From Enterobacter sp. RHBSTW-00175 (lineage in GTDB: Bacteria; Pseudomonadota; Gammaproteobacteria; Enterobacterales; Enterobacteriaceae), in the NCBI RefSeq assembly GCF_013927005.1, contig NZ_CP055933.1, positions 1 to 40,364 of the forward strand: DNA of 40,364 bases, given 5' to 3'. The notes beneath the pieces were generated by a model that was given only the letters and a program-made list of their open reading frames with translations, made no database searches and was not told where the DNA came from. Position numbers and translations under genes: made by a program. Below, piece after piece: positions 1 to 40,364 of this stretch; the first letter of the stretch is position 1, and every line of letters begins with the position of its first letter.

Positions 1-680
1 TGATTGATGAAGTCCACCAGCGCCCGGAAGGAACAGCGCGTGCAGCTTTCAACCGAAACCGTGAGCATTTCATCAACGGTGTGGACTATGCCGAATTAGG
101 TGCGGACGTAATACGTACGGACCTCCCGGAAGGGACATTCTCTAAATTTGCACCGTCAGGGATTGTGCTTTTCGAATCAGGCTACCTGATGTTGACGAAG
201 CCATTTAACGATGATCTTGCCTGGCAGGTTCAGCGCGAACTGGTTAACAGCTATTTCCGCCCTCGTGCGCCGCTGACGGAAATCGAGATGATCGCCGCAA
301 TGGCCGCCGATGCCGTTCGCCAGCAGAAGCGCCTTAATCATGTTGAAGAGCAGATCGAAACAGTCGCAGAAGCTGTGGAGAACATCAAACGCGGGGCCAT
401 GCGCGCAGGATATGTCGGTTACCGCCAGGTGGTAGCCAAAAGCGGAATGAGTGACGCCAAGTGCCGGAATTTGGTCAATGCCTACCGGATCCCAACGGAC
501 ACGCATGAATTTATGACCCCGGACGGGCTTTTGTCACGTAGGGCCATCGTGGAGCTTGAGCCATTTATGGCGGCGTTCCACCAGATGATGTCCGAAGCTG
601 AGCCCCGCGGCACCCGCTGGTATCACCCTAAGATGGGCCTGTTCCAGGCTATCGGTTGGGAGGGTCGCAGTGAAAAATAA
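1..680 (+). CDS. ORF6N domain protein, C-terminal part (gene continues from 40289)
   Basis: This is the larger part of a 251-aa gene whose first 25 codons lie at 40289-40364. Bases 1-2 complete the codon begun at 40364. The joined N-terminus (VEYRGQRVVTLAMIDEVHQ, then RPEGTARAAFNRNREHF) is the ORF6N domain found in phage antirepressor-like and Rha-like proteins, usually a DNA-binding module. The remaining part, with a likely coiled segment around EEQIETVAEAVENIK, I do not recognise; it may be an effector domain. The gene is in the left operon, overlapping the next gene by 11 bp. The ATG at 81 is internal and would cut the ORF6N domain. An antirepressor or regulatory role is inferred from the family only. 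Confidence 0.75.
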   Translation, partial: IDEVHQRPEGTARAAFNRNREHFINGVDYAELGADVIRTDLPEGTFSKFAPSGIVLFESGYLMLTKPFNDDLAWQVQRELVNSYFRPRAPLTEIEMIAAMAADAVRQQKRLNHVEEQIETVAEAVENIKRGAMRAGYVGYRQVVAKSGMSDAKCRNLVNAYRIPTDTHEFMTPDGLLSRRAIVELEPFMAAFHQMMSEAEPRGTRWYHPKMGLFQAIGWEGRSEK

Positions 681-1092
681 AGCAATCGTACAGGCCGGAT
701 CCCTTGAACAGCACCATCAGCAGGCGCTGGCATGGGTATGTGATGCCTACTTGTTCCACCTGGTAAGATTGCACCGTCGGCCGATATTTCGCCACCAGTA
801 CGGCGATATTTCGCTTAACCAGCCAGCGCTGCAGGGCTTTATTGATTCGTACCTCGCTGATAAGGGATGGAGCATGGATCGCCGCCGGGCGCACTACATC
901 CAGATACTGGACCTAATCAAATATATGCACCGCAGTAACTCTGATTTTATCGACTGGGGTACAGTGCCAGCCCTTACGCCGAGAGGGATCCGGTGGTTGA
1001 ACGCCTGCTTTTCAAGGCTGGGAGAAATAGTTAATGCCTGCGGTGGTTGGGATAACGTTGAAACATTGGCAGACAGGAAGGTGAACGGATGA
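670..1092 (+). CDS. Hypothetical phage protein, left operon
   Basis: A 140-aa protein starting at GTG 670, preceded by GGGAGGGTCGCA as ribosome-binding site, so it is translationally coupled to the ORF6N gene. I do not recognise a family. It has many aromatic and basic residues (HLVRLHRRPIFRHQYGD; a C-terminal SRLGEIVNACGGWDNVE) and no membrane segment, signal peptide or catalytic motif that I can see. Its stop overlaps the next start (ATGA at 1089-1092). Its place between an ORF6N regulator and the integrase marks it as an early, accessory gene; nothing in the sequence gives a function. Confidence 0.7.
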   Translation: MKNKAIVQAGSLEQHHQQALAWVCDAYLFHLVRLHRRPIFRHQYGDISLNQPALQGFIDSYLADKGWSMDRRRAHYIQILDLIKYMHRSNSDFIDWGTVPALTPRGIRWLNACFSRLGEIVNACGGWDNVETLADRKVNG

Positions 1093-1445
1093 AAGCTGAA
1101 TCCATTGATGTTAACCAACTAGTCACCATAAACGGCCACCTGCTGGCTCTGGTAACGGCTGAAGATGTTATTGCCAGTATCAGTTATCAGCTTGAAACCG
1201 TTATCGATAACGAATACGGATGGCGGCACAGGGCAAATGTAGCTCTGGTTAAGTGGCAGAACACACGGAAACGTATTACTGCCCGACTGGCCGTATTGCG
1301 TCAACTTGAGCGAGAGAAAAATATTGAGCGTCAAAATTCTCGGGATGCATTGCTCATCAGAGCCCTGAGAAATGAGGTATCAGCTGAAGTTTTTCGCCGT
1401 TGCTGTGAGTCTGTAGAAAGGGAAATGGAGGTGTGTTGTGACTGA
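1089..1445 (+). CDS. Hypothetical phage protein, left operon
   Basis: A 118-aa protein starting at ATG 1089 (SD GGAAGGTGAACG just upstream) and overlapping its neighbours by 4 bp and 8 bp. The second half is highly charged and predicted helical (KWQNTRKRITARLAVLRQL, then EREKNIERQNSRDALL), which suggests a coiled coil. Three cysteines cluster near the C-terminus (RRCCES, EVCCD). No family is recognised. The tight coupling on both sides supports that it is a real gene. Confidence 0.65.
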   Translation: MKAESIDVNQLVTINGHLLALVTAEDVIASISYQLETVIDNEYGWRHRANVALVKWQNTRKRITARLAVLRQLEREKNIERQNSRDALLIRALRNEVSAEVFRRCCESVEREMEVCCD

Positions 1446-1770
1446 ATCGAATCTATTCGAGCTGGTTCAACTGATTAAATCCGCTGCCGGTGATCCATCA
1501 GCAATGACAGATGCTATCTGGGAGGCTGGTTATCGCCAGCCTGAACGGACTGCCGAGGAAGCCGCGCAGATAACTATCGACACGTTCCTCTGCTGCAACT
1601 CTTTCGATATGCCCACGGAATTCTGGCCGCGCAACTATGACAGCGTTCTCCAGAATGAACTAATGAAAGCTGTTGGTGGTGAAGATGGCGAACTGTTGGG
1701 TGCCGATCTAAAAACTATCGCCAGCAACGTTATCAACGCTGGATTCAGCAAGGAGGCAACCAATGGGTGA
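1438..1770 (+). CDS. Hypothetical acidic phage protein, left operon
   Basis: A 110-aa acidic protein starting at GTG 1438 after the ribosome-binding site GGAAATGGAGGTGTGTT. It overlaps the previous gene by 8 bp and the next by 8 bp. The sequence is mostly helical without transmembrane segments (TESNLFELVQLIKSAAGDP; EAAQITIDTFLCCNSFD). The small acidic character is compatible with a protein that binds a host factor, but that is only a guess. No family is recognised. Confidence 0.65.
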   Translation: MTESNLFELVQLIKSAAGDPSAMTDAIWEAGYRQPERTAEEAAQITIDTFLCCNSFDMPTEFWPRNYDSVLQNELMKAVGGEDGELLGADLKTIASNVINAGFSKEATNG

Positions 1771-1999
1771 AATGGTGGATATTAACGATGAACTGGTTCG
1801 CTCAGTCGTCACCGTTGACGATGGACGGGACTATACCGCACAACTGGTGTGGAGGATGGGTAACCGCAGAAATATGCGCAATGGCGTTTCAATACCGATC
1901 CCTCCAGCACCAAAGGTTTCAGCAGTGCGAGTTGAAGCGAAGAGAAAGCCCCGGGCACGGGGATATAGGGTAGTTCAGAAAGCGATAGGTTCGGTGTGA
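1763..1999 (+). CDS. Hypothetical small basic phage protein
   Basis: A 78-aa protein starting at ATG 1763, with SD AAGGAGG at about 1749-1755. The start region (MGEMVDINDELV) is acidic and the C-terminal third is strongly basic (EAKRKPRARGYRVVQKA), which could bind nucleic acid. An overlapping ATG at 1767 opens a different frame, but the SD spacing and the overlap with the upstream stop favour 1763. No family is recognised. Confidence 0.6.
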   Translation: MGEMVDINDELVRSVVTVDDGRDYTAQLVWRMGNRRNMRNGVSIPIPPAPKVSAVRVEAKRKPRARGYRVVQKAIGSV

Positions 2000-2008
2000 G
2001 GTGGAAGT

Positions 2009-2236
2009 ATGAACAACGAAACAGACATTATCTCTGACGCTGATATTGAAAAGTTGACCGGTTATAAAATTCCGTCAAAGCAATGCGAAAGCTTGCGTGA
2101 TGCAGGAATATTTTTTATAACCAGGCGCGATGGACGCCCTCGCACAACGTGGGCTCATTTCAACAATCCGCTTTCTCACCGACAGAAAGCTATTGATGTT
2201 AACGGGCCTCAGCCTAATTTTGGAGCTCTTGATTAA
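2009..2236 (+). CDS. DUF4224-family small protein beside integrase
   Basis: A 75-aa protein with the pattern ISDADIEKLTGYKIPSKQ followed by CESLRDAGIFFITRRDGRPR. This matches my memory of the DUF4224 family: short proteins encoded immediately before phage integrases, with a predicted helix-turn-helix-like fold. The start at 2009 follows GAGGTGGAAGT. The stop overlaps the integrase start by 1 bp (TAATG). Position and size suggest it could act as excisionase or integrase regulator. That role is inferred; no conventional Xis was seen elsewhere in the window. Confidence 0.65.
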   Translation: MNNETDIISDADIEKLTGYKIPSKQCESLRDAGIFFITRRDGRPRTTWAHFNNPLSHRQKAIDVNGPQPNFGALD

Positions 2237-3246
2237 TGCCACGCGCACGTAAAAACAAAGACGACGCCTGGATGCCTCCGAGGGTTTACCTCGGACGTTC
2301 AGCCTATGAGTATCACCCAAAAGGAGGCGGGAACATCCGCCTTTGTGATAAGACCTGTACACAGGCGCAGGTGTGGACAGCCTGGGAAGCAATTATTAAT
2401 GACAGGCCGGATGAATCAACCCTTTCCGGCCTGATTGAGAAGTTCTTCCAATCTGGTGATTTTTTTGAACTCGCAGCGGAAACACAGAAGGATTACCGCA
2501 AATACTCCAAAAAGATAATCGATGTTTTCGGGCAGATGCCGCCAGATAGTATTAAGCCTGAACACGTACGTAAATACCTCGATAAGCGTGGCGTAAAGAG
2601 CCGAACCCAAGCCAACCGGGAAAAAGCATTTATGTCCCGTGTTTATCGCTGGGCTTACGAACGCGGATATGCCAAGGGCAACCCCACAAAAGGGGTTAAG
2701 CAATTTAAAGAGACTGGCCGGGATCGTTACATCACCCATGAAGAGTACAACGCTTTATATAGCGTATCTCCTGATGTTGTGCGTGTTGCCATGGAGTTGG
2801 CCTATCTGTGCTGCGCACGTCAAAACGATGTCCTTGAGATGAAGAAAAACCAGCTTATGGTTGAAGGAATACTGATTAAGCAGAGCAAAACTGCAGTCGC
2901 GCAGATAAAAGCCTGGTCAGACAGACTGAGAGCAGCAATTGACCTTGCCAAAGCCCTTCCCCTCAACGAAGGTATGAGCAGCCTGTTTATTCTTCATCAA
3001 CCTACCGGGCACAAATATACAAGGGATGGCTTCAACAGCCGATGGAGAAAGGCCAAAGAAGAAGCGCGGATCAAATACCCACACTTGAGTTTTGACTTCA
3101 CATTTCATGACCTGAAAGCGAAAGGTATTTCAGATCTTCAAGGTAACATTTACGAGAAACAGGCTATCTCTGGACATAAAAACGTGGAGCAGACGGCACG
3201 GTACGATCGGAAGATTTCAGTCGTCCCTGTGGTGGGTGGGCAATAA
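2236..3246 (+). CDS. int: Tyrosine-recombinase integrase
   Basis: A 336-aa site-specific recombinase. The N-terminal third has an arm-binding-like segment and a core-binding SAM-like region (about residues 60-150: LSGLIEKFFQSGDFFELA). The catalytic domain covers about 165-330. Visible catalytic residues are R195 (CCARQNDVLEMK), K218 (QSKTA), H291 (HDLK), H314 (GHKN) and Y323 (ARYDRK). The second Arg of the usual HxxR box is K294, a substitution I believe is seen in some phage integrases. It is the last gene of the left operon and points at the attP core 108 bp downstream, the usual order for a tRNA-targeting integrase. It should carry out integration into, and with a partner excision from, tRNA-Leu. 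Confidence 0.95.
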   Translation: MPRARKNKDDAWMPPRVYLGRSAYEYHPKGGGNIRLCDKTCTQAQVWTAWEAIINDRPDESTLSGLIEKFFQSGDFFELAAETQKDYRKYSKKIIDVFGQMPPDSIKPEHVRKYLDKRGVKSRTQANREKAFMSRVYRWAYERGYAKGNPTKGVKQFKETGRDRYITHEEYNALYSVSPDVVRVAMELAYLCCARQNDVLEMKKNQLMVEGILIKQSKTAVAQIKAWSDRLRAAIDLAKALPLNEGMSSLFILHQPTGHKYTRDGFNSRWRKAKEEARIKYPHLSFDFTFHDLKAKGISDLQGNIYEKQAISGHKNVEQTARYDRKISVVPVVGGQ

Positions 3247-3285
3247 AATATTATGAAACGATATTATGAAATGGCAGTTTTCAGA

Positions 3286-3312
3286 CAATAAAAAACCACC
3301 TTTCGGTGGTTT
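3286..3312. terminator. Bidirectional hairpin terminator between int and attP
   Basis: AAACCACC (3293-3300), loop TTTC, GGTGGTTT (3305-3312), flanked by an A-run at 3290-3295. On the minus strand the stem is followed by TTTTTTATT, a typical intrinsic terminator facing away from attP. On the plus strand the shorter T-run could end the int transcript. Confidence 0.75.
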
Positions 3313-3353
3313 ATACGACACTGCTTATCATTGATTTTATTCTACTTTCCCCA

Positions 3354-3410
3354 TGGTAGCCGGAGTGGGACTTGAACCCACACAGCGCGAACGCCGAGGG
3401 ATTTTAAATC
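3354..3410 (-). other. attP: attP core: 3' part of tRNA-Leu(UAA)
   Basis: Read on the minus strand, these 57 bases run from GATTTAAAATCCC through the variable arm, the T-loop GGTTCAAGTCCC and the acceptor strand to CCA. They match the 3' portion of enterobacterial tRNA-Leu with anticodon UAA (leuZ type). The 5' half of the tRNA is missing: beyond 3410 the match stops. This is a phage attachment core that restores the tRNA 3' end after integration. The core lies next to int and only one copy exists in the window, as expected for an unintegrated circular genome. Confidence 0.85.
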
Positions 3411-3447
3411 GTGCGCTTTCTTTCTAAATATCAATTGGATAGCGCAC
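3411..3447. repeat. 7-bp inverted repeat flanking attP core
   Basis: GTGCGCT (3411-3417) and AGCGCAC (3441-3447) are a perfect inverted pair with a 23-bp A/T-rich spacer, starting exactly where tRNA identity ends. It may be an integrase or accessory-protein site of the attP arm. The rest of 3448-3527 is AT-rich non-coding DNA in which I see no gene. Confidence 0.4.
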
Positions 3448-3527
3448 TTTTTCATAACATCAAAGGTTAGCGCCATCTTTATCATTCAGTTACTTACGAT
3501 AAGATAATTTCCAATATTACGTATCTA

Positions 3528-3570
3528 TTGACCATATCTCAGATCCGATTTACTGTATATACATCCAGCA
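3528..3570 (+). promoter_or_regulatory. Promoter with LexA (SOS) box
   Basis: A CTG-N10-CAG palindrome at 3553-3568 (CTGTATATACATCCAG) fits the enterobacterial LexA consensus. TTGACC at 3528-3533 followed by 17 bp and TACTGT at 3551-3556 gives a possible sigma70 promoter whose -10 overlaps the box. The first gene starts at 3586 with SD AAGGA, so LexA would repress this operon until DNA damage. Confidence 0.75.
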
Positions 3571-3585
3571 AAAAAGGATTGTTTT

Positions 3586-3855
3586 ATGGCAACCACAAAA
3601 GAGTCGAATGCAGGAGCAATGCCTGAGTTAACTGATTTTGCTATCAGTTACTGCGCGCTCACTGAACATGTTCTGTTACACGCCAAATTCACAGACACTA
3701 TGGCTTCTGTCCCATCATGGCCGTCGGTGCAATTCCCTGATCAAACGATCTGCTTATCCCGTGGGCAAGCTGATAATCTCCTGCGTGAACTAAAGAAAGC
3801 CGTCGATTACATAGATGCTGGCATTGAGCATCCTTCCATTAAATTCATCGACTAA
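3586..3855 (+). CDS. Hypothetical protein, first gene of SOS operon
   Basis: An 89-aa soluble protein starting at ATG 3586, 18 bp after the LexA box, with SD AAAGGAT. I do not recognise it. It has a central strand-rich part (VQFPDQTICLSRGQADNLL) and helical segments without membrane spans. It is followed after 10 bp by a DinI-like gene on the same transcript, so it should be induced by DNA damage. Candidate roles include modulating RecA, the repressor or the host SOS response, but none can be assigned from sequence. Confidence 0.75.
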   Translation: MATTKESNAGAMPELTDFAISYCALTEHVLLHAKFTDTMASVPSWPSVQFPDQTICLSRGQADNLLRELKKAVDYIDAGIEHPSIKFID

Positions 3856-3865
3856 AAGGTGTGTG

Positions 3866-4105
3866 ATGTTCGTTGAACTCGTTTATGACAAGCGAAATTT
3901 CGAAGGCCTGCCAGGTGCAAAAAACATTATTCTGGATGAGTTAACAAAGAGGATTGGCCGCGTTTTCCCGGATGCAGAAGTTCGCGTTAAACCGATGATG
4001 ACGCTGCCAGCGATCAACACTGATGCAAGCAAGCATGAGAAGGAACAGATAAGCCGGGTTGTGCAGGAGATGTTTGAAGAAGCTGATATGTGGCTTGAGG
4101 CTTAA
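3866..4105 (+). CDS. DinI-like RecA modulator
   Basis: A 79-aa protein starting at ATG 3866 (SD AAAGGTGTG). The C-terminal half, HEKEQISRVVQEMFEEADMW, closely follows the DinI family pattern (dkqrIseilqetWesADdW). The N-terminal strand MFVELVYDK and the central RIGRVFPDAEVRVKP also fit. DinI proteins bind RecA filaments and modulate LexA, UmuD and phage-repressor cleavage. The 79-aa length equals E. coli DinI (about 81 aa). The gene is second in a LexA-box operon at the attP end of the prophage map and probably tunes RecA-driven induction of this phage. The family is clear; the direction of the effect (stabilising or inhibiting) is unknown. Confidence 0.85.
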   Translation: MFVELVYDKRNFEGLPGAKNIILDELTKRIGRVFPDAEVRVKPMMTLPAINTDASKHEKEQISRVVQEMFEEADMWLEA

Positions 4106-4121
4106 TCGTTAATCGTACCGG

Positions 4122-4151
4122 CAGGCAGCCATTTGATTGTATGACTGCCTG
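4122..4151. terminator. Hairpin between convergent dinI-like and fibre genes
   Basis: CAGGCAG (4122-4128) and CTGCCTG (4145-4151) form a 7-bp inverted repeat with a 16-nt loop between the converging ends of the SOS operon and the late operon. There is no U-run on either side, so it is at best a weak or Rho-assisted terminator. Confidence 0.35.
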
Positions 4152-4161
4152 GTGAGGACTC

Positions 4162-5322
4162 TTATGGTTTCTGAGTATTAAGCATCTCTTTCAACTCTAC
4201 CAGCTCACCCTGCATATGCTGGATAGTCAGGGTCAGTTTTGCGATAGCTGCCATTGGGTCAAGATAGTACATGCCGGAGAGATCATCGCTTTCGAGGTCA
4301 ACCCCGGAAGGCAGGCCAGTACCTTTCACAACCTCTGGGGAGACCTCCTTCATGTCGTTAGCGATGAAGCCGAGCTGCCCCGGTTTCTTATCGAGAACGC
4401 CCCTGGCTTTCATATCGAAGAGAGCAACCTGCCATCTGCTTACTTCATCTGCTGCCTTTTCCCGGTCGGTCTGATAGACGATATTCTCTTTCAGCTCCCG
4501 GTCCGATGAAGTAACGGTGATGGCTCCAACGTCACTGTTGTCTACATAAAGACGCATAGCCCCACTGGTCCAGAGCATGTTAAACACGCTCGCACTGTAG
4601 CTGCCTTTTGTCCCGGAACGACACTGATAACCGCCTTCAACCTGAAGTATGCCAGTTCCACCACCTGTGCCGCCTTTCACTTCAAGTGAGGCTGTTCCTG
4701 AGGCCCACAATCGCGCAGAGTAATCGTTAGTGGTAGAGCCGTAATGAAAATCGAGGAACGGTGAAGCTGCCGATAATTCGATGGACGCAAAGAAAGGGGT
4801 GTCAGTGCTTCCTAAACCAAGGTTTGTGCGAGCATCTGCGGCGGTTTTCGCACCGGTGCCACCCTGGCCAACGCTGAGCGCGGTAGTCAGCCCGGAAAGG
4901 CTGGTGATGTCGCTGTTAGCCCCCTTCTTCGCCAGCGATTTCTGACCCGGTACAGTGACGGCCACGCCGTTAATCGTGATGGTGACGTCTGTAGTACCGT
5001 TCATTACATCAGCGAAACCGCTCATGTAACGCTGGTACATCGTGAAGGTTTCAGCAATGTCCTGCGCCAGGCCATCCACACTCAGGCTGTCGCTCAGCAA
5101 AATCGAATACTTCGTTCCGGCAGGGATTGCAGGGCTTGCCGCAGGTGTCACGGTGAGACTGGTTGCCCCGCCGATAGCAGTAATCTGGAATACCTGGGCG
5201 GGGCTGGTCAGCGCGATAACTGTGCATCCGTTGCGGATCAGTGAGCCCGCAGCAGTAAAGTTTGTACCCGTTCCGGTAAGCGTATTGCCGCTGACTGCAA
5301 TCGTGCCTGTTGTGTAAATCAT
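4162..5322 (-). CDS. Tail fibre with C-terminal S74 chaperone domain
   Basis: A 386-aa tail fibre or tip protein. The N-terminal part (MIYTTGTIAVSGNTLTGTGT) is strand-rich and probably attaches to the tail. The middle holds a fibre motif, GQGGTGAKTAADARTNLGLG. From about residue 275 comes a Peptidase_S74 intramolecular chaperone (TSSDRELKENI, with the Ser-Asp cleavage site and downstream Lys; LGFIANDMKEVSPE). This domain trimerises the fibre and then cuts itself off. The start is placed at ATG 5322 because GTGGAGAAATT precedes it. It is the last gene of the late operon, behind a terminator that follows J. Its specificity region (about 170-270) would determine receptor contact. Confidence 0.85.
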   Translation of the reverse strand: MIYTTGTIAVSGNTLTGTGTNFTAAGSLIRNGCTVIALTSPAQVFQITAIGGATSLTVTPAASPAIPAGTKYSILLSDSLSVDGLAQDIAETFTMYQRYMSGFADVMNGTTDVTITINGVAVTVPGQKSLAKKGANSDITSLSGLTTALSVGQGGTGAKTAADARTNLGLGSTDTPFFASIELSAASPFLDFHYGSTTNDYSARLWASGTASLEVKGGTGGGTGILQVEGGYQCRSGTKGSYSASVFNMLWTSGAMRLYVDNSDVGAITVTSSDRELKENIVYQTDREKAADEVSRWQVALFDMKARGVLDKKPGQLGFIANDMKEVSPEVVKGTGLPSGVDLESDDLSGMYYLDPMAAIAKLTLTIQHMQGELVELKEMLNTQKP

Positions 5323-5335
5323 AATTTCTCCACGC

Positions 5336-5360
5336 AATAAAAAACCCGCCGAAGCGGGTT
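5336..5360 (-). terminator. Intrinsic terminator between J and fibre gene
   Basis: On the minus strand AACCCGC-TTCG-GCGGGTT is followed by TTTTTATT. The fibre gene SD (GGAG) lies directly behind it, so fibre expression needs readthrough. Confidence 0.85.
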
Positions 5361-5386
5361 ATAAATCAGGTTGAATATCAGGAAGG

Positions 5387-8300
5387 TCAGGCAAAAGAGC
5401 CGGTACCACGGGTAATAGTTAATGTCGGGGCTGATATAATCTTACTGGCCGTTCCTGTTCCGGTTACCGTTATGATTCCGGTTACAGTCGATGTTGTTAT
5501 ATTCCTCACAGCGTGTCTTACGGTCATCCAGACCCCGGCAGTCCCGGAAGGGACATTGATTTTCCCTAAATCACGCGTGCTCCCGTTAATGTTGAGGGTG
5601 ATACTGACCGTTGTTGCAGCAGATGCAGAAAGATAAATTAGCGCCTCAAGAAGTGCTGATTTACCAAGTGCTGATGTTGAGGAATCCGTAAACGTGATCG
5701 TTCGTGTCGCAACCCCACCGCCAGAAATACTGACGTCACCGCCAATTCCCACGTTTGCAATGTCACCAACAAAAGTAGTCGCCTCTACCGTGCCTTTAAA
5801 GTTGCCACCGCTGGCGTATACCATTCCCCGGATCGTGACGTTATTCAGCTCAGCGTTACCGCTTTTAGGCAGATTCCATCCAGCCCCATTCGAACCAGTA
5901 ACGAAGTTATCCGATTTCAGTGAATCGGTGATTTTCCCGAACTGAATACTGGCATCGCGGAAAAATGCATCGTTTATGAAGACCTGTCCGTTCTGGATAA
6001 CAAATGGCAGAGTCACGGTCCCGCCCGCCTGGGTCATCACGGCGAAGCGGTCAGCAAGGAAGAGAACCTGCGACTGCATACCCGCTGGCGTATTCTGAAC
6101 ACCAATCCCCATCCCTGCCGCGTACTGGTTACCATTAGCATCAACAGCAACCTTGATGCTGTACATCGCATTCAGGTTGTTATTGATATCAGCCGACACC
6201 TGCGCATTCTGGACAATAGCAGCACTTTGGCCGTTTACCGTGACCTTAAGCGAGTTGATCTGCGTGGCTGATGCCTGAGAGAAGTCCGCCATGGTTTTGG
6301 CAAAATCCGTCACGTTCGCCGTGTTCCCACCTGCGCTGGAGTCCAGCGTTTTGAGCGATTCGGCAACGGCTTTACTGGCATCAGCCATGACATTATCGAC
6401 ACGCTCAATACCGGCTTTGTTGTCACCGTACTGCACGCTCAGGGTCATTCGCTGATTCACCTGAGCAAGGGTGCTGGTGATAAGCGCAATCGCGTTGTTC
6501 TGGATGCCGCCGTTTGCTGTATCGGTCCTGGCCCCCAGCTCATCCAGGCGGGATGCCATAGATGAAGTTGTGTCCGTTACAACCTGCTGCAAACTGGTGA
6601 TGTCAGCACTGTTCTGTGAACTGGCCTGCCCGGCAGCATCAGCCTTGTCAGAAATCACCTGGGTGGCGGCAGTGAGCTGGTCAACTGCGGTGGCCCTGGC
6701 CTGCGTTTCATCGGACAGCGCCTGCCTGACCTCAGTAATGCCGGCGGCATTGTCTGCTGTCTCCGCCTCCAGCCGGGTGACGTCAGTAACGCGTGCTTCC
6801 GTTTCCGTGGCAATCACTTCCCGGAGTTGCTCAAAGGTTGCAGTATTGGCCCCCTGCTGCGCCGTCTGACGGACAACGACATCAGCGATGGCCAGCGCGT
6901 TGCCGATAATAGCTTCCGCAGTCTGCTTGTTCGAACCAACCGCTGCCGCCAGACCCTCCGCGTTCTCCTTAATCGCATCAGTCAGTTCAGCCACTTTGTC
7001 ACTGCTGGCCACGGCATCCTCGATCAGGTCCTTGAAGACTTCTGAGGTTTTAATGTCCTCCAGAATTGCATCTGTGATATCCGATACATCAACGCTGGCC
7101 TGGCCACGTACAAATTCGGTGTACCCGGATTCGTTGCCGGTTCGGTCCACCAGCTGCGCGCGGTACCAGAAAACCTGCCCAGCTTTAAGGCCCATCTGCT
7201 GATATTTGCGCTGCGGGTAAGGTACATCAGTCAGCAGTATGGCATCGTCCTCGGTACCGGTCAGGCTGTACTGAATTTCCGTCTTCAGCGTGTCCTCGGT
7301 GTTCGCCGGGAAACCCCAGTTCAGCTCGATACCAAACACAACGTTTTCAGAAGCAGTAAACCCAACCGGTTTAGGTGGATTACCAACTTTACCCGTAAGA
7401 GTTACTTCAGCAGATGACGCCCATACGGATGAAACATCACTGGAGTTTACTGCTCTCACCCGAACCAGGTAGCGACCAGAGTAGATCCCCTGCACTTCGA
7501 AACCGAGTGATGACGTACGCGGCACGCTAACCCAGTTTCCACTGTCTCGTCGCCATTCGGCCTCGTACGCAACTGCACCCTGAACGGCATCCCAGGCAAC
7601 ACGCATAGTGGTGATCGCAATGTTCTGGTTAACCGTAGAGTAACTGTCCACGACGATATTGTCTGGAGGGGCCTGAACCCCTGGAGGAATAACACTGATC
7701 GGACGCTCGTCCAGCCTTGCACCGGTATCAACGGCAGAATAGATGTCAGGGTTGTAAGTCGTCCCGGTGACTTCGAAAGTGCCGTCATTGTTGTCCCGAG
7801 TTCCCGTAACACGGAAAAGCGCTATAAACAGATCATCAGAATCCACACCCCAGTTACATTCAGTCTCCGGCGTTTCGCTGTAGGATGTGGTAACAGTTAC
7901 GATGTTTCCGTTAACGGCCTGAACGGTTCTGGCCTGAGCTATGCCTGATGGCAGGTTCAAAAAAAGCCGGTTACCAGCTTTCACATCAGCAGCGCGATCA
8001 AGTGTTATGTTGCGACCGTTCACCGCGCTCACCCTGCCACCGATGGTTCTTCCGGCCAGCTCGTTGGCAGCCACGCCGATCACCTCTCCGACAGGGGGCA
8101 CATCCATGCCCGTGCTGAAGGTCACCACCTCGCCGATGCCATTAGTAAGAAGCGCCCAGCGCCCGCGCCGGTTTGCCTCTGACTGTCTGGTGCAGCCGAT
8201 AGCGGTCATTTCAAGCTGACGATAATCGAAGCGCATGGCCAGATCGTTATCGTAAACAGGCTCAGGAGTATCCTTATAATGGTTCGCCGGGTCTGACCAG

Positions 8301-9541
8301 TTCACTAACGCGGCAGTATTTCTGGTGGTTTCACTCGGGTCTGCAAAGGTAAATTTACCCTCAACTACACTGGCGTGGTTATAGATGTGCCACACATCAC
8401 GGGGCATGTCGGCGAGAACATACATTTTGTTATCGCCCCAGTAAGTCATACCGTGAAAAATACCCGCCAGATCACGAAGTACGGTCCAGGCGTCATTGCG
8501 GTCCTGGATATAAACGTTACAACGAAAACGAGGCTCCGTCCCGCTGCCACCCTTCCCGTCAGGCACTGGCTGATCGCAATACTGAGCGATACGATAAAGC
8601 TCCCATTTATCTATCTGTGTCGCGTCAATTCTTTGACCAAGCCCGAAACGCTCGTTCAGGATGATGTCGTAATAAATCCAGGCAGGGTTATCCGTCCATG
8701 CCCATTTAAATACGCCCTCCCAGGTACCAGAGTAAGTCCGTGTCTCAGGATCATAGGTATCAGGTACACGGATGATTCGACCTTTCGGATTGCATACAAC
8801 CTGAGGAATGCCATTAGGGAACTGTTTTGCGTCAAATTCAACGTACAGCAGGGCCGTGTTAACGTAGCGTAGTTTGGCATCAATAATTTCAGTAACAGCC
8901 ACAACGCGCATAATGTCCACAACATTTACGCTCGTCGAATCAGGAGTGATTCTTCGAACCCGCAATTGCCAGCCTGTCGTAGCTTTCGGAAGGTTTACAC
9001 GATGACTGCGCTCATAAAGTGTTGTGGTTTTGTCATCCACAGCACCGTTGATTACGGTTTCATAGGGTCCGCCATCTACTGAAAGATCGATAGCATATTC
9101 AACTCGGGTACCGACTTTATCTCCATTGTTTTTCTGGAATAAAAGAGTCGGCCATCCAAGGCGAATACGCAGCGCAGAGAGTTGGGTGTTGGAGACGGCC
9201 CTTACATAAGGAACCGCCTGTTTCAGTTCATATGAAACCTGAAGTTCATTTTCAACGCCTGGGAATCCCTGAATGTAGTCCTGATCCTGAGTACCGGAAC
9301 GGAACTCATATTTTACATTGTTGAAGTTGTAACTTCCGTCTGCATTCTGAATAGGTGTGTACGATGATGAGTCGCCGAGGTAAATGTTTTTTCCATCAAG
9401 CCCACCTGCGAACTCCCCCTCACCAAGAGCAATAAGTACCTTTGCTCTGGCAATGGACTGAATGCTGTCCGGTGCCTCAACAGGCGTTCGGGTTTTGTTG
9501 CTGCCACCTTTACCGCGCCCTTTGATGATCGTCGTTGTCAT
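5387..9541 (-). CDS. J: Tail tip / central fibre protein J
   Basis: A 1384-aa lambda J-type host-specificity protein. The N-terminal ~600 residues form the tail hub (ending near NPDIYSAVDTGARLDERPISV). Two fibronectin III-like units follow at about 620-810 (MRVAWDAVQGAVAYEAEWRR; IELNWGFPANTEDTLK). Next is a long helical, Ala/Glu-rich stalk (about 830-1050), a DUF1983-like segment (YSIKVAVDANGNQYAAGMG; SQVLFLADRFAV) and a C-terminal strand-rich receptor region ending TITRGTGSFA. It starts at ATG 9541 with SD GGA, only 10 bp after a terminator. The protein forms the tail tip, contacts the outer-membrane receptor and controls DNA release. The full length and unbroken frame suggest it is functional. 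Confidence 0.95.
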   Translation of the reverse strand: MTTTIIKGRGKGGSNKTRTPVEAPDSIQSIARAKVLIALGEGEFAGGLDGKNIYLGDSSSYTPIQNADGSYNFNNVKYEFRSGTQDQDYIQGFPGVENELQVSYELKQAVPYVRAVSNTQLSALRIRLGWPTLLFQKNNGDKVGTRVEYAIDLSVDGGPYETVINGAVDDKTTTLYERSHRVNLPKATTGWQLRVRRITPDSTSVNVVDIMRVVAVTEIIDAKLRYVNTALLYVEFDAKQFPNGIPQVVCNPKGRIIRVPDTYDPETRTYSGTWEGVFKWAWTDNPAWIYYDIILNERFGLGQRIDATQIDKWELYRIAQYCDQPVPDGKGGSGTEPRFRCNVYIQDRNDAWTVLRDLAGIFHGMTYWGDNKMYVLADMPRDVWHIYNHASVVEGKFTFADPSETTRNTAALVNWSDPANHYKDTPEPVYDNDLAMRFDYRQLEMTAIGCTRQSEANRRGRWALLTNGIGEVVTFSTGMDVPPVGEVIGVAANELAGRTIGGRVSAVNGRNITLDRAADVKAGNRLFLNLPSGIAQARTVQAVNGNIVTVTTSYSETPETECNWGVDSDDLFIALFRVTGTRDNNDGTFEVTGTTYNPDIYSAVDTGARLDERPISVIPPGVQAPPDNIVVDSYSTVNQNIAITTMRVAWDAVQGAVAYEAEWRRDSGNWVSVPRTSSLGFEVQGIYSGRYLVRVRAVNSSDVSSVWASSAEVTLTGKVGNPPKPVGFTASENVVFGIELNWGFPANTEDTLKTEIQYSLTGTEDDAILLTDVPYPQRKYQQMGLKAGQVFWYRAQLVDRTGNESGYTEFVRGQASVDVSDITDAILEDIKTSEVFKDLIEDAVASSDKVAELTDAIKENAEGLAAAVGSNKQTAEAIIGNALAIADVVVRQTAQQGANTATFEQLREVIATETEARVTDVTRLEAETADNAAGITEVRQALSDETQARATAVDQLTAATQVISDKADAAGQASSQNSADITSLQQVVTDTTSSMASRLDELGARTDTANGGIQNNAIALITSTLAQVNQRMTLSVQYGDNKAGIERVDNVMADASKAVAESLKTLDSSAGGNTANVTDFAKTMADFSQASATQINSLKVTVNGQSAAIVQNAQVSADINNNLNAMYSIKVAVDANGNQYAAGMGIGVQNTPAGMQSQVLFLADRFAVMTQAGGTVTLPFVIQNGQVFINDAFFRDASIQFGKITDSLKSDNFVTGSNGAGWNLPKSGNAELNNVTIRGMVYASGGNFKGTVEATTFVGDIANVGIGGDVSISGGGVATRTITFTDSSTSALGKSALLEALIYLSASAATTVSITLNINGSTRDLGKINVPSGTAGVWMTVRHAVRNITTSTVTGIITVTGTGTASKIISAPTLTITRGTGSFA

Positions 9542-9550
9542 AGCGCATCC

Positions 9551-9575
9551 AAAAAAAAAGCCACCAGGAGGTGGC
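9551..9575 (-). terminator. Strong intrinsic terminator just before J
   Basis: On the minus strand GCCACC-TCCT-GGTGGC is followed by nine T residues (9559-9551), then GGATGCGCT and the J start codon. Termination here would limit J relative to I, K, L and M. Confidence 0.85.
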
Positions 9576-9589
9576 TTGTCGTTGGTGTT

Positions 9590-10177
9590 TTATTGCTGAT
9601 CTTCCGCATAGATTCCGGCAGAGATAATCGCCCCCCCTATTTCCCGCTGACCATACAATAAAGGAACGGGGTTGCCGGACGCTGTTGTATTAACGGGTCC
9701 ACCAAACGCATAGGAAGGTTTGTTATCTGGGTCCTGTCGCATCCGCAGACCAGCAACCTGAGGGGAAAGCATTTGCACCACACCGCCAACAGCCATAGAA
9801 CCAGCTGCGGCATATAGCGCCATTTGTGTACCTGCTGCCCATCCTACTGGGTTCCACCAGGTAAAGGCCGCAATTGCGGCGGCAGTAATAATTTGAAAGA
9901 GGCCAGCCCTCTTACTACCGCGTATGACAGGGATAATGCGAAGTTCATCGCCAGGACCAAGAAGATCAAACTCTTCCTTTCCTATGTTTATTTGGTTTCG
10001 GAAGATGACAAAATCCAACCCCTTCGCTCTGGTCTCGCGCAGGTAGGCATCAAATCCATCAATGGTATTAGATAGCGCCCTGAATACCTCACTGGCAGAC
10101 GTTAACGCGCGGCGGTGGGTCCTGCCAAATCGCTGAGCCATTGAACCACTGAGTTTAATGACGGTTTTTCTTTCCAT
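9590..10177 (-). CDS. I: Tail assembly protein I
   Basis: A 195-aa protein of the lambda tail assembly protein I family. The N-terminal half is ubiquitin-like (MERKTVIKLSGSMAQRFGR; INIGKEEFDLLGPGDELRIIP). A hydrophobic Ala/Gly-rich middle follows (FQIITAAAIAAFTWWNPVGW). The conserved C-terminus carries GNPVPLLYGQREIGGAIISA. It acts in assembly of the tail tip initiator complex and is not a major virion component. The start at 10177 overlaps the K stop by one base (TAATG), and the gene lies in the standard M-L-K-I-J order. Confidence 0.9.
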   Translation of the reverse strand: MERKTVIKLSGSMAQRFGRTHRRALTSASEVFRALSNTIDGFDAYLRETRAKGLDFVIFRNQINIGKEEFDLLGPGDELRIIPVIRGSKRAGLFQIITAAAIAAFTWWNPVGWAAGTQMALYAAAGSMAVGGVVQMLSPQVAGLRMRQDPDNKPSYAFGGPVNTTASGNPVPLLYGQREIGGAIISAGIYAEDQQ

Positions 10178-10887
10178 TACATCAAATCCTTATAACGCAG
10201 AATTCTGATGGTACGGTCACGATAGTAGCCCCCGTATGGAATGCGCTGGCTTAGCTGGCCATACATGTGGTGAAGGAGTACATTACCCTCAAGCAAAATA
10301 CCCGCGTGGTTTGGGACTGCGGACTGTACCTGCATGATTACCATGTCACCTGGCTGGGCAGTACCGTTGAACTCCCTGAACCCACACTCATACCAGTTGT
10401 CCATGTAGAGGTTTTCTCCCTGCTCCCACCAGTGACGATCCACGCTGTAATTCGGTAACTTAATACCGTGCTCAGTGCGGAAATAATCCATGATGAGAGA
10501 CCAGCAGTCGGCGTGACCTAGCACAAACTGGCGACCAGTTAACGGCCGATCACCACGAGGCATGACAGTACGAATATCCCCTTCCGGCCAGGATGCAATT
10601 ACCCAGGGCAATTCAGTAGCATCACACATCAGCATGTCGAGTTCGCTTGGCTGGGTTGTCGCACCATCACCAGGATGGCTATGCACGATAGCAACTACAG
10701 TGCCCTGCTCTTCAGCCGCCGCATAATCTTCAGGAGACAGTTCGAACTGCTCAGTCGGGGATTCAGCCTGATTTCTGCAAGGGATATATTTCTCTACTCG
10801 TCCTTTCTGAATGACAACGCCACAGCATTCGTCTGGACACGATGAGGCCGCGTGCGCCAGTATGGCGCTGACTGTTTTCTCGCGCAT
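10177..10887 (-). CDS. K: Tail tip assembly protein K (JAMM + NlpC/P60)
   Basis: A 236-aa two-domain protein. The N-terminal JAB/JAMM metallopeptidase-like domain has a full motif: E20, H69, H71, S81, D84 in HSHPGDGATTQPSELD. The C-terminal NlpC/P60 peptidase domain has C128 (GHADCWSLIMD) and H194 (VPNHAGILLEGN). Lambda K-type proteins act in tail-tip assembly and may process cell wall or a tip protein. The start at 10887 follows AGAGGATAACC, 2 bp after the L stop. All catalytic residues I can check are present, so both domains look active. Confidence 0.92.
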   Translation of the reverse strand: MREKTVSAILAHAASSCPDECCGVVIQKGRVEKYIPCRNQAESPTEQFELSPEDYAAAEEQGTVVAIVHSHPGDGATTQPSELDMLMCDATELPWVIASWPEGDIRTVMPRGDRPLTGRQFVLGHADCWSLIMDYFRTEHGIKLPNYSVDRHWWEQGENLYMDNWYECGFREFNGTAQPGDMVIMQVQSAVPNHAGILLEGNVLLHHMYGQLSQRIPYGGYYRDRTIRILRYKDLM

Positions 10888-10889
10888 GG

Positions 10890-11648
10890 TTATCCTCTCA
10901 GAAGTGAAGCGCCGGGGAAGCCACCATAATCCAGCTGCTCATTCTCACCGAAGCGTGGCTTGCAACCAGTAGACATCAGGCCAGAGCAGACATCCTGTGA
11001 AGGATCATCCACCCGGTTACCGTCTTTATCGAACCAGCCGTTTTGTCCCGCATAAGTGCAGCCGTTACCGGTTTTGTACCAGCCACGCATACACCACGTG
11101 CACATAGGCTGAATCTGCCGGGTAGGAATTAACTGCCCGCGTAGATCAGCAGGACTGGAAAGCTCAAACTCCACTGTTTCATCATCAGAACCTGATTTTC
11201 GGTCGATGTAGTAAACCTGTTTGCGCTCCTCGTTTGGATTGGCGGTCGGGTTACCATCAGGAAAGTTTCTGGCGTCAAGGTAATGAGCGAAGGTGTCATG
11301 GATGATCACCTTTGCTTTAGCCATCCCCTGAAAGCGCCTGCACAATGCCCCAATCGTGCCGCTGATGTTTGCCACGGCAAGCGCTGGCCGAGAGCTTTGC
11401 CCGTCACTGCTGACAGATATTCCGGTAAGTTCGTATGGCCACGCGCCATATTCCTGCCCTTGCCACCACACTGACTTCGGTTCCAGTTTCGACTCATCGC
11501 CACCGGAGGCGATAATTTCCGCCTCTGTATGGGGGATCGTCTCGTTATGGAAACGAAGAATACCGGCACCGAAAGCTGATCCGTCCACCTCGATAAGGCG
11601 GACGCGCTTACCCGGCTCCAGTTTCTGGACATCGGATGAAATACTCAT
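10890..11648 (-). CDS. L: Minor tail protein L
   Basis: A 252-aa protein of the lambda minor tail protein L family. The C-terminal third holds five cysteines (C183, C186, C197, C221, C229; PMCTWCMRGW, GNGCTYAG, DVCSGLMSTGCKP). In lambda L the equivalent cysteines bind an iron-sulfur cluster, so this version probably does too. It overlaps M by 4 bp (ATGA). It belongs to the tip initiator complex together with K, I and J. Confidence 0.92.
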   Translation of the reverse strand: MSISSDVQKLEPGKRVRLIEVDGSAFGAGILRFHNETIPHTEAEIIASGGDESKLEPKSVWWQGQEYGAWPYELTGISVSSDGQSSRPALAVANISGTIGALCRRFQGMAKAKVIIHDTFAHYLDARNFPDGNPTANPNEERKQVYYIDRKSGSDDETVEFELSSPADLRGQLIPTRQIQPMCTWCMRGWYKTGNGCTYAGQNGWFDKDGNRVDDPSQDVCSGLMSTGCKPRFGENEQLDYGGFPGASLLRG

Positions 11649-11983
11649 GGATGGTATGCCTGTATGAATGTGCTACTGAGGGTGTATTTCTTATTACCGA
11701 GGGTAGATATCTGGAAGGACTCCGCGCGCCAGAGTCCTGATGACTCAAGTGGCGGTTTCCAGATAAATGACTTATACCCCGCATGTCTGTTCAGGAAGTT
11801 TTTGATAGCCTGAATGTATGCTTCATCACCGGTAAAACTGACGCTCCATTGTGGTGTCACCGGGTTGATACCATCACCAGCCACCTGCGCATAACCATCT
11901 CCAAATTGCGCCTTTCTGGTCCGAAAACTGGTATCAACCTGAGAGGCAACCTTCGGACACCAGGTGAAGGTTTCAACTGTCAT
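11645..11983 (-). CDS. M: Minor tail protein M
   Basis: A 112-aa lambda minor tail protein M homologue. It shows the family's SFRTRKAQFGDGYAQVAGDG and a later YKSFIWKPPL followed by the strand-rich FQISTLGNKKYTLSSTF. It forms part of the tail tip below the tape-measure end. It starts at ATG 11983, 2 bp after the tape-measure stop, and its stop overlaps the L start by 4 bp. Confidence 0.92.
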   Translation of the reverse strand: MTVETFTWCPKVASQVDTSFRTRKAQFGDGYAQVAGDGINPVTPQWSVSFTGDEAYIQAIKNFLNRHAGYKSFIWKPPLESSGLWRAESFQISTLGNKKYTLSSTFIQAYHP

Positions 11984-11985
11984 GG

Positions 11986-14900
11986 TTAAACTCCCTTAAT
12001 CAAACGCCACAATGGTGAGCCAGGCATACTGGCCTGCTCGTTAATAACGCCAGTGATGGCATCTTTCAGTTGTCTGCCAGCGGCACCGGCTGTTCCCTGA
12101 CTGGCCGCCTGTGGTGATCCACCCTGAATATTGATATCGCCGAAGTTAACTGAAGGCACACCACCAGAGACCTGAGGAGTGCCAACAGCCCGAACGCCCA
12201 GAGAACCATCAGCAGCACGGGTAAGTGGCATAATGGCTTCAGGTCCAGCCTCTGCAAACACTCCCGCACCTTTGGCAAATGCAAAAAGCTGAGGAGTCTG
12301 AAACACTCCATTGCTGTATGCGCTCAGGGATGGGGAGTCGTAAACATTACCTTTGGCATTAAGGGTAAAGTTCGCACCAGCATTCTGAATAGCGGTACCG
12401 CTGCTGGCGGTAGCGGCTGACGAGGCACCAAAACTGAACAGTGATCCAATTGAGCTGACGCCATTAGCAACAGCCATATTCACCAGGACGTTCTGGATAA
12501 TCTTCAGTACACTGACGCCCCAGTCCTTCCAGCTGTCGACATTGCCATTGAGCATGTCAGTAATCGAAGTTACCGCCCCACCCATTGCCTGCTTCATCCC
12601 GTCAGCTGCCATGGAGGAGTAATCTGTCGCTTCGTCCACCCAGTTGGCATAACCTTCAGACAAGCCCGTCATCCAGTCATCGCGCTGAGCATCAGAAGCA
12701 GCGTAATATCCTTCCTGGTCGCGCAGGCGCTCTTCGAGATAGCGCTTATTAAGCGCCAGCCCCTGCTGATAGAACGCCTCATCAATTTCACCAGCCTGAC
12801 GCTGCCGGAGAAGATCGGTATTCTTCTGCTCAAACTCCTTACGCAAGTTGAACTGCTCCTGAAGTCTTTCGCGGAACCGGGTCCCCTGCCCATACCCAAG
12901 AAGTTGAGCCTCATTAGCTGCACGGGCGCTGGCATTGCTGTCAGCAAGGTTGGCTTCGTAGTTGCGCAGCTGCTCGCGAAGTTTTACCTGATCGATGAGA
13001 GCAGCATTTCGCATAACTTCGGCTTTCTGGGCCTGACTCAGCGTAGAAAGCTCACCCTGGCTTACCTGATATTTAACCTTTGCCAGCTCGGTATTCTGCC
13101 CTTGCAGGGCAATCTGCTCCTTCTGTTGTTTGATCAGACGCTTATAGACATCCTCTGTCTTTTCGCCTTCCGTCTTTGGCCCTTTTTTCTGAGGCTTATT
13201 GGCCTCATTATTTCGCCATTCAGCCAGACCGTTATTAATCAACTCCTGACGGCCAGTCTGGAATTGTGGGTCACTGGTTAGTCCCAGATCGTCGGCGGCA
13301 TAACCCAACCGTAAACGCTCTTTAGCCTCTCCTTTAAGACGTGATAACTCCAGGTCACGGCGGCTCTTTTCAATAGCATCGGTTTGCTTTTTATCGAGAT
13401 CAGCCTGAGGAAGTCTGAGTGGAACATTAGCCAGGCCCTGACGAGTCATAAGGAGCTGGTTGCCCAGCCCCAGCAGTCGGTTAAATTCAGAATGCTGGCC
13501 ATTCATCATGACTAGTGACTGATAGACAGCGTTCTGACGCCAAGCTTGTTCGCGTATTAAATCGTTGCGCCGCCGCTCAATTTCTTCAAGAGCCTGTTGT
13601 ATTCCGCGAGACTTATCTCGCATGTCATTTAATTTTCCCTCTTCTACAGCGAGCTGGTCCGTCACTATAGATATTGCTCTCAGAATATTTGCATCGTTCT
13701 CGCTGGTAATGCCAGGTTTTCCACGCGATGCATTCAAATCGTCAATCTGGAGCTTCAGCTCACCAACCTTTCTGGCTTGCTCATCAACAAGGCGATTTTG
13801 TTCAACTAAAGCCTCAACGGTTTGCCCGCGATTTTCATCTGTCTCAGTCAGAGACATTTTTGAGGTTTTTTGTCTAATTTCATCAATCTGCCCAGCATAC
13901 TCCTGGGCAGAACGACGAGCTTGCTCCTGATTCTGATACATGGTGTACCAGGCACCAGCGCCAAGCATCAGCAGTCCTGGCAACCCGCCAACCAACCCTA
14001 AAAGGCCTGTAGCTCCAGTTTTTACCAATCCCAGCACAGATGTTGCAGAGTTAAGAGCTTGTTGAGATGCTGCCACGGCTCTGTTTGACTGCACCAGAGC
14101 AGCGTTCGCTGTAATCATTGCACGGCGTCTGGCTATAGCATTTTGAGTCGCTGTGGCCTCAGCATTAGTATTCTTAGCTAAGACAAGCTCGGACTGAGCC
14201 AGTTGATATGCTCGCTCAGCAGCAATAGCATCGGCGACCGCCTTGCGCTGTGACTGTGTGGCAGTATTTGCCCTGGCAGCGGCAAGTGCTATTTCATTTT
14301 TCCTTGCCTCAACGAGTTGCGCTGTTTGGCTTCCAAGATCGCCAATCATACCGCCAATGAATTTTGAACCGCCGAGCGCAGCCAAGACACCAGCAGCAGA
14401 TGCAACTGTATTTATATTGTCTGAAATATCATTCAACACACCAGTAAGTGCACTTGTCGCTCCGGTAGCTTCATTTGCACCACCAACCCACGCCATAAAG
14501 GCGTTTTCAATTTTTGTCGTCGCTGAAGCGACTGTCTGAGGCATAGCAACATATTCATCACGCAATGCGCCGAGTTGGCTGATTAACGCTGGTACAACCT
14601 TATCAGAGGTAAGTTGCCCCTGATCTGCCATTGCTTTTAAATCTTTTCTGGCAACGCCCATGCCGGATGCCAGCGCGCGAATGACGCGATCGCCATTTTC
14701 GTTGACGGAATTAAATTCCTCTCCACGAAGAACACCCTGTGCCAGCGCCTGACTAAACTGCGTTATTACTGAACTGGCTTCAGATGTGCTTGCACCAGAC
14801 AACTTAAGCCCAGTTGAAATGGCCTCAGTTACTTTCAGAACATCTTCTGAACTGTAACCATACTCACGCATAGAAGCGGCTGAGCGAGCAAAAAGACTGG

Positions 14901-15288
14901 CATTATCTGAAAATGCAGTGCCGGTTCGCTGGCTGATATCCATCAACTCTTTCTGTGATTCCTTAAAATCATCAGAAGATTTGGATGCTTGTTTCAGGCG
15001 AGCATTAACTGAGCTCCACTCATCAGCAAGCGAGATTAGATGTCCAGTCGCATATGCGCCAGCAAATGCACCAGTAAGGCCCATAGCAGACGCCTTTGCT
15101 GAATTAAGCTGCCCCGTTAGGTCAGCTAGGGCTCTCTGAGTTTCTCTTGACGCTGCCGCTGCCTGCCGACCACCATTTTGCATGGTACGGTAATAGTCCT
15201 GTCCCATACGTGAGGCACGCGAAATTTCCGTCTGGAATGATTGCGAGTTAGCGGAAATTTTAATAATCAATTCACGTAATGTTGCCAT
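11986..15288 (-). CDS. H: Tail tape measure protein
   Basis: A 1100-aa tape measure protein. The start is put at ATG 15288 (MATLRELIIKISANSQSFQ) because TGGAGAAATGTG precedes it; an upstream in-frame ATG at 15333 would run back through the terminator. Residues of about 60-260 are the tape-measure N-terminal domain (SVNARLKQASKSSDDFKESQ; AQGVLRGEEFNSVNENGDR). A hydrophobic stretch at about 440 (GLLGLVGGLPGLLMLGAGAW) can insert into membrane during DNA ejection. Helical charged repeats (500-900) and a lambda-type C-terminal region follow (YANWVDEATDYSSMAADGMK). Its length sets tail length; 1100 aa predicts a tail of lambda-like size or slightly longer. Confidence 0.93.
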   Translation of the reverse strand: MATLRELIIKISANSQSFQTEISRASRMGQDYYRTMQNGGRQAAAASRETQRALADLTGQLNSAKASAMGLTGAFAGAYATGHLISLADEWSSVNARLKQASKSSDDFKESQKELMDISQRTGTAFSDNASLFARSAASMREYGYSSEDVLKVTEAISTGLKLSGASTSEASSVITQFSQALAQGVLRGEEFNSVNENGDRVIRALASGMGVARKDLKAMADQGQLTSDKVVPALISQLGALRDEYVAMPQTVASATTKIENAFMAWVGGANEATGATSALTGVLNDISDNINTVASAAGVLAALGGSKFIGGMIGDLGSQTAQLVEARKNEIALAAARANTATQSQRKAVADAIAAERAYQLAQSELVLAKNTNAEATATQNAIARRRAMITANAALVQSNRAVAASQQALNSATSVLGLVKTGATGLLGLVGGLPGLLMLGAGAWYTMYQNQEQARRSAQEYAGQIDEIRQKTSKMSLTETDENRGQTVEALVEQNRLVDEQARKVGELKLQIDDLNASRGKPGITSENDANILRAISIVTDQLAVEEGKLNDMRDKSRGIQQALEEIERRRNDLIREQAWRQNAVYQSLVMMNGQHSEFNRLLGLGNQLLMTRQGLANVPLRLPQADLDKKQTDAIEKSRRDLELSRLKGEAKERLRLGYAADDLGLTSDPQFQTGRQELINNGLAEWRNNEANKPQKKGPKTEGEKTEDVYKRLIKQQKEQIALQGQNTELAKVKYQVSQGELSTLSQAQKAEVMRNAALIDQVKLREQLRNYEANLADSNASARAANEAQLLGYGQGTRFRERLQEQFNLRKEFEQKNTDLLRQRQAGEIDEAFYQQGLALNKRYLEERLRDQEGYYAASDAQRDDWMTGLSEGYANWVDEATDYSSMAADGMKQAMGGAVTSITDMLNGNVDSWKDWGVSVLKIIQNVLVNMAVANGVSSIGSLFSFGASSAATASSGTAIQNAGANFTLNAKGNVYDSPSLSAYSNGVFQTPQLFAFAKGAGVFAEAGPEAIMPLTRAADGSLGVRAVGTPQVSGGVPSVNFGDINIQGGSPQAASQGTAGAAGRQLKDAITGVINEQASMPGSPLWRLIKGV

Positions 15289-15303
15289 CACATTTCTCCA
15301 GGC

Positions 15304-15328
15304 GAAAAAAAACCCGCCGAGGCGGGTT
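15304..15328 (-). terminator. Intrinsic terminator after the lipoprotein moron
   Basis: On the minus strand AACCCGCC-TC-GGCGGGTT is followed by eight T residues (15312-15305). It lies between the lipoprotein gene and the tape-measure SD. Confidence 0.85.
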
Positions 15329-15349
15329 ATCATAATGAGATAATTAATT

Positions 15350-15715
15350 TCATTTACATTCTTTGATTATTTCCAAAACTTCCTTTTCAGAAATTGGTAC
15401 GAAGTCAGTTTCAGAACGTTGATAAGAGATTAAAGATTGACTATTGTTTTTTTTAACCTCTACTCTATGAAAATACTTCATGCGGGAGAACTGAATCGCA
15501 CCAATATAAATCTCCAAACCTTCCCCATCAACTAAGTTATTAGTAACAACTTTTTCTGGTATTAAAAAATCTAGTTTATCTAGTATACAACCACTTACGT
15601 CATCTGCACTTCTGCTTGATGAGAACGAAAGTTTTTTATTATTCTTTATATCGTTCCTTGTATCACCAGTACAACCCGCAATCAGAAATATTATGAGTAT
15701 TAAAATTTTCACCAT
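15350..15715 (-). CDS. Moron lipoprotein, candidate superinfection-exclusion factor
   Basis: A 121-aa protein starting at ATG 15715 with SD GGAGGG. The signal peptide MVKILILIIFLIAGC ends in a lipobox (LIAGC), so the mature lipoprotein starts at C15 with TGDTRND. An Asp at +4, none at +2, is compatible with outer-membrane sorting. The rest is a small Lys- and Ser-rich domain with a second Cys pair (SGCILDKLDF; IKECK). The gene is visibly AT-richer than the head and tail genes around it, has its own promoter and terminator, and interrupts the G/T-H order. HK97 carries its superinfection-exclusion gene 15 at this position. Function is inferred from position and lipoprotein nature only. Confidence 0.75.
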   Translation of the reverse strand: MVKILILIIFLIAGCTGDTRNDIKNNKKLSFSSSRSADDVSGCILDKLDFLIPEKVVTNNLVDGEGLEIYIGAIQFSRMKYFHRVEVKKNNSQSLISYQRSETDFVPISEKEVLEIIKECK

Positions 15716-15716
15716 A

Positions 15717-15738
15717 ATCCCTCCAGTTAAAGAGGGAT
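15717..15738 (-). promoter_or_regulatory. RBS-sequestering hairpin of lipoprotein gene
   Basis: ATCCCTC and GAGGGAT (15717-15723 with 15732-15738) are perfectly complementary over 7 bp. On the minus strand the 3' arm contains the SD (GGAGGG) of the lipoprotein gene. Long transcripts read through from upstream can form the hairpin. A transcript started at the local promoter would begin near 15731 and lose the upstream arm. Confidence 0.5.
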
Positions 15739-15765
15739 AATATTATTTATGTAGCAAAATGTCAC
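15737..15765 (-). promoter_or_regulatory. Sigma70 promoter of the lipoprotein moron
   Basis: On the minus strand GTGACA (15765-15760), a 17-bp spacer and TATTAT (15742-15737): five of six matches in each box with ideal spacing. The -35 overlaps the stop codon of the tail chaperone. This would express the lipoprotein in the lysogen, independent of late transcription. Confidence 0.7.
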
Positions 15766-16040
15766 TGAGTTGCAACAGTAAGTGCAGCCTCAAGAGCAGC
15801 AAATGGGTCCTTCGGTGCTGACTGTTCGCCATCACCCCAGCGCAGGATCGCATCGTCCAGCGGAACTTTAGCCCCCTGTGAACCGTAAATTGCAGAGACA
15901 ATCTGCGCAGCCTGGATATCCCCGCGAATATCGCCAACTGGACTTTGCCTGTCGAACTCAATCCACATCAGAAGCTCGCTTGCCGTCATATTCTGTCGAA
16001 GCTCTGAGAGCGTGCGCCCCATACGGAGCGCAAGCGACAT
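15762..16040 (-). CDS. Tail assembly chaperone, T-like part (frameshift extension of G)
   Basis: A 92-codon frame with the motif SLALRMGRTLSELRQNMTAS followed by ELLMWIEFDRQSPVG, typical of the second half of lambda-like G-T chaperones (DUF4035-like). The frame is open upstream of its ATG as far as the slip site at 16067-16074 and is exactly -1 relative to G, so the main product is probably the G-T fusion. Independent initiation at 16040 is possible but lacks a strong SD. G-T is thought to bind the tape measure and recruit tube subunits. Confidence 0.8.
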   Translation of the reverse strand: MSLALRMGRTLSELRQNMTASELLMWIEFDRQSPVGDIRGDIQAAQIVSAIYGSQGAKVPLDDAILRWGDGEQSAPKDPFAALEAALTVATQ

Positions 16041-16048
16041 CAGAAACT

Positions 16049-16432
16049 TTACGCCGGGGGTTGAGACTTTTCCCGCGCTTCGTCCGCGTTATTGATCAGG
16101 TCAAGCGCCTGTTTGAGAAGGCGTGAATGGACGGGGCCGTAGATTTCACGTACCTGCTCTTCTTCGTCTACGCTGAATACCGGTTGCTTATCGGTGTCAC
16201 ACAGGACGTCAATGAAGAGCACCACGTCAGCACAAAGATTGCGGTGCGCCTTTTCCGATACCGACACATTTTCGTCATCATCACCCGCTTTCACCACTTC
16301 CTGCCAGCGCAGCCAGGCTTCACCAGACGGCTCACGCAGAACCACTTTGACGCCTTCCCACTCAGGAACGGCGACCGTCTTATGACGGAAACCCGACATC
16401 TTAGCCAGGGCGAGATTTTTAATATTCTTCAT
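16049..16432 (-). CDS. G: Tail assembly chaperone G-like
   Basis: A 127-aa protein in the place of lambda G: between the tube protein and the tape measure, with the T-like frame following. It reads MKNIKNLALAKMSGFRHKTV, then VKVVLREPSGEAWLRWQEV, and ends NNADEAREKSQPPA. The last codons before the stop (CGG GAA AAG) hold the A-rich slip sequence, after which the -1 frame continues into T. G and the G-T fusion act as chaperones during tail assembly and are absent from virions in lambda. Confidence 0.85.
   Translation of the reverse strand: MKNIKNLALAKMSGFRHKTVAVPEWEGVKVVLREPSGEAWLRWQEVVKAGDDDENVSVSEKAHRNLCADVVLFIDVLCDTDKQPVFSVDEEEQVREIYGPVHSRLLKQALDLINNADEAREKSQPPA
16067..16074 (-). promoter_or_regulatory. 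Programmed -1 frameshift site (GGGAAAAG)
   Basis: In the G frame the codons are CGG-GAA-AAG. Slippage of tRNA-Lys from AAG to the overlapping AAA puts the ribosome in the T frame, which is open from here to 15762. It resembles lambda's GGGAAAG, but the G phase does not fit a perfect X-XXY-YYZ heptamer, so it may be a single-tRNA A-AAG slip. Confidence 0.65.
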
Positions 16433-16440
16433 GCGACCTC

Positions 16441-16884
16441 TCAGGAGCCAGACTCGATATTTTCAGGCTTACCTTTCAGACGCAGGGAGAACGTTGCCGC
16501 CACTACGCCGTTGGTACCTGAAGACCAGGTGTGCTGGCGGATTTCAGCCAGGAACTTAAAGCCCTTGCCGGACGGGAAGGTTACCTGGAACGCGTAGGTC
16601 GTATCGTTGTCATACGCTTCACGCAAGGCGTCCTGCGCCGGATTCTTGTAGAAGTTACCGGACAGAGAGATTTCTGACGGAGAAGGCAGGCCGTTGATGT
16701 TCTCCTGCTCGGTAGAGCAAAGCGTTGTTACGTCGATATCCTGCTTCTGGCCACCAGTGAACTGAATTTCTTTGATGGTGCAACTCAGATCGAGGAAGGT
16801 TGCGGTATCCATCGTTTCTTTGGTGGCTGGCGCAGAGGAAATAAGGATCTTCGTCAGCTGCGATTTTTCATAAAGTGCAGACAT
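16441..16884 (-). CDS. V: Major tail tube protein
   Basis: A 147-aa tail tube protein. It starts at ATG 16884 after ACCAGGAGACAGCT. Its composition is strand-rich (FLDLSCTIKEIQFTGGQKQD; GVVAATFSLRLKGKPENIES), like HK97/lambda-like tube subunits. It polymerises in hexameric rings around the tape measure. A terminator lies directly upstream of its SD, which would lower mRNA from the head genes unless antiterminated. Confidence 0.85.
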   Translation of the reverse strand: MSALYEKSQLTKILISSAPATKETMDTATFLDLSCTIKEIQFTGGQKQDIDVTTLCSTEQENINGLPSPSEISLSGNFYKNPAQDALREAYDNDTTYAFQVTFPSGKGFKFLAEIRQHTWSSGTNGVVAATFSLRLKGKPENIESGS

Positions 16885-16898
16885 AGCTGTCTCCTGGT

Positions 16899-16925
16899 AA
16901 AAGAAAACCCGCCATTAAGCGGGTT
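16899..16925 (-). terminator. Intrinsic terminator before tail tube gene
   Basis: On the minus strand AACCCGC-TTAATG-GCGGGTT is followed by TTCTTTT, then the SD of the tube gene. Confidence 0.8.
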
Positions 16926-16943
16926 CGTTGGGTGAATGATTTA

Positions 16944-17291
16944 TCAAGGTGTAACTTTAAAATCCAGGGTGGCACGGTATAGCCGATAATATGGCTCGTA
17001 TCCGGGGATTTTTACCACCTCTGTAGGGTTTAACGACTTAAGCGAAGCAAGCGCCAAATCTCTCAGAGATCGTGATTCAGTGATCGTTGTGGCATACACA
17101 TCGACCTGAACGGAAACCCTGCTCTCTGCCTGGCCACACATCACGTCAGCGGAAACATCATCGACGATGGAAAAGATAATCCAGGGTGGAGTGACCGACG
17201 GTTTCCCGTCACTACCTAATGGCGCAACATAGGGATATACCCGTCCTTCTGCCAGGGGAGAAAGCAAGGCGTAGATATTATCTTCATTCAC
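16944..17291 (-). CDS. Tail terminator / DUF3168 protein
   Basis: A 115-aa protein of the DUF3168 tail-completion family (IYALLSPLAEGRVYPYVAPL; RVSVQVDVYATTITESRSL). The start is GTG 17291, overlapping the gp10-like stop by 4 bp (GTGA); a nearby ATG is in another frame. Family members cap the head-proximal end of the tail tube and stop its growth. Confidence 0.88.
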   Translation of the reverse strand: MNEDNIYALLSPLAEGRVYPYVAPLGSDGKPSVTPPWIIFSIVDDVSADVMCGQAESRVSVQVDVYATTITESRSLRDLALASLKSLNPTEVVKIPGYEPYYRLYRATLDFKVTP

Positions 17292-17737
17292 TTGCTCAAT
17301 ACCTCATCAATAGCCTGACTCATCCTGGCAATGGCGACGCTGGCGGCCTCTTCCTCGCGCGTATCGTAAGCGGGTCGCACAAACGGATGTGCAGGCATGT
17401 TCGCGGTGCCCATTTCAACAAACCGCCAGTAAAACGCATTACGCGGGTCGCTGGCTTTCATGGTGTTGTCGCTATTACCGGTTCGCATGTTGCGTCCACG
17501 AATATGAACGCCAGAAGATATTTCCCCACGTCTGCGTGATCGCTGAGTCAGTACAACCACGTTTTTTTTCAATTTCCCGGTGCGTACCGGCGCGCGGGCG
17601 ATCACTTCTTCCTTAAGCACTTCGGCGCCAGCGCGCGTGGCATCACGCAGAACCTTGTTGTTTTCAGCGTGGCTAAGCGCCTCAAGGTCCTTTGCGATAT
17701 CATTCAACCCGGAAAAATCGAGGCTCGTCTCAATCAT
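17288..17737 (-). CDS. HK97 gp10-like tail completion protein
   Basis: A 149-aa protein of the HK97 gp10 family. It has the typical DATRAGAEVLKEEVIARAPVR followed by TGKLKKNVVV and RNAFYWRFVEMGTANMPAHP. The start is placed at ATG 17737 (MIETSLDFSGL), where ATGA overlaps the head-closure stop. The family joins heads to tails. It is in the usual order between head closure and tail terminator. Confidence 0.9.
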   Translation of the reverse strand: MIETSLDFSGLNDIAKDLEALSHAENNKVLRDATRAGAEVLKEEVIARAPVRTGKLKKNVVVLTQRSRRRGEISSGVHIRGRNMRTGNSDNTMKASDPRNAFYWRFVEMGTANMPAHPFVRPAYDTREEEAASVAIARMSQAIDEVLSK

Positions 17738-18072
17738 TTTTCGGCACCCTGTTTGCAAAGAATTTCTAGCTGAACACCACGAGAGTCAGGGATAGGCGGA
17801 CCAATGATATTCAAAATAGCCCCCTTGAGCGGGCCTGTGACAACCTTGATTCTGGACGCTGCAGTAATATCGCTACGAAATCGTGTCCATACCCTGATAG
17901 TGGCTACTGCGGTTTCAGCACCAGCGGCTACCAGCTCACGCCCACTGATGCCCTTTACTTCTGCCCAGGTTTCTGCGCCGTCATGCCATGATTCAACAGG
18001 CTGACCAGAAGGATCTCTGGATGTGGTGATGTTCTGAATTATCACCCTGTCTCTCAGTCTTCCTGCCTGCAT
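17734..18072 (-). CDS. Head closure protein (SPP1 gp16-like)
   Basis: A 112-aa protein beginning MQAGRLRDRVIIQNITTSRD and continuing with WHDGAETWAEVKGISGREL. This is the standard opening of the phage head-tail adaptor/head-closure family. It seals the portal vertex after DNA packaging and presents the tail docking surface. It overlaps the next gene by 4 bp and follows the connector after 9 bp. Confidence 0.9.
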   Translation of the reverse strand: MQAGRLRDRVIIQNITTSRDPSGQPVESWHDGAETWAEVKGISGRELVAAGAETAVATIRVWTRFRSDITAASRIKVVTGPLKGAILNIIGPPIPDSRGVQLEILCKQGAEK

Positions 18073-18081
18073 AAACCCCTC

Positions 18082-18408
18082 CTACACACCGTAAATTCGA
18101 TATGGTTGCAGCAGGGCTTCAACTGCAAACGGGACCTCTGCAACAGTCTGCCCAATAGCTACAGGTTCACGATTGGCGTACCAGTGCCCGATCAGCAGTA
18201 ACATGGCCGCCTTCACATCGTCATTGAGCAGAATCGAGTCTGGGTCGTCTGCGTAACCAGGACTGTCCTCATTTTCATAGAGCGTTCGTCGTGTCCAGTT
18301 CTGCACGTATCGCGCCGCCGCCCCCGTGTAAATTCCCAGCAGGGCATCATCACCGGTAAAGTCGGTATCAATGCGGCAGTGCTGCTTCACCACATCAAGA
18401 TCGACCAT
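18082..18408 (-). CDS. Head-tail connector (HK97 gp6-like)
   Basis: A 108-aa connector starting MVDLDVVKQHCRIDTDFTGD, followed by DALLGIYTGAAARYVQNWTR. This is the N-terminal pattern of HK97 gp6-like proteins, which form a ring under the portal. The later segment LNDDVKAAMLLLIGHWYANR is also typical. Its start overlaps the stop of the preceding small gene by 1 bp (TAATG). Confidence 0.9.
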   Translation of the reverse strand: MVDLDVVKQHCRIDTDFTGDDALLGIYTGAAARYVQNWTRRTLYENEDSPGYADDPDSILLNDDVKAAMLLLIGHWYANREPVAIGQTVAEVPFAVEALLQPYRIYGV

Positions 18409-18620
18409 TATTTTTTCGCCTTCTTATCTGCTTTTGCTTCCGGCTGTTCCTGCTGCTGTTCCTGCTGCTGTTCCTGCTCTGCAGGATTTTCTGATTCATC
18501 GAGCATCGCATAGCCTTTTTTGATGAGCTCGCGACCGTGCTGTTCCAGAGTTTCCAGCGGAAGCCCCTCAGTCACGACGGTACCGCCGAAATAAACCGGT
18601 TTGATTGCGATTAATTTCAT
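18408..18620 (-). CDS. Small head-region protein with Gln-rich tail
   Basis: A 70-aa protein starting at ATG 18620 (MKLIAIKPVYFGGTVVTEGL) with SD AGGTGGCATT; a longer frame would run into the terminator. Residues 1-40 form a compact strand-rich domain. The C-terminus is Glu/Gln/Lys-rich (PAEQEQQQEQQQEQPEAKAD), encoded by short tandem CTG/TTC triplet repeats at about 18437-18480. Similar small proteins follow the capsid gene in many HK97-like phages; the exact role is unknown. The repeat can be expected to vary in length between relatives. Confidence 0.75.
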   Translation of the reverse strand: MKLIAIKPVYFGGTVVTEGLPLETLEQHGRELIKKGYAMLDESENPAEQEQQQEQQQEQPEAKADKKAKK

Positions 18621-18632
18621 AATGCCACCTGT

Positions 18633-18653
18633 AAAAGCGGCCCGAAGGCCGCT
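18633..18653 (-). terminator. Terminator after major capsid gene
   Basis: GCGGCC-loop-GGCCGC (18637-18652), followed on the minus strand by TTTTAC and then the SD of the next gene. It lies directly after the capsid stop and would favour high capsid mRNA over downstream genes. A T-run on the other side makes it potentially bidirectional. Confidence 0.75.
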
Positions 18654-18660
18654 GTTTTTA

Positions 18661-19872
18661 TTAGCTACCAGCACCGCCAGAGAACGCACCGTAAATGAAA
18701 GCTTCAGGGCGTTTAACAGCAAGAGCCAGACGCTCTTCGCAACGAATTGAGATCATGTTTTTCTCGAAGTCGTCGGCGTTCTCGGTGGAGATAACCACGT
18801 TTGCATCTTCACGATCGAACAGTTGAGCTGCGGCATTGAATGCGCCTGTCAGGAATTTGCCCTGGAAAGCTGCTGCCTCAGTTGCTACCACCGGAAGCCC
18901 CCAAAGAGTAGGGCCAGTCAGGGCTGCCGGGTTAGCCAGGATGTAGCGGCCCAGACTGTCTTTGGTGAGTTCAATTTTCGCCCAGTCGATGAAGTGCAGA
19001 ACATGGCCGGAAGCCGGGAAGCGCGCCAGCTGCGCTTGCAGCATTGCAAGACGCAGATCATCAATGCCGTTCTGGCTTTCAACGGTGAACGCCGGAGCAA
19101 ATGCTGATGCCTGAGGAACGATGCCATGCAGATGCACACCGGTGCCGTCACCAAACAAGATCTCCTGTTCTTCGACATACTTCAGGCCGTAACGCATCTC
19201 AGCGTCAACTGTGGACTGAAGCTGAGCGAAGTCGTCAAGGATCTGCTTGGATGCTTTAAACATGTGCGCGATGGTTGTCACCGGCGTAATTTTTGTTGCG
19301 AATTCAATATCGCTGTAAGGCTTGGCAGTACCCTCTGCAACGACTTTCGCTGCATTGGTAAAGCCTGTCTGCTGCACCCAGAAAATAGCTGGAGCACCGG
19401 TGCGTCCAGGTGCAATCAAATCACGGATGAAGAGCCGCTGTTTAGGTGCTGTGTCGATACCTGGCAAGCGCTGGGGTTCTACAACTCCATCAGCAACGTC
19501 AGTGGACAAAAGCGCTGCATTAACTGGAATACTTACTCGTTTGCCACCTTCAATGCTCGCTGCGAAAGTTTTCAGCGCTTCGGAGTTGATCACGACTTTA
19601 CCGACTGTCTCAGCTACTTTCGCAGCATTTGCCAGCGGCATCTGAGCAACATGTTGCTCCAGTTCCCCCATCGCCGCCTTCAACGTTTTTTCTGCTTCGC
19701 GCAGGGCGTTGAACTCAGAAGCCATTTTATCAACGGCTGCCTTTGTTTCCTCAGACAGCTTGCCTGATTTCTGCGCCTCTTTTACTGCTTCTTCTGCTTT
19801 CGCGTTGAACTTGCCGGTTGCCTCTTCAATGCCGGCAGTGACTTTTTTCAGAATATCGTTTACTTCAGACAT
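18661..19872 (-). CDS. Major capsid protein, HK97 fold
   Basis: A 403-aa HK97-type capsid precursor. Residues 1 to about 100 are a charged coiled-coil delta (scaffold) domain (MSEVNDILKKVTAGIEEATG; EFNALREAEKTLKAAMGELE). The shell domain follows, with QRLFIRDLIAPGRTGAPAIF, the E-loop and spine region, and a C-terminal part ending ERLALAVKRPEAFIYGAFSG. It is located directly after the protease that should remove the delta domain. The length agrees with the HK97 family (about 385-410 aa). Confidence 0.95.
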   Translation of the reverse strand: MSEVNDILKKVTAGIEEATGKFNAKAEEAVKEAQKSGKLSEETKAAVDKMASEFNALREAEKTLKAAMGELEQHVAQMPLANAAKVAETVGKVVINSEALKTFAASIEGGKRVSIPVNAALLSTDVADGVVEPQRLPGIDTAPKQRLFIRDLIAPGRTGAPAIFWVQQTGFTNAAKVVAEGTAKPYSDIEFATKITPVTTIAHMFKASKQILDDFAQLQSTVDAEMRYGLKYVEEQEILFGDGTGVHLHGIVPQASAFAPAFTVESQNGIDDLRLAMLQAQLARFPASGHVLHFIDWAKIELTKDSLGRYILANPAALTGPTLWGLPVVATEAAAFQGKFLTGAFNAAAQLFDREDANVVISTENADDFEKNMISIRCEERLALAVKRPEAFIYGAFSGGAGS

Positions 19873-19881
19873 AAAGGGTCC

Positions 19882-20730
19882 TTATTTGACTAACGCCGCC
19901 AGGGCGCTTTCAAGTGAATTGATGGTTTCAGGTTTGATATCTTCGGTAGCGCCCGGCGTACCGTCGTCGGTGGTGACAGCGCCAGACATGCCACCAGATA
20001 AGGCTTTAATGAGTTTTCGGCGCTCTGAGCGCGGAGTGTTGGTTTTAGCCAGTAGCGCATCAAGTTTGCGCAGCGCAGCGGCAGGAGATTCATCACCATC
20101 ACTGACTGCATCAGCAGAAAGCAGGCTGTCTGCCAACCCTTTCGCCACGGCATCACTGCCTCCGATATAACTTTCGGCGTCCATCAGTTTCTGAACGGCA
20201 GCTATATCAAGGCCGGAGCGCGCCGCGTAGATATCAGCCATAGCGGTATCGAAGGGCTCCAGTGACTGTGCCAGTTCAGCAAAGTCATGGCGGTTTCCCA
20301 TAGCGTATACCCAGCAGTTGTGGATCATCAGGAAGGCACCGCGGCCAATCTGAATATCATCCCCGGCCATCGCAATTATCGATGCGGCACTGGCTGCAAT
20401 GCCCAGCACCTTCACAGTTACACGGCCTTCGTATTCGCGGAGAAGGTTATAAATAGCCAGACCTTCGAACATGTCCCCGCCAGGTGAGTTGATATTCACC
20501 GTAACGTCGTCGCCGTTCATCGCCCGAAGTGCACCGGCAATACGTTTCGCTGTCACCCCTTCGCCCCAGTAGTCCTGCCCGATCACATCAAAAACAGAAA
20601 TGCTGTTATCGTCGGCGGCCGCTGCTTTGATGCCGCCGTCCCATCGGTCCAGTGCGGACGGTAATGTTTCACAGGTAACACGCGCGCAGGGGCGACCCGC
20701 CGGCGCAACCGGAAGTTGTTTTTTGCTCAT
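19882..20730 (-). CDS. ClpP-like prohead maturation protease
   Basis: A 282-aa S14-family head maturation protease. The catalytic triad can be read in ClpP order: S114 (LGIAASAASIIAM), H137 (FLMIHNCW) and D184 (KLMDAESYIGG). The oxyanion region is VNINSPGGDMFEGLA (about 78-92). The C-terminal 70 residues are flexible and charged. It should cleave the capsid delta domain inside proheads. The start at ATG 20730 follows AGGAGCACTTTCCTG, and it ends 9 bp before the capsid gene. Confidence 0.93.
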   Translation of the reverse strand: MSKKQLPVAPAGRPCARVTCETLPSALDRWDGGIKAAAADDNSISVFDVIGQDYWGEGVTAKRIAGALRAMNGDDVTVNINSPGGDMFEGLAIYNLLREYEGRVTVKVLGIAASAASIIAMAGDDIQIGRGAFLMIHNCWVYAMGNRHDFAELAQSLEPFDTAMADIYAARSGLDIAAVQKLMDAESYIGGSDAVAKGLADSLLSADAVSDGDESPAAALRKLDALLAKTNTPRSERRKLIKALSGGMSGAVTTDDGTPGATEDIKPETINSLESALAALVK

Positions 20731-20743
20731 CAGGAAAGTGCTC

Positions 20744-22048
20744 CTAAGCGGCCTGTTTCAGCGGAGATTGTTCAAAGGAAATGTCTGGGAATACGTGGTT
20801 ATGCAGCTCTCTCAGGGCCAGAGCCTGAACAGCAGGATTGCTGCTTTCGAGATTTTTCAGTTGCGTCAGGTTGAGCTGAACAGTGTAAATGTCGCCCCCT
20901 TCAATCGGCGGCATATTCTCAAGACGACGAACGTCATTGCGGGACATCCAGCCATTTTGAAGCGCGCTGGTATAGTAAGCAGCGCGGCCCGCGCTGTCGG
21001 CGCGTAGCAATCCTTCAACGGAGAACTCCGCAAACACCTCATCATCGCTATCAAGCAAGCAGCGGCCAATTTCCTGCTCAATATTCACCAGCAGTGGTCG
21101 AAGTGTATGAGTCAGAAACTGCAAGTTCATACCTTCCAGGCTGGATGCCCAGCTGCTTTGTTTCGTGGTGTGACCAACCATGAAAGGTGGCACGCGAAAC
21201 CAGCGACAAATTTCCTCAATACTGAAAGAACGGCTTTCCAGCATCTGGGCATCTTCAGGGTTCATGGTGACGCCCTGATACTTTAACCCGCCTTCAAGTA
21301 CCATTATCTTTCCGGCATTTTTAGAGCCGGTAAATGAAGCCATGTAGCCGCGAAGCCTTTCACGTTGTTCATCACTGAGAGCATTTTCAGCGGAGAGAAA
21401 ACCCGAACTCTGAAGCCCTTGTTCAAAAATCTTTGCCGCAGATTCTTCAACAGCCATCGCGGCACCGATCACATCCCGGCCTGTTTTCATCGGCATCATG
21501 CCGCAAACGCCATCCAGACCGAATCCGCGAATGTGCATGATGTTTTTGACGGGAATGACGCGCTCGTTACCGTTTTCAGTGTATTTGTATTCCAGCGCCC
21601 CGGTAGTAAGACGTTTAACCACCATGTTCTGCGGCAGCAAAGGCACCAGCGAAACCAGGCGATTTGCGATGAATTTCTTCTCAATGAAGGCGTTCCCGCG
21701 CAGGCAAATACTGGCGACCACCATCAACATAAAGCGTGATGGCGTCATTTCTGAATTGGGTCGGCGGCACAGTATCGAATAAGCCGGGTGATCGGTTGCT
21801 GCTTTTCGTGAACCGTCAGGCTGTCGAACATATATTTTCAGCGGAAGGGTCGAAATAGACTCGCTTAACAGCCTTACGCACGCCCACACAGCCGATAGCT
21901 GGATGGCTTTATCGGCCGTAACCACCTTCCCGCTGCTGCTGGTACCAAACCATTCCTCCCAGAACGTGCCGGTAGTGAGGCTGATAGGCACACCGAGCCA
22001 GTTAAGCAGAGCACTCTTCACCCTGCCTGGCTGTTTGTTTTTTTTCAT
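20744..22048 (-). CDS. Portal protein
   Basis: A 434-aa phage portal protein of the HK97 type. Typical segments are IQLSAVWACVRLLSESISTL, PLKIYVRQPDGSRK, SILCRRPNSEMTPSRFM and EEICRWFRVPPFMVGHT. It forms the dodecameric ring at the packaging vertex. The start overlaps the TerL stop by 1 bp (TGATG). Confidence 0.95.
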   Translation of the reverse strand: MKKNKQPGRVKSALLNWLGVPISLTTGTFWEEWFGTSSSGKVVTADKAIQLSAVWACVRLLSESISTLPLKIYVRQPDGSRKAATDHPAYSILCRRPNSEMTPSRFMLMVVASICLRGNAFIEKKFIANRLVSLVPLLPQNMVVKRLTTGALEYKYTENGNERVIPVKNIMHIRGFGLDGVCGMMPMKTGRDVIGAAMAVEESAAKIFEQGLQSSGFLSAENALSDEQRERLRGYMASFTGSKNAGKIMVLEGGLKYQGVTMNPEDAQMLESRSFSIEEICRWFRVPPFMVGHTTKQSSWASSLEGMNLQFLTHTLRPLLVNIEQEIGRCLLDSDDEVFAEFSVEGLLRADSAGRAAYYTSALQNGWMSRNDVRRLENMPPIEGGDIYTVQLNLTQLKNLESSNPAVQALALRELHNHVFPDISFEQSPLKQAA

Positions 22049-23784
22049 CAGAAACCTACCATGATGGGATTATTGAAAAATCCGGAGAGATCCTGCTGGT
22101 CGTTGCCACCGTTAACCAGAACGCGGCTCATTGCTGTGAACAATGCCGCCGGGCCATCAATCTTGGCCTCTGGTGTGGACTTGTTCGGGAAAATGTTCTC
22201 GTTCCGGTCGGGTTTGACGGTTACGTTGGACATCATCCAGTTCATTACCGGGTGATCGCTGTGATGGAAGCGGCCTCCGTATACCAGCGCTTCAACCTCT
22301 TTCATCGCCTCGGAGAAATTGCGAACCGTCTGCGGCACTTCCACCAGCGGCAAACCTTCCTCTGCCAGCGCAAGGCTGAACTGCGTGGCACTCCATGGAT
22401 CGAAGCCAATTTCTTTCAGGCTCTCACCAGCAACCCACTCCTGAAGCTCCTCCTTAATCTGAGCATGGTCTATTACATCCCCGTCGGTAAGGATCAGCTT
22501 GTCCAGCTCGGACCACTTACGATAGAGCTCTGCCATCTGTCGGGAACATTTCTCAAGCCGTCCTTCCGGCAGCCAGAATTTAAAATCTGCATGGACGTGA
22601 CCATCCGGCGAACGCCAGACTTTAGCGGCCGCACAGATATCAATTTTGTTTGAAAGGTCAACGCCAATCCATGAGGGATAGGTTTTAAGTTCGTGCTGCG
22701 GGGCGATAAACTCGCATTTTTCCCACTTCATCATGTCCATCCAGGCCGCCTCAGCGGTTACCCAGATATTCATGTGCTTGGTAAAAAAGTTAATCCTGGC
22801 CGAAACCTGCTCTTTAGCCTTTTTAGCCAGGCGGCGAAGGTCATCCCAGCGCTTACAGATACCCAGACCCGGATTCGCCTTCTGCCAGACTTTTTCATCA
22901 AAGGGATCGTCACCTTCATCTAAGGTGTAGATGATGGCAAAAAACGTATCGTCTTTAACCAGGCCGCGCAGGACCTTGATTGCGTAATCGCGTAGTTCGT
23001 AACAGATACCTTCTTTGTTGAAGCCGGCGGTGGTGATACCGAAAAGCAGGGATTGCAGGCGCGCGCCGGTGGCCGTCTCCAGTACGTCCCAGACGTCACG
23101 CGTTTTATGAGCATGCAGCTCGTCAACGATGGCGCAGTGGATGTTCAGGCCGTCGAGGTTGTTTGCATCTGATGATAATGGCTCGAATTTGGAGGCCGTT
23201 TGCTCCTGGTAGATAGCGAGCTTGTTGAATTCGAAGATCCGCCCAAGAGTGGCTTTCGCCTTCTTGACCATATTTTTCGCGTCTTCAAAAACAATTCGCG
23301 CCTGGTCACGGGTGGTTGCAGCGGAATAAACCTCCGCCCCGCCCTCGCCGTCAGCGCCAGCCATATAGAGCCCCACGCCGGAGCAAAGTGTTGATTTGGC
23401 ATTTTTACGGGCCACCTCAACATCTGCTGTACGGAAACGCCGAACCATCACCGTCCGACCGCTGCCGTCGTTACGCAGGACGGTTTCCCCCGTCTCTTCG
23501 TTCACCAGCGGGATAACAAAGCCAAAAATATTAATCAGGATGAAAACATGCCAGTCCATCAGCTCAATAGGCTGGCCTGCCAGCGCACCTTTGACGTGAG
23601 GAACAAAATTATAGAAATTCAGAATGTGCTGCGCGCGCGGCTCACTGAAGAAAATACCGCGCTCTTCGCCGTGTGCCAGATCGTCAAGAAAACGCTGACA
23701 GGCAAGGCGCACATACTCACAGGCAATAATTTCTCCCGCCACCACCCTCTCGGCGTAGCGGATGCCTTCTGCAACCTTAGCCAT
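22048..23784 (-). CDS. terL: Terminase large subunit
   Basis: A 578-aa packaging ATPase/nuclease. The Walker A-like segment is ARKNAKST (125-132) and the Walker B HCAIVDE (216-222, with D221 and E222). A further acidic nuclease site is suggested by SWIGVDLSNKIDICAAAKVW near residue 395. This is the HK97/Terminase_1 family used by cos phages. The start overlaps the TerS stop (TAATGG). Confidence 0.95.
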   Translation of the reverse strand: MAKVAEGIRYAERVVAGEIIACEYVRLACQRFLDDLAHGEERGIFFSEPRAQHILNFYNFVPHVKGALAGQPIELMDWHVFILINIFGFVIPLVNEETGETVLRNDGSGRTVMVRRFRTADVEVARKNAKSTLCSGVGLYMAGADGEGGAEVYSAATTRDQARIVFEDAKNMVKKAKATLGRIFEFNKLAIYQEQTASKFEPLSSDANNLDGLNIHCAIVDELHAHKTRDVWDVLETATGARLQSLLFGITTAGFNKEGICYELRDYAIKVLRGLVKDDTFFAIIYTLDEGDDPFDEKVWQKANPGLGICKRWDDLRRLAKKAKEQVSARINFFTKHMNIWVTAEAAWMDMMKWEKCEFIAPQHELKTYPSWIGVDLSNKIDICAAAKVWRSPDGHVHADFKFWLPEGRLEKCSRQMAELYRKWSELDKLILTDGDVIDHAQIKEELQEWVAGESLKEIGFDPWSATQFSLALAEEGLPLVEVPQTVRNFSEAMKEVEALVYGGRFHHSDHPVMNWMMSNVTVKPDRNENIFPNKSTPEAKIDGPAALFTAMSRVLVNGGNDQQDLSGFFNNPIMVGF

Positions 23785-24257
23785 TAATCCCTCGCTTTCA
23801 TAAACTCGGCCAGCGGGTCAACCGCATCAGGACCTTTTGCATTCACTTTAGAGCGGCTGGCTGGCGTCATGCCGAACTCTCCGAGCATGGCGCGCAGACG
23901 TTTCCAGGCATCAGCTTTCATAATGGCCGCCGGGTGAGCTTTGATCATCACATCCCCGCTCTGCGTTTCGGTCCGGTAGGTGTACCCCTCAATTTCAAGC
24001 GTGTCGCAGTGGTGCCGGTATTCGGTATATGCCTCAACCAGCAACTCAAGGGCTCTGGCGTCCAGTTGGGACATCACACCGATAGCATCGAGCTCGTCGG
24101 CCATCCGCTTAAACCAGTATTTCCCCTGCTTGTCGAAATGCTTCGGCGTTGGGGGTACCCCTGCAGCGGGTTTTGGTTCGTTCTCATTGATTGGGCGTTT
24201 TGATGGGTTACCCCTCACCAAACGTAGATGGGTCGGGGTTTTCGGTGGTCCAGACAT
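23784..24257 (-). CDS. terS: Terminase small subunit, P27 family
   Basis: A 157-aa P27-type small terminase. It opens with SGPPKTPTHLRLVRGNPSKR and has the helical core YWFKRMADELDAIGVMSQLD and PAAIMKADAWKRLRAMLGEF, ending GPDAVDPLAEFMKARD. It recognises the packaging site and stimulates TerL. The start at ATG 24257 has SD TAGGAGTTTTCG. The intergenic region directly upstream is the expected cos site. Confidence 0.92.
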   Translation of the reverse strand: MSGPPKTPTHLRLVRGNPSKRPINENEPKPAAGVPPTPKHFDKQGKYWFKRMADELDAIGVMSQLDARALELLVEAYTEYRHHCDTLEIEGYTYRTETQSGDVMIKAHPAAIMKADAWKRLRAMLGEFGMTPASRSKVNAKGPDAVDPLAEFMKARD

Positions 24258-24414
24258 AATCGAAAACTCCTATTAATCATCTAATGGGGGACCCCTAAAA
24301 AAAGTTTTCTAACCTGCGGCGATGTGAAAAGAGGTTAGGCGGCGGTCCTTTGGCGCGTCGTTCCTGAACTTTCAACCCGCCCTCCCCCTCGGCTGACACA
24401 AATGAGAATCGATG
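24258..24414. other. cos: Probable cos packaging region
   Basis: A 157-bp gap between TerS and the HNH gene, where HK97-type cos phages have their cohesive ends. It holds the inverted repeat CTAACCT (24309-24315) / AGGTTAG (24332-24338) and a GGGG-A-CCCC palindrome near 24287-24295, plus GC-rich clusters at 24339-24395. The exact nick positions cannot be read from the sequence. Confidence 0.5.
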
Positions 24415-24765
24415 TCATTTGAGTCTTTCGACCGCTGTCTTAGCCCTGTGGCAGGGCTTGCAGAGGCTTTCGAGGTTGGACAGGTCATCGGTCCCCCCAT
24501 TTGCTTTGGCGGTGATGTGGTCCACCGTCTCAGCGGGTGTATACCTTCCATTTCGCAGGCATTCCTGACAAAGGTGTTTATCCCTGTCGAGAACGATTGG
24601 GCGCAGCCTGTCCCACTTACTGCCATAGCCGCGCTGGTGCCTGCTCTGTCCTCTCTGATGCTGCTGCCAGCCTTCGTTAAGGTGCTTGGGACAATAGCCT
24701 GAGCGGTCAGTGGTTGTGCCAGGACAACCACGCTTGCGGCAGGCTCTCGGTATTAACGCAGGCAT
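24415..24765 (-). CDS. HNH endonuclease (HK97 gp74-like, packaging)
   Basis: A 116-aa HNH nuclease starting at ATG 24765 (MPALIPRACRKRGCPG) after GGAGGTTAGCCAG; an earlier ATG at 24780 is less well placed. Zinc cysteines (RKRGCPG, SGYCPKH, CQEC, CKPC) frame the nuclease core VDHITAKANGGTDDLSNLES. In HK97 the equivalent gp74 lies next to cos and stimulates terminase cleavage. It overlaps the upstream glycosyltransferase gene by 13 bp. Confidence 0.9.
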   Translation of the reverse strand: MPALIPRACRKRGCPGTTTDRSGYCPKHLNEGWQQHQRGQSRHQRGYGSKWDRLRPIVLDRDKHLCQECLRNGRYTPAETVDHITAKANGGTDDLSNLESLCKPCHRAKTAVERLK

Positions 24766-25355
24766 CTGGCTAACCTCCACGCCCGGCGGCGTTCTGTTCG
24801 TGGTGCTGAGTCAGGGTGACGTTCAACCGGTTCACCATCTGCATGATCCACCAGCGAGTAGCATGGATAGACCACTGCGCCGCCATAAGCATCACCCACT
24901 GCATAGTCGGCTGGTTTACTGCTATCCCATCGAGACAACACGCGGTTGATATGTTGCGGAGGTACGCTATAGCACACCCCATGTATCAGTCGCGGCAGCG
25001 TGATGTAGTCAGCCTGAGTCTTATCAGCAACAATCAGCCGTTCGGCTATCTGCATCTGATACTGAGGCGGGCGGCCGGTACCGAGATAAAAGCTCAGCAT
25101 GTCGTTAGGAAAGCGGGGCAGCCAGTTGACCACCAGCTCGGTAAACAAAGGAACTGGCATCGCGTCGTCTTCCAGCACCACTGTCCGGCATGGATGGCAG
25201 GCAGCCCACTCAAGCGCGCGTCGATGATTCCAGTTCGCGCCGTGGTTACCGTCATCAATCAGCAGATGAGCATCCAGCAGCGCGGCAAGTCGTTGCGCAT
25301 GACCTTTGCGAGAGTGATGGCCAACCACAACAAACTTAAAATCTGTCTGCATCAT
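24753..25355 (-). CDS. Glycosyltransferase, GT25-like
   Basis: A 200-aa protein starting at ATG 25355 or 25352 (MMQTDFKFVVVGHHSRKGHA) with SD AAGGTG; the longer frame upstream overlaps the HNH gene and is not used. Features are NWNHRRALEWAACHP and VVLEDDAMPV (an ED/DxD-type metal motif), then LIHGVCYSVPPQHINRVLSR and SKPADYAVGDAYG, as in GT25-like GT-A enzymes. The basic C-terminal tail (RTERRRAWRLARCLR) overlaps the HNH start. The acceptor is unknown: LPS, a virion protein or another target. It lies in the late operon between lysis and packaging genes. The assignment is by motif only. Confidence 0.65.
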   Translation of the reverse strand: MMQTDFKFVVVGHHSRKGHAQRLAALLDAHLLIDDGNHGANWNHRRALEWAACHPCRTVVLEDDAMPVPLFTELVVNWLPRFPNDMLSFYLGTGRPPQYQMQIAERLIVADKTQADYITLPRLIHGVCYSVPPQHINRVLSRWDSSKPADYAVGDAYGGAVVYPCYSLVDHADGEPVERHPDSAPRTERRRAWRLARCLR

Positions 25356-25848
25356 TATGGGTAAACACCTTGTTTCGGACTCGACGTGCAGCTTCAGCTG
25401 CCAACTCTGCTGTTTCATGGAACCCAGCGTGATAACGCTTTCCTTCATGATTGCAGTAAGCAAGCCATTTATTTTTTTGTTTATTCCACGATACGCCGCG
25501 ATATCCAGATGTTGAGCGGGAATCAACAACACATTGGTTCTCTGCGTTTTGCTTTGGTGATACAAGTCGGAGGTGATGAGGGTTAACACATAAGGTGTTG
25601 TGACAGATATGGTCTATATACTTACCTTCCGGTATTGGCCCATTATGCATTTCCCAAGAAACCCGGTGGGCTAAAAGAACCTTTGGGTTACCAGAGGCAT
25701 TTCGATCTGTACCAATAACCCCATAAGTTAACTTTCTTTCTCCGCTACCGCCCTTCACTGTTGCGGCACACCAGCACCAACAATCTTCTTCACCTTTTTT
25801 ATCAACCTTTATCCAAAATCTCTCTTCAATCGTCTTTCTTGCGGCCAT
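25336..25848 (-). CDS. HNH-AP2 homing-type endonuclease
   Basis: A 170-aa protein with an HNH core (LLAHRVSWEMHNGPIPEGKY, then IDHICHNTLCVNPHHLRLVS) and a C-terminal AP2 DNA-binding domain (STSGYRGVSWNKQKNKWLAY). This is the layout of free-standing phage homing endonucleases. It lies between two glycosyltransferase genes and its 3' end overlaps the start of the second by 20 bp. It is probably a mobile gene that inserted here. The start at 25848 follows GGGAGGCATTGTC. Confidence 0.9.
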   Translation of the reverse strand: MAARKTIEERFWIKVDKKGEEDCWCWCAATVKGGSGERKLTYGVIGTDRNASGNPKVLLAHRVSWEMHNGPIPEGKYIDHICHNTLCVNPHHLRLVSPKQNAENQCVVDSRSTSGYRGVSWNKQKNKWLAYCNHEGKRYHAGFHETAELAAEAARRVRNKVFTHNDADRF

Positions 25849-25888
25849 GACAATGCCTCCCGGTTAAAGGATTTTCAGGATAATGAAA

Positions 25889-27346
25889 TTATTTATGGCG
25901 CCAGAAAGCGTACTCTTTACCAACACCATCGGACTTAAAAATAGTGTGGATGCGGGGGCCGGTGACAATTCGATCGCCAAACGATTTAGCAACAATGCCA
26001 AAAGCAATCATGTCGCCCACTGCAGCACCAGCCTGTTCTTTCTTCCAGAAACGATAACTCTCGATCCGGTAGTAAAGACGGATGATGCCGTGAGCGAATG
26101 CCATCACATCAGCGCGGGTACCACCCAGCAGACCAGCATTAAGCATCACATCGTTGCGGTGCGCTTTGATGAATTCCTGATAGATTCGCTCCGGATGATT
26201 CTGCTTTGCCCAGGCGTCAGCGTATGTCTTCGGTTCTGAACCGACATACACCTTCCCGGGCTCCATTTCTTCCCACGGCGCGCGGAGCATTTCGACATCA
26301 GTACCATCCGTGCACCAGACAAAGCGGTACTGGGGGTTATCACGCAGGTATTGCCAGATATGCAGCCAGCGGCGGAAATAAACGTTCATGTCGACCGCAG
26401 GCACACGCACCGTAAGCTGGCCAGGTGGAGAATATTCAAACTCATCAGCGAGAATGACCGCTTCGCCGCCTTTGATAGATGCGACCCATTTCGCAATAAG
26501 CGCCTGCTCTGGCTTCAGCTTGGTGCCGCGCTGCGGGTCAGGCTGACTGGTGAGCAGCGTTGTGATAACTATGTCGCGCTGCCGCCGATACTCCACGTAA
26601 CCGGTAAACCCGGCATCACGGCGTTCGTTGTGGATTTTAACGTTACGCTCCACCAGCGCCTGGCGGTCTGGCCTCGGTACCGAACGCTCCACCGCTTCAT
26701 GCTCATCGAGAGAATGGATCAGCTTTTCTGAACCGACGACATCAGCGTAAGCCCACGTCGTGAGGCCAGCGTTATGAATCCGCAAGGCGAGGTCGCTGTG
26801 TTCATACATGCCGCGACCGTATACCGGATCAAATCCACCCACCTTCTCGATGGCGCTACGGTGGTAATACAGCATCACGCCGCGCTGCCCAGTGTACGCC
26901 ACATGCTGATCGTCACGGTAAAGCACCGAAAGGTCATTGAGCTTATTCTGGCCAGCAAGATCGAGGAACTGGTAAGCCAGGTGTGGCTCTGGTGATTCGA
27001 TATACGGCAGGTGCCAGTTATCGGCGATGGGCCAGGCATCATCATCCCATAGGAATAGATGCTCGCACCCAGCATCCATAAGGGATGACAGGCTGGCGTT
27101 CTTAGAAGCAACAATGCCGAGTGATGTTTCATGGCTAAGCAGCTGCACGCCATCGGGAACTACCGCTGCAGGTTTTGAACCATCATCGACAACCACCACC
27201 AGCGCACCGGCGGGAAGATGCTTCATGTGATGTTCGAGCGCTCGTTTAAGAACGTCTGCGCGTTGGTGCGTCGTTATTGCAATCCCAATCCGGGAGAATA
27301 CGGCACCAGCTGGTACATACGGTACGCCATTGATAGAGACTTCCAT
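25889..27346 (-). CDS. Two-module glycosyltransferase (GT2 + second GT-A-like module)
   Basis: A 485-aa protein starting at ATG 27346 with SD AAGGGGC. Residues 1-15 (MEVSINGVPYVPAG) are a phage-type beta hairpin. Residues 19-255 are a GT2 domain: GIAITTHQRADVLKRALEHH, DDGS at 54-57, DDDAWP at 101-106, and GMYEHSDLALRIHNAG. Residues 262-485 look like a second GT-A-like module: IVITTLLTSQPDPQ, FVWCTDGTDVEML, and LNAGLLGGTRADVMAF, a motif position typical of GT8-type and related enzymes. The protein could add two sugars in turn. It has no membrane segment, so its acceptor is reached from the cytoplasm. Target unknown. Confidence 0.8.
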   Translation of the reverse strand: MEVSINGVPYVPAGAVFSRIGIAITTHQRADVLKRALEHHMKHLPAGALVVVVDDGSKPAAVVPDGVQLLSHETSLGIVASKNASLSSLMDAGCEHLFLWDDDAWPIADNWHLPYIESPEPHLAYQFLDLAGQNKLNDLSVLYRDDQHVAYTGQRGVMLYYHRSAIEKVGGFDPVYGRGMYEHSDLALRIHNAGLTTWAYADVVGSEKLIHSLDEHEAVERSVPRPDRQALVERNVKIHNERRDAGFTGYVEYRRQRDIVITTLLTSQPDPQRGTKLKPEQALIAKWVASIKGGEAVILADEFEYSPPGQLTVRVPAVDMNVYFRRWLHIWQYLRDNPQYRFVWCTDGTDVEMLRAPWEEMEPGKVYVGSEPKTYADAWAKQNHPERIYQEFIKAHRNDVMLNAGLLGGTRADVMAFAHGIIRLYYRIESYRFWKKEQAGAAVGDMIAFGIVAKSFGDRIVTGPRIHTIFKSDGVGKEYAFWRHK

Positions 27347-27355
27347 AAAAGCCCC

Positions 27356-28225
27356 TTATCGACTACCGAGATTATTCCAGATAGCGCCTCCCGGCCTCAG
27401 CGAATTGCGGATAGCATCGCCCACTGCGTCATCCACTGCCTGTTTCAGGCTGGAGGTTGAAGCTGCCTGATCAGCTATCGCAGTCTGAAGGGATGTGAAC
27501 AGATCGCTTTCGCGTACGGCGGAGATAATGGCTTCGCGCATCTCATCAGTGAGAATGGTTTTGGTGGCATTACTACGACCATCGTGAACATGACTAATTG
27601 TCCCGGGGAAACCACCAAAATCCAGACCACCATTCAAGGATCGCTCTTCATTATTGCTGGTTGATTGAGCGGCTTTATGCGCCTTAAAGTTGTCAGCCTC
27701 AAACACTACTTTACGCTGATCATCCTCAACGCAGATAGCCATGCCAGCAACGTGCAGTTTGCCGCCGTGGTTCACGTTCATCTTTAAGCTATAGTTGGCA
27801 GACACTACGGCATCGCCAATCATCGTATCGGTAACTTGCACCTGACGGTGAATCGGCGTTCCGTTTATCAAATCTTCAAATTCTTTGCTGTTGCGAATTT
27901 CTTCACGAATAGCATCTATCGCCTTTTGCGCGCTGTCAGGTTTAATCCAGTATGCGGGGTAGTATTCCTTAGCCACTGGTTCACCAAAGCGCGTATTGAC
28001 CAGGTGCTTAATAGCAAACTCCTGCCCTTCAGCAGTCAGGAAAGTAAGATAGTTTTCCTTCTGATATTGCGTTGCGGTATGTCGGGTTTCAGCAAACCCC
28101 AGTTCGCGAAGCTGTGCTGCACCAGATTTAGATGGCAGGTCGCCACTTTGCAGCGCACCACGGAAAAACAGAGCATACAAAACATCTGCCGCGCGGCCGG
28201 ATAACTTAATGTTTTTCTCTGACAT
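27356..28225 (-). CDS. J-derived DUF1983-like protein with N-terminal winged-helix-like domain
   Basis: A 289-aa protein starting at ATG 28225 with SD AAAAGGAAATAAATC. The N-terminal ~90 residues (IKLSGRAADVLYALFFRGAL; SGAAQLRELGFAETRH) look like a winged helix. From about 105 it resembles this phage's own tail-tip protein J: DAIREEIRNSKEFEDLI here against DAILEDIKTSEVFKDLI in J, and YSLKMNVNHGGKLHVAGMA with KVVFEADNF against YSIKVAVDANGNQYAAGMG with VLFLADRF. The C-terminal part has repeated coiled helices (ISAVRESDLFTSLQTAIADQ). It is encoded far from the tail genes, beside the glycosyltransferases. Function unknown: a tail accessory, a decoy or a regulator are all possible. Confidence 0.7.
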   Translation of the reverse strand: MSEKNIKLSGRAADVLYALFFRGALQSGDLPSKSGAAQLRELGFAETRHTATQYQKENYLTFLTAEGQEFAIKHLVNTRFGEPVAKEYYPAYWIKPDSAQKAIDAIREEIRNSKEFEDLINGTPIHRQVQVTDTMIGDAVVSANYSLKMNVNHGGKLHVAGMAICVEDDQRKVVFEADNFKAHKAAQSTSNNEERSLNGGLDFGGFPGTISHVHDGRSNATKTILTDEMREAIISAVRESDLFTSLQTAIADQAASTSSLKQAVDDAVGDAIRNSLRPGGAIWNNLGSR

Positions 28226-28337
28226 GATTTATTTCCTTTTAGACGTGAGCCTGTCGCACGGCAAAGCCGCCGAAAGTTAACGGTTTGCCCAGGCTCACAG
28301 CTGAAAGACTTTCTTAGATGTGCGCGTGCGATGCGCA

Positions 28338-28367
28338 TAAAAAAGCCACCAGCGGATGCCAGTGGCT
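28338..28367 (-). terminator. Intrinsic terminator after the 88-aa gene
   Basis: On the minus strand AGCCAC-(12 nt, partly paired)-GTGGCT is followed by TTTTTTAT (28344-28337). It separates the small-gene cluster from the J-like/glycosyltransferase block. Confidence 0.8.
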
Positions 28368-28385
28368 ACTTAATTTTTAAACGGA

Positions 28386-28652
28386 TTACTTAGCGAGAAT
28401 TACATAATCAGAAATTAACTCTGCTTTTTTCGAATACTCTTTTGCCAAGCGCTCAAGCTCACTCGCTTCGAGTTTCCCGGACTGTGAGCTTTTGATGTAA
28501 GCGGCAATCTCGGATTCGTGCAGTAGGACATTTGGGTTTTGGGAAATAATTTCTTTTACAGCACTATAAAATATTCCCATATCGATAGGATGCCCTGTAT
28601 GCCATGTGGAGCGAGCAAGCCATTTATCTAAAGCACTAATACCTTTCAACAT
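28386..28652 (-). CDS. Hypothetical small moron protein
   Basis: An 88-aa helical protein starting at ATG 28652 with a strong SD (CAGGAGGTTTT). I do not recognise it. The sequence is amphipathic helices (IDMGIFYSAVKEIISQNP; SELERLAKEYSKKAELISDY) without signal peptide or membrane span. It is AT-richer than its neighbours, has a candidate promoter 24 bp upstream and is followed by a strong terminator. That makes it a self-contained transcription unit (moron) which could be expressed in the lysogen. Confidence 0.75.
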   Translation of the reverse strand: MLKGISALDKWLARSTWHTGHPIDMGIFYSAVKEIISQNPNVLLHESEIAAYIKSSQSGKLEASELERLAKEYSKKAELISDYVILAK

Positions 28653-28675
28653 AAAACCTCCTGTTTGTGTGGAAT

Positions 28676-28705
28676 GCTATCCTCCCACCAAATGGGTTAT
28701 GTCAA
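28676..28705 (-). promoter_or_regulatory. Candidate moron promoter
   Basis: On the minus strand a perfect TTGACA (28705-28700), an 18-bp spacer and GATAGC (28681-28676). The -35 is ideal; the -10 matches at only three positions, so it may be weak or regulated. Confidence 0.4.
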
Positions 28706-28717
28706 AAATGTTTTTTC

Positions 28718-28754
28718 CATTATCGCAGGCACTCGGGGAATGCCTGCTGTAATG
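28718..28754. repeat. Long near-perfect hairpin
   Basis: CATTATCGCAGGCA (28718-28731) pairs with the downstream arm ending TAATG at 28754 over 13 of 14 positions, one a G-T wobble. It lies immediately after a gene stop, has no U-run, and sits just upstream of the candidate moron promoter. It may protect the 3' end of mRNA or act as a Rho-type stop. Confidence 0.5.
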
Positions 28755-28755
28755 G

Positions 28756-28953
28756 CTAGTCCTCAAGTTGAAGGACTCCATGCTCTTCTGAACCTGAATA
28801 GGCGACCAGACCAGTGTATTCCGGGATAACCTCGCCATCATCGGCTTCAAGTTCTGGAATTGTTGCGGTTGTGATGGTGTATTGTGGCTGGCCGTCTTCT
28901 TTCGCGAAATTAGCCAGGTCTTCGATTTGTTTGGCGGTGAGAACTACAGTCAT
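28756..28953 (-). CDS. Hypothetical small phage protein
   Basis: A 65-aa acidic protein starting at ATG 28953 (MTVVLTAKQIEDLANFAKED), because GAGG lies 7 bp upstream; the ATG at 28959 would be too close to it. The second half is strand-rich (PQYTITTATIPELEADDGEV; EYTGLVAYSGSEEHGVLQLE). I believe similar proteins occur in other enterobacterial prophages, but no function is known to me. It follows a terminator and the Acb2-like gene. Confidence 0.7.
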   Translation of the reverse strand: MTVVLTAKQIEDLANFAKEDGQPQYTITTATIPELEADDGEVIPEYTGLVAYSGSEEHGVLQLED

Positions 28954-28970
28954 GGTCATTCCTCAGTAGT

Positions 28971-28994
28971 TAAAAGCCCCGCTATTGCGAGGCT
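28971..28994 (-). terminator. Intrinsic terminator after Acb2/Tad1-like gene
   Basis: On the minus strand AGCCTCGC-AATA-GCGGGGCT (one G-T pair) is followed by TTTTAAC, then the SD of the next gene (TGAGG). Confidence 0.7.
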
Positions 28995-29012
28995 CGATAT
29001 ATGTTTTTTGGG

Positions 29013-29294
29013 CTAGCAATCGGCATCTGGACGCGCTACAGCGCGACAGGCCCACATGCAGGCTTCCTGCATTTTGGTGCGCGCAATGGCGAGACAGCGG
29101 GCAGCTTCGTGTGCTTCAGTTGAGTGGTTTCCGGTAGCAGATAACTCATCGTTGACATGCTCACGTTCTGTATCAAGTAAATTACAGAAGTGTCGGCTGA
29201 CACCCTTCAGGCGATTCATGCGCTCAATATCACCAGGCGTTAAGGTTCGATAGCCTTTAACGGTGGTGCCGTCCTGAGGTTTAGCTTCGCTCAT
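29013..29294 (-). CDS. Small helical protein, Acb2/Tad1-like (candidate anti-defence sponge)
   Basis: A 93-aa protein starting at ATG 29294 (MSEAKPQDGTTVKGYRTLTP), chosen for the purine-rich SD AAAAAGAGAGAAACC. The pattern GYRTLTPGDIERMNRLKG, a long helix, then CLAIARTKMQEACMWACRAV matches my recollection of phage proteins grouped with the Acb2/Tad1 family, whose C-terminal helix usually reads like eeAvMWAnaaIAR. Such proteins bind cyclic nucleotides and block CBASS or Thoeris immunity. The length (about 94 aa in Acb2) fits. The assignment is by eye and the sequence is divergent. The gene lies after Rz, where expression would be late, which is slightly odd for an anti-defence gene. Confidence 0.5.
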   Translation of the reverse strand: MSEAKPQDGTTVKGYRTLTPGDIERMNRLKGVSRHFCNLLDTEREHVNDELSATGNHSTEAHEAARCLAIARTKMQEACMWACRAVARPDADC

Positions 29295-29311
29295 CGGTTT
29301 CTCTCTTTTTG

Positions 29312-29333
29312 GCGGGTATGGAAACTTACCCGC
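29312..29333 (-). promoter_or_regulatory. Hairpin upstream of Acb2/Tad1-like gene
   Basis: GCGGGTA (29312-29318) and TACCCGC (29327-29333) pair perfectly with an 8-nt loop. It is 18 bp before the start codon and leaves the SD free. A role in mRNA processing or stability is possible. Confidence 0.4.
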
Positions 29334-29404
29334 GATTGAATGTGAACACAGCAGCATGCGTCACTCCTGCTTCTGGCAGTTCGCCTGCCACGCTTTTTTA
29401 AAGA

Positions 29405-29950
29405 TCACTGGCGCTCTTTTTCAATCTGCCGTATGCCAGCCAGGTTATTGTTGCCCTTTTCAATCACGGCCAGCAGCGGCTTAATCCAGAGAACAGCCTG
29501 ACAGTAGGTTATTGAGCCGGGGGAAGTGGCACTATCATTGGCTGTGTCAGTGTTGCCGGTATCGGGGTACATTGCGCTGGCACGTAAACGGTGCGCGTAT
29601 TCGAGCAACCCACCAGCAACATCAGCAGGAACAGGCAGATCACAGGTTTTTTCACGGCGGAGAATCTCCCGGTATTCGATAACGGTGTTATCGGTGCTGG
29701 CATCAATCAGTGAATTGTTGCGGCTGGCGTTTTCGGCTACCTGGTTAAAACGGTTAAAGTTAAGAGCCTGTGTTGCGATAACCGTCCCCTGCAAAGTGTT
29801 ATCATTTCGCAGAACGTCATTATCACTCTTCAACGTAGCTACATCGGTTCGGCTATTTGCCAGCAGGACACACAGCACGGCAACGACGACAATCACAACC
29901 GCCAGCGCTATTGAGCGCCATGCAGCTTTGATATCAGCAAGGGTAATCAC
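29405..29950 (-). CDS. Rz: i-spanin Rz
   Basis: A 181-aa inner-membrane spanin subunit. It starts at GTG 29950, overlapping the lysozyme stop (GTGA). The N-terminal transmembrane segment is SIALAVVIVVVAVLCVLL (about 13-30), followed by a long periplasmic, coiled-coil domain (DVATLKSDNDVLRNDNTLQG). The o-spanin gene is embedded in another frame. Together they fuse inner and outer membranes as the last lysis step. The coiled-coil/periplasmic part is somewhat longer than in lambda Rz (153 aa). Confidence 0.85.
   Translation of the reverse strand: MITLADIKAAWRSIALAVVIVVVAVLCVLLANSRTDVATLKSDNDVLRNDNTLQGTVIATQALNFNRFNQVAENASRNNSLIDASTDNTVIEYREILRREKTCDLPVPADVAGGLLEYAHRLRASAMYPDTGNTDTANDSATSPGSITYCQAVLWIKPLLAVIEKGNNNLAGIRQIEKERQ
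29509..29655 (-). CDS. Rz1: o-spanin lipoprotein Rz1, nested in Rz
   Basis: A 48-aa lipoprotein in an alternative frame within Rz. It starts at GTG 29655 (VKKPVICLFLLMLLVGC) after GGGAGATTCTCC. The lipobox LVGC gives a mature outer-membrane protein beginning CSNTRTVYVPAQ, with a Pro-rich tail (PATLTQPMIVPLPPAQ) as in lambda Rz1. The nested layout is that of lambda Rz/Rz1. Confidence 0.85.
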   Translation of the reverse strand: MKKPVICLFLLMLLVGCSNTRTVYVPAQCTPIPATLTQPMIVPLPPAQ

Positions 29951-30393
29951 GACAGGAACAGAGCACGCTCTGCCTCACGCCGCCGCGTCAGCCCTTTCAG
30001 GGCTTTGCCACCAGCTTTATTCCAGCTCATGAACTCAGCGGCAGCGCCAGTGTAATCACCGGCGTTGAGCTTGCGCAGCAGTGTTGAGGTCGACAATGAG
30101 CGAGCGCCAAGGTTATACGTGAACGACACCAGGGCATCGAATTGCCCCTGAGTCATACCGACTTTAACCAGGCGAGACACGTCGCTTTCATAACTTACCA
30201 GTCCGGTCTTCAGCAGGCGTTCTGCCGTCTCCTGCTTAATGGTCATTCCGGCGCGGATTGGTTTCCCATCTACAGGCTGAGTCCAGCCATAGCCGATCGT
30301 CCAGACGCCTACGCTGTCCTGGTAGGCGGTGAGTTTGCAGCCTTCGAACTCTTTGATCAGGGCAATGCCTTTATCACTGGTTTGCATCGCCAC
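29947..30393 (-). CDS. R: Endolysin, T4-lysozyme family
   Basis: A 148-aa muramidase of the phage lysozyme (GH24) family. Catalytic residues E17 (KEFEGC), D26 (YQDSVG) and T32 (WTIGYGW) have the same spacing as E11-D20-T26 of T4 lysozyme. There is no signal-anchor sequence at the N-terminus, so it waits in the cytoplasm for the holin. The start at 30393 (or 30387) overlaps the holin gene by up to 20 bp. Confidence 0.93.
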   Translation of the reverse strand: MAMQTSDKGIALIKEFEGCKLTAYQDSVGVWTIGYGWTQPVDGKPIRAGMTIKQETAERLLKTGLVSYESDVSRLVKVGMTQGQFDALVSFTYNLGARSLSTSTLLRKLNAGDYTGAAAEFMSWNKAGGKALKGLTRRREAERALFLS

Positions 30394-30715
30394 CTCCGAA
30401 TCGAGAACTAAACACCCTGCCAGCTACAGCTTTAACCTGTTCAACACCAACAAAGCCCAGAGCGCCGCCGATAGCAATCGACAGAGACTGCGGAAGGTTA
30501 AAGTAATCAAGAGCTGATACAGCTGTAAGAGTTAGCGCTCCACAAATAGAGCCTTCCAGAATCATTTTCTTCCACCCACCGCCGCCGTAAGCGATTCGCA
30601 TAGCAGCCATGACTACCGATAGCAATACGGCACCCATCGGCGTTTCACCGCGCCACCAGCTGTGGAGCAGTTCGATAAACTCCGTCCAGGAGTGGGGATC
30701 GTTATGCATTTTCAT
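30374..30715 (-). CDS. S: Holin, lambda S family
   Basis: A 113-aa holin. Hydrophobic segments MGAVLLSVVMAAMRIAYGGG, GSICGALTLTAVSALDYF and SLSIAIGGALGFVGVEQVK follow the lambda S pattern, with a charged C-terminus. The N-terminus is MKM, as in lambda, where starts at codons 1 and 3 give antiholin and holin. Starts at 30715 and 30709 could do the same here. The SD (GAGGTGAGAGACC) fits the first best. It times lysis by opening the inner membrane for the endolysin. Confidence 0.88.
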   Translation of the reverse strand: MKMHNDPHSWTEFIELLHSWWRGETPMGAVLLSVVMAAMRIAYGGGGWKKMILEGSICGALTLTAVSALDYFNLPQSLSIAIGGALGFVGVEQVKAVAGRVFSSRFGGGDANQ

Positions 30716-30755
30716 GGTCTCTCACCTCGCTGTGTGCGGGTGCTGTGTGGAGAAA

Positions 30756-30784
30756 TAAAAAAAGCCCGCTTTTAAAGGCGGGCT
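30756..30784 (-). terminator. Terminator before holin gene
   Basis: On the minus strand AGCCCGC-(8 nt)-GCGGGCT is followed by seven T residues and then a 40-bp leader to the holin SD. Confidence 0.8.
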
Positions 30785-30933
30785 AATGAGTTTGACTATT
30801 TGTGAGGTAGGTGTGAGTAAGACCTATGCTCAGGAGTGAAGCTGTATCGGCTGATTCACTATCGGTCCAGGAGAACCACCGGGCATTCAGTTACTTCCCA
30901 CAACTCAAAGCGTAGCAGCAGTTTGTAAAACTA

Positions 30934-30962
30934 TAAAAAAAGGCCTGCTTTTTATGGCAGGC
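30934..30962 (-). terminator. Terminator in late leader
   Basis: On the minus strand GCCTGCC-ATAAAAA-GCAGGC is followed by CTTTTTTTAT, a strong intrinsic terminator. Confidence 0.8.
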
Positions 30963-30998
30963 TCTCAAGGAATTAAAGCATCGTTGTTATTTGTGTTT

Positions 30999-31021
30999 TG
31001 GTGCCGGGTGCCTCCCGGTGA
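30999..31021. repeat. 23-bp hairpin repeat, copy 1
   Basis: Identical over 23 bp to 31220-31242. It contains CCGGG-TGCCT-CCCGG, a 5-bp hairpin. Flanking sequences differ. Confidence 0.85.
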
Positions 31022-31219
31022 CTCTGCCCCTGGCCAGCAAAGCCGCGCGCATACCTGCTGATAGCAGTCGACTGGAGCGCCCCTTCGCTTAGAAAGGATT
31101 CACCAGAGAAATAAGTTACGTTCGCCCATGCTTATCGTCAACCAGTATAAAAAACGGACTGACTATCATCAGCGATGGAGAATATTTATTTCTGATAACC
31201 CTGGGTAAATTAAAGGTTG

Positions 31220-31242
31220 TGGTGCCGGGTGCCTCCCGGTGA
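31220..31242. repeat. 23-bp hairpin repeat, copy 2
   Basis: The second copy, same orientation, 221 bp from the first. It is followed by the small inverted repeat GTTGTTG-CATAAC-CAACAAC. Confidence 0.85.
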
Positions 31243-31437
31243 GTTGTTGCATAACCAACAACAACCCGCTTTTGTCAGCTAGCAATATCTTTGCTTGTTG
31301 CCTGGTCATGTAGCCCCACCGCACAGGGGGATTCACCACAAAATGAATATAAATCTGAGCGGCAACAATTTCAAATACCCGCCCAGAAAGGCTCTGTGGT
31401 TGGATTGCGCCGAGCGTGGTGCGAAGAATTGCAGGCA

Positions 31438-31463
31438 TAAAAAAACCCGCAACGTGGCGGGCT
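31438..31463 (-). terminator. tR'-like leader terminator
   Basis: On the minus strand GCCCGC-CACGTT-GCGGGT is followed by seven T residues (31445-31438), about 55 bp after the predicted late transcription start. It is the expected target of Q antitermination. Confidence 0.75.
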
Positions 31464-31506
31464 TTTCGAGGTTAATTATCTACAGGCGTTATACTCCATA
31501 ATCAGA

Positions 31507-31536
31507 AGCATACAGGACAGTTTTATGCAAAGTCAA
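31507..31536 (-). promoter_or_regulatory. Candidate late promoter pR'
   Basis: On the minus strand TTGACT (31536-31531), an 18-bp spacer and TATGCT (31512-31507). It lies directly downstream of Q and ahead of a leader terminator, the arrangement of lambdoid late promoters. Confidence 0.6.
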
Positions 31537-31577
31537 CACTAACGTGCAAAAAAGTGTCGCCATTTGTTCCGATCATA

Positions 31578-32360
31578 TTAATAAGTTGTTGCCTTCTCAA
31601 ATTCTACTGCCGCGTGACGCTCCCACTGGCGCAGCGTGTCCACCAGCATTTCATAAAAGGGTTTCCAGTTGCGTGACCATGATGACTGATGGAGATCCGG
31701 AAGACGCTTCAGAATGGCTCGGTGTACGGTCGCCGAGGAGATAGCAGAGAAGCCATTACCAGAGCAACGCTCACACGTCTTGAAAACCGGTGCGCCGCGT
31801 TCTTTAGTGGCTTTGCGGTCCAACACTTCACCTTTACCACCACACCTGCACCGGGCAAGGATCACTTTCTTTCCTCCGCATGTTCCGCAAACCCTTTTCA
31901 CCAGCTCATTTTTAATCTTCGGGGCAACCACTGCAGCACCGTCGGCGTCGAAAATACCAGGATGTTTAACCACATCCTCATTCCCGGAGATAAACCCGGT
32001 ACCACTGCAACTGATACACGTCACGCTTGTAGCCGCCGAACGGGAGTAATCAGCAAAGGCAAATTGCGCCAGCATTTGCATACACCATCCGAAATGGCCA
32101 CCAGCTGCTTTACGTACATTCTTTGGTGCCGTTTCCATCGCGTAACGTGCAAGTGCCTGAATTGCCCGTTGACCGTCACTTTGGCTTACGTCAGCCTTGC
32201 CAAGGAAAGCCGCCAGGCCGAATCGCGCGCGGCTGCTGGTGGTACCAATCGCCGCCATAACATCAGTGCCGGTGAGACGATCCGGAGAGGTTCCTTTTAC
32301 GTCGTCGCTGATGTGCATTCCCTGAGGGCTGAAATGTTTGAGTGATGTTTCCAACTTCAT
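31578..32360 (-). CDS. Q: Late antitermination protein Q, zinc-finger type
   Basis: A 260-aa protein of the phage 82-type Q family (antitermination protein with DnaJ-like zinc motifs). Visible Cys clusters are CISCSGTGFI, CGTCGGKK, CRCGGKG and CERCSGNGFS, spread over about residues 110-205. The N-terminus MKLETSLKHFSPQGMHISDD and C-terminal SWSRNWKPFYEMLVDTLRQW are typical. Q modifies RNA polymerase paused at pR' so that it ignores terminators, of which the late operon has many. It overlaps the previous gene by 4 bp (ATGA). Confidence 0.9.
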   Translation of the reverse strand: MKLETSLKHFSPQGMHISDDVKGTSPDRLTGTDVMAAIGTTSSRARFGLAAFLGKADVSQSDGQRAIQALARYAMETAPKNVRKAAGGHFGWCMQMLAQFAFADYSRSAATSVTCISCSGTGFISGNEDVVKHPGIFDADGAAVVAPKIKNELVKRVCGTCGGKKVILARCRCGGKGEVLDRKATKERGAPVFKTCERCSGNGFSAISSATVHRAILKRLPDLHQSSWSRNWKPFYEMLVDTLRQWERHAAVEFEKATTY

Positions 32361-32668
32361 TGAATGGTTTCCCCCTTTTCAGCAGTGCCAAACCAGCCAA
32401 GGTGCGCCCACTGGACATCAGTCACTTTATCGCCGTTACCCCACAGCGTCAGAACACGCATAGCAACGTAGTGCATAAGGATTTTTTCATGCTCTCGCCA
32501 CTCATCATCAGGAGTGTCTTCAACAAATTCAGCGATGGCGTCAGCAATAAGACCGAAACACTCAGGGAAATCACTATGACCGATTGCGATGTCTTTTGCC
32601 TTTTCCTGAAGCTCCAAAAAACGCTGCTTGGTAAAGAGATACGACATTTCTCTAATTAGACGATCCAT
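32357..32668 (-). CDS. Hypothetical protein between helicase and Q
   Basis: A 103-aa acidic helical protein starting at ATG 32668 (MDRLIREMSYLFTKQRFLEL), one base after the helicase stop and with the SD CGAGGTATTAAA. The later part is AIAEFVEDTPDDEWREHEKI and MRVLTLWGNGDKVTDVQWAH. I do not recognise a family. The location (the nin-region equivalent) and overlaps on both sides argue that it is real and expressed with the replication genes. Confidence 0.7.
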   Translation of the reverse strand: MDRLIREMSYLFTKQRFLELQEKAKDIAIGHSDFPECFGLIADAIAEFVEDTPDDEWREHEKILMHYVAMRVLTLWGNGDKVTDVQWAHLGWFGTAEKGETIQ

Positions 32669-32669
32669 T

Positions 32670-34541
32670 TTAATACCTCGTTGCGTTGGTGGCTTCCCAC
32701 TCAATATCAAGTTCACTTTGCTGTTTGCCGGCCAAATAATTGAAGGGCCCTTTATCACCCTCGATAAACTGGTGTGAGCGGGAATCAAAGTTAGCCCCTA
32801 TGTCTCCGATCCAGCCTTCTCCTTCACGTTGTTTCAACAGGCGGATCATCGAGGCGGGCATTTGGATAGCAGTCTGTTCGTCCTTATCAAGACTCTCATA
32901 CCCCATTCTTTCAGCTTTGCGCTGGGCCAGTTCGCGCGGGATATTACGCCAGACGGCCATAACGTTGTCGGGCATGTCAGTTAAAGCGCCAGTGCCTTTA
33001 ACATCCATTTTCCCTGTTGGTGCAGCTTCGTTTGTTTTTCTGGCATGCGTTACTAGCAGAACATGGCAGTTGTGCTCGTTTTTAAAGTCGCAGAGGGTAT
33101 CGATAAATTCTTTTTGTCCACCGTAGTCCTCCTCATCGAGTCCACATTTTGCCAAGTTGTCGATAACGAAAAGATCGATTCCATAGCGGCGTCTGGCATA
33201 GGCAAATATTTCCAGCAGTCGATCGGCCTTGGCTGTTCCGGTGAGTTTGAACACCCAAAGACGATCAGAAAACCACTCGTTAGTCATGATGATTTCAGTA
33301 CGTTCTGGGTTTTTTCTACAAATGGTTTGCCGGGTAAGACGAGCCAACATTTTCCCAGGCTTAAGCTCCAGCGAGGCAATGCATACCCGGACTCCCTGGC
33401 TCATGGCATTGACGGCGATATGTCCCACCAGCTCGGTTTTTCCGTGGCCGTTTACTCCGTTAACCAGCGTCAGCTCGCCGGCGCGGAATTTGAAATTACT
33501 GTTCAGCGAATCCCACGGGCTGGAAAATAATCCAACGTCTCGATGCTCGAACGCATCCAGTGTTTCCTGAAGGAGATCACCCGCAGAGCAGAGTTCATCA
33601 GGGTCAAAGAATTTAGCGGTCCCCAAGTAGTGCCAGATTTCATCCTCGCTCATCCCGGAGGTCAGGCATTCATTGATATCTTTGTGCGGCAGCTCTACCA
33701 GGCGGCAACGATGCTCCCCTAGACGACGAGCAATTTCTTTTGCGGCTTCGCGCCCTACATCATCGTTATCGAGGCTTAACCAAATTTCTTCGAATCGGTC
33801 GAGGTTGTGATACTCGTATTCGATCCATTGCTGTTTGGCCCCTTTTCCACCGCCGAACGGTACCGATAGAGCACTGATACCGAATTGCGAGTAGGTCATA
33901 CAGTCAATCTCTCCTTCGCAAAGCACAACAGCGCGAGCTTTCGCGTCCATAGCCTGCCAGCCAAACAGACATGGCTCGCAATCAGCTTCAGCCATGATCA
34001 ACTTTTTGCCATTTGGTCGTTCAGTGCCGATTCGCTTTACCTGCAACAGCTCACCGTTGCGAAGATACGGAAACGCCACTGCCGGAATTTCGCGGTTTTC
34101 ATCGTGGTACCAGACGACTGCGTCCGAAACACGGAATTGATCAGCTGTCTCTCGGGTGATGCCACGGGAAGAGAGGTAGTCGTAGCAATGGCTCGCCTTT
34201 TTAACGCCTTTTTTGGTTGGCCGTGAGAAGGTTTTTTTCTTCGCCTCGAAGTGGTTATCGTCGTCCTTCAGCCCAAGGAACTCTTTCGCTTCCCGCATAG
34301 CGTCGTGCAGCTGGCAGTTACGCACCAGCACCCAAAGATCAAGCAGGTCTCCGCTGTCGCCGCTTGCAAAATCTGCCCAAGTCTTCTTACCACCGAGATT
34401 AATTTTCAGGCTCTTACCGGCATCACCATTGGTATTACCAGCGCACCACTCCTTGCCCTCGAGGTGTCCTCGTGGAAGCAGGTATTTCGCAACTCTTTCG
34501 GCGTTGTCCCACAATTTTTCAGATAACTCAGCAGGGGTCAT
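32670..34541 (-). CDS. Bifunctional primase-helicase, T7 gp4-like
   Basis: A 623-aa replication protein starting at ATG 34541 (MTPAELSEKLWDNAERVAKY) with SD CGGAG 8 bp upstream. The N-terminal ~95 residues are a primase-type zinc/helical module (WCAGNTNGDAGKSLKINLGG; TWADFASGDSGDLLDLW). A Toprim domain follows at about 203-295, with E209/E211 (VVLCEGEIDC) and D257/D259 (WLSLDNDDVGR). A DnaB-like helicase covers about 340-560, with Walker A NGVNGHGKTE (361-370), Walker B DLFVIDNL and HVLLVTHARK. It replaces lambda P and the host DnaB/DnaG at the phage fork. It follows the O-like initiator and a 35-aa coupled gene. Confidence 0.92.
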   Translation of the reverse strand: MTPAELSEKLWDNAERVAKYLLPRGHLEGKEWCAGNTNGDAGKSLKINLGGKKTWADFASGDSGDLLDLWVLVRNCQLHDAMREAKEFLGLKDDDNHFEAKKKTFSRPTKKGVKKASHCYDYLSSRGITRETADQFRVSDAVVWYHDENREIPAVAFPYLRNGELLQVKRIGTERPNGKKLIMAEADCEPCLFGWQAMDAKARAVVLCEGEIDCMTYSQFGISALSVPFGGGKGAKQQWIEYEYHNLDRFEEIWLSLDNDDVGREAAKEIARRLGEHRCRLVELPHKDINECLTSGMSEDEIWHYLGTAKFFDPDELCSAGDLLQETLDAFEHRDVGLFSSPWDSLNSNFKFRAGELTLVNGVNGHGKTELVGHIAVNAMSQGVRVCIASLELKPGKMLARLTRQTICRKNPERTEIIMTNEWFSDRLWVFKLTGTAKADRLLEIFAYARRRYGIDLFVIDNLAKCGLDEEDYGGQKEFIDTLCDFKNEHNCHVLLVTHARKTNEAAPTGKMDVKGTGALTDMPDNVMAVWRNIPRELAQRKAERMGYESLDKDEQTAIQMPASMIRLLKQREGEGWIGDIGANFDSRSHQFIEGDKGPFNYLAGKQQSELDIEWEATNATRY

Positions 34542-34648
34542 CACACACTCCGTAAATCGAATTTTATAAAGCACATAGTCACGAATTCCTCACGCAAAAA
34601 GCCGCGGTTATAGCCAGCAACCAGTAGACGTTTGAGGATTCTTTTCAT
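34541..34648 (-). CDS. 35-aa translationally coupled small protein
   Basis: An ATG at 34648 overlaps the initiator stop (ATGA) and its stop overlaps the helicase start (TGATG). The predicted protein, MKRILKRLLVAGYNRGFLRE plus EFVTMCFIKFDLRSV, is very basic and amphipathic. The exact overlaps at both ends are strong evidence for translation. Function is unknown; it could be a leader that couples helicase translation to the initiator, or a small protein in its own right. Confidence 0.6.
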   Translation of the reverse strand: MKRILKRLLVAGYNRGFLREEFVTMCFIKFDLRSV

Positions 34649-35655
34649 GGGCGGTTAGCTCCGCGCTTCATGCGGTCAATGGCTGCCTGGCTGATAAATA
34701 CCTCAGCCGAACCGTCACTTGGTTTTGCGAACCAGGAAGCCCCTGTCCCACCGATGGCGTTTGCGCTTGCGGATATCTGAGGAGCTCCATTTGGTTTTTC
34801 ATCGTTCCAGCGCTCTCCGTTCAGGTATGACGCTGGCAGGAGTTTGTCGAACCCCATTTGCTGTGTTTTCACCCGGAGGCTGATATCTTCAGCCAGCATA
34901 ACGGCGAAGTTCTCAGGCGTACCTCGGTTCGCTTTTTTCCAGTCGCGATATTTGGTCCTGAACGCTGACTTAGCCTTGACCTTGGCATCCTTTCTCAGAC
35001 CTGCCCCCCAAAAAATATTTTCGAAAGCGACATCGACTGGATCTTGGCCTTCAGCATCATCTGATTCTGAATCAGGTTTTTCCTGTGAAGGTTTCCCTTT
35101 CGACTCGTCAGGTTTATCGCCATCAGTCCGATTCGAATCGGACAAATTAGTTTTATTCCTTTCCTCTTCCCTTCCCTTCCTTTCCTTTCCGTCAGTGAGT
35201 TCGTCGTGAGCACTCAGTGAGTCCTCAGTGTTATCTCCATTACTTGTATGTGAATCATGCTTTTGTTTTTCATCATCGCTCACTGAGCCATCCATGTAAT
35301 TCGGTGCTGGTTTCCGTGAGTTATCAGTAACGTCTGCAGGAGTAGGTATTGTTGTTGTGGATGGTCGGTTAATTTTTTGATGTTTAGAAAAACCATCAAT
35401 GTGAATATATTCAACACCACTCACTGAATACTCACTGATTAATCCTGCCCCACTAAGTTCTTTAATTAACGGTTCGCAGTCGATCATATCGGCAGGGAAA
35501 ATCTGCATCTTGATACGCTTAGGGGAGCGCACCAGATTGCCTTTATCATCAGCAAAATTGAACATGCCGATAAACATCAGGCGCGCCTCAAATGAGCACT
35601 CGACAACTTTCTCATCGGTCCAGAACTCAGGTTTAATTGTTCTAATGCGTGCCAT
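34645..35655 (-). CDS. Replication initiator, O-like
   Basis: A 336-aa protein starting at ATG 35655. The N-terminal winged-helix domain (MARIRTIKPEFWTDEKVVEC; LMFIGMFNFADDKGNLVRSP) belongs to a common phage replication/DnaD-like family. A long hydrophilic linker (about 105-205; polar, acidic and basic runs) joins it to a C-terminal domain (VAFENIFWGAGLRKDAKVKA; LPASYLNGERWNDEK). Five 8-bp repeats and a polypyrimidine tract lie in the linker DNA, so the gene probably contains its own origin, like lambda O. It should load the primase-helicase encoded next. Confidence 0.82.
   Translation of the reverse strand: MARIRTIKPEFWTDEKVVECSFEARLMFIGMFNFADDKGNLVRSPKRIKMQIFPADMIDCEPLIKELSGAGLISEYSVSGVEYIHIDGFSKHQKINRPSTTTIPTPADVTDNSRKPAPNYMDGSVSDDEKQKHDSHTSNGDNTEDSLSAHDELTDGKERKGREEERNKTNLSDSNRTDGDKPDESKGKPSQEKPDSESDDAEGQDPVDVAFENIFWGAGLRKDAKVKAKSAFRTKYRDWKKANRGTPENFAVMLAEDISLRVKTQQMGFDKLLPASYLNGERWNDEKPNGAPQISASANAIGGTGASWFAKPSDGSAEVFISQAAIDRMKRGANRP
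35127..35142. repeat. 16-bp perfect palindrome in initiator gene
   Basis: TCCGATTCGAATCGGA reads the same on both strands. It is next to a polypyrimidine tract (35157-35190) and near the iteron-like repeats, as expected for an origin element. Confidence 0.7.
35192..35438. repeat. ori: Five iteron-like 8-bp repeats, candidate replication origin
   Basis: TCAGTGAG occurs at 35192-35199 and 35214-35221, and its complement CTCACTGA at 35279-35286, 35420-35427 and 35431-35438. A partial copy lies at 35225. Chance expectation for one 8-mer in 247 bp on both strands is far below one. Confidence 0.6.
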
Positions 35656-36007
35656 CAATCAGCCCTCCATCAGCACAAATAACCTCACTTACATCAGACT
35701 TTGACTGGAATTTGGCATCTACCAGGGAGGCCTTGCGCGCATTGCAGGAATCACACAAACATTGCATGTTGTCTGGGTGGTGAGCCCCACCGTTACGTCG
35801 CGATACAATGTGATCTGCGACCAATTTAATGCGGTCTTGACTGCCACAATGACGGCATTTGAAACCGTCGCGCCAAAGAACAAATTCGCGTAGTGCGCGA
35901 TGGCAGGGTACGCGCATTTTCAGGCGACCTTTGATCGTGGGCGCTTTCCATTTGTTGCCGTTCTGGTCTAACCAAAACTCAGACGGCACCTTTCCGTAAT
36001 CACGCAT
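35642..36007 (-). CDS. HNH endonuclease in early operon
   Basis: A 121-aa HNH nuclease starting at ATG 36007 (MRDYGKVPSEFWLDQNGNKW) with SD GGAGGCGC. The core is LWRDGFKCRHCGSQDRIKLV, then ADHIVSRRNGGAHHPDNMQC, with zinc pairs CRHC and CDSC. It overlaps the DUF4222 gene by 8 bp and the initiator by 14 bp. It has no AP2 domain, unlike two others in this genome. It may be a homing enzyme or a DNA-processing enzyme of replication. Confidence 0.88.
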   Translation of the reverse strand: MRDYGKVPSEFWLDQNGNKWKAPTIKGRLKMRVPCHRALREFVLWRDGFKCRHCGSQDRIKLVADHIVSRRNGGAHHPDNMQCLCDSCNARKASLVDAKFQSKSDVSEVICADGGLIDGTH

Positions 36008-36209
36008 TTTGCGCCTCCGAGACCTTTGTAAAATATTGTTGGAACTTCCAGACAGGCTGCATGCATTCATGCGGATAATTCTGCCTGGTGAAATACACCT
36101 GCTGTTTATCCCGATTCCAGCCGGTGACATGCACAATCACACCGCGCGGATCGCGATAATCGATATCCAATGGCTTAATTTGGTTTTCGGTAGTGATTGA
36201 GTGCGACAT
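36000..36209 (-). CDS. DUF4222-like small protein
   Basis: A 69-aa protein starting at ATG 36209 with SD GAGGTGTGAT. It has the pattern IDYRDPRGVIVHVTGWNRDK, then VYFTRQNYPHECMQPVWKFQ, as in DUF4222 proteins of lambdoid early regions. It has a single strand-rich domain. Function is unknown. It lies 1 bp after the Cro-like stop, so the two are coupled. Confidence 0.75.
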   Translation of the reverse strand: MSHSITTENQIKPLDIDYRDPRGVIVHVTGWNRDKQQVYFTRQNYPHECMQPVWKFQQYFTKVSEAQNA

Positions 36210-36210
36210 A

Positions 36211-36438
36211 TCACACCTCATTGCCCGGGTGAGGGAATGTATCTGGAAGGTCTGGGCGGATCTGGTAGGCTTTAACTTCGCCACCAGTAGCTTTAACAAT
36301 GGACATGACATGATCAGCCTTAACCCGGCTACCATTAAGCCAGCGAAATACAGCCGGTTGAGTAACCCCGCACGCCCTTGCTAATGCAGCTTGGCCGCCG
36401 AGAATATCGATAGCTCTCTTGACATATTGATTGATCAT
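36211..36438 (-). CDS. cro: Cro-like repressor
   Basis: A 75-aa HTH protein starting at ATG 36438 (MINQYVKRAIDILGGQAALA), with the helix-turn-helix ALARACGVTQPAVFRWLNGS (about 17-37) of the YdaS/Cro type. It is divergent from cI across 110 bp of operator DNA and is first in the right early operon. It should bind the same operators and block cI transcription during lytic growth. The SD is weak (TTTTGGT). Confidence 0.85.
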   Translation of the reverse strand: MINQYVKRAIDILGGQAALARACGVTQPAVFRWLNGSRVKADHVMSIVKATGGEVKAYQIRPDLPDTFPHPGNEV

Positions 36439-36448
36439 AAAAATACCA

Positions 36449-36538
36449 AAAGTTATTGAACATAGGGAAAGAGTATAGCCTTGAATAACTTTATGCAATA
36501 ACTTATCGTATTTGCCACTTAATAACTTTTTGTATAGG
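36449..36538. promoter_or_regulatory. Right operator region with pR and pRM
   Basis: AATAACTT half-sites occur at 36484, 36497 and 36521, with a reversed copy at 36449-36457. A 14-bp stretch ATGCAATAACTTAT (36493-36506) recurs inverted in the left operator. pR on the minus strand has -10 TATACT (36477-36472). pRM on the plus strand may use TTGCCA (36512) and TATAGG (36533-36538), giving a nearly leaderless cI mRNA. Confidence 0.6.
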
Positions 36539-36547
36539 CTTATTGGT

Positions 36548-37246
36548 ATGAACACATTCTCAGATCGTCTTCAAAAAGCGATGGTTGACGCAGGCCTTAC
36601 ACAGGCAGAATTAGCGATGAAAGTTGGGGTTTCGCAACCAGCTATCTGGCGTCTTGTTGCAGGCAAAACCAACACAACACGTAAGTTGGTTGAGATTGCT
36701 AATGCGCTGGGTGTGAGCCCTGAATGGCTATCAACTGGAAAAAATCATGTGCCTCATAGACAGGGCTATGTGATAGAGACCATGCCCGAAAGGGAGGTAA
36801 AGGATAACGCTGGCATATTCAGGGTCGAGGTTCTTGACCTTTCAGTGAGTGCAGGGCCTGGCACGTTCATGCTTTCAGAATATGTGGAGGTTTTACACGC
36901 TATTGAGTTCACGACTCAACATGCAAAATCCCTCTTCGGGAATCGTAGTGAAGATGTCGTAAAAGTAATGACCGTCAATGGCGACAGCATGGCCAGCACG
37001 TTCAATTCCGGTGATCGTGTCTTCGTAGACATTTCCGTCCGACACTTTCTAACGGATGGTGTGTATGTGTTTGTTTTTGGTAAAACATTTCACCTAAAAC
37101 GTCTCCAGATGCAGGGAAACAGGCTGGCAGTCTTATCGGATAATCCGGCATATGAGAAATGGTATATCACGGAAGAAAACCAAGATGACCTTTACGTGAT
37201 GGGTAAAGCCATAATGCATGAATCAATCAATTACAATAGGCTCTAA
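36548..37246 (+). CDS. cI: CI-like prophage repressor (HTH + S24)
   Basis: A 232-aa repressor. The N-terminal HTH (about 5-60) includes LTQAELAMKVGVSQPAIWRL. The C-terminal LexA/S24 domain has S147 (NGDSMAS) and K184 (FHLKRLQ) as catalytic dyad. An Ala-Gly pair at 102-103 (SVSAGPGTF) is a plausible self-cleavage site. RecA filaments should trigger cleavage and induction. The start at ATG 36548 is chosen because the HTH begins there; the SD is poor, fitting a leaderless mRNA from pRM. Confidence 0.93.
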   Translation: MNTFSDRLQKAMVDAGLTQAELAMKVGVSQPAIWRLVAGKTNTTRKLVEIANALGVSPEWLSTGKNHVPHRQGYVIETMPEREVKDNAGIFRVEVLDLSVSAGPGTFMLSEYVEVLHAIEFTTQHAKSLFGNRSEDVVKVMTVNGDSMASTFNSGDRVFVDISVRHFLTDGVYVFVFGKTFHLKRLQMQGNRLAVLSDNPAYEKWYITEENQDDLYVMGKAIMHESINYNRL

Positions 37247-37267
37247 CCTTCAACACCCCACCTTTTG

Positions 37268-37292
37268 AAGCCGCTTTTAAGCGGCTTTTTCT
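37268..37292 (+). terminator. Terminator after cI
   Basis: AGCCGC-TTTTAA-GCGGCT (37269-37286), followed by TTTTCTTT on the plus strand. It isolates cI from the left operon. Confidence 0.85.
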
Positions 37293-37383
37293 TTGTCTGT
37301 AGCTGTAAGCATGCAGTTTAATAACAAAATTTAATCAAAAAAATCAATACATTAAACTAAATCGCAAAAGAAAAATAAGTTTT

Positions 37384-37416
37384 GTTATTGCAATAAGTTA
37401 TTGCATGACTTAAAGT
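37384..37416 (+). promoter_or_regulatory. pL promoter covered by left operators
   Basis: TTGCAA (37388-37393), 17 bp, TAAAGT (37411-37416). The -35 overlaps the perfect palindrome TTATTGCAATAA (37385-37396). The spacer holds TAAGTTATTGCAT, the inverse of the 36493-36506 element. GTTATTGCA is directly repeated at 37384 and 37397. CI binding here should shut the left operon in the lysogen. Confidence 0.65.
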
Positions 37417-37447
37417 TCATTCATCGGCAAACAACGGAGCCAATGAA

Positions 37448-37879
37448 ATGAATACTCAAATCACCGTAGCCAAAACCATCGGCAAAAGAATATTAAATCA
37501 AAGATCTTCGCTTCGACTGTCTCAGGATTTTTTGGCTGATCATCTTGGTTTAACAACCGAAACCATTAACAACTGGGAAACGGAAAAAACTGTTCCGTTT
37601 GCTGACCAGTTAATCCAATTGGCTAACATTCTTCATTCTGATGTTCTGTGGCTCATTTCAGGAAACGAGCAGTGTGGTGAATTTACAGAGCCAACAAGCA
37701 TTATAACTTCCAATCAACTTAATTCATGGTCTGCGGATATTGGCAATTGCAGAATGGCTTTATCCAACGCTATGGATTGTATGCCTCCGGAATTGTCGGC
37801 TATCGGTACGCTAACTATCGTTTATGAAAAATTAGACGACTTGCAAGAAACAATCTGCAAGCAAGCCGACAAGATTTAA
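37448..37879 (+). CDS. Stand-alone XRE-type HTH regulator
   Basis: A 143-aa protein starting at ATG 37448 with SD GGAG. It is the first gene behind pL. The HTH covers about 10-72 (LNQRSSLRLSQDFLADHLGL; TTETINNWETEKTVPFADQL). The C-terminal half (INSWSAD-like helical region around SADIGNCRMALSNAMDCMPP) is not an S24 domain and is unfamiliar. A separate S24-domain gene follows after 66 bp. As the first gene it could regulate early transcription or antagonise CI. Confidence 0.85.
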   Translation: MNTQITVAKTIGKRILNQRSSLRLSQDFLADHLGLTTETINNWETEKTVPFADQLIQLANILHSDVLWLISGNEQCGEFTEPTSIITSNQLNSWSADIGNCRMALSNAMDCMPPELSAIGTLTIVYEKLDDLQETICKQADKI

Positions 37880-37881
37880 AA

Positions 37882-37905
37882 TTAATTAACATTATTTAAT
37901 TAACA
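37882..37905. repeat. Direct repeat TTAATTAACA x2
   Basis: Copies at 37882-37891 and 37896-37905, in the gap between the HTH and S24 genes. Each carries the palindrome TTAATTAA. A possible protein-binding site or mRNA element; a short CACC/GGTG hairpin follows. Confidence 0.5.
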
Positions 37906-37945
37906 CCTTTCTTGGTGGGGCCAAACTCACCCTGAGGAAATGAAA

Positions 37946-38332
37946 ATGCAAAATTCCGTCGCAATTAATAAGCCAATTAAAACGCCTCAGATGCTGTTCG
38001 GATCTGACAACATTAATGACTTTGGCAACCGCGTTCAAAGCTGCCGGATGGAAGGTAATTCAATGCAGCCGACCATCGAACCATGTGAGGTTGTGGCTTT
38101 CGTTGATTGCGGTGGAAGTGCGCTTACCTCTGGCATTTATGTTTACACAATGGATGCTTTTGGTCGCCCATGCCTTTTCATTAAGAGAATTGAGCCATTA
38201 GCTGATGGCTCATTAAAAATCATCTCTGATAACCATCATTACGAAACTTTCACCCTTAATGCTGATGAACAGAAAGAAATCAAAATTCACGGTCGGGTGG
38301 TCGCTTCTTTGGCTGTGAGGTGCTTCATATGA
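37946..38332 (+). CDS. Stand-alone S24 (LexA/UmuD-like) peptidase domain
   Basis: A 128-aa protein starting at ATG 37946 (GAGG 8 bp upstream; ATG 37940 is too close). It consists of an S24 domain without HTH: SCRMEGNSMQPTIEPCEVVA gives the catalytic Ser (S39) and CLFIKRIEP the Lys (K80). The 25-residue N-terminus carries no clear Ala-Gly cleavage site. UmuD-like proteins and repressor C-domains share this fold. It might dimerise with CI or with the HTH protein encoded just before, or act in SOS. Its stop overlaps the next start (ATGA). Confidence 0.85.
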   Translation: MQNSVAINKPIKTPQMLFGSDNINDFGNRVQSCRMEGNSMQPTIEPCEVVAFVDCGGSALTSGIYVYTMDAFGRPCLFIKRIEPLADGSLKIISDNHHYETFTLNADEQKEIKIHGRVVASLAVRCFI

Positions 38333-38442
38333 CTTTCATCATTGATAAATCGGCATACAAAACAGCGTGTCTTTATGCGGCCTGTGGTTACGAGGTTATT
38401 GCTCGTCTTTATCTTAAAAAGGCATATGGGAGATTAAAATGA
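38329..38442 (+). CDS. 37-aa small protein
   Basis: ATG 38329 overlaps the S24 stop, and its stop overlaps the next start (both ATGA), with SD GAGGTGC. The protein MTFIIDKSAYKTACLYAACG continues YEVIARLYLKKAYGRLK. It is basic with two Cys. I do not recognise it, but tight coupling on both sides supports translation. Confidence 0.6.
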   Translation: MTFIIDKSAYKTACLYAACGYEVIARLYLKKAYGRLK

Positions 38443-38669
38443 TTCAGGAACGTCAAAATATTCTGAACGTGAAAATCCAGGCCGAACAACTAAATTTCCT
38501 CATGCAGACAATCCATGCCCACCACAATGATTTTGACTGCCACCAATTAAACGCCCTATTAGGACTGGCTTACGATATCGCTGGTTCTGTTTACGACTGG
38601 ACGGATAAAGAAGAACAAATTGTTCTGGCGAATGATGAAGCTGAAAGAAAAGGCGTGAAGCATGAATAA
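38439..38669 (+). CDS. Hypothetical protein, left operon
   Basis: A 76-aa helical protein (NVKIQAEQLNFLMQTIHAHH; NALLGLAYDIAGSVYDWTDK) with several His residues. It starts at ATG 38439, preceded by GGGAG, and overlaps both neighbours. No family recognised. Confidence 0.7.
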   Translation: MIQERQNILNVKIQAEQLNFLMQTIHAHHNDFDCHQLNALLGLAYDIAGSVYDWTDKEEQIVLANDEAERKGVKHE

Positions 38670-39015
38670 CTTAATTAACACCTACCGCCGGAGAATTTTA
38701 AAGGCAGCGTTATTGCGCCACCAGCGTAAAACAGGCAGCAACTGCCTTGTGATTAAGCTCAATAAAGGCGGCATTAACACGGTCGAGTTAACCGAGATTC
38801 TTCTCGATGGATTATTGCGGAAATTCGAAAGGCTCGCGATAAGCGAATACGGAAATGTCGAAGGCGTAAAAGCTATTAAGGGAATTTACAGCAGTTCTGT
38901 TGATGTTAATGGCAGCGGTGAATTCCTCACAGATAGTGGGAAGGAGTTAATCGACGAGCTCATTTCTGAGCTGGTGGAGTTCGTCAAAAAGCAGAAAGTG
39001 GGGGCTCGGATCTGA
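38662..39015 (+). CDS. Hypothetical protein, left operon
   Basis: A 117-aa protein starting at ATG 38662 within the previous gene's end. The N-terminus is basic (NTYRRRILKAALLRHQRKTG), followed by a strand/helix mix (VIKLNKGGINTVELTEILLD; LTDSGKELIDELISELVEFV). It could bind nucleic acid. No family recognised. It overlaps the HNH gene by 1 bp. Confidence 0.7.
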   Translation: MNNLINTYRRRILKAALLRHQRKTGSNCLVIKLNKGGINTVELTEILLDGLLRKFERLAISEYGNVEGVKAIKGIYSSSVDVNGSGEFLTDSGKELIDELISELVEFVKKQKVGARI

Positions 39016-39608
39016 TGGCGCTGACAGCGATAAGAATTCCTGAATCAGATTATCTCAACGAGTGCTTTTATTACGAACAAAAAACTGGAGAGTTGTTTTG
39101 GAAACATCGTCCTTTAAAACACTTTTCATCATCAAGTATGCAAAAACAGTTAAATACAAGGTTTGCAGGTAAACCTGCTGGCGCTTTTATTAAAACCAAA
39201 ACAGGAGCATATCGTATCGTGCGGTTAGATGGCGTCATTTACTATGCCCATCGTCTGATATTTAAAATGGTTAATGGTGTTGAACCCGAAGTAGTCGATC
39301 ACATTGATGGGAACACCACTAATAACAGAATAGAAAACCTACGTTCATGTACAAACCAAGACAATAGTAAGAATGCGCGCTTATCTAAAACCAACACATC
39401 CGGCCATACAGGGGTGAACTGGTCACATCAAAAGAAAAAATGGTGGGCAAATATTGTCATAAACGCGAAGCAAATATATCTGGGCTCTTTCGCGGATTTC
39501 AATAAAGCAGTCGAGGCAAGACGAAACGCAGAAATTAAATATGGATTTCATGATAACCACGGAAAAAACAGAACACGATTCACGGGAGAAACCGGAAATG
39601 AACGATAA
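39015..39608 (+). CDS. HNH-AP2 endonuclease in left operon
   Basis: A 197-aa protein. The HNH core is YYAHRLIFKMVNGVEPEVVD, then HIDGNTTNNRIENLRSCTNQ. The C-terminal AP2 DNA-binding domain is NTSGHTGVNWSHQKKKWWAN. The N-terminal 65 residues (LNECFYYEQKTGELFWKHRP) are typical of this homing-type family. It is a different subtype from the nuclease at 25336. The start overlaps the previous stop by 1 bp; the 3' end overlaps the next gene by 11 bp. Confidence 0.9.
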   Translation: MALTAIRIPESDYLNECFYYEQKTGELFWKHRPLKHFSSSSMQKQLNTRFAGKPAGAFIKTKTGAYRIVRLDGVIYYAHRLIFKMVNGVEPEVVDHIDGNTTNNRIENLRSCTNQDNSKNARLSKTNTSGHTGVNWSHQKKKWWANIVINAKQIYLGSFADFNKAVEARRNAEIKYGFHDNHGKNRTRFTGETGNER

Positions 39609-40011
39609 ACGCACCGTAAGCATGATTGACCTGGCATTAAAGCGACACGATACGCCAGTTGGCCCACTGTTCGTGGCAGTGCGCCACGGTCGTATCAAAA
39701 AATGCTTCACGCGAGATACGGCGATCCGCTATCTGGCTTTCTTCATGACCACCGAGGCTTTTGAGCGTTCGGGTTTTCCGCAGCGTCACCCGCCGGTACG
39801 TATTGATCGCGATGACAGAGAGGTATGGCGAGACGGGGAAACAAAGGCTGAGTATCTTGCCGCCCACCAGCGTTGCGAGCGGAGACTTCGCCGCATTCTG
39901 GCACGTAAGCGTGACATGACGAAATGGTGTGAGAAGTGGGACGCCATGCACGACCGTTATGTGAAAGAGCAGGCAGAGCTCCAGGCCAGTAAACCAGAGG
40001 GAGTACGTTAA
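39598..40011 (+). CDS. Hypothetical basic phage protein
   Basis: A 137-aa protein starting at ATG 39598 (MNDKRTVSMIDLALKRHDTP) with SD GGGAG; longer starts at 39541 and 39553 lie in the nuclease gene without an SD. It is rich in Arg (RRLRRILARKRDMTKWCEKW). It probably binds nucleic acid, but no family is recognised. Confidence 0.65.
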   Translation: MNDKRTVSMIDLALKRHDTPVGPLFVAVRHGRIKKCFTRDTAIRYLAFFMTTEAFERSGFPQRHPPVRIDRDDREVWRDGETKAEYLAAHQRCERRLRRILARKRDMTKWCEKWDAMHDRYVKEQAELQASKPEGVR

Positions 40012-40292
40012 TGAGCAACCAGGATAATGCAAACATCCTTGCGGTTGAGTCCAAACACAAAGTGCCAAACGCAAAGCATCGGCGGCGCCAGTCGAAAATT
40101 TACAGTCCGGATGAATTTCTTGCGCTGCCAATGGTGAAGGAGTTCATCAAAAACAACCCTAATCAGTATTTCGTCAATGAAGAAACTGGCGAGCAAATGA
40201 TGGCCCAGGAACTGGCAGAGCTTTATTGCTCAGTAAATAACGGCAAAAAGATGAAGAAAGCGCTGCGCCGCGCGTTTGGAGTAAAAGCATGA
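40011..40292 (+). CDS. Hypothetical phage protein, left operon
   Basis: A 93-aa protein starting at ATG 40011, overlapping the previous stop (TAATG). The first third is basic (KHKVPNAKHRRRQSKIYSPD); a conserved-looking helical part follows (FLALPMVKEFIKNNPNQYFV; EQMMAQELAELYCSVNNGKK). It is coupled to the ORF6N gene by ATGA. No function recognised. Confidence 0.65.
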   Translation: MSNQDNANILAVESKHKVPNAKHRRRQSKIYSPDEFLALPMVKEFIKNNPNQYFVNEETGEQMMAQELAELYCSVNNGKKMKKALRRAFGVKA

Positions 40293-40364
40293 ATACAGTA
40301 ACGATCAACAATAAGCAACTTCCAGCAGTCGAATATCGCGGTCAGCGCGTTGTGACGTTGGCGA
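40289..40364 (+). CDS. ORF6N domain protein, N-terminal part (continues at 1)
   Basis: The start of the gene that continues at position 1: ATG 40289, coding MNTVTINNKQLPAVEYRGQR and then VVTLA, with the next codon split across the ends. 76 + 680 = 756 bases = 252 codons including the stop, so the frame is kept across the junction. The VEYRGQRVVTL strand is the beginning of the ORF6N domain. Confidence 0.75.
   Translation, partial: MNTVTINNKQLPAVEYRGQRVVTLA

Follow-up and report, generated by a model that had tools for sequence, protein, structure and literature searches.

The window, by which we mean the whole 40,364-nucleotide stretch that was analysed, carries two glycosyltransferases (GTs) in a phage late operon, and the question it raises is which molecule they modify. 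GT1 (25889..27346, minus strand, 485 aa) is a two-domain enzyme with a GT2-like N half and a C half of GT6-like fold. The second is a GT25-like enzyme (24753..25355, minus strand), and an HNH endonuclease (25336..25848, minus strand, 170 aa) lies between the two. The open frames and the PHROG and Pfam matches confirm the first-pass annotation in placing this set between packaging genes (TerL, 22048-23784; TerS, 23784-24257) and lysis genes (29405-30715, identified by reading the sequence). From the operon position the GTs would be expressed late. A second HNH protein of the HK97 gp74 type (24415..24780, minus strand; PF01844, 1.6e-15) adjoins TerS outside the GT module, and its relatives also occur at GT-free loci (L088, L140).

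GT1 matches the glycosyltransferase family phrog_1579 over its full length (2.4e-247) in a PHROG profile search. Its C half belongs to the GT6 fold, with 8-14% sequence identity to GT6 enzymes; searching PDB sequences by profile yielded a single row at chance level. The N half was modelled with low confidence and was left out of the fold comparison. Sequence searches of solved structures with GT1 and the GT25-like enzyme returned chance-level matches only. The GT25-like frame was listed as 278 aa (24753-25589, minus strand) from a mechanical GTG start at 25589. Judged from the sequence, its true start is the ATG at 25355, giving 200 aa, because homology is confined to that part (phrog_854 glucosyltransferase, 6.2e-73, residues 83-274 of the listed frame) and the annotated start in phage mEp390 is equivalent. 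This start overlaps the HNH stop. Against Pfam the GT25-like protein gives no hit with E of 1 or less; its top folds include protein O-glycosyltransferases, with COLGALT1 tied with GnT-I and POMGNT1. Among the matches listed, GT6 enzymes (blood-group A/B transferases, BoGT6a) and the GT25 enzyme COLGALT1 are 8-17% identical to the window GTs, and this likeness of fold does not reveal the sugar or the acceptor.

The intervening HNH protein matches phrog_3593 (2.3e-60) and HNH_3 (4e-18), and its AP2 domain (2.6e-7) scores 31.3 bits, slightly below the cut-off of 33.3. It reads as a mobile insertion, since it is present in 32 of 105 pairs of GT1 and GT25-like genes and is 98.8% identical to its mEp390 copy, above the 88% and 83% of the flanking GTs. 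The two domains and the sporadic insertion mark it as a putative homing endonuclease, and it would be a mobile passenger between the GTs.

Phage DNA is a very improbable acceptor, the least probable of those weighed here. Glycosylation of the kind performed by TET-associated or beta-glucosyltransferases would fit a weak match of GT1 to the TAGT family PF20691 (14.3 bits, E 0.04, cut-off 27.5), but the general GT2 family scores about equally (13.3 bits), and the protein O-glycosyltransferases among the top folds of the GT25-like enzyme point elsewhere. The window proteins scanned, which are part of its open reading frames, include neither a base hydroxylase or other base-modification family nor a flippase family. 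Genes that would support DNA or LPS as the target are thus absent from this set, and the earlier remark that the GTs have no membrane partner is consistent with it.

The enzymes of mycobacteriophage virion glycosylation reportedly go back to Freeman et al. (2023), whose content is known to us through citing papers. The GT25-like enzyme is a homologue of Che8 gp110 (35% identity over 192 columns, E 1e-24 to 6e-23), which together with Corndog gp38 is named essential for capsid glycosylation in the available text of PMC12363180. According to excerpts of PMC12619734, mycobacteriophage capsids and tail tubes bear their glycans at the C-terminus. This work is also cited in the accessible parts of PMC10955285, PMC11652166 and PMC10877033; those of a Corndog cryo-EM preprint (PMC13252515) concern host glycans and do not mention virion glycosylation. 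The major capsid protein (MCP) and major tail protein (MTP) of Che8 are the sole Gly-Ser-ended proteins among 14 late proteins examined. Serine ends both the MCP (6/6) and the MTP (6/6) of six actinophages with a GT25-like homologue, and the MCP and MTP of TM4 and the MCP of Giles, which lack one, end otherwise.

The window has the same feature. Its candidate acceptors are an MCP (18661..19872, minus strand; phrog_10 major head protein, 6.6e-86) that ends in FSGGAGS and a tail tube MTP (16441..16884, minus strand; phrog_158 major tail protein, 7.2e-60) that ends in NIESGS, and a Gly-Ser end is restricted to these two proteins. By a comparison proposed in this analysis, the terminal AGS and SGS resemble the Che8 ends. 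The Che8/Corndog type differs from the window phage, which has a Gram-negative host. Moreover, the window GTs adjoin the terminase whereas those of Che8 lie at the genome end (56-59 kb on the linear map, with the capsid at 5 kb), and the other annotated Che8 GTs, gp108 and gp109, have no significant match to GT1. QueenHazel and McProf share the two-gene set of GT1 and GT25-like enzyme, which in McProf lies at 21.7-24.5 kb, with the capsid at 35.7 kb. The Gordonia phages GodonK and BlueNGold also have two adjacent annotated GTs within the structural operon and a capsid and a tail protein ending in Gly-Ser, although their genomes are 114-123 kb and two more genes in each end in Gly-Ser.

Terminal serine goes with the GTs across 295 genomes of the window's family, with end counts based on 74 fetched stretches and the window. 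The MCP ends in serine at 20/20 loci with a linked GT versus 5/45 without (Fisher 1.9e-12; 14 rows of stand-alone prohead proteases and 3 rows of broken G026 and G054 fragments are omitted), and the MTP at 14/14 versus 7/20 (Fisher 1.6e-4). The 14 exclude the tail tubes of the window (ESGS) and G266 (ASGS), which the gene caller missed, and the G265 MTP was scored as unlinked, being on a different contig from its GT. Other open reading frames of GT-bearing loci have this end in 20 of 292 cases. These genomes hold 27 GT25 copies, of which 20 enter the capsid count. Five more (G293, G041 twice, G288, G108) accompany other head families, each with a Ser-ended protein at the head position; a PHROG scan confirmed the head identity in G288 and for one of the G041 copies, and size and place indicate it for the rest. 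G016 has two copies in remnants, and no head genes were seen in the one read. Serine also ends the MCP (44/44) and MTP (38/38) of GT loci on virus contigs and those on genome contigs (13/13 and 10/10).

Lysogenic conversion, in which the GTs would alter the host surface by modifying cytoplasmic LPS or O-antigen precursors, is very unlikely. This is the usual reading of prophage glycosyltransferases, as the portion of PMC11332146 at hand has it, and gtrABC seroconversion cassettes are likewise borne by prophages. However, LPS gives no expected tie to capsid C-termini, and the mycobacteriophage homologue works on virions (PMC12363180, in its available text). Neither a GtrA flippase nor a membrane GtrC was found beside the transferases among the neighbours scanned (the HNH, the J-like protein, TerS and three small proteins without known function), and the window pair, unlike gtrABC, lies in a late operon with a virion-linked signature.

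Comparisons among related capsids also tie the end to the GTs. Seven fused protease-capsid proteins from GT-bearing loci end in GS, TS or SS, and their single homologue without a GT (G291) ends in AGE, with an MTP ending in APA. The 404-aa capsid of one GT-bearing genome (G237) ends in ESGS, and the alignment with 11 unlinked homologues (68-90% identity) stops at residue 400-401; with a twelfth (G094), it stops at 328. On a capsid tree built after removal of the last six residues, serine goes with the GT in 4.8 of 5 independent pairs and the opposite occurs in 0 (p 0.06 for capsid pairs alone). The corresponding MTP test is not significant (1.8 same, 0 opposite and 2.2 equal, of 4), nor is lineage C by itself (1/1 versus 4/23).

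Alternatively, the GTs might act elsewhere on virion proteins (internal Ser/Thr, tail tip or fibre), and the serine end might be an independent signal for assembly or stability that travels along. The residues before the end do vary, serine ends also occur without GTs, and in lambdoid phages the GTs adjoin head genes and may therefore recombine jointly with them. Against this, the same end appears in head proteins that span seven PHROG families (10, 617, 247, 771, 133, 283 and 777, of which 771 is labelled virion structural and 133 protease), in MTPs kilobases away, and in actinophages with distant GTs such as Che8 and McProf. We consider this alternative unlikely, though less so than LPS or DNA. 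Of 20 Ser-ended proteins scanned from GT-bearing loci, 19 match head or tail PHROGs; the remaining one belongs to a PHROG without known function.

Serine ends without a linked GT, which speak against a C-terminal acceptor, include the 5/45 MCPs and 7/20 MTPs counted above. The HK97 MCP ends in SSGS, yet HK97 has no gp110 homologue, and on eight virus contigs the MTP ends in Ser-Gly-Ser with both GTs absent. Loci picked by the window's MTP that have no GT piece, most of them incomplete, have serine ends in 15/15 MCPs and 24/24 MTPs. A different GT was sought in the flanks of nine exceptions with profile and Che8-GT queries (open reading frames of at least 120 aa; one side only for G074, G076 and G246; the unlinked MTPs of G000, G022 and G265 lie outside this set, as do most virus contigs of the group of eight), and only weak rows came up (E from 0.04 to 5). 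At one GT-bearing locus (L259), presumably that of a sheathed-tail phage, no tube candidate with a serine end was seen.

The J-like neighbour (27356..28225, minus strand; tail tip domain PF09327) does not behave as an obligate partner. A relative is found at 33 of the 95 GT1 loci whose upstream sequence is long enough, and it also occurs free of GTs (L140, L253/L318). Among the targets first suggested, a virion protein is thus supported in the form of MCP and MTP, the fibre and the J-like protein are not indicated, and DNA and LPS receive no support.

We infer glycosylation of the two proteins, its site, the chain length and the enzyme order from these associations, and the GT pair is probably a cytoplasmic module that O-glycosylates capsid and tail tube at their C-terminal serine. 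As a soluble late-operon module, it would be made alongside the structural proteins and, drawing on nucleotide sugars of the host, would assemble a short glycan on the flexible tails at the C-termini of MCP and MTP. The acceptor would most likely be the hydroxyl of the final serine, which follows Gly, Thr, Asn or Ser. With the two GT1 domains and the GT25-like enzyme there would be three transferase domains, which makes two or three sugars a plausible chain length. There is an about even chance that the pair is a portable system recognising a minimal free C-terminal [Gly/Thr/Asn/Ser]-Ser tag on abundant virion proteins irrespective of their fold. Phages that gain the GTs would then evolve this tag on capsids and tail tubes unrelated to one another, in phages of Mycobacterium and Gordonia as well as in HK97-like coliphages. 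On that reading there would be a C-terminal cytoplasmic O-glycosylation code, and virion glycosylation would be frequent among phages of Enterobacteriaceae and no mycobacteriophage oddity.

This kind of modification is already known from mycobacteriophages; the host range and the proposed acceptor rule would be new. If the module works as proposed, its acceptor site would be readable from sequence, and E. coli phages related to HK97, such as mEp390 and HK542, would bear sugars on capsid and tail. Many prophage genes labelled hypothetical, glycosyltransferase family 2 or host-surface cargo would then need renaming. Listings of the open-licence literature gave nothing in print on virion glycosylation of enteric phages. 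In the available part of PMC12894461, a glycoprotein stain was negative for ten other phages, whose GT content may differ.

The view that lambda-type phages normally lack such genes was overstated. The pair is not unusual in coliphages such as mEp390 and HK542, and both GTs are annotated under the match in these two and in ENT39118, ENT47670, ECP1, Fostie and LMessi. Fraca, SaltyDalty and CharmingMan also match, and the jumbo phage LPKP23 has the pair, with no capsid gene found when one was looked for. Among 50,697 phage records, GT1 matches 582, including 544 from Mycobacterium, and the GT25-like enzyme matches 443 (394 Mycobacterium). A GT1 relative is encoded on 597 virus-contig stretches. 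At the DNA level GT1 is rare in E. coli, occurring in 9 of 5,426 genomes, in 7 of them over at least 80%.

Judged from sequence, the glycosyltransferase pair is a putative module for virion glycosylation, of the kind reported from mycobacteriophages and here carried by HK97-type phages of Enterobacteriaceae; its probable acceptor is the C-terminal serine of the capsid and tail tube proteins. The minus-strand late region bears out the first-pass annotation, which placed the pair between lysis and packaging genes with an HNH gene in the middle. It reads antiterminator Q (31578-32360, PF03589), lysis genes (29405-30715, named from sequence), small genes, a J-like gene, GT1 (25889-27346), HNH (25336-25848), the GT25-like gene (24753-25355), an HK97 gp74-type HNH gene, terminase, portal and protease (the latter two named from sequence), capsid (18661-19872) and tail, including the tail tube (16441-16884). 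The start of the GT25-like gene is at 25355, not 25589. In PHROG profile scans, GT1 matches phrog_1579 over its full length and the GT25-like protein matches phrog_854. Pfam gives weak rows for GT1 (TAGT, E 0.04; GT2, E 0.08), both below the cut-off, and no match for the GT25-like protein.

The mycobacteriophages form the large group of relatives, accounting for 544 of 582 matching records for GT1 and 394 of 443 for the GT25-like protein (tblastn, phage collection). GT1 is approximately 40-46% identical over its length to the full-length mycobacteriophage relatives shown, and the GT25-like enzyme matches gp110 of mycobacteriophage Che8 (35%). According to the available text of papers citing Freeman et al. 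2023, Che8 gp110 and Corndog gp38 are the two glycosyltransferases essential for capsid glycosylation (PMC12363180), capsid and tail-tube subunits carry glycans at their C-termini (PMC12619734), and glycans occur on the Che8 and Rita capsids (PMC11256854). The Che8 capsid ends in KTGS and its tail tube in SDGS, the sole Gly-Ser ends among the 14 late proteins printed. Six actinophages with a GT25-like homologue (Che8, QueenHazel, McProf, MooMoo, GodonK and BlueNGold) have a serine end on 6/6 capsids and 6/6 tail tubes. In the comparison sample of only two phages that lack the homologue, neither the capsid and tail tube of TM4 nor the capsid of Giles ends in serine; the Giles tail tube is unannotated, and none of four more of its late proteins printed is serine-ended.

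The enterobacterial proteins point to the same proposed serine-end rule, which was drawn from the sequences analyzed here and not from a paper. The window's capsid ends in GAGS and its tail tube in ESGS; among its 26 late proteins printed, the only other serine-ended one is the endolysin (Leu-Ser). The corresponding ends in coliphage mEp390 are SSGS and ASGS. HK97, which has no gp110 homologue, has a capsid ending in SSGS and differs in its tail tube, which is extended at the C-terminus, with TIS as its last residues. Searches for the GT25-like gene, the tail tube and four capsid lineages (A-D) all covered one set of 295 family genomes, and ends were compared in 74 stretches plus the window, excluding separate proteases and broken fragments. 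Capsids with a linked GT25 copy (same contig, within 30 kb) end in serine in 20/20 cases versus 5/45 unlinked (Fisher p = 1.9e-12), or 8/8 versus 1/17 in lineage A, 7/7 versus 0/1 in B, 1/1 versus 4/23 in C and 4/4 versus 0/4 in D. The tail tubes give 14/14 versus 7/20 (p = 1.6e-4), and the remaining ORFs of the glycosyltransferase-bearing loci 20/292. The penultimate residue of the 34 linked proteins is Gly in 23, Thr in eight, Asn in two and Ser in one. Serine ends also occur in 44/44 capsids and 38/38 tail tubes of virus-contig loci and in 13/13 and 10/10 of genome-contig loci, although the members of these sets are close relatives and are partly shared with other sets, so that the counts are not independent. 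A virion protein had been proposed earlier among several targets; these results favor the capsid and the tail tube.

In a capsid tree that covers 47 rows from lineages A and C and omits the last six residues, glycosyltransferase presence changes six times. Across five independent capsid pairs on supported branches, serine accompanies the enzymes in 4.8 and opposes them in 0 (median sign-test p = 0.06). One further contrast from each of lineages B and D points the same way, which by our own reckoning, a sum made without a tree, brings the total to 7/7. Tail-tube pairs are not significant (1.8 same, 0 opposite and 2.2 equal of 4).

Twelve unlinked proteins in the family-genome test are serine-ended, and eight virus contigs with an SGS-ended tail tube have neither glycosyltransferase. 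No other glycosyltransferase was recognized near the nine exceptions examined, and we tentatively read such cases as mosaic recombinants or chance. Among 80 loci selected for a tail tube nearly identical to the window's, serine ends are equally frequent with a glycosyltransferase piece (50/50 capsids, 56/56 tail tubes) and without one (15/15 and 24/24, most stretches being incomplete), so this set is uninformative.

In glycosyltransferase-bearing loci with other head types, ORFs were chosen by serine end and plausible size and place, then scanned against PHROGs. Head or tail families were matched by 19/20: major head (phrog_247, 617, 283, 10 and 777), protease-head (phrog_133), virion structural of the head category (phrog_771), major tail (phrog_853, 584, 1407, 158 and 792) and one 'minor tail' (phrog_290). 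The twentieth, a Gordonia protein, falls in phrog_779, a family without assigned function. For three of the 20 (GodonK) and some others a head or tail role was known or annotated beforehand. The scan took a selection of the serine-ended ORFs of these loci, whose further members include those of 967 aa in L284 and 702 aa in L282, so it was not blind. In the Gordonia phages GodonK and BlueNGold, two more genes each are Gly-Ser-ended, gp77/gp87 of no known function and the head-to-tail adaptor (L241:33458-35521, L322:18716-23797), hinting that more than two proteins might be glycosylated. One glycosyltransferase-bearing prophage (L259:3788-13478) has a serine-ended capsid (SGTPSS) and no serine-ended tube candidate. 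By its look it may be a sheathed-tail phage, and a sheath-covered tube may do without sugar. Any glycans could shield against antibodies, as reported for mycobacteriophages, or, more speculatively, protect the particle or conceal abundant virion proteins from bacterial sensors.

The expectation that lambda-type phages normally lack such genes goes too far, as a DNA search with the region matches mEp390, HK542, ENT39118, ENT47670, ECP1, Fraca and others. Pattern scans found a GT1 relative in at least 597 of at least 600 virus-contig stretches, from which 80 loci were kept, and 30 loci in 46 genome-contig stretches, with Enterobacter, Kosakonia, Pantoea, Erwinia and Citrobacter among the genera represented in the latter, together with a single Brucella species and a single actinobacterium. 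Both enzymes are present in 105 of these 110 loci; 40 pairs overlap and the rest are separated by up to ~1.3 kb (stop-to-stop frames). The overlap is ~19 bases at each of the five printed junctions that lack the HNH gene. The GT25-like protein occurs in 22 of the 295 family genomes and has 1,884 database relatives; the 120 listed are named hypothetical, uncharacterised or glycosyltransferase. The pair directly follows the capsid gene in two loci (L285, L287) and is one gene away in another (L187), inside the structural operon, and it lies among tail genes in GodonK and BlueNGold. The 300-kb Klebsiella phage LPKP23 has an adjacent pair annotated as hypothetical (55% and 43% identity; L242:19801-21860). 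The window's own genome, G000, contains another prophage that also has a pair (L201, C1:3872000-3884500; GT1 82% identical, capsid GAGS, tail tube ASGS) and a third head-tail module without a linked glycosyltransferase, whose capsid ends in GAGA (L200, C1:4250000-4257500).

The HNH gene between the enzymes encodes an HNH_3 domain and, just under the cut-off, an AP2 domain (Pfam). It separates 32 of the 105 pairs and is 98.8% identical to the mEp390 copy versus 88% and 83% for the glycosyltransferases, which marks it by sequence comparison as a mobile passenger. Its insertion is sporadic, and its product is probably a homing endonuclease. Another two HNH genes are situated away from the late operon (35642-36136 and 39015-39608), giving a phage with at least four. 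The window is an entire contig of 40,364 bases in a four-contig assembly, and a 267-codon open frame spans the join of its ends (40364/1). It is therefore probably a circular molecule, either an excised phage or an episomal prophage, even though an integrase gene is present at 2236-3246.
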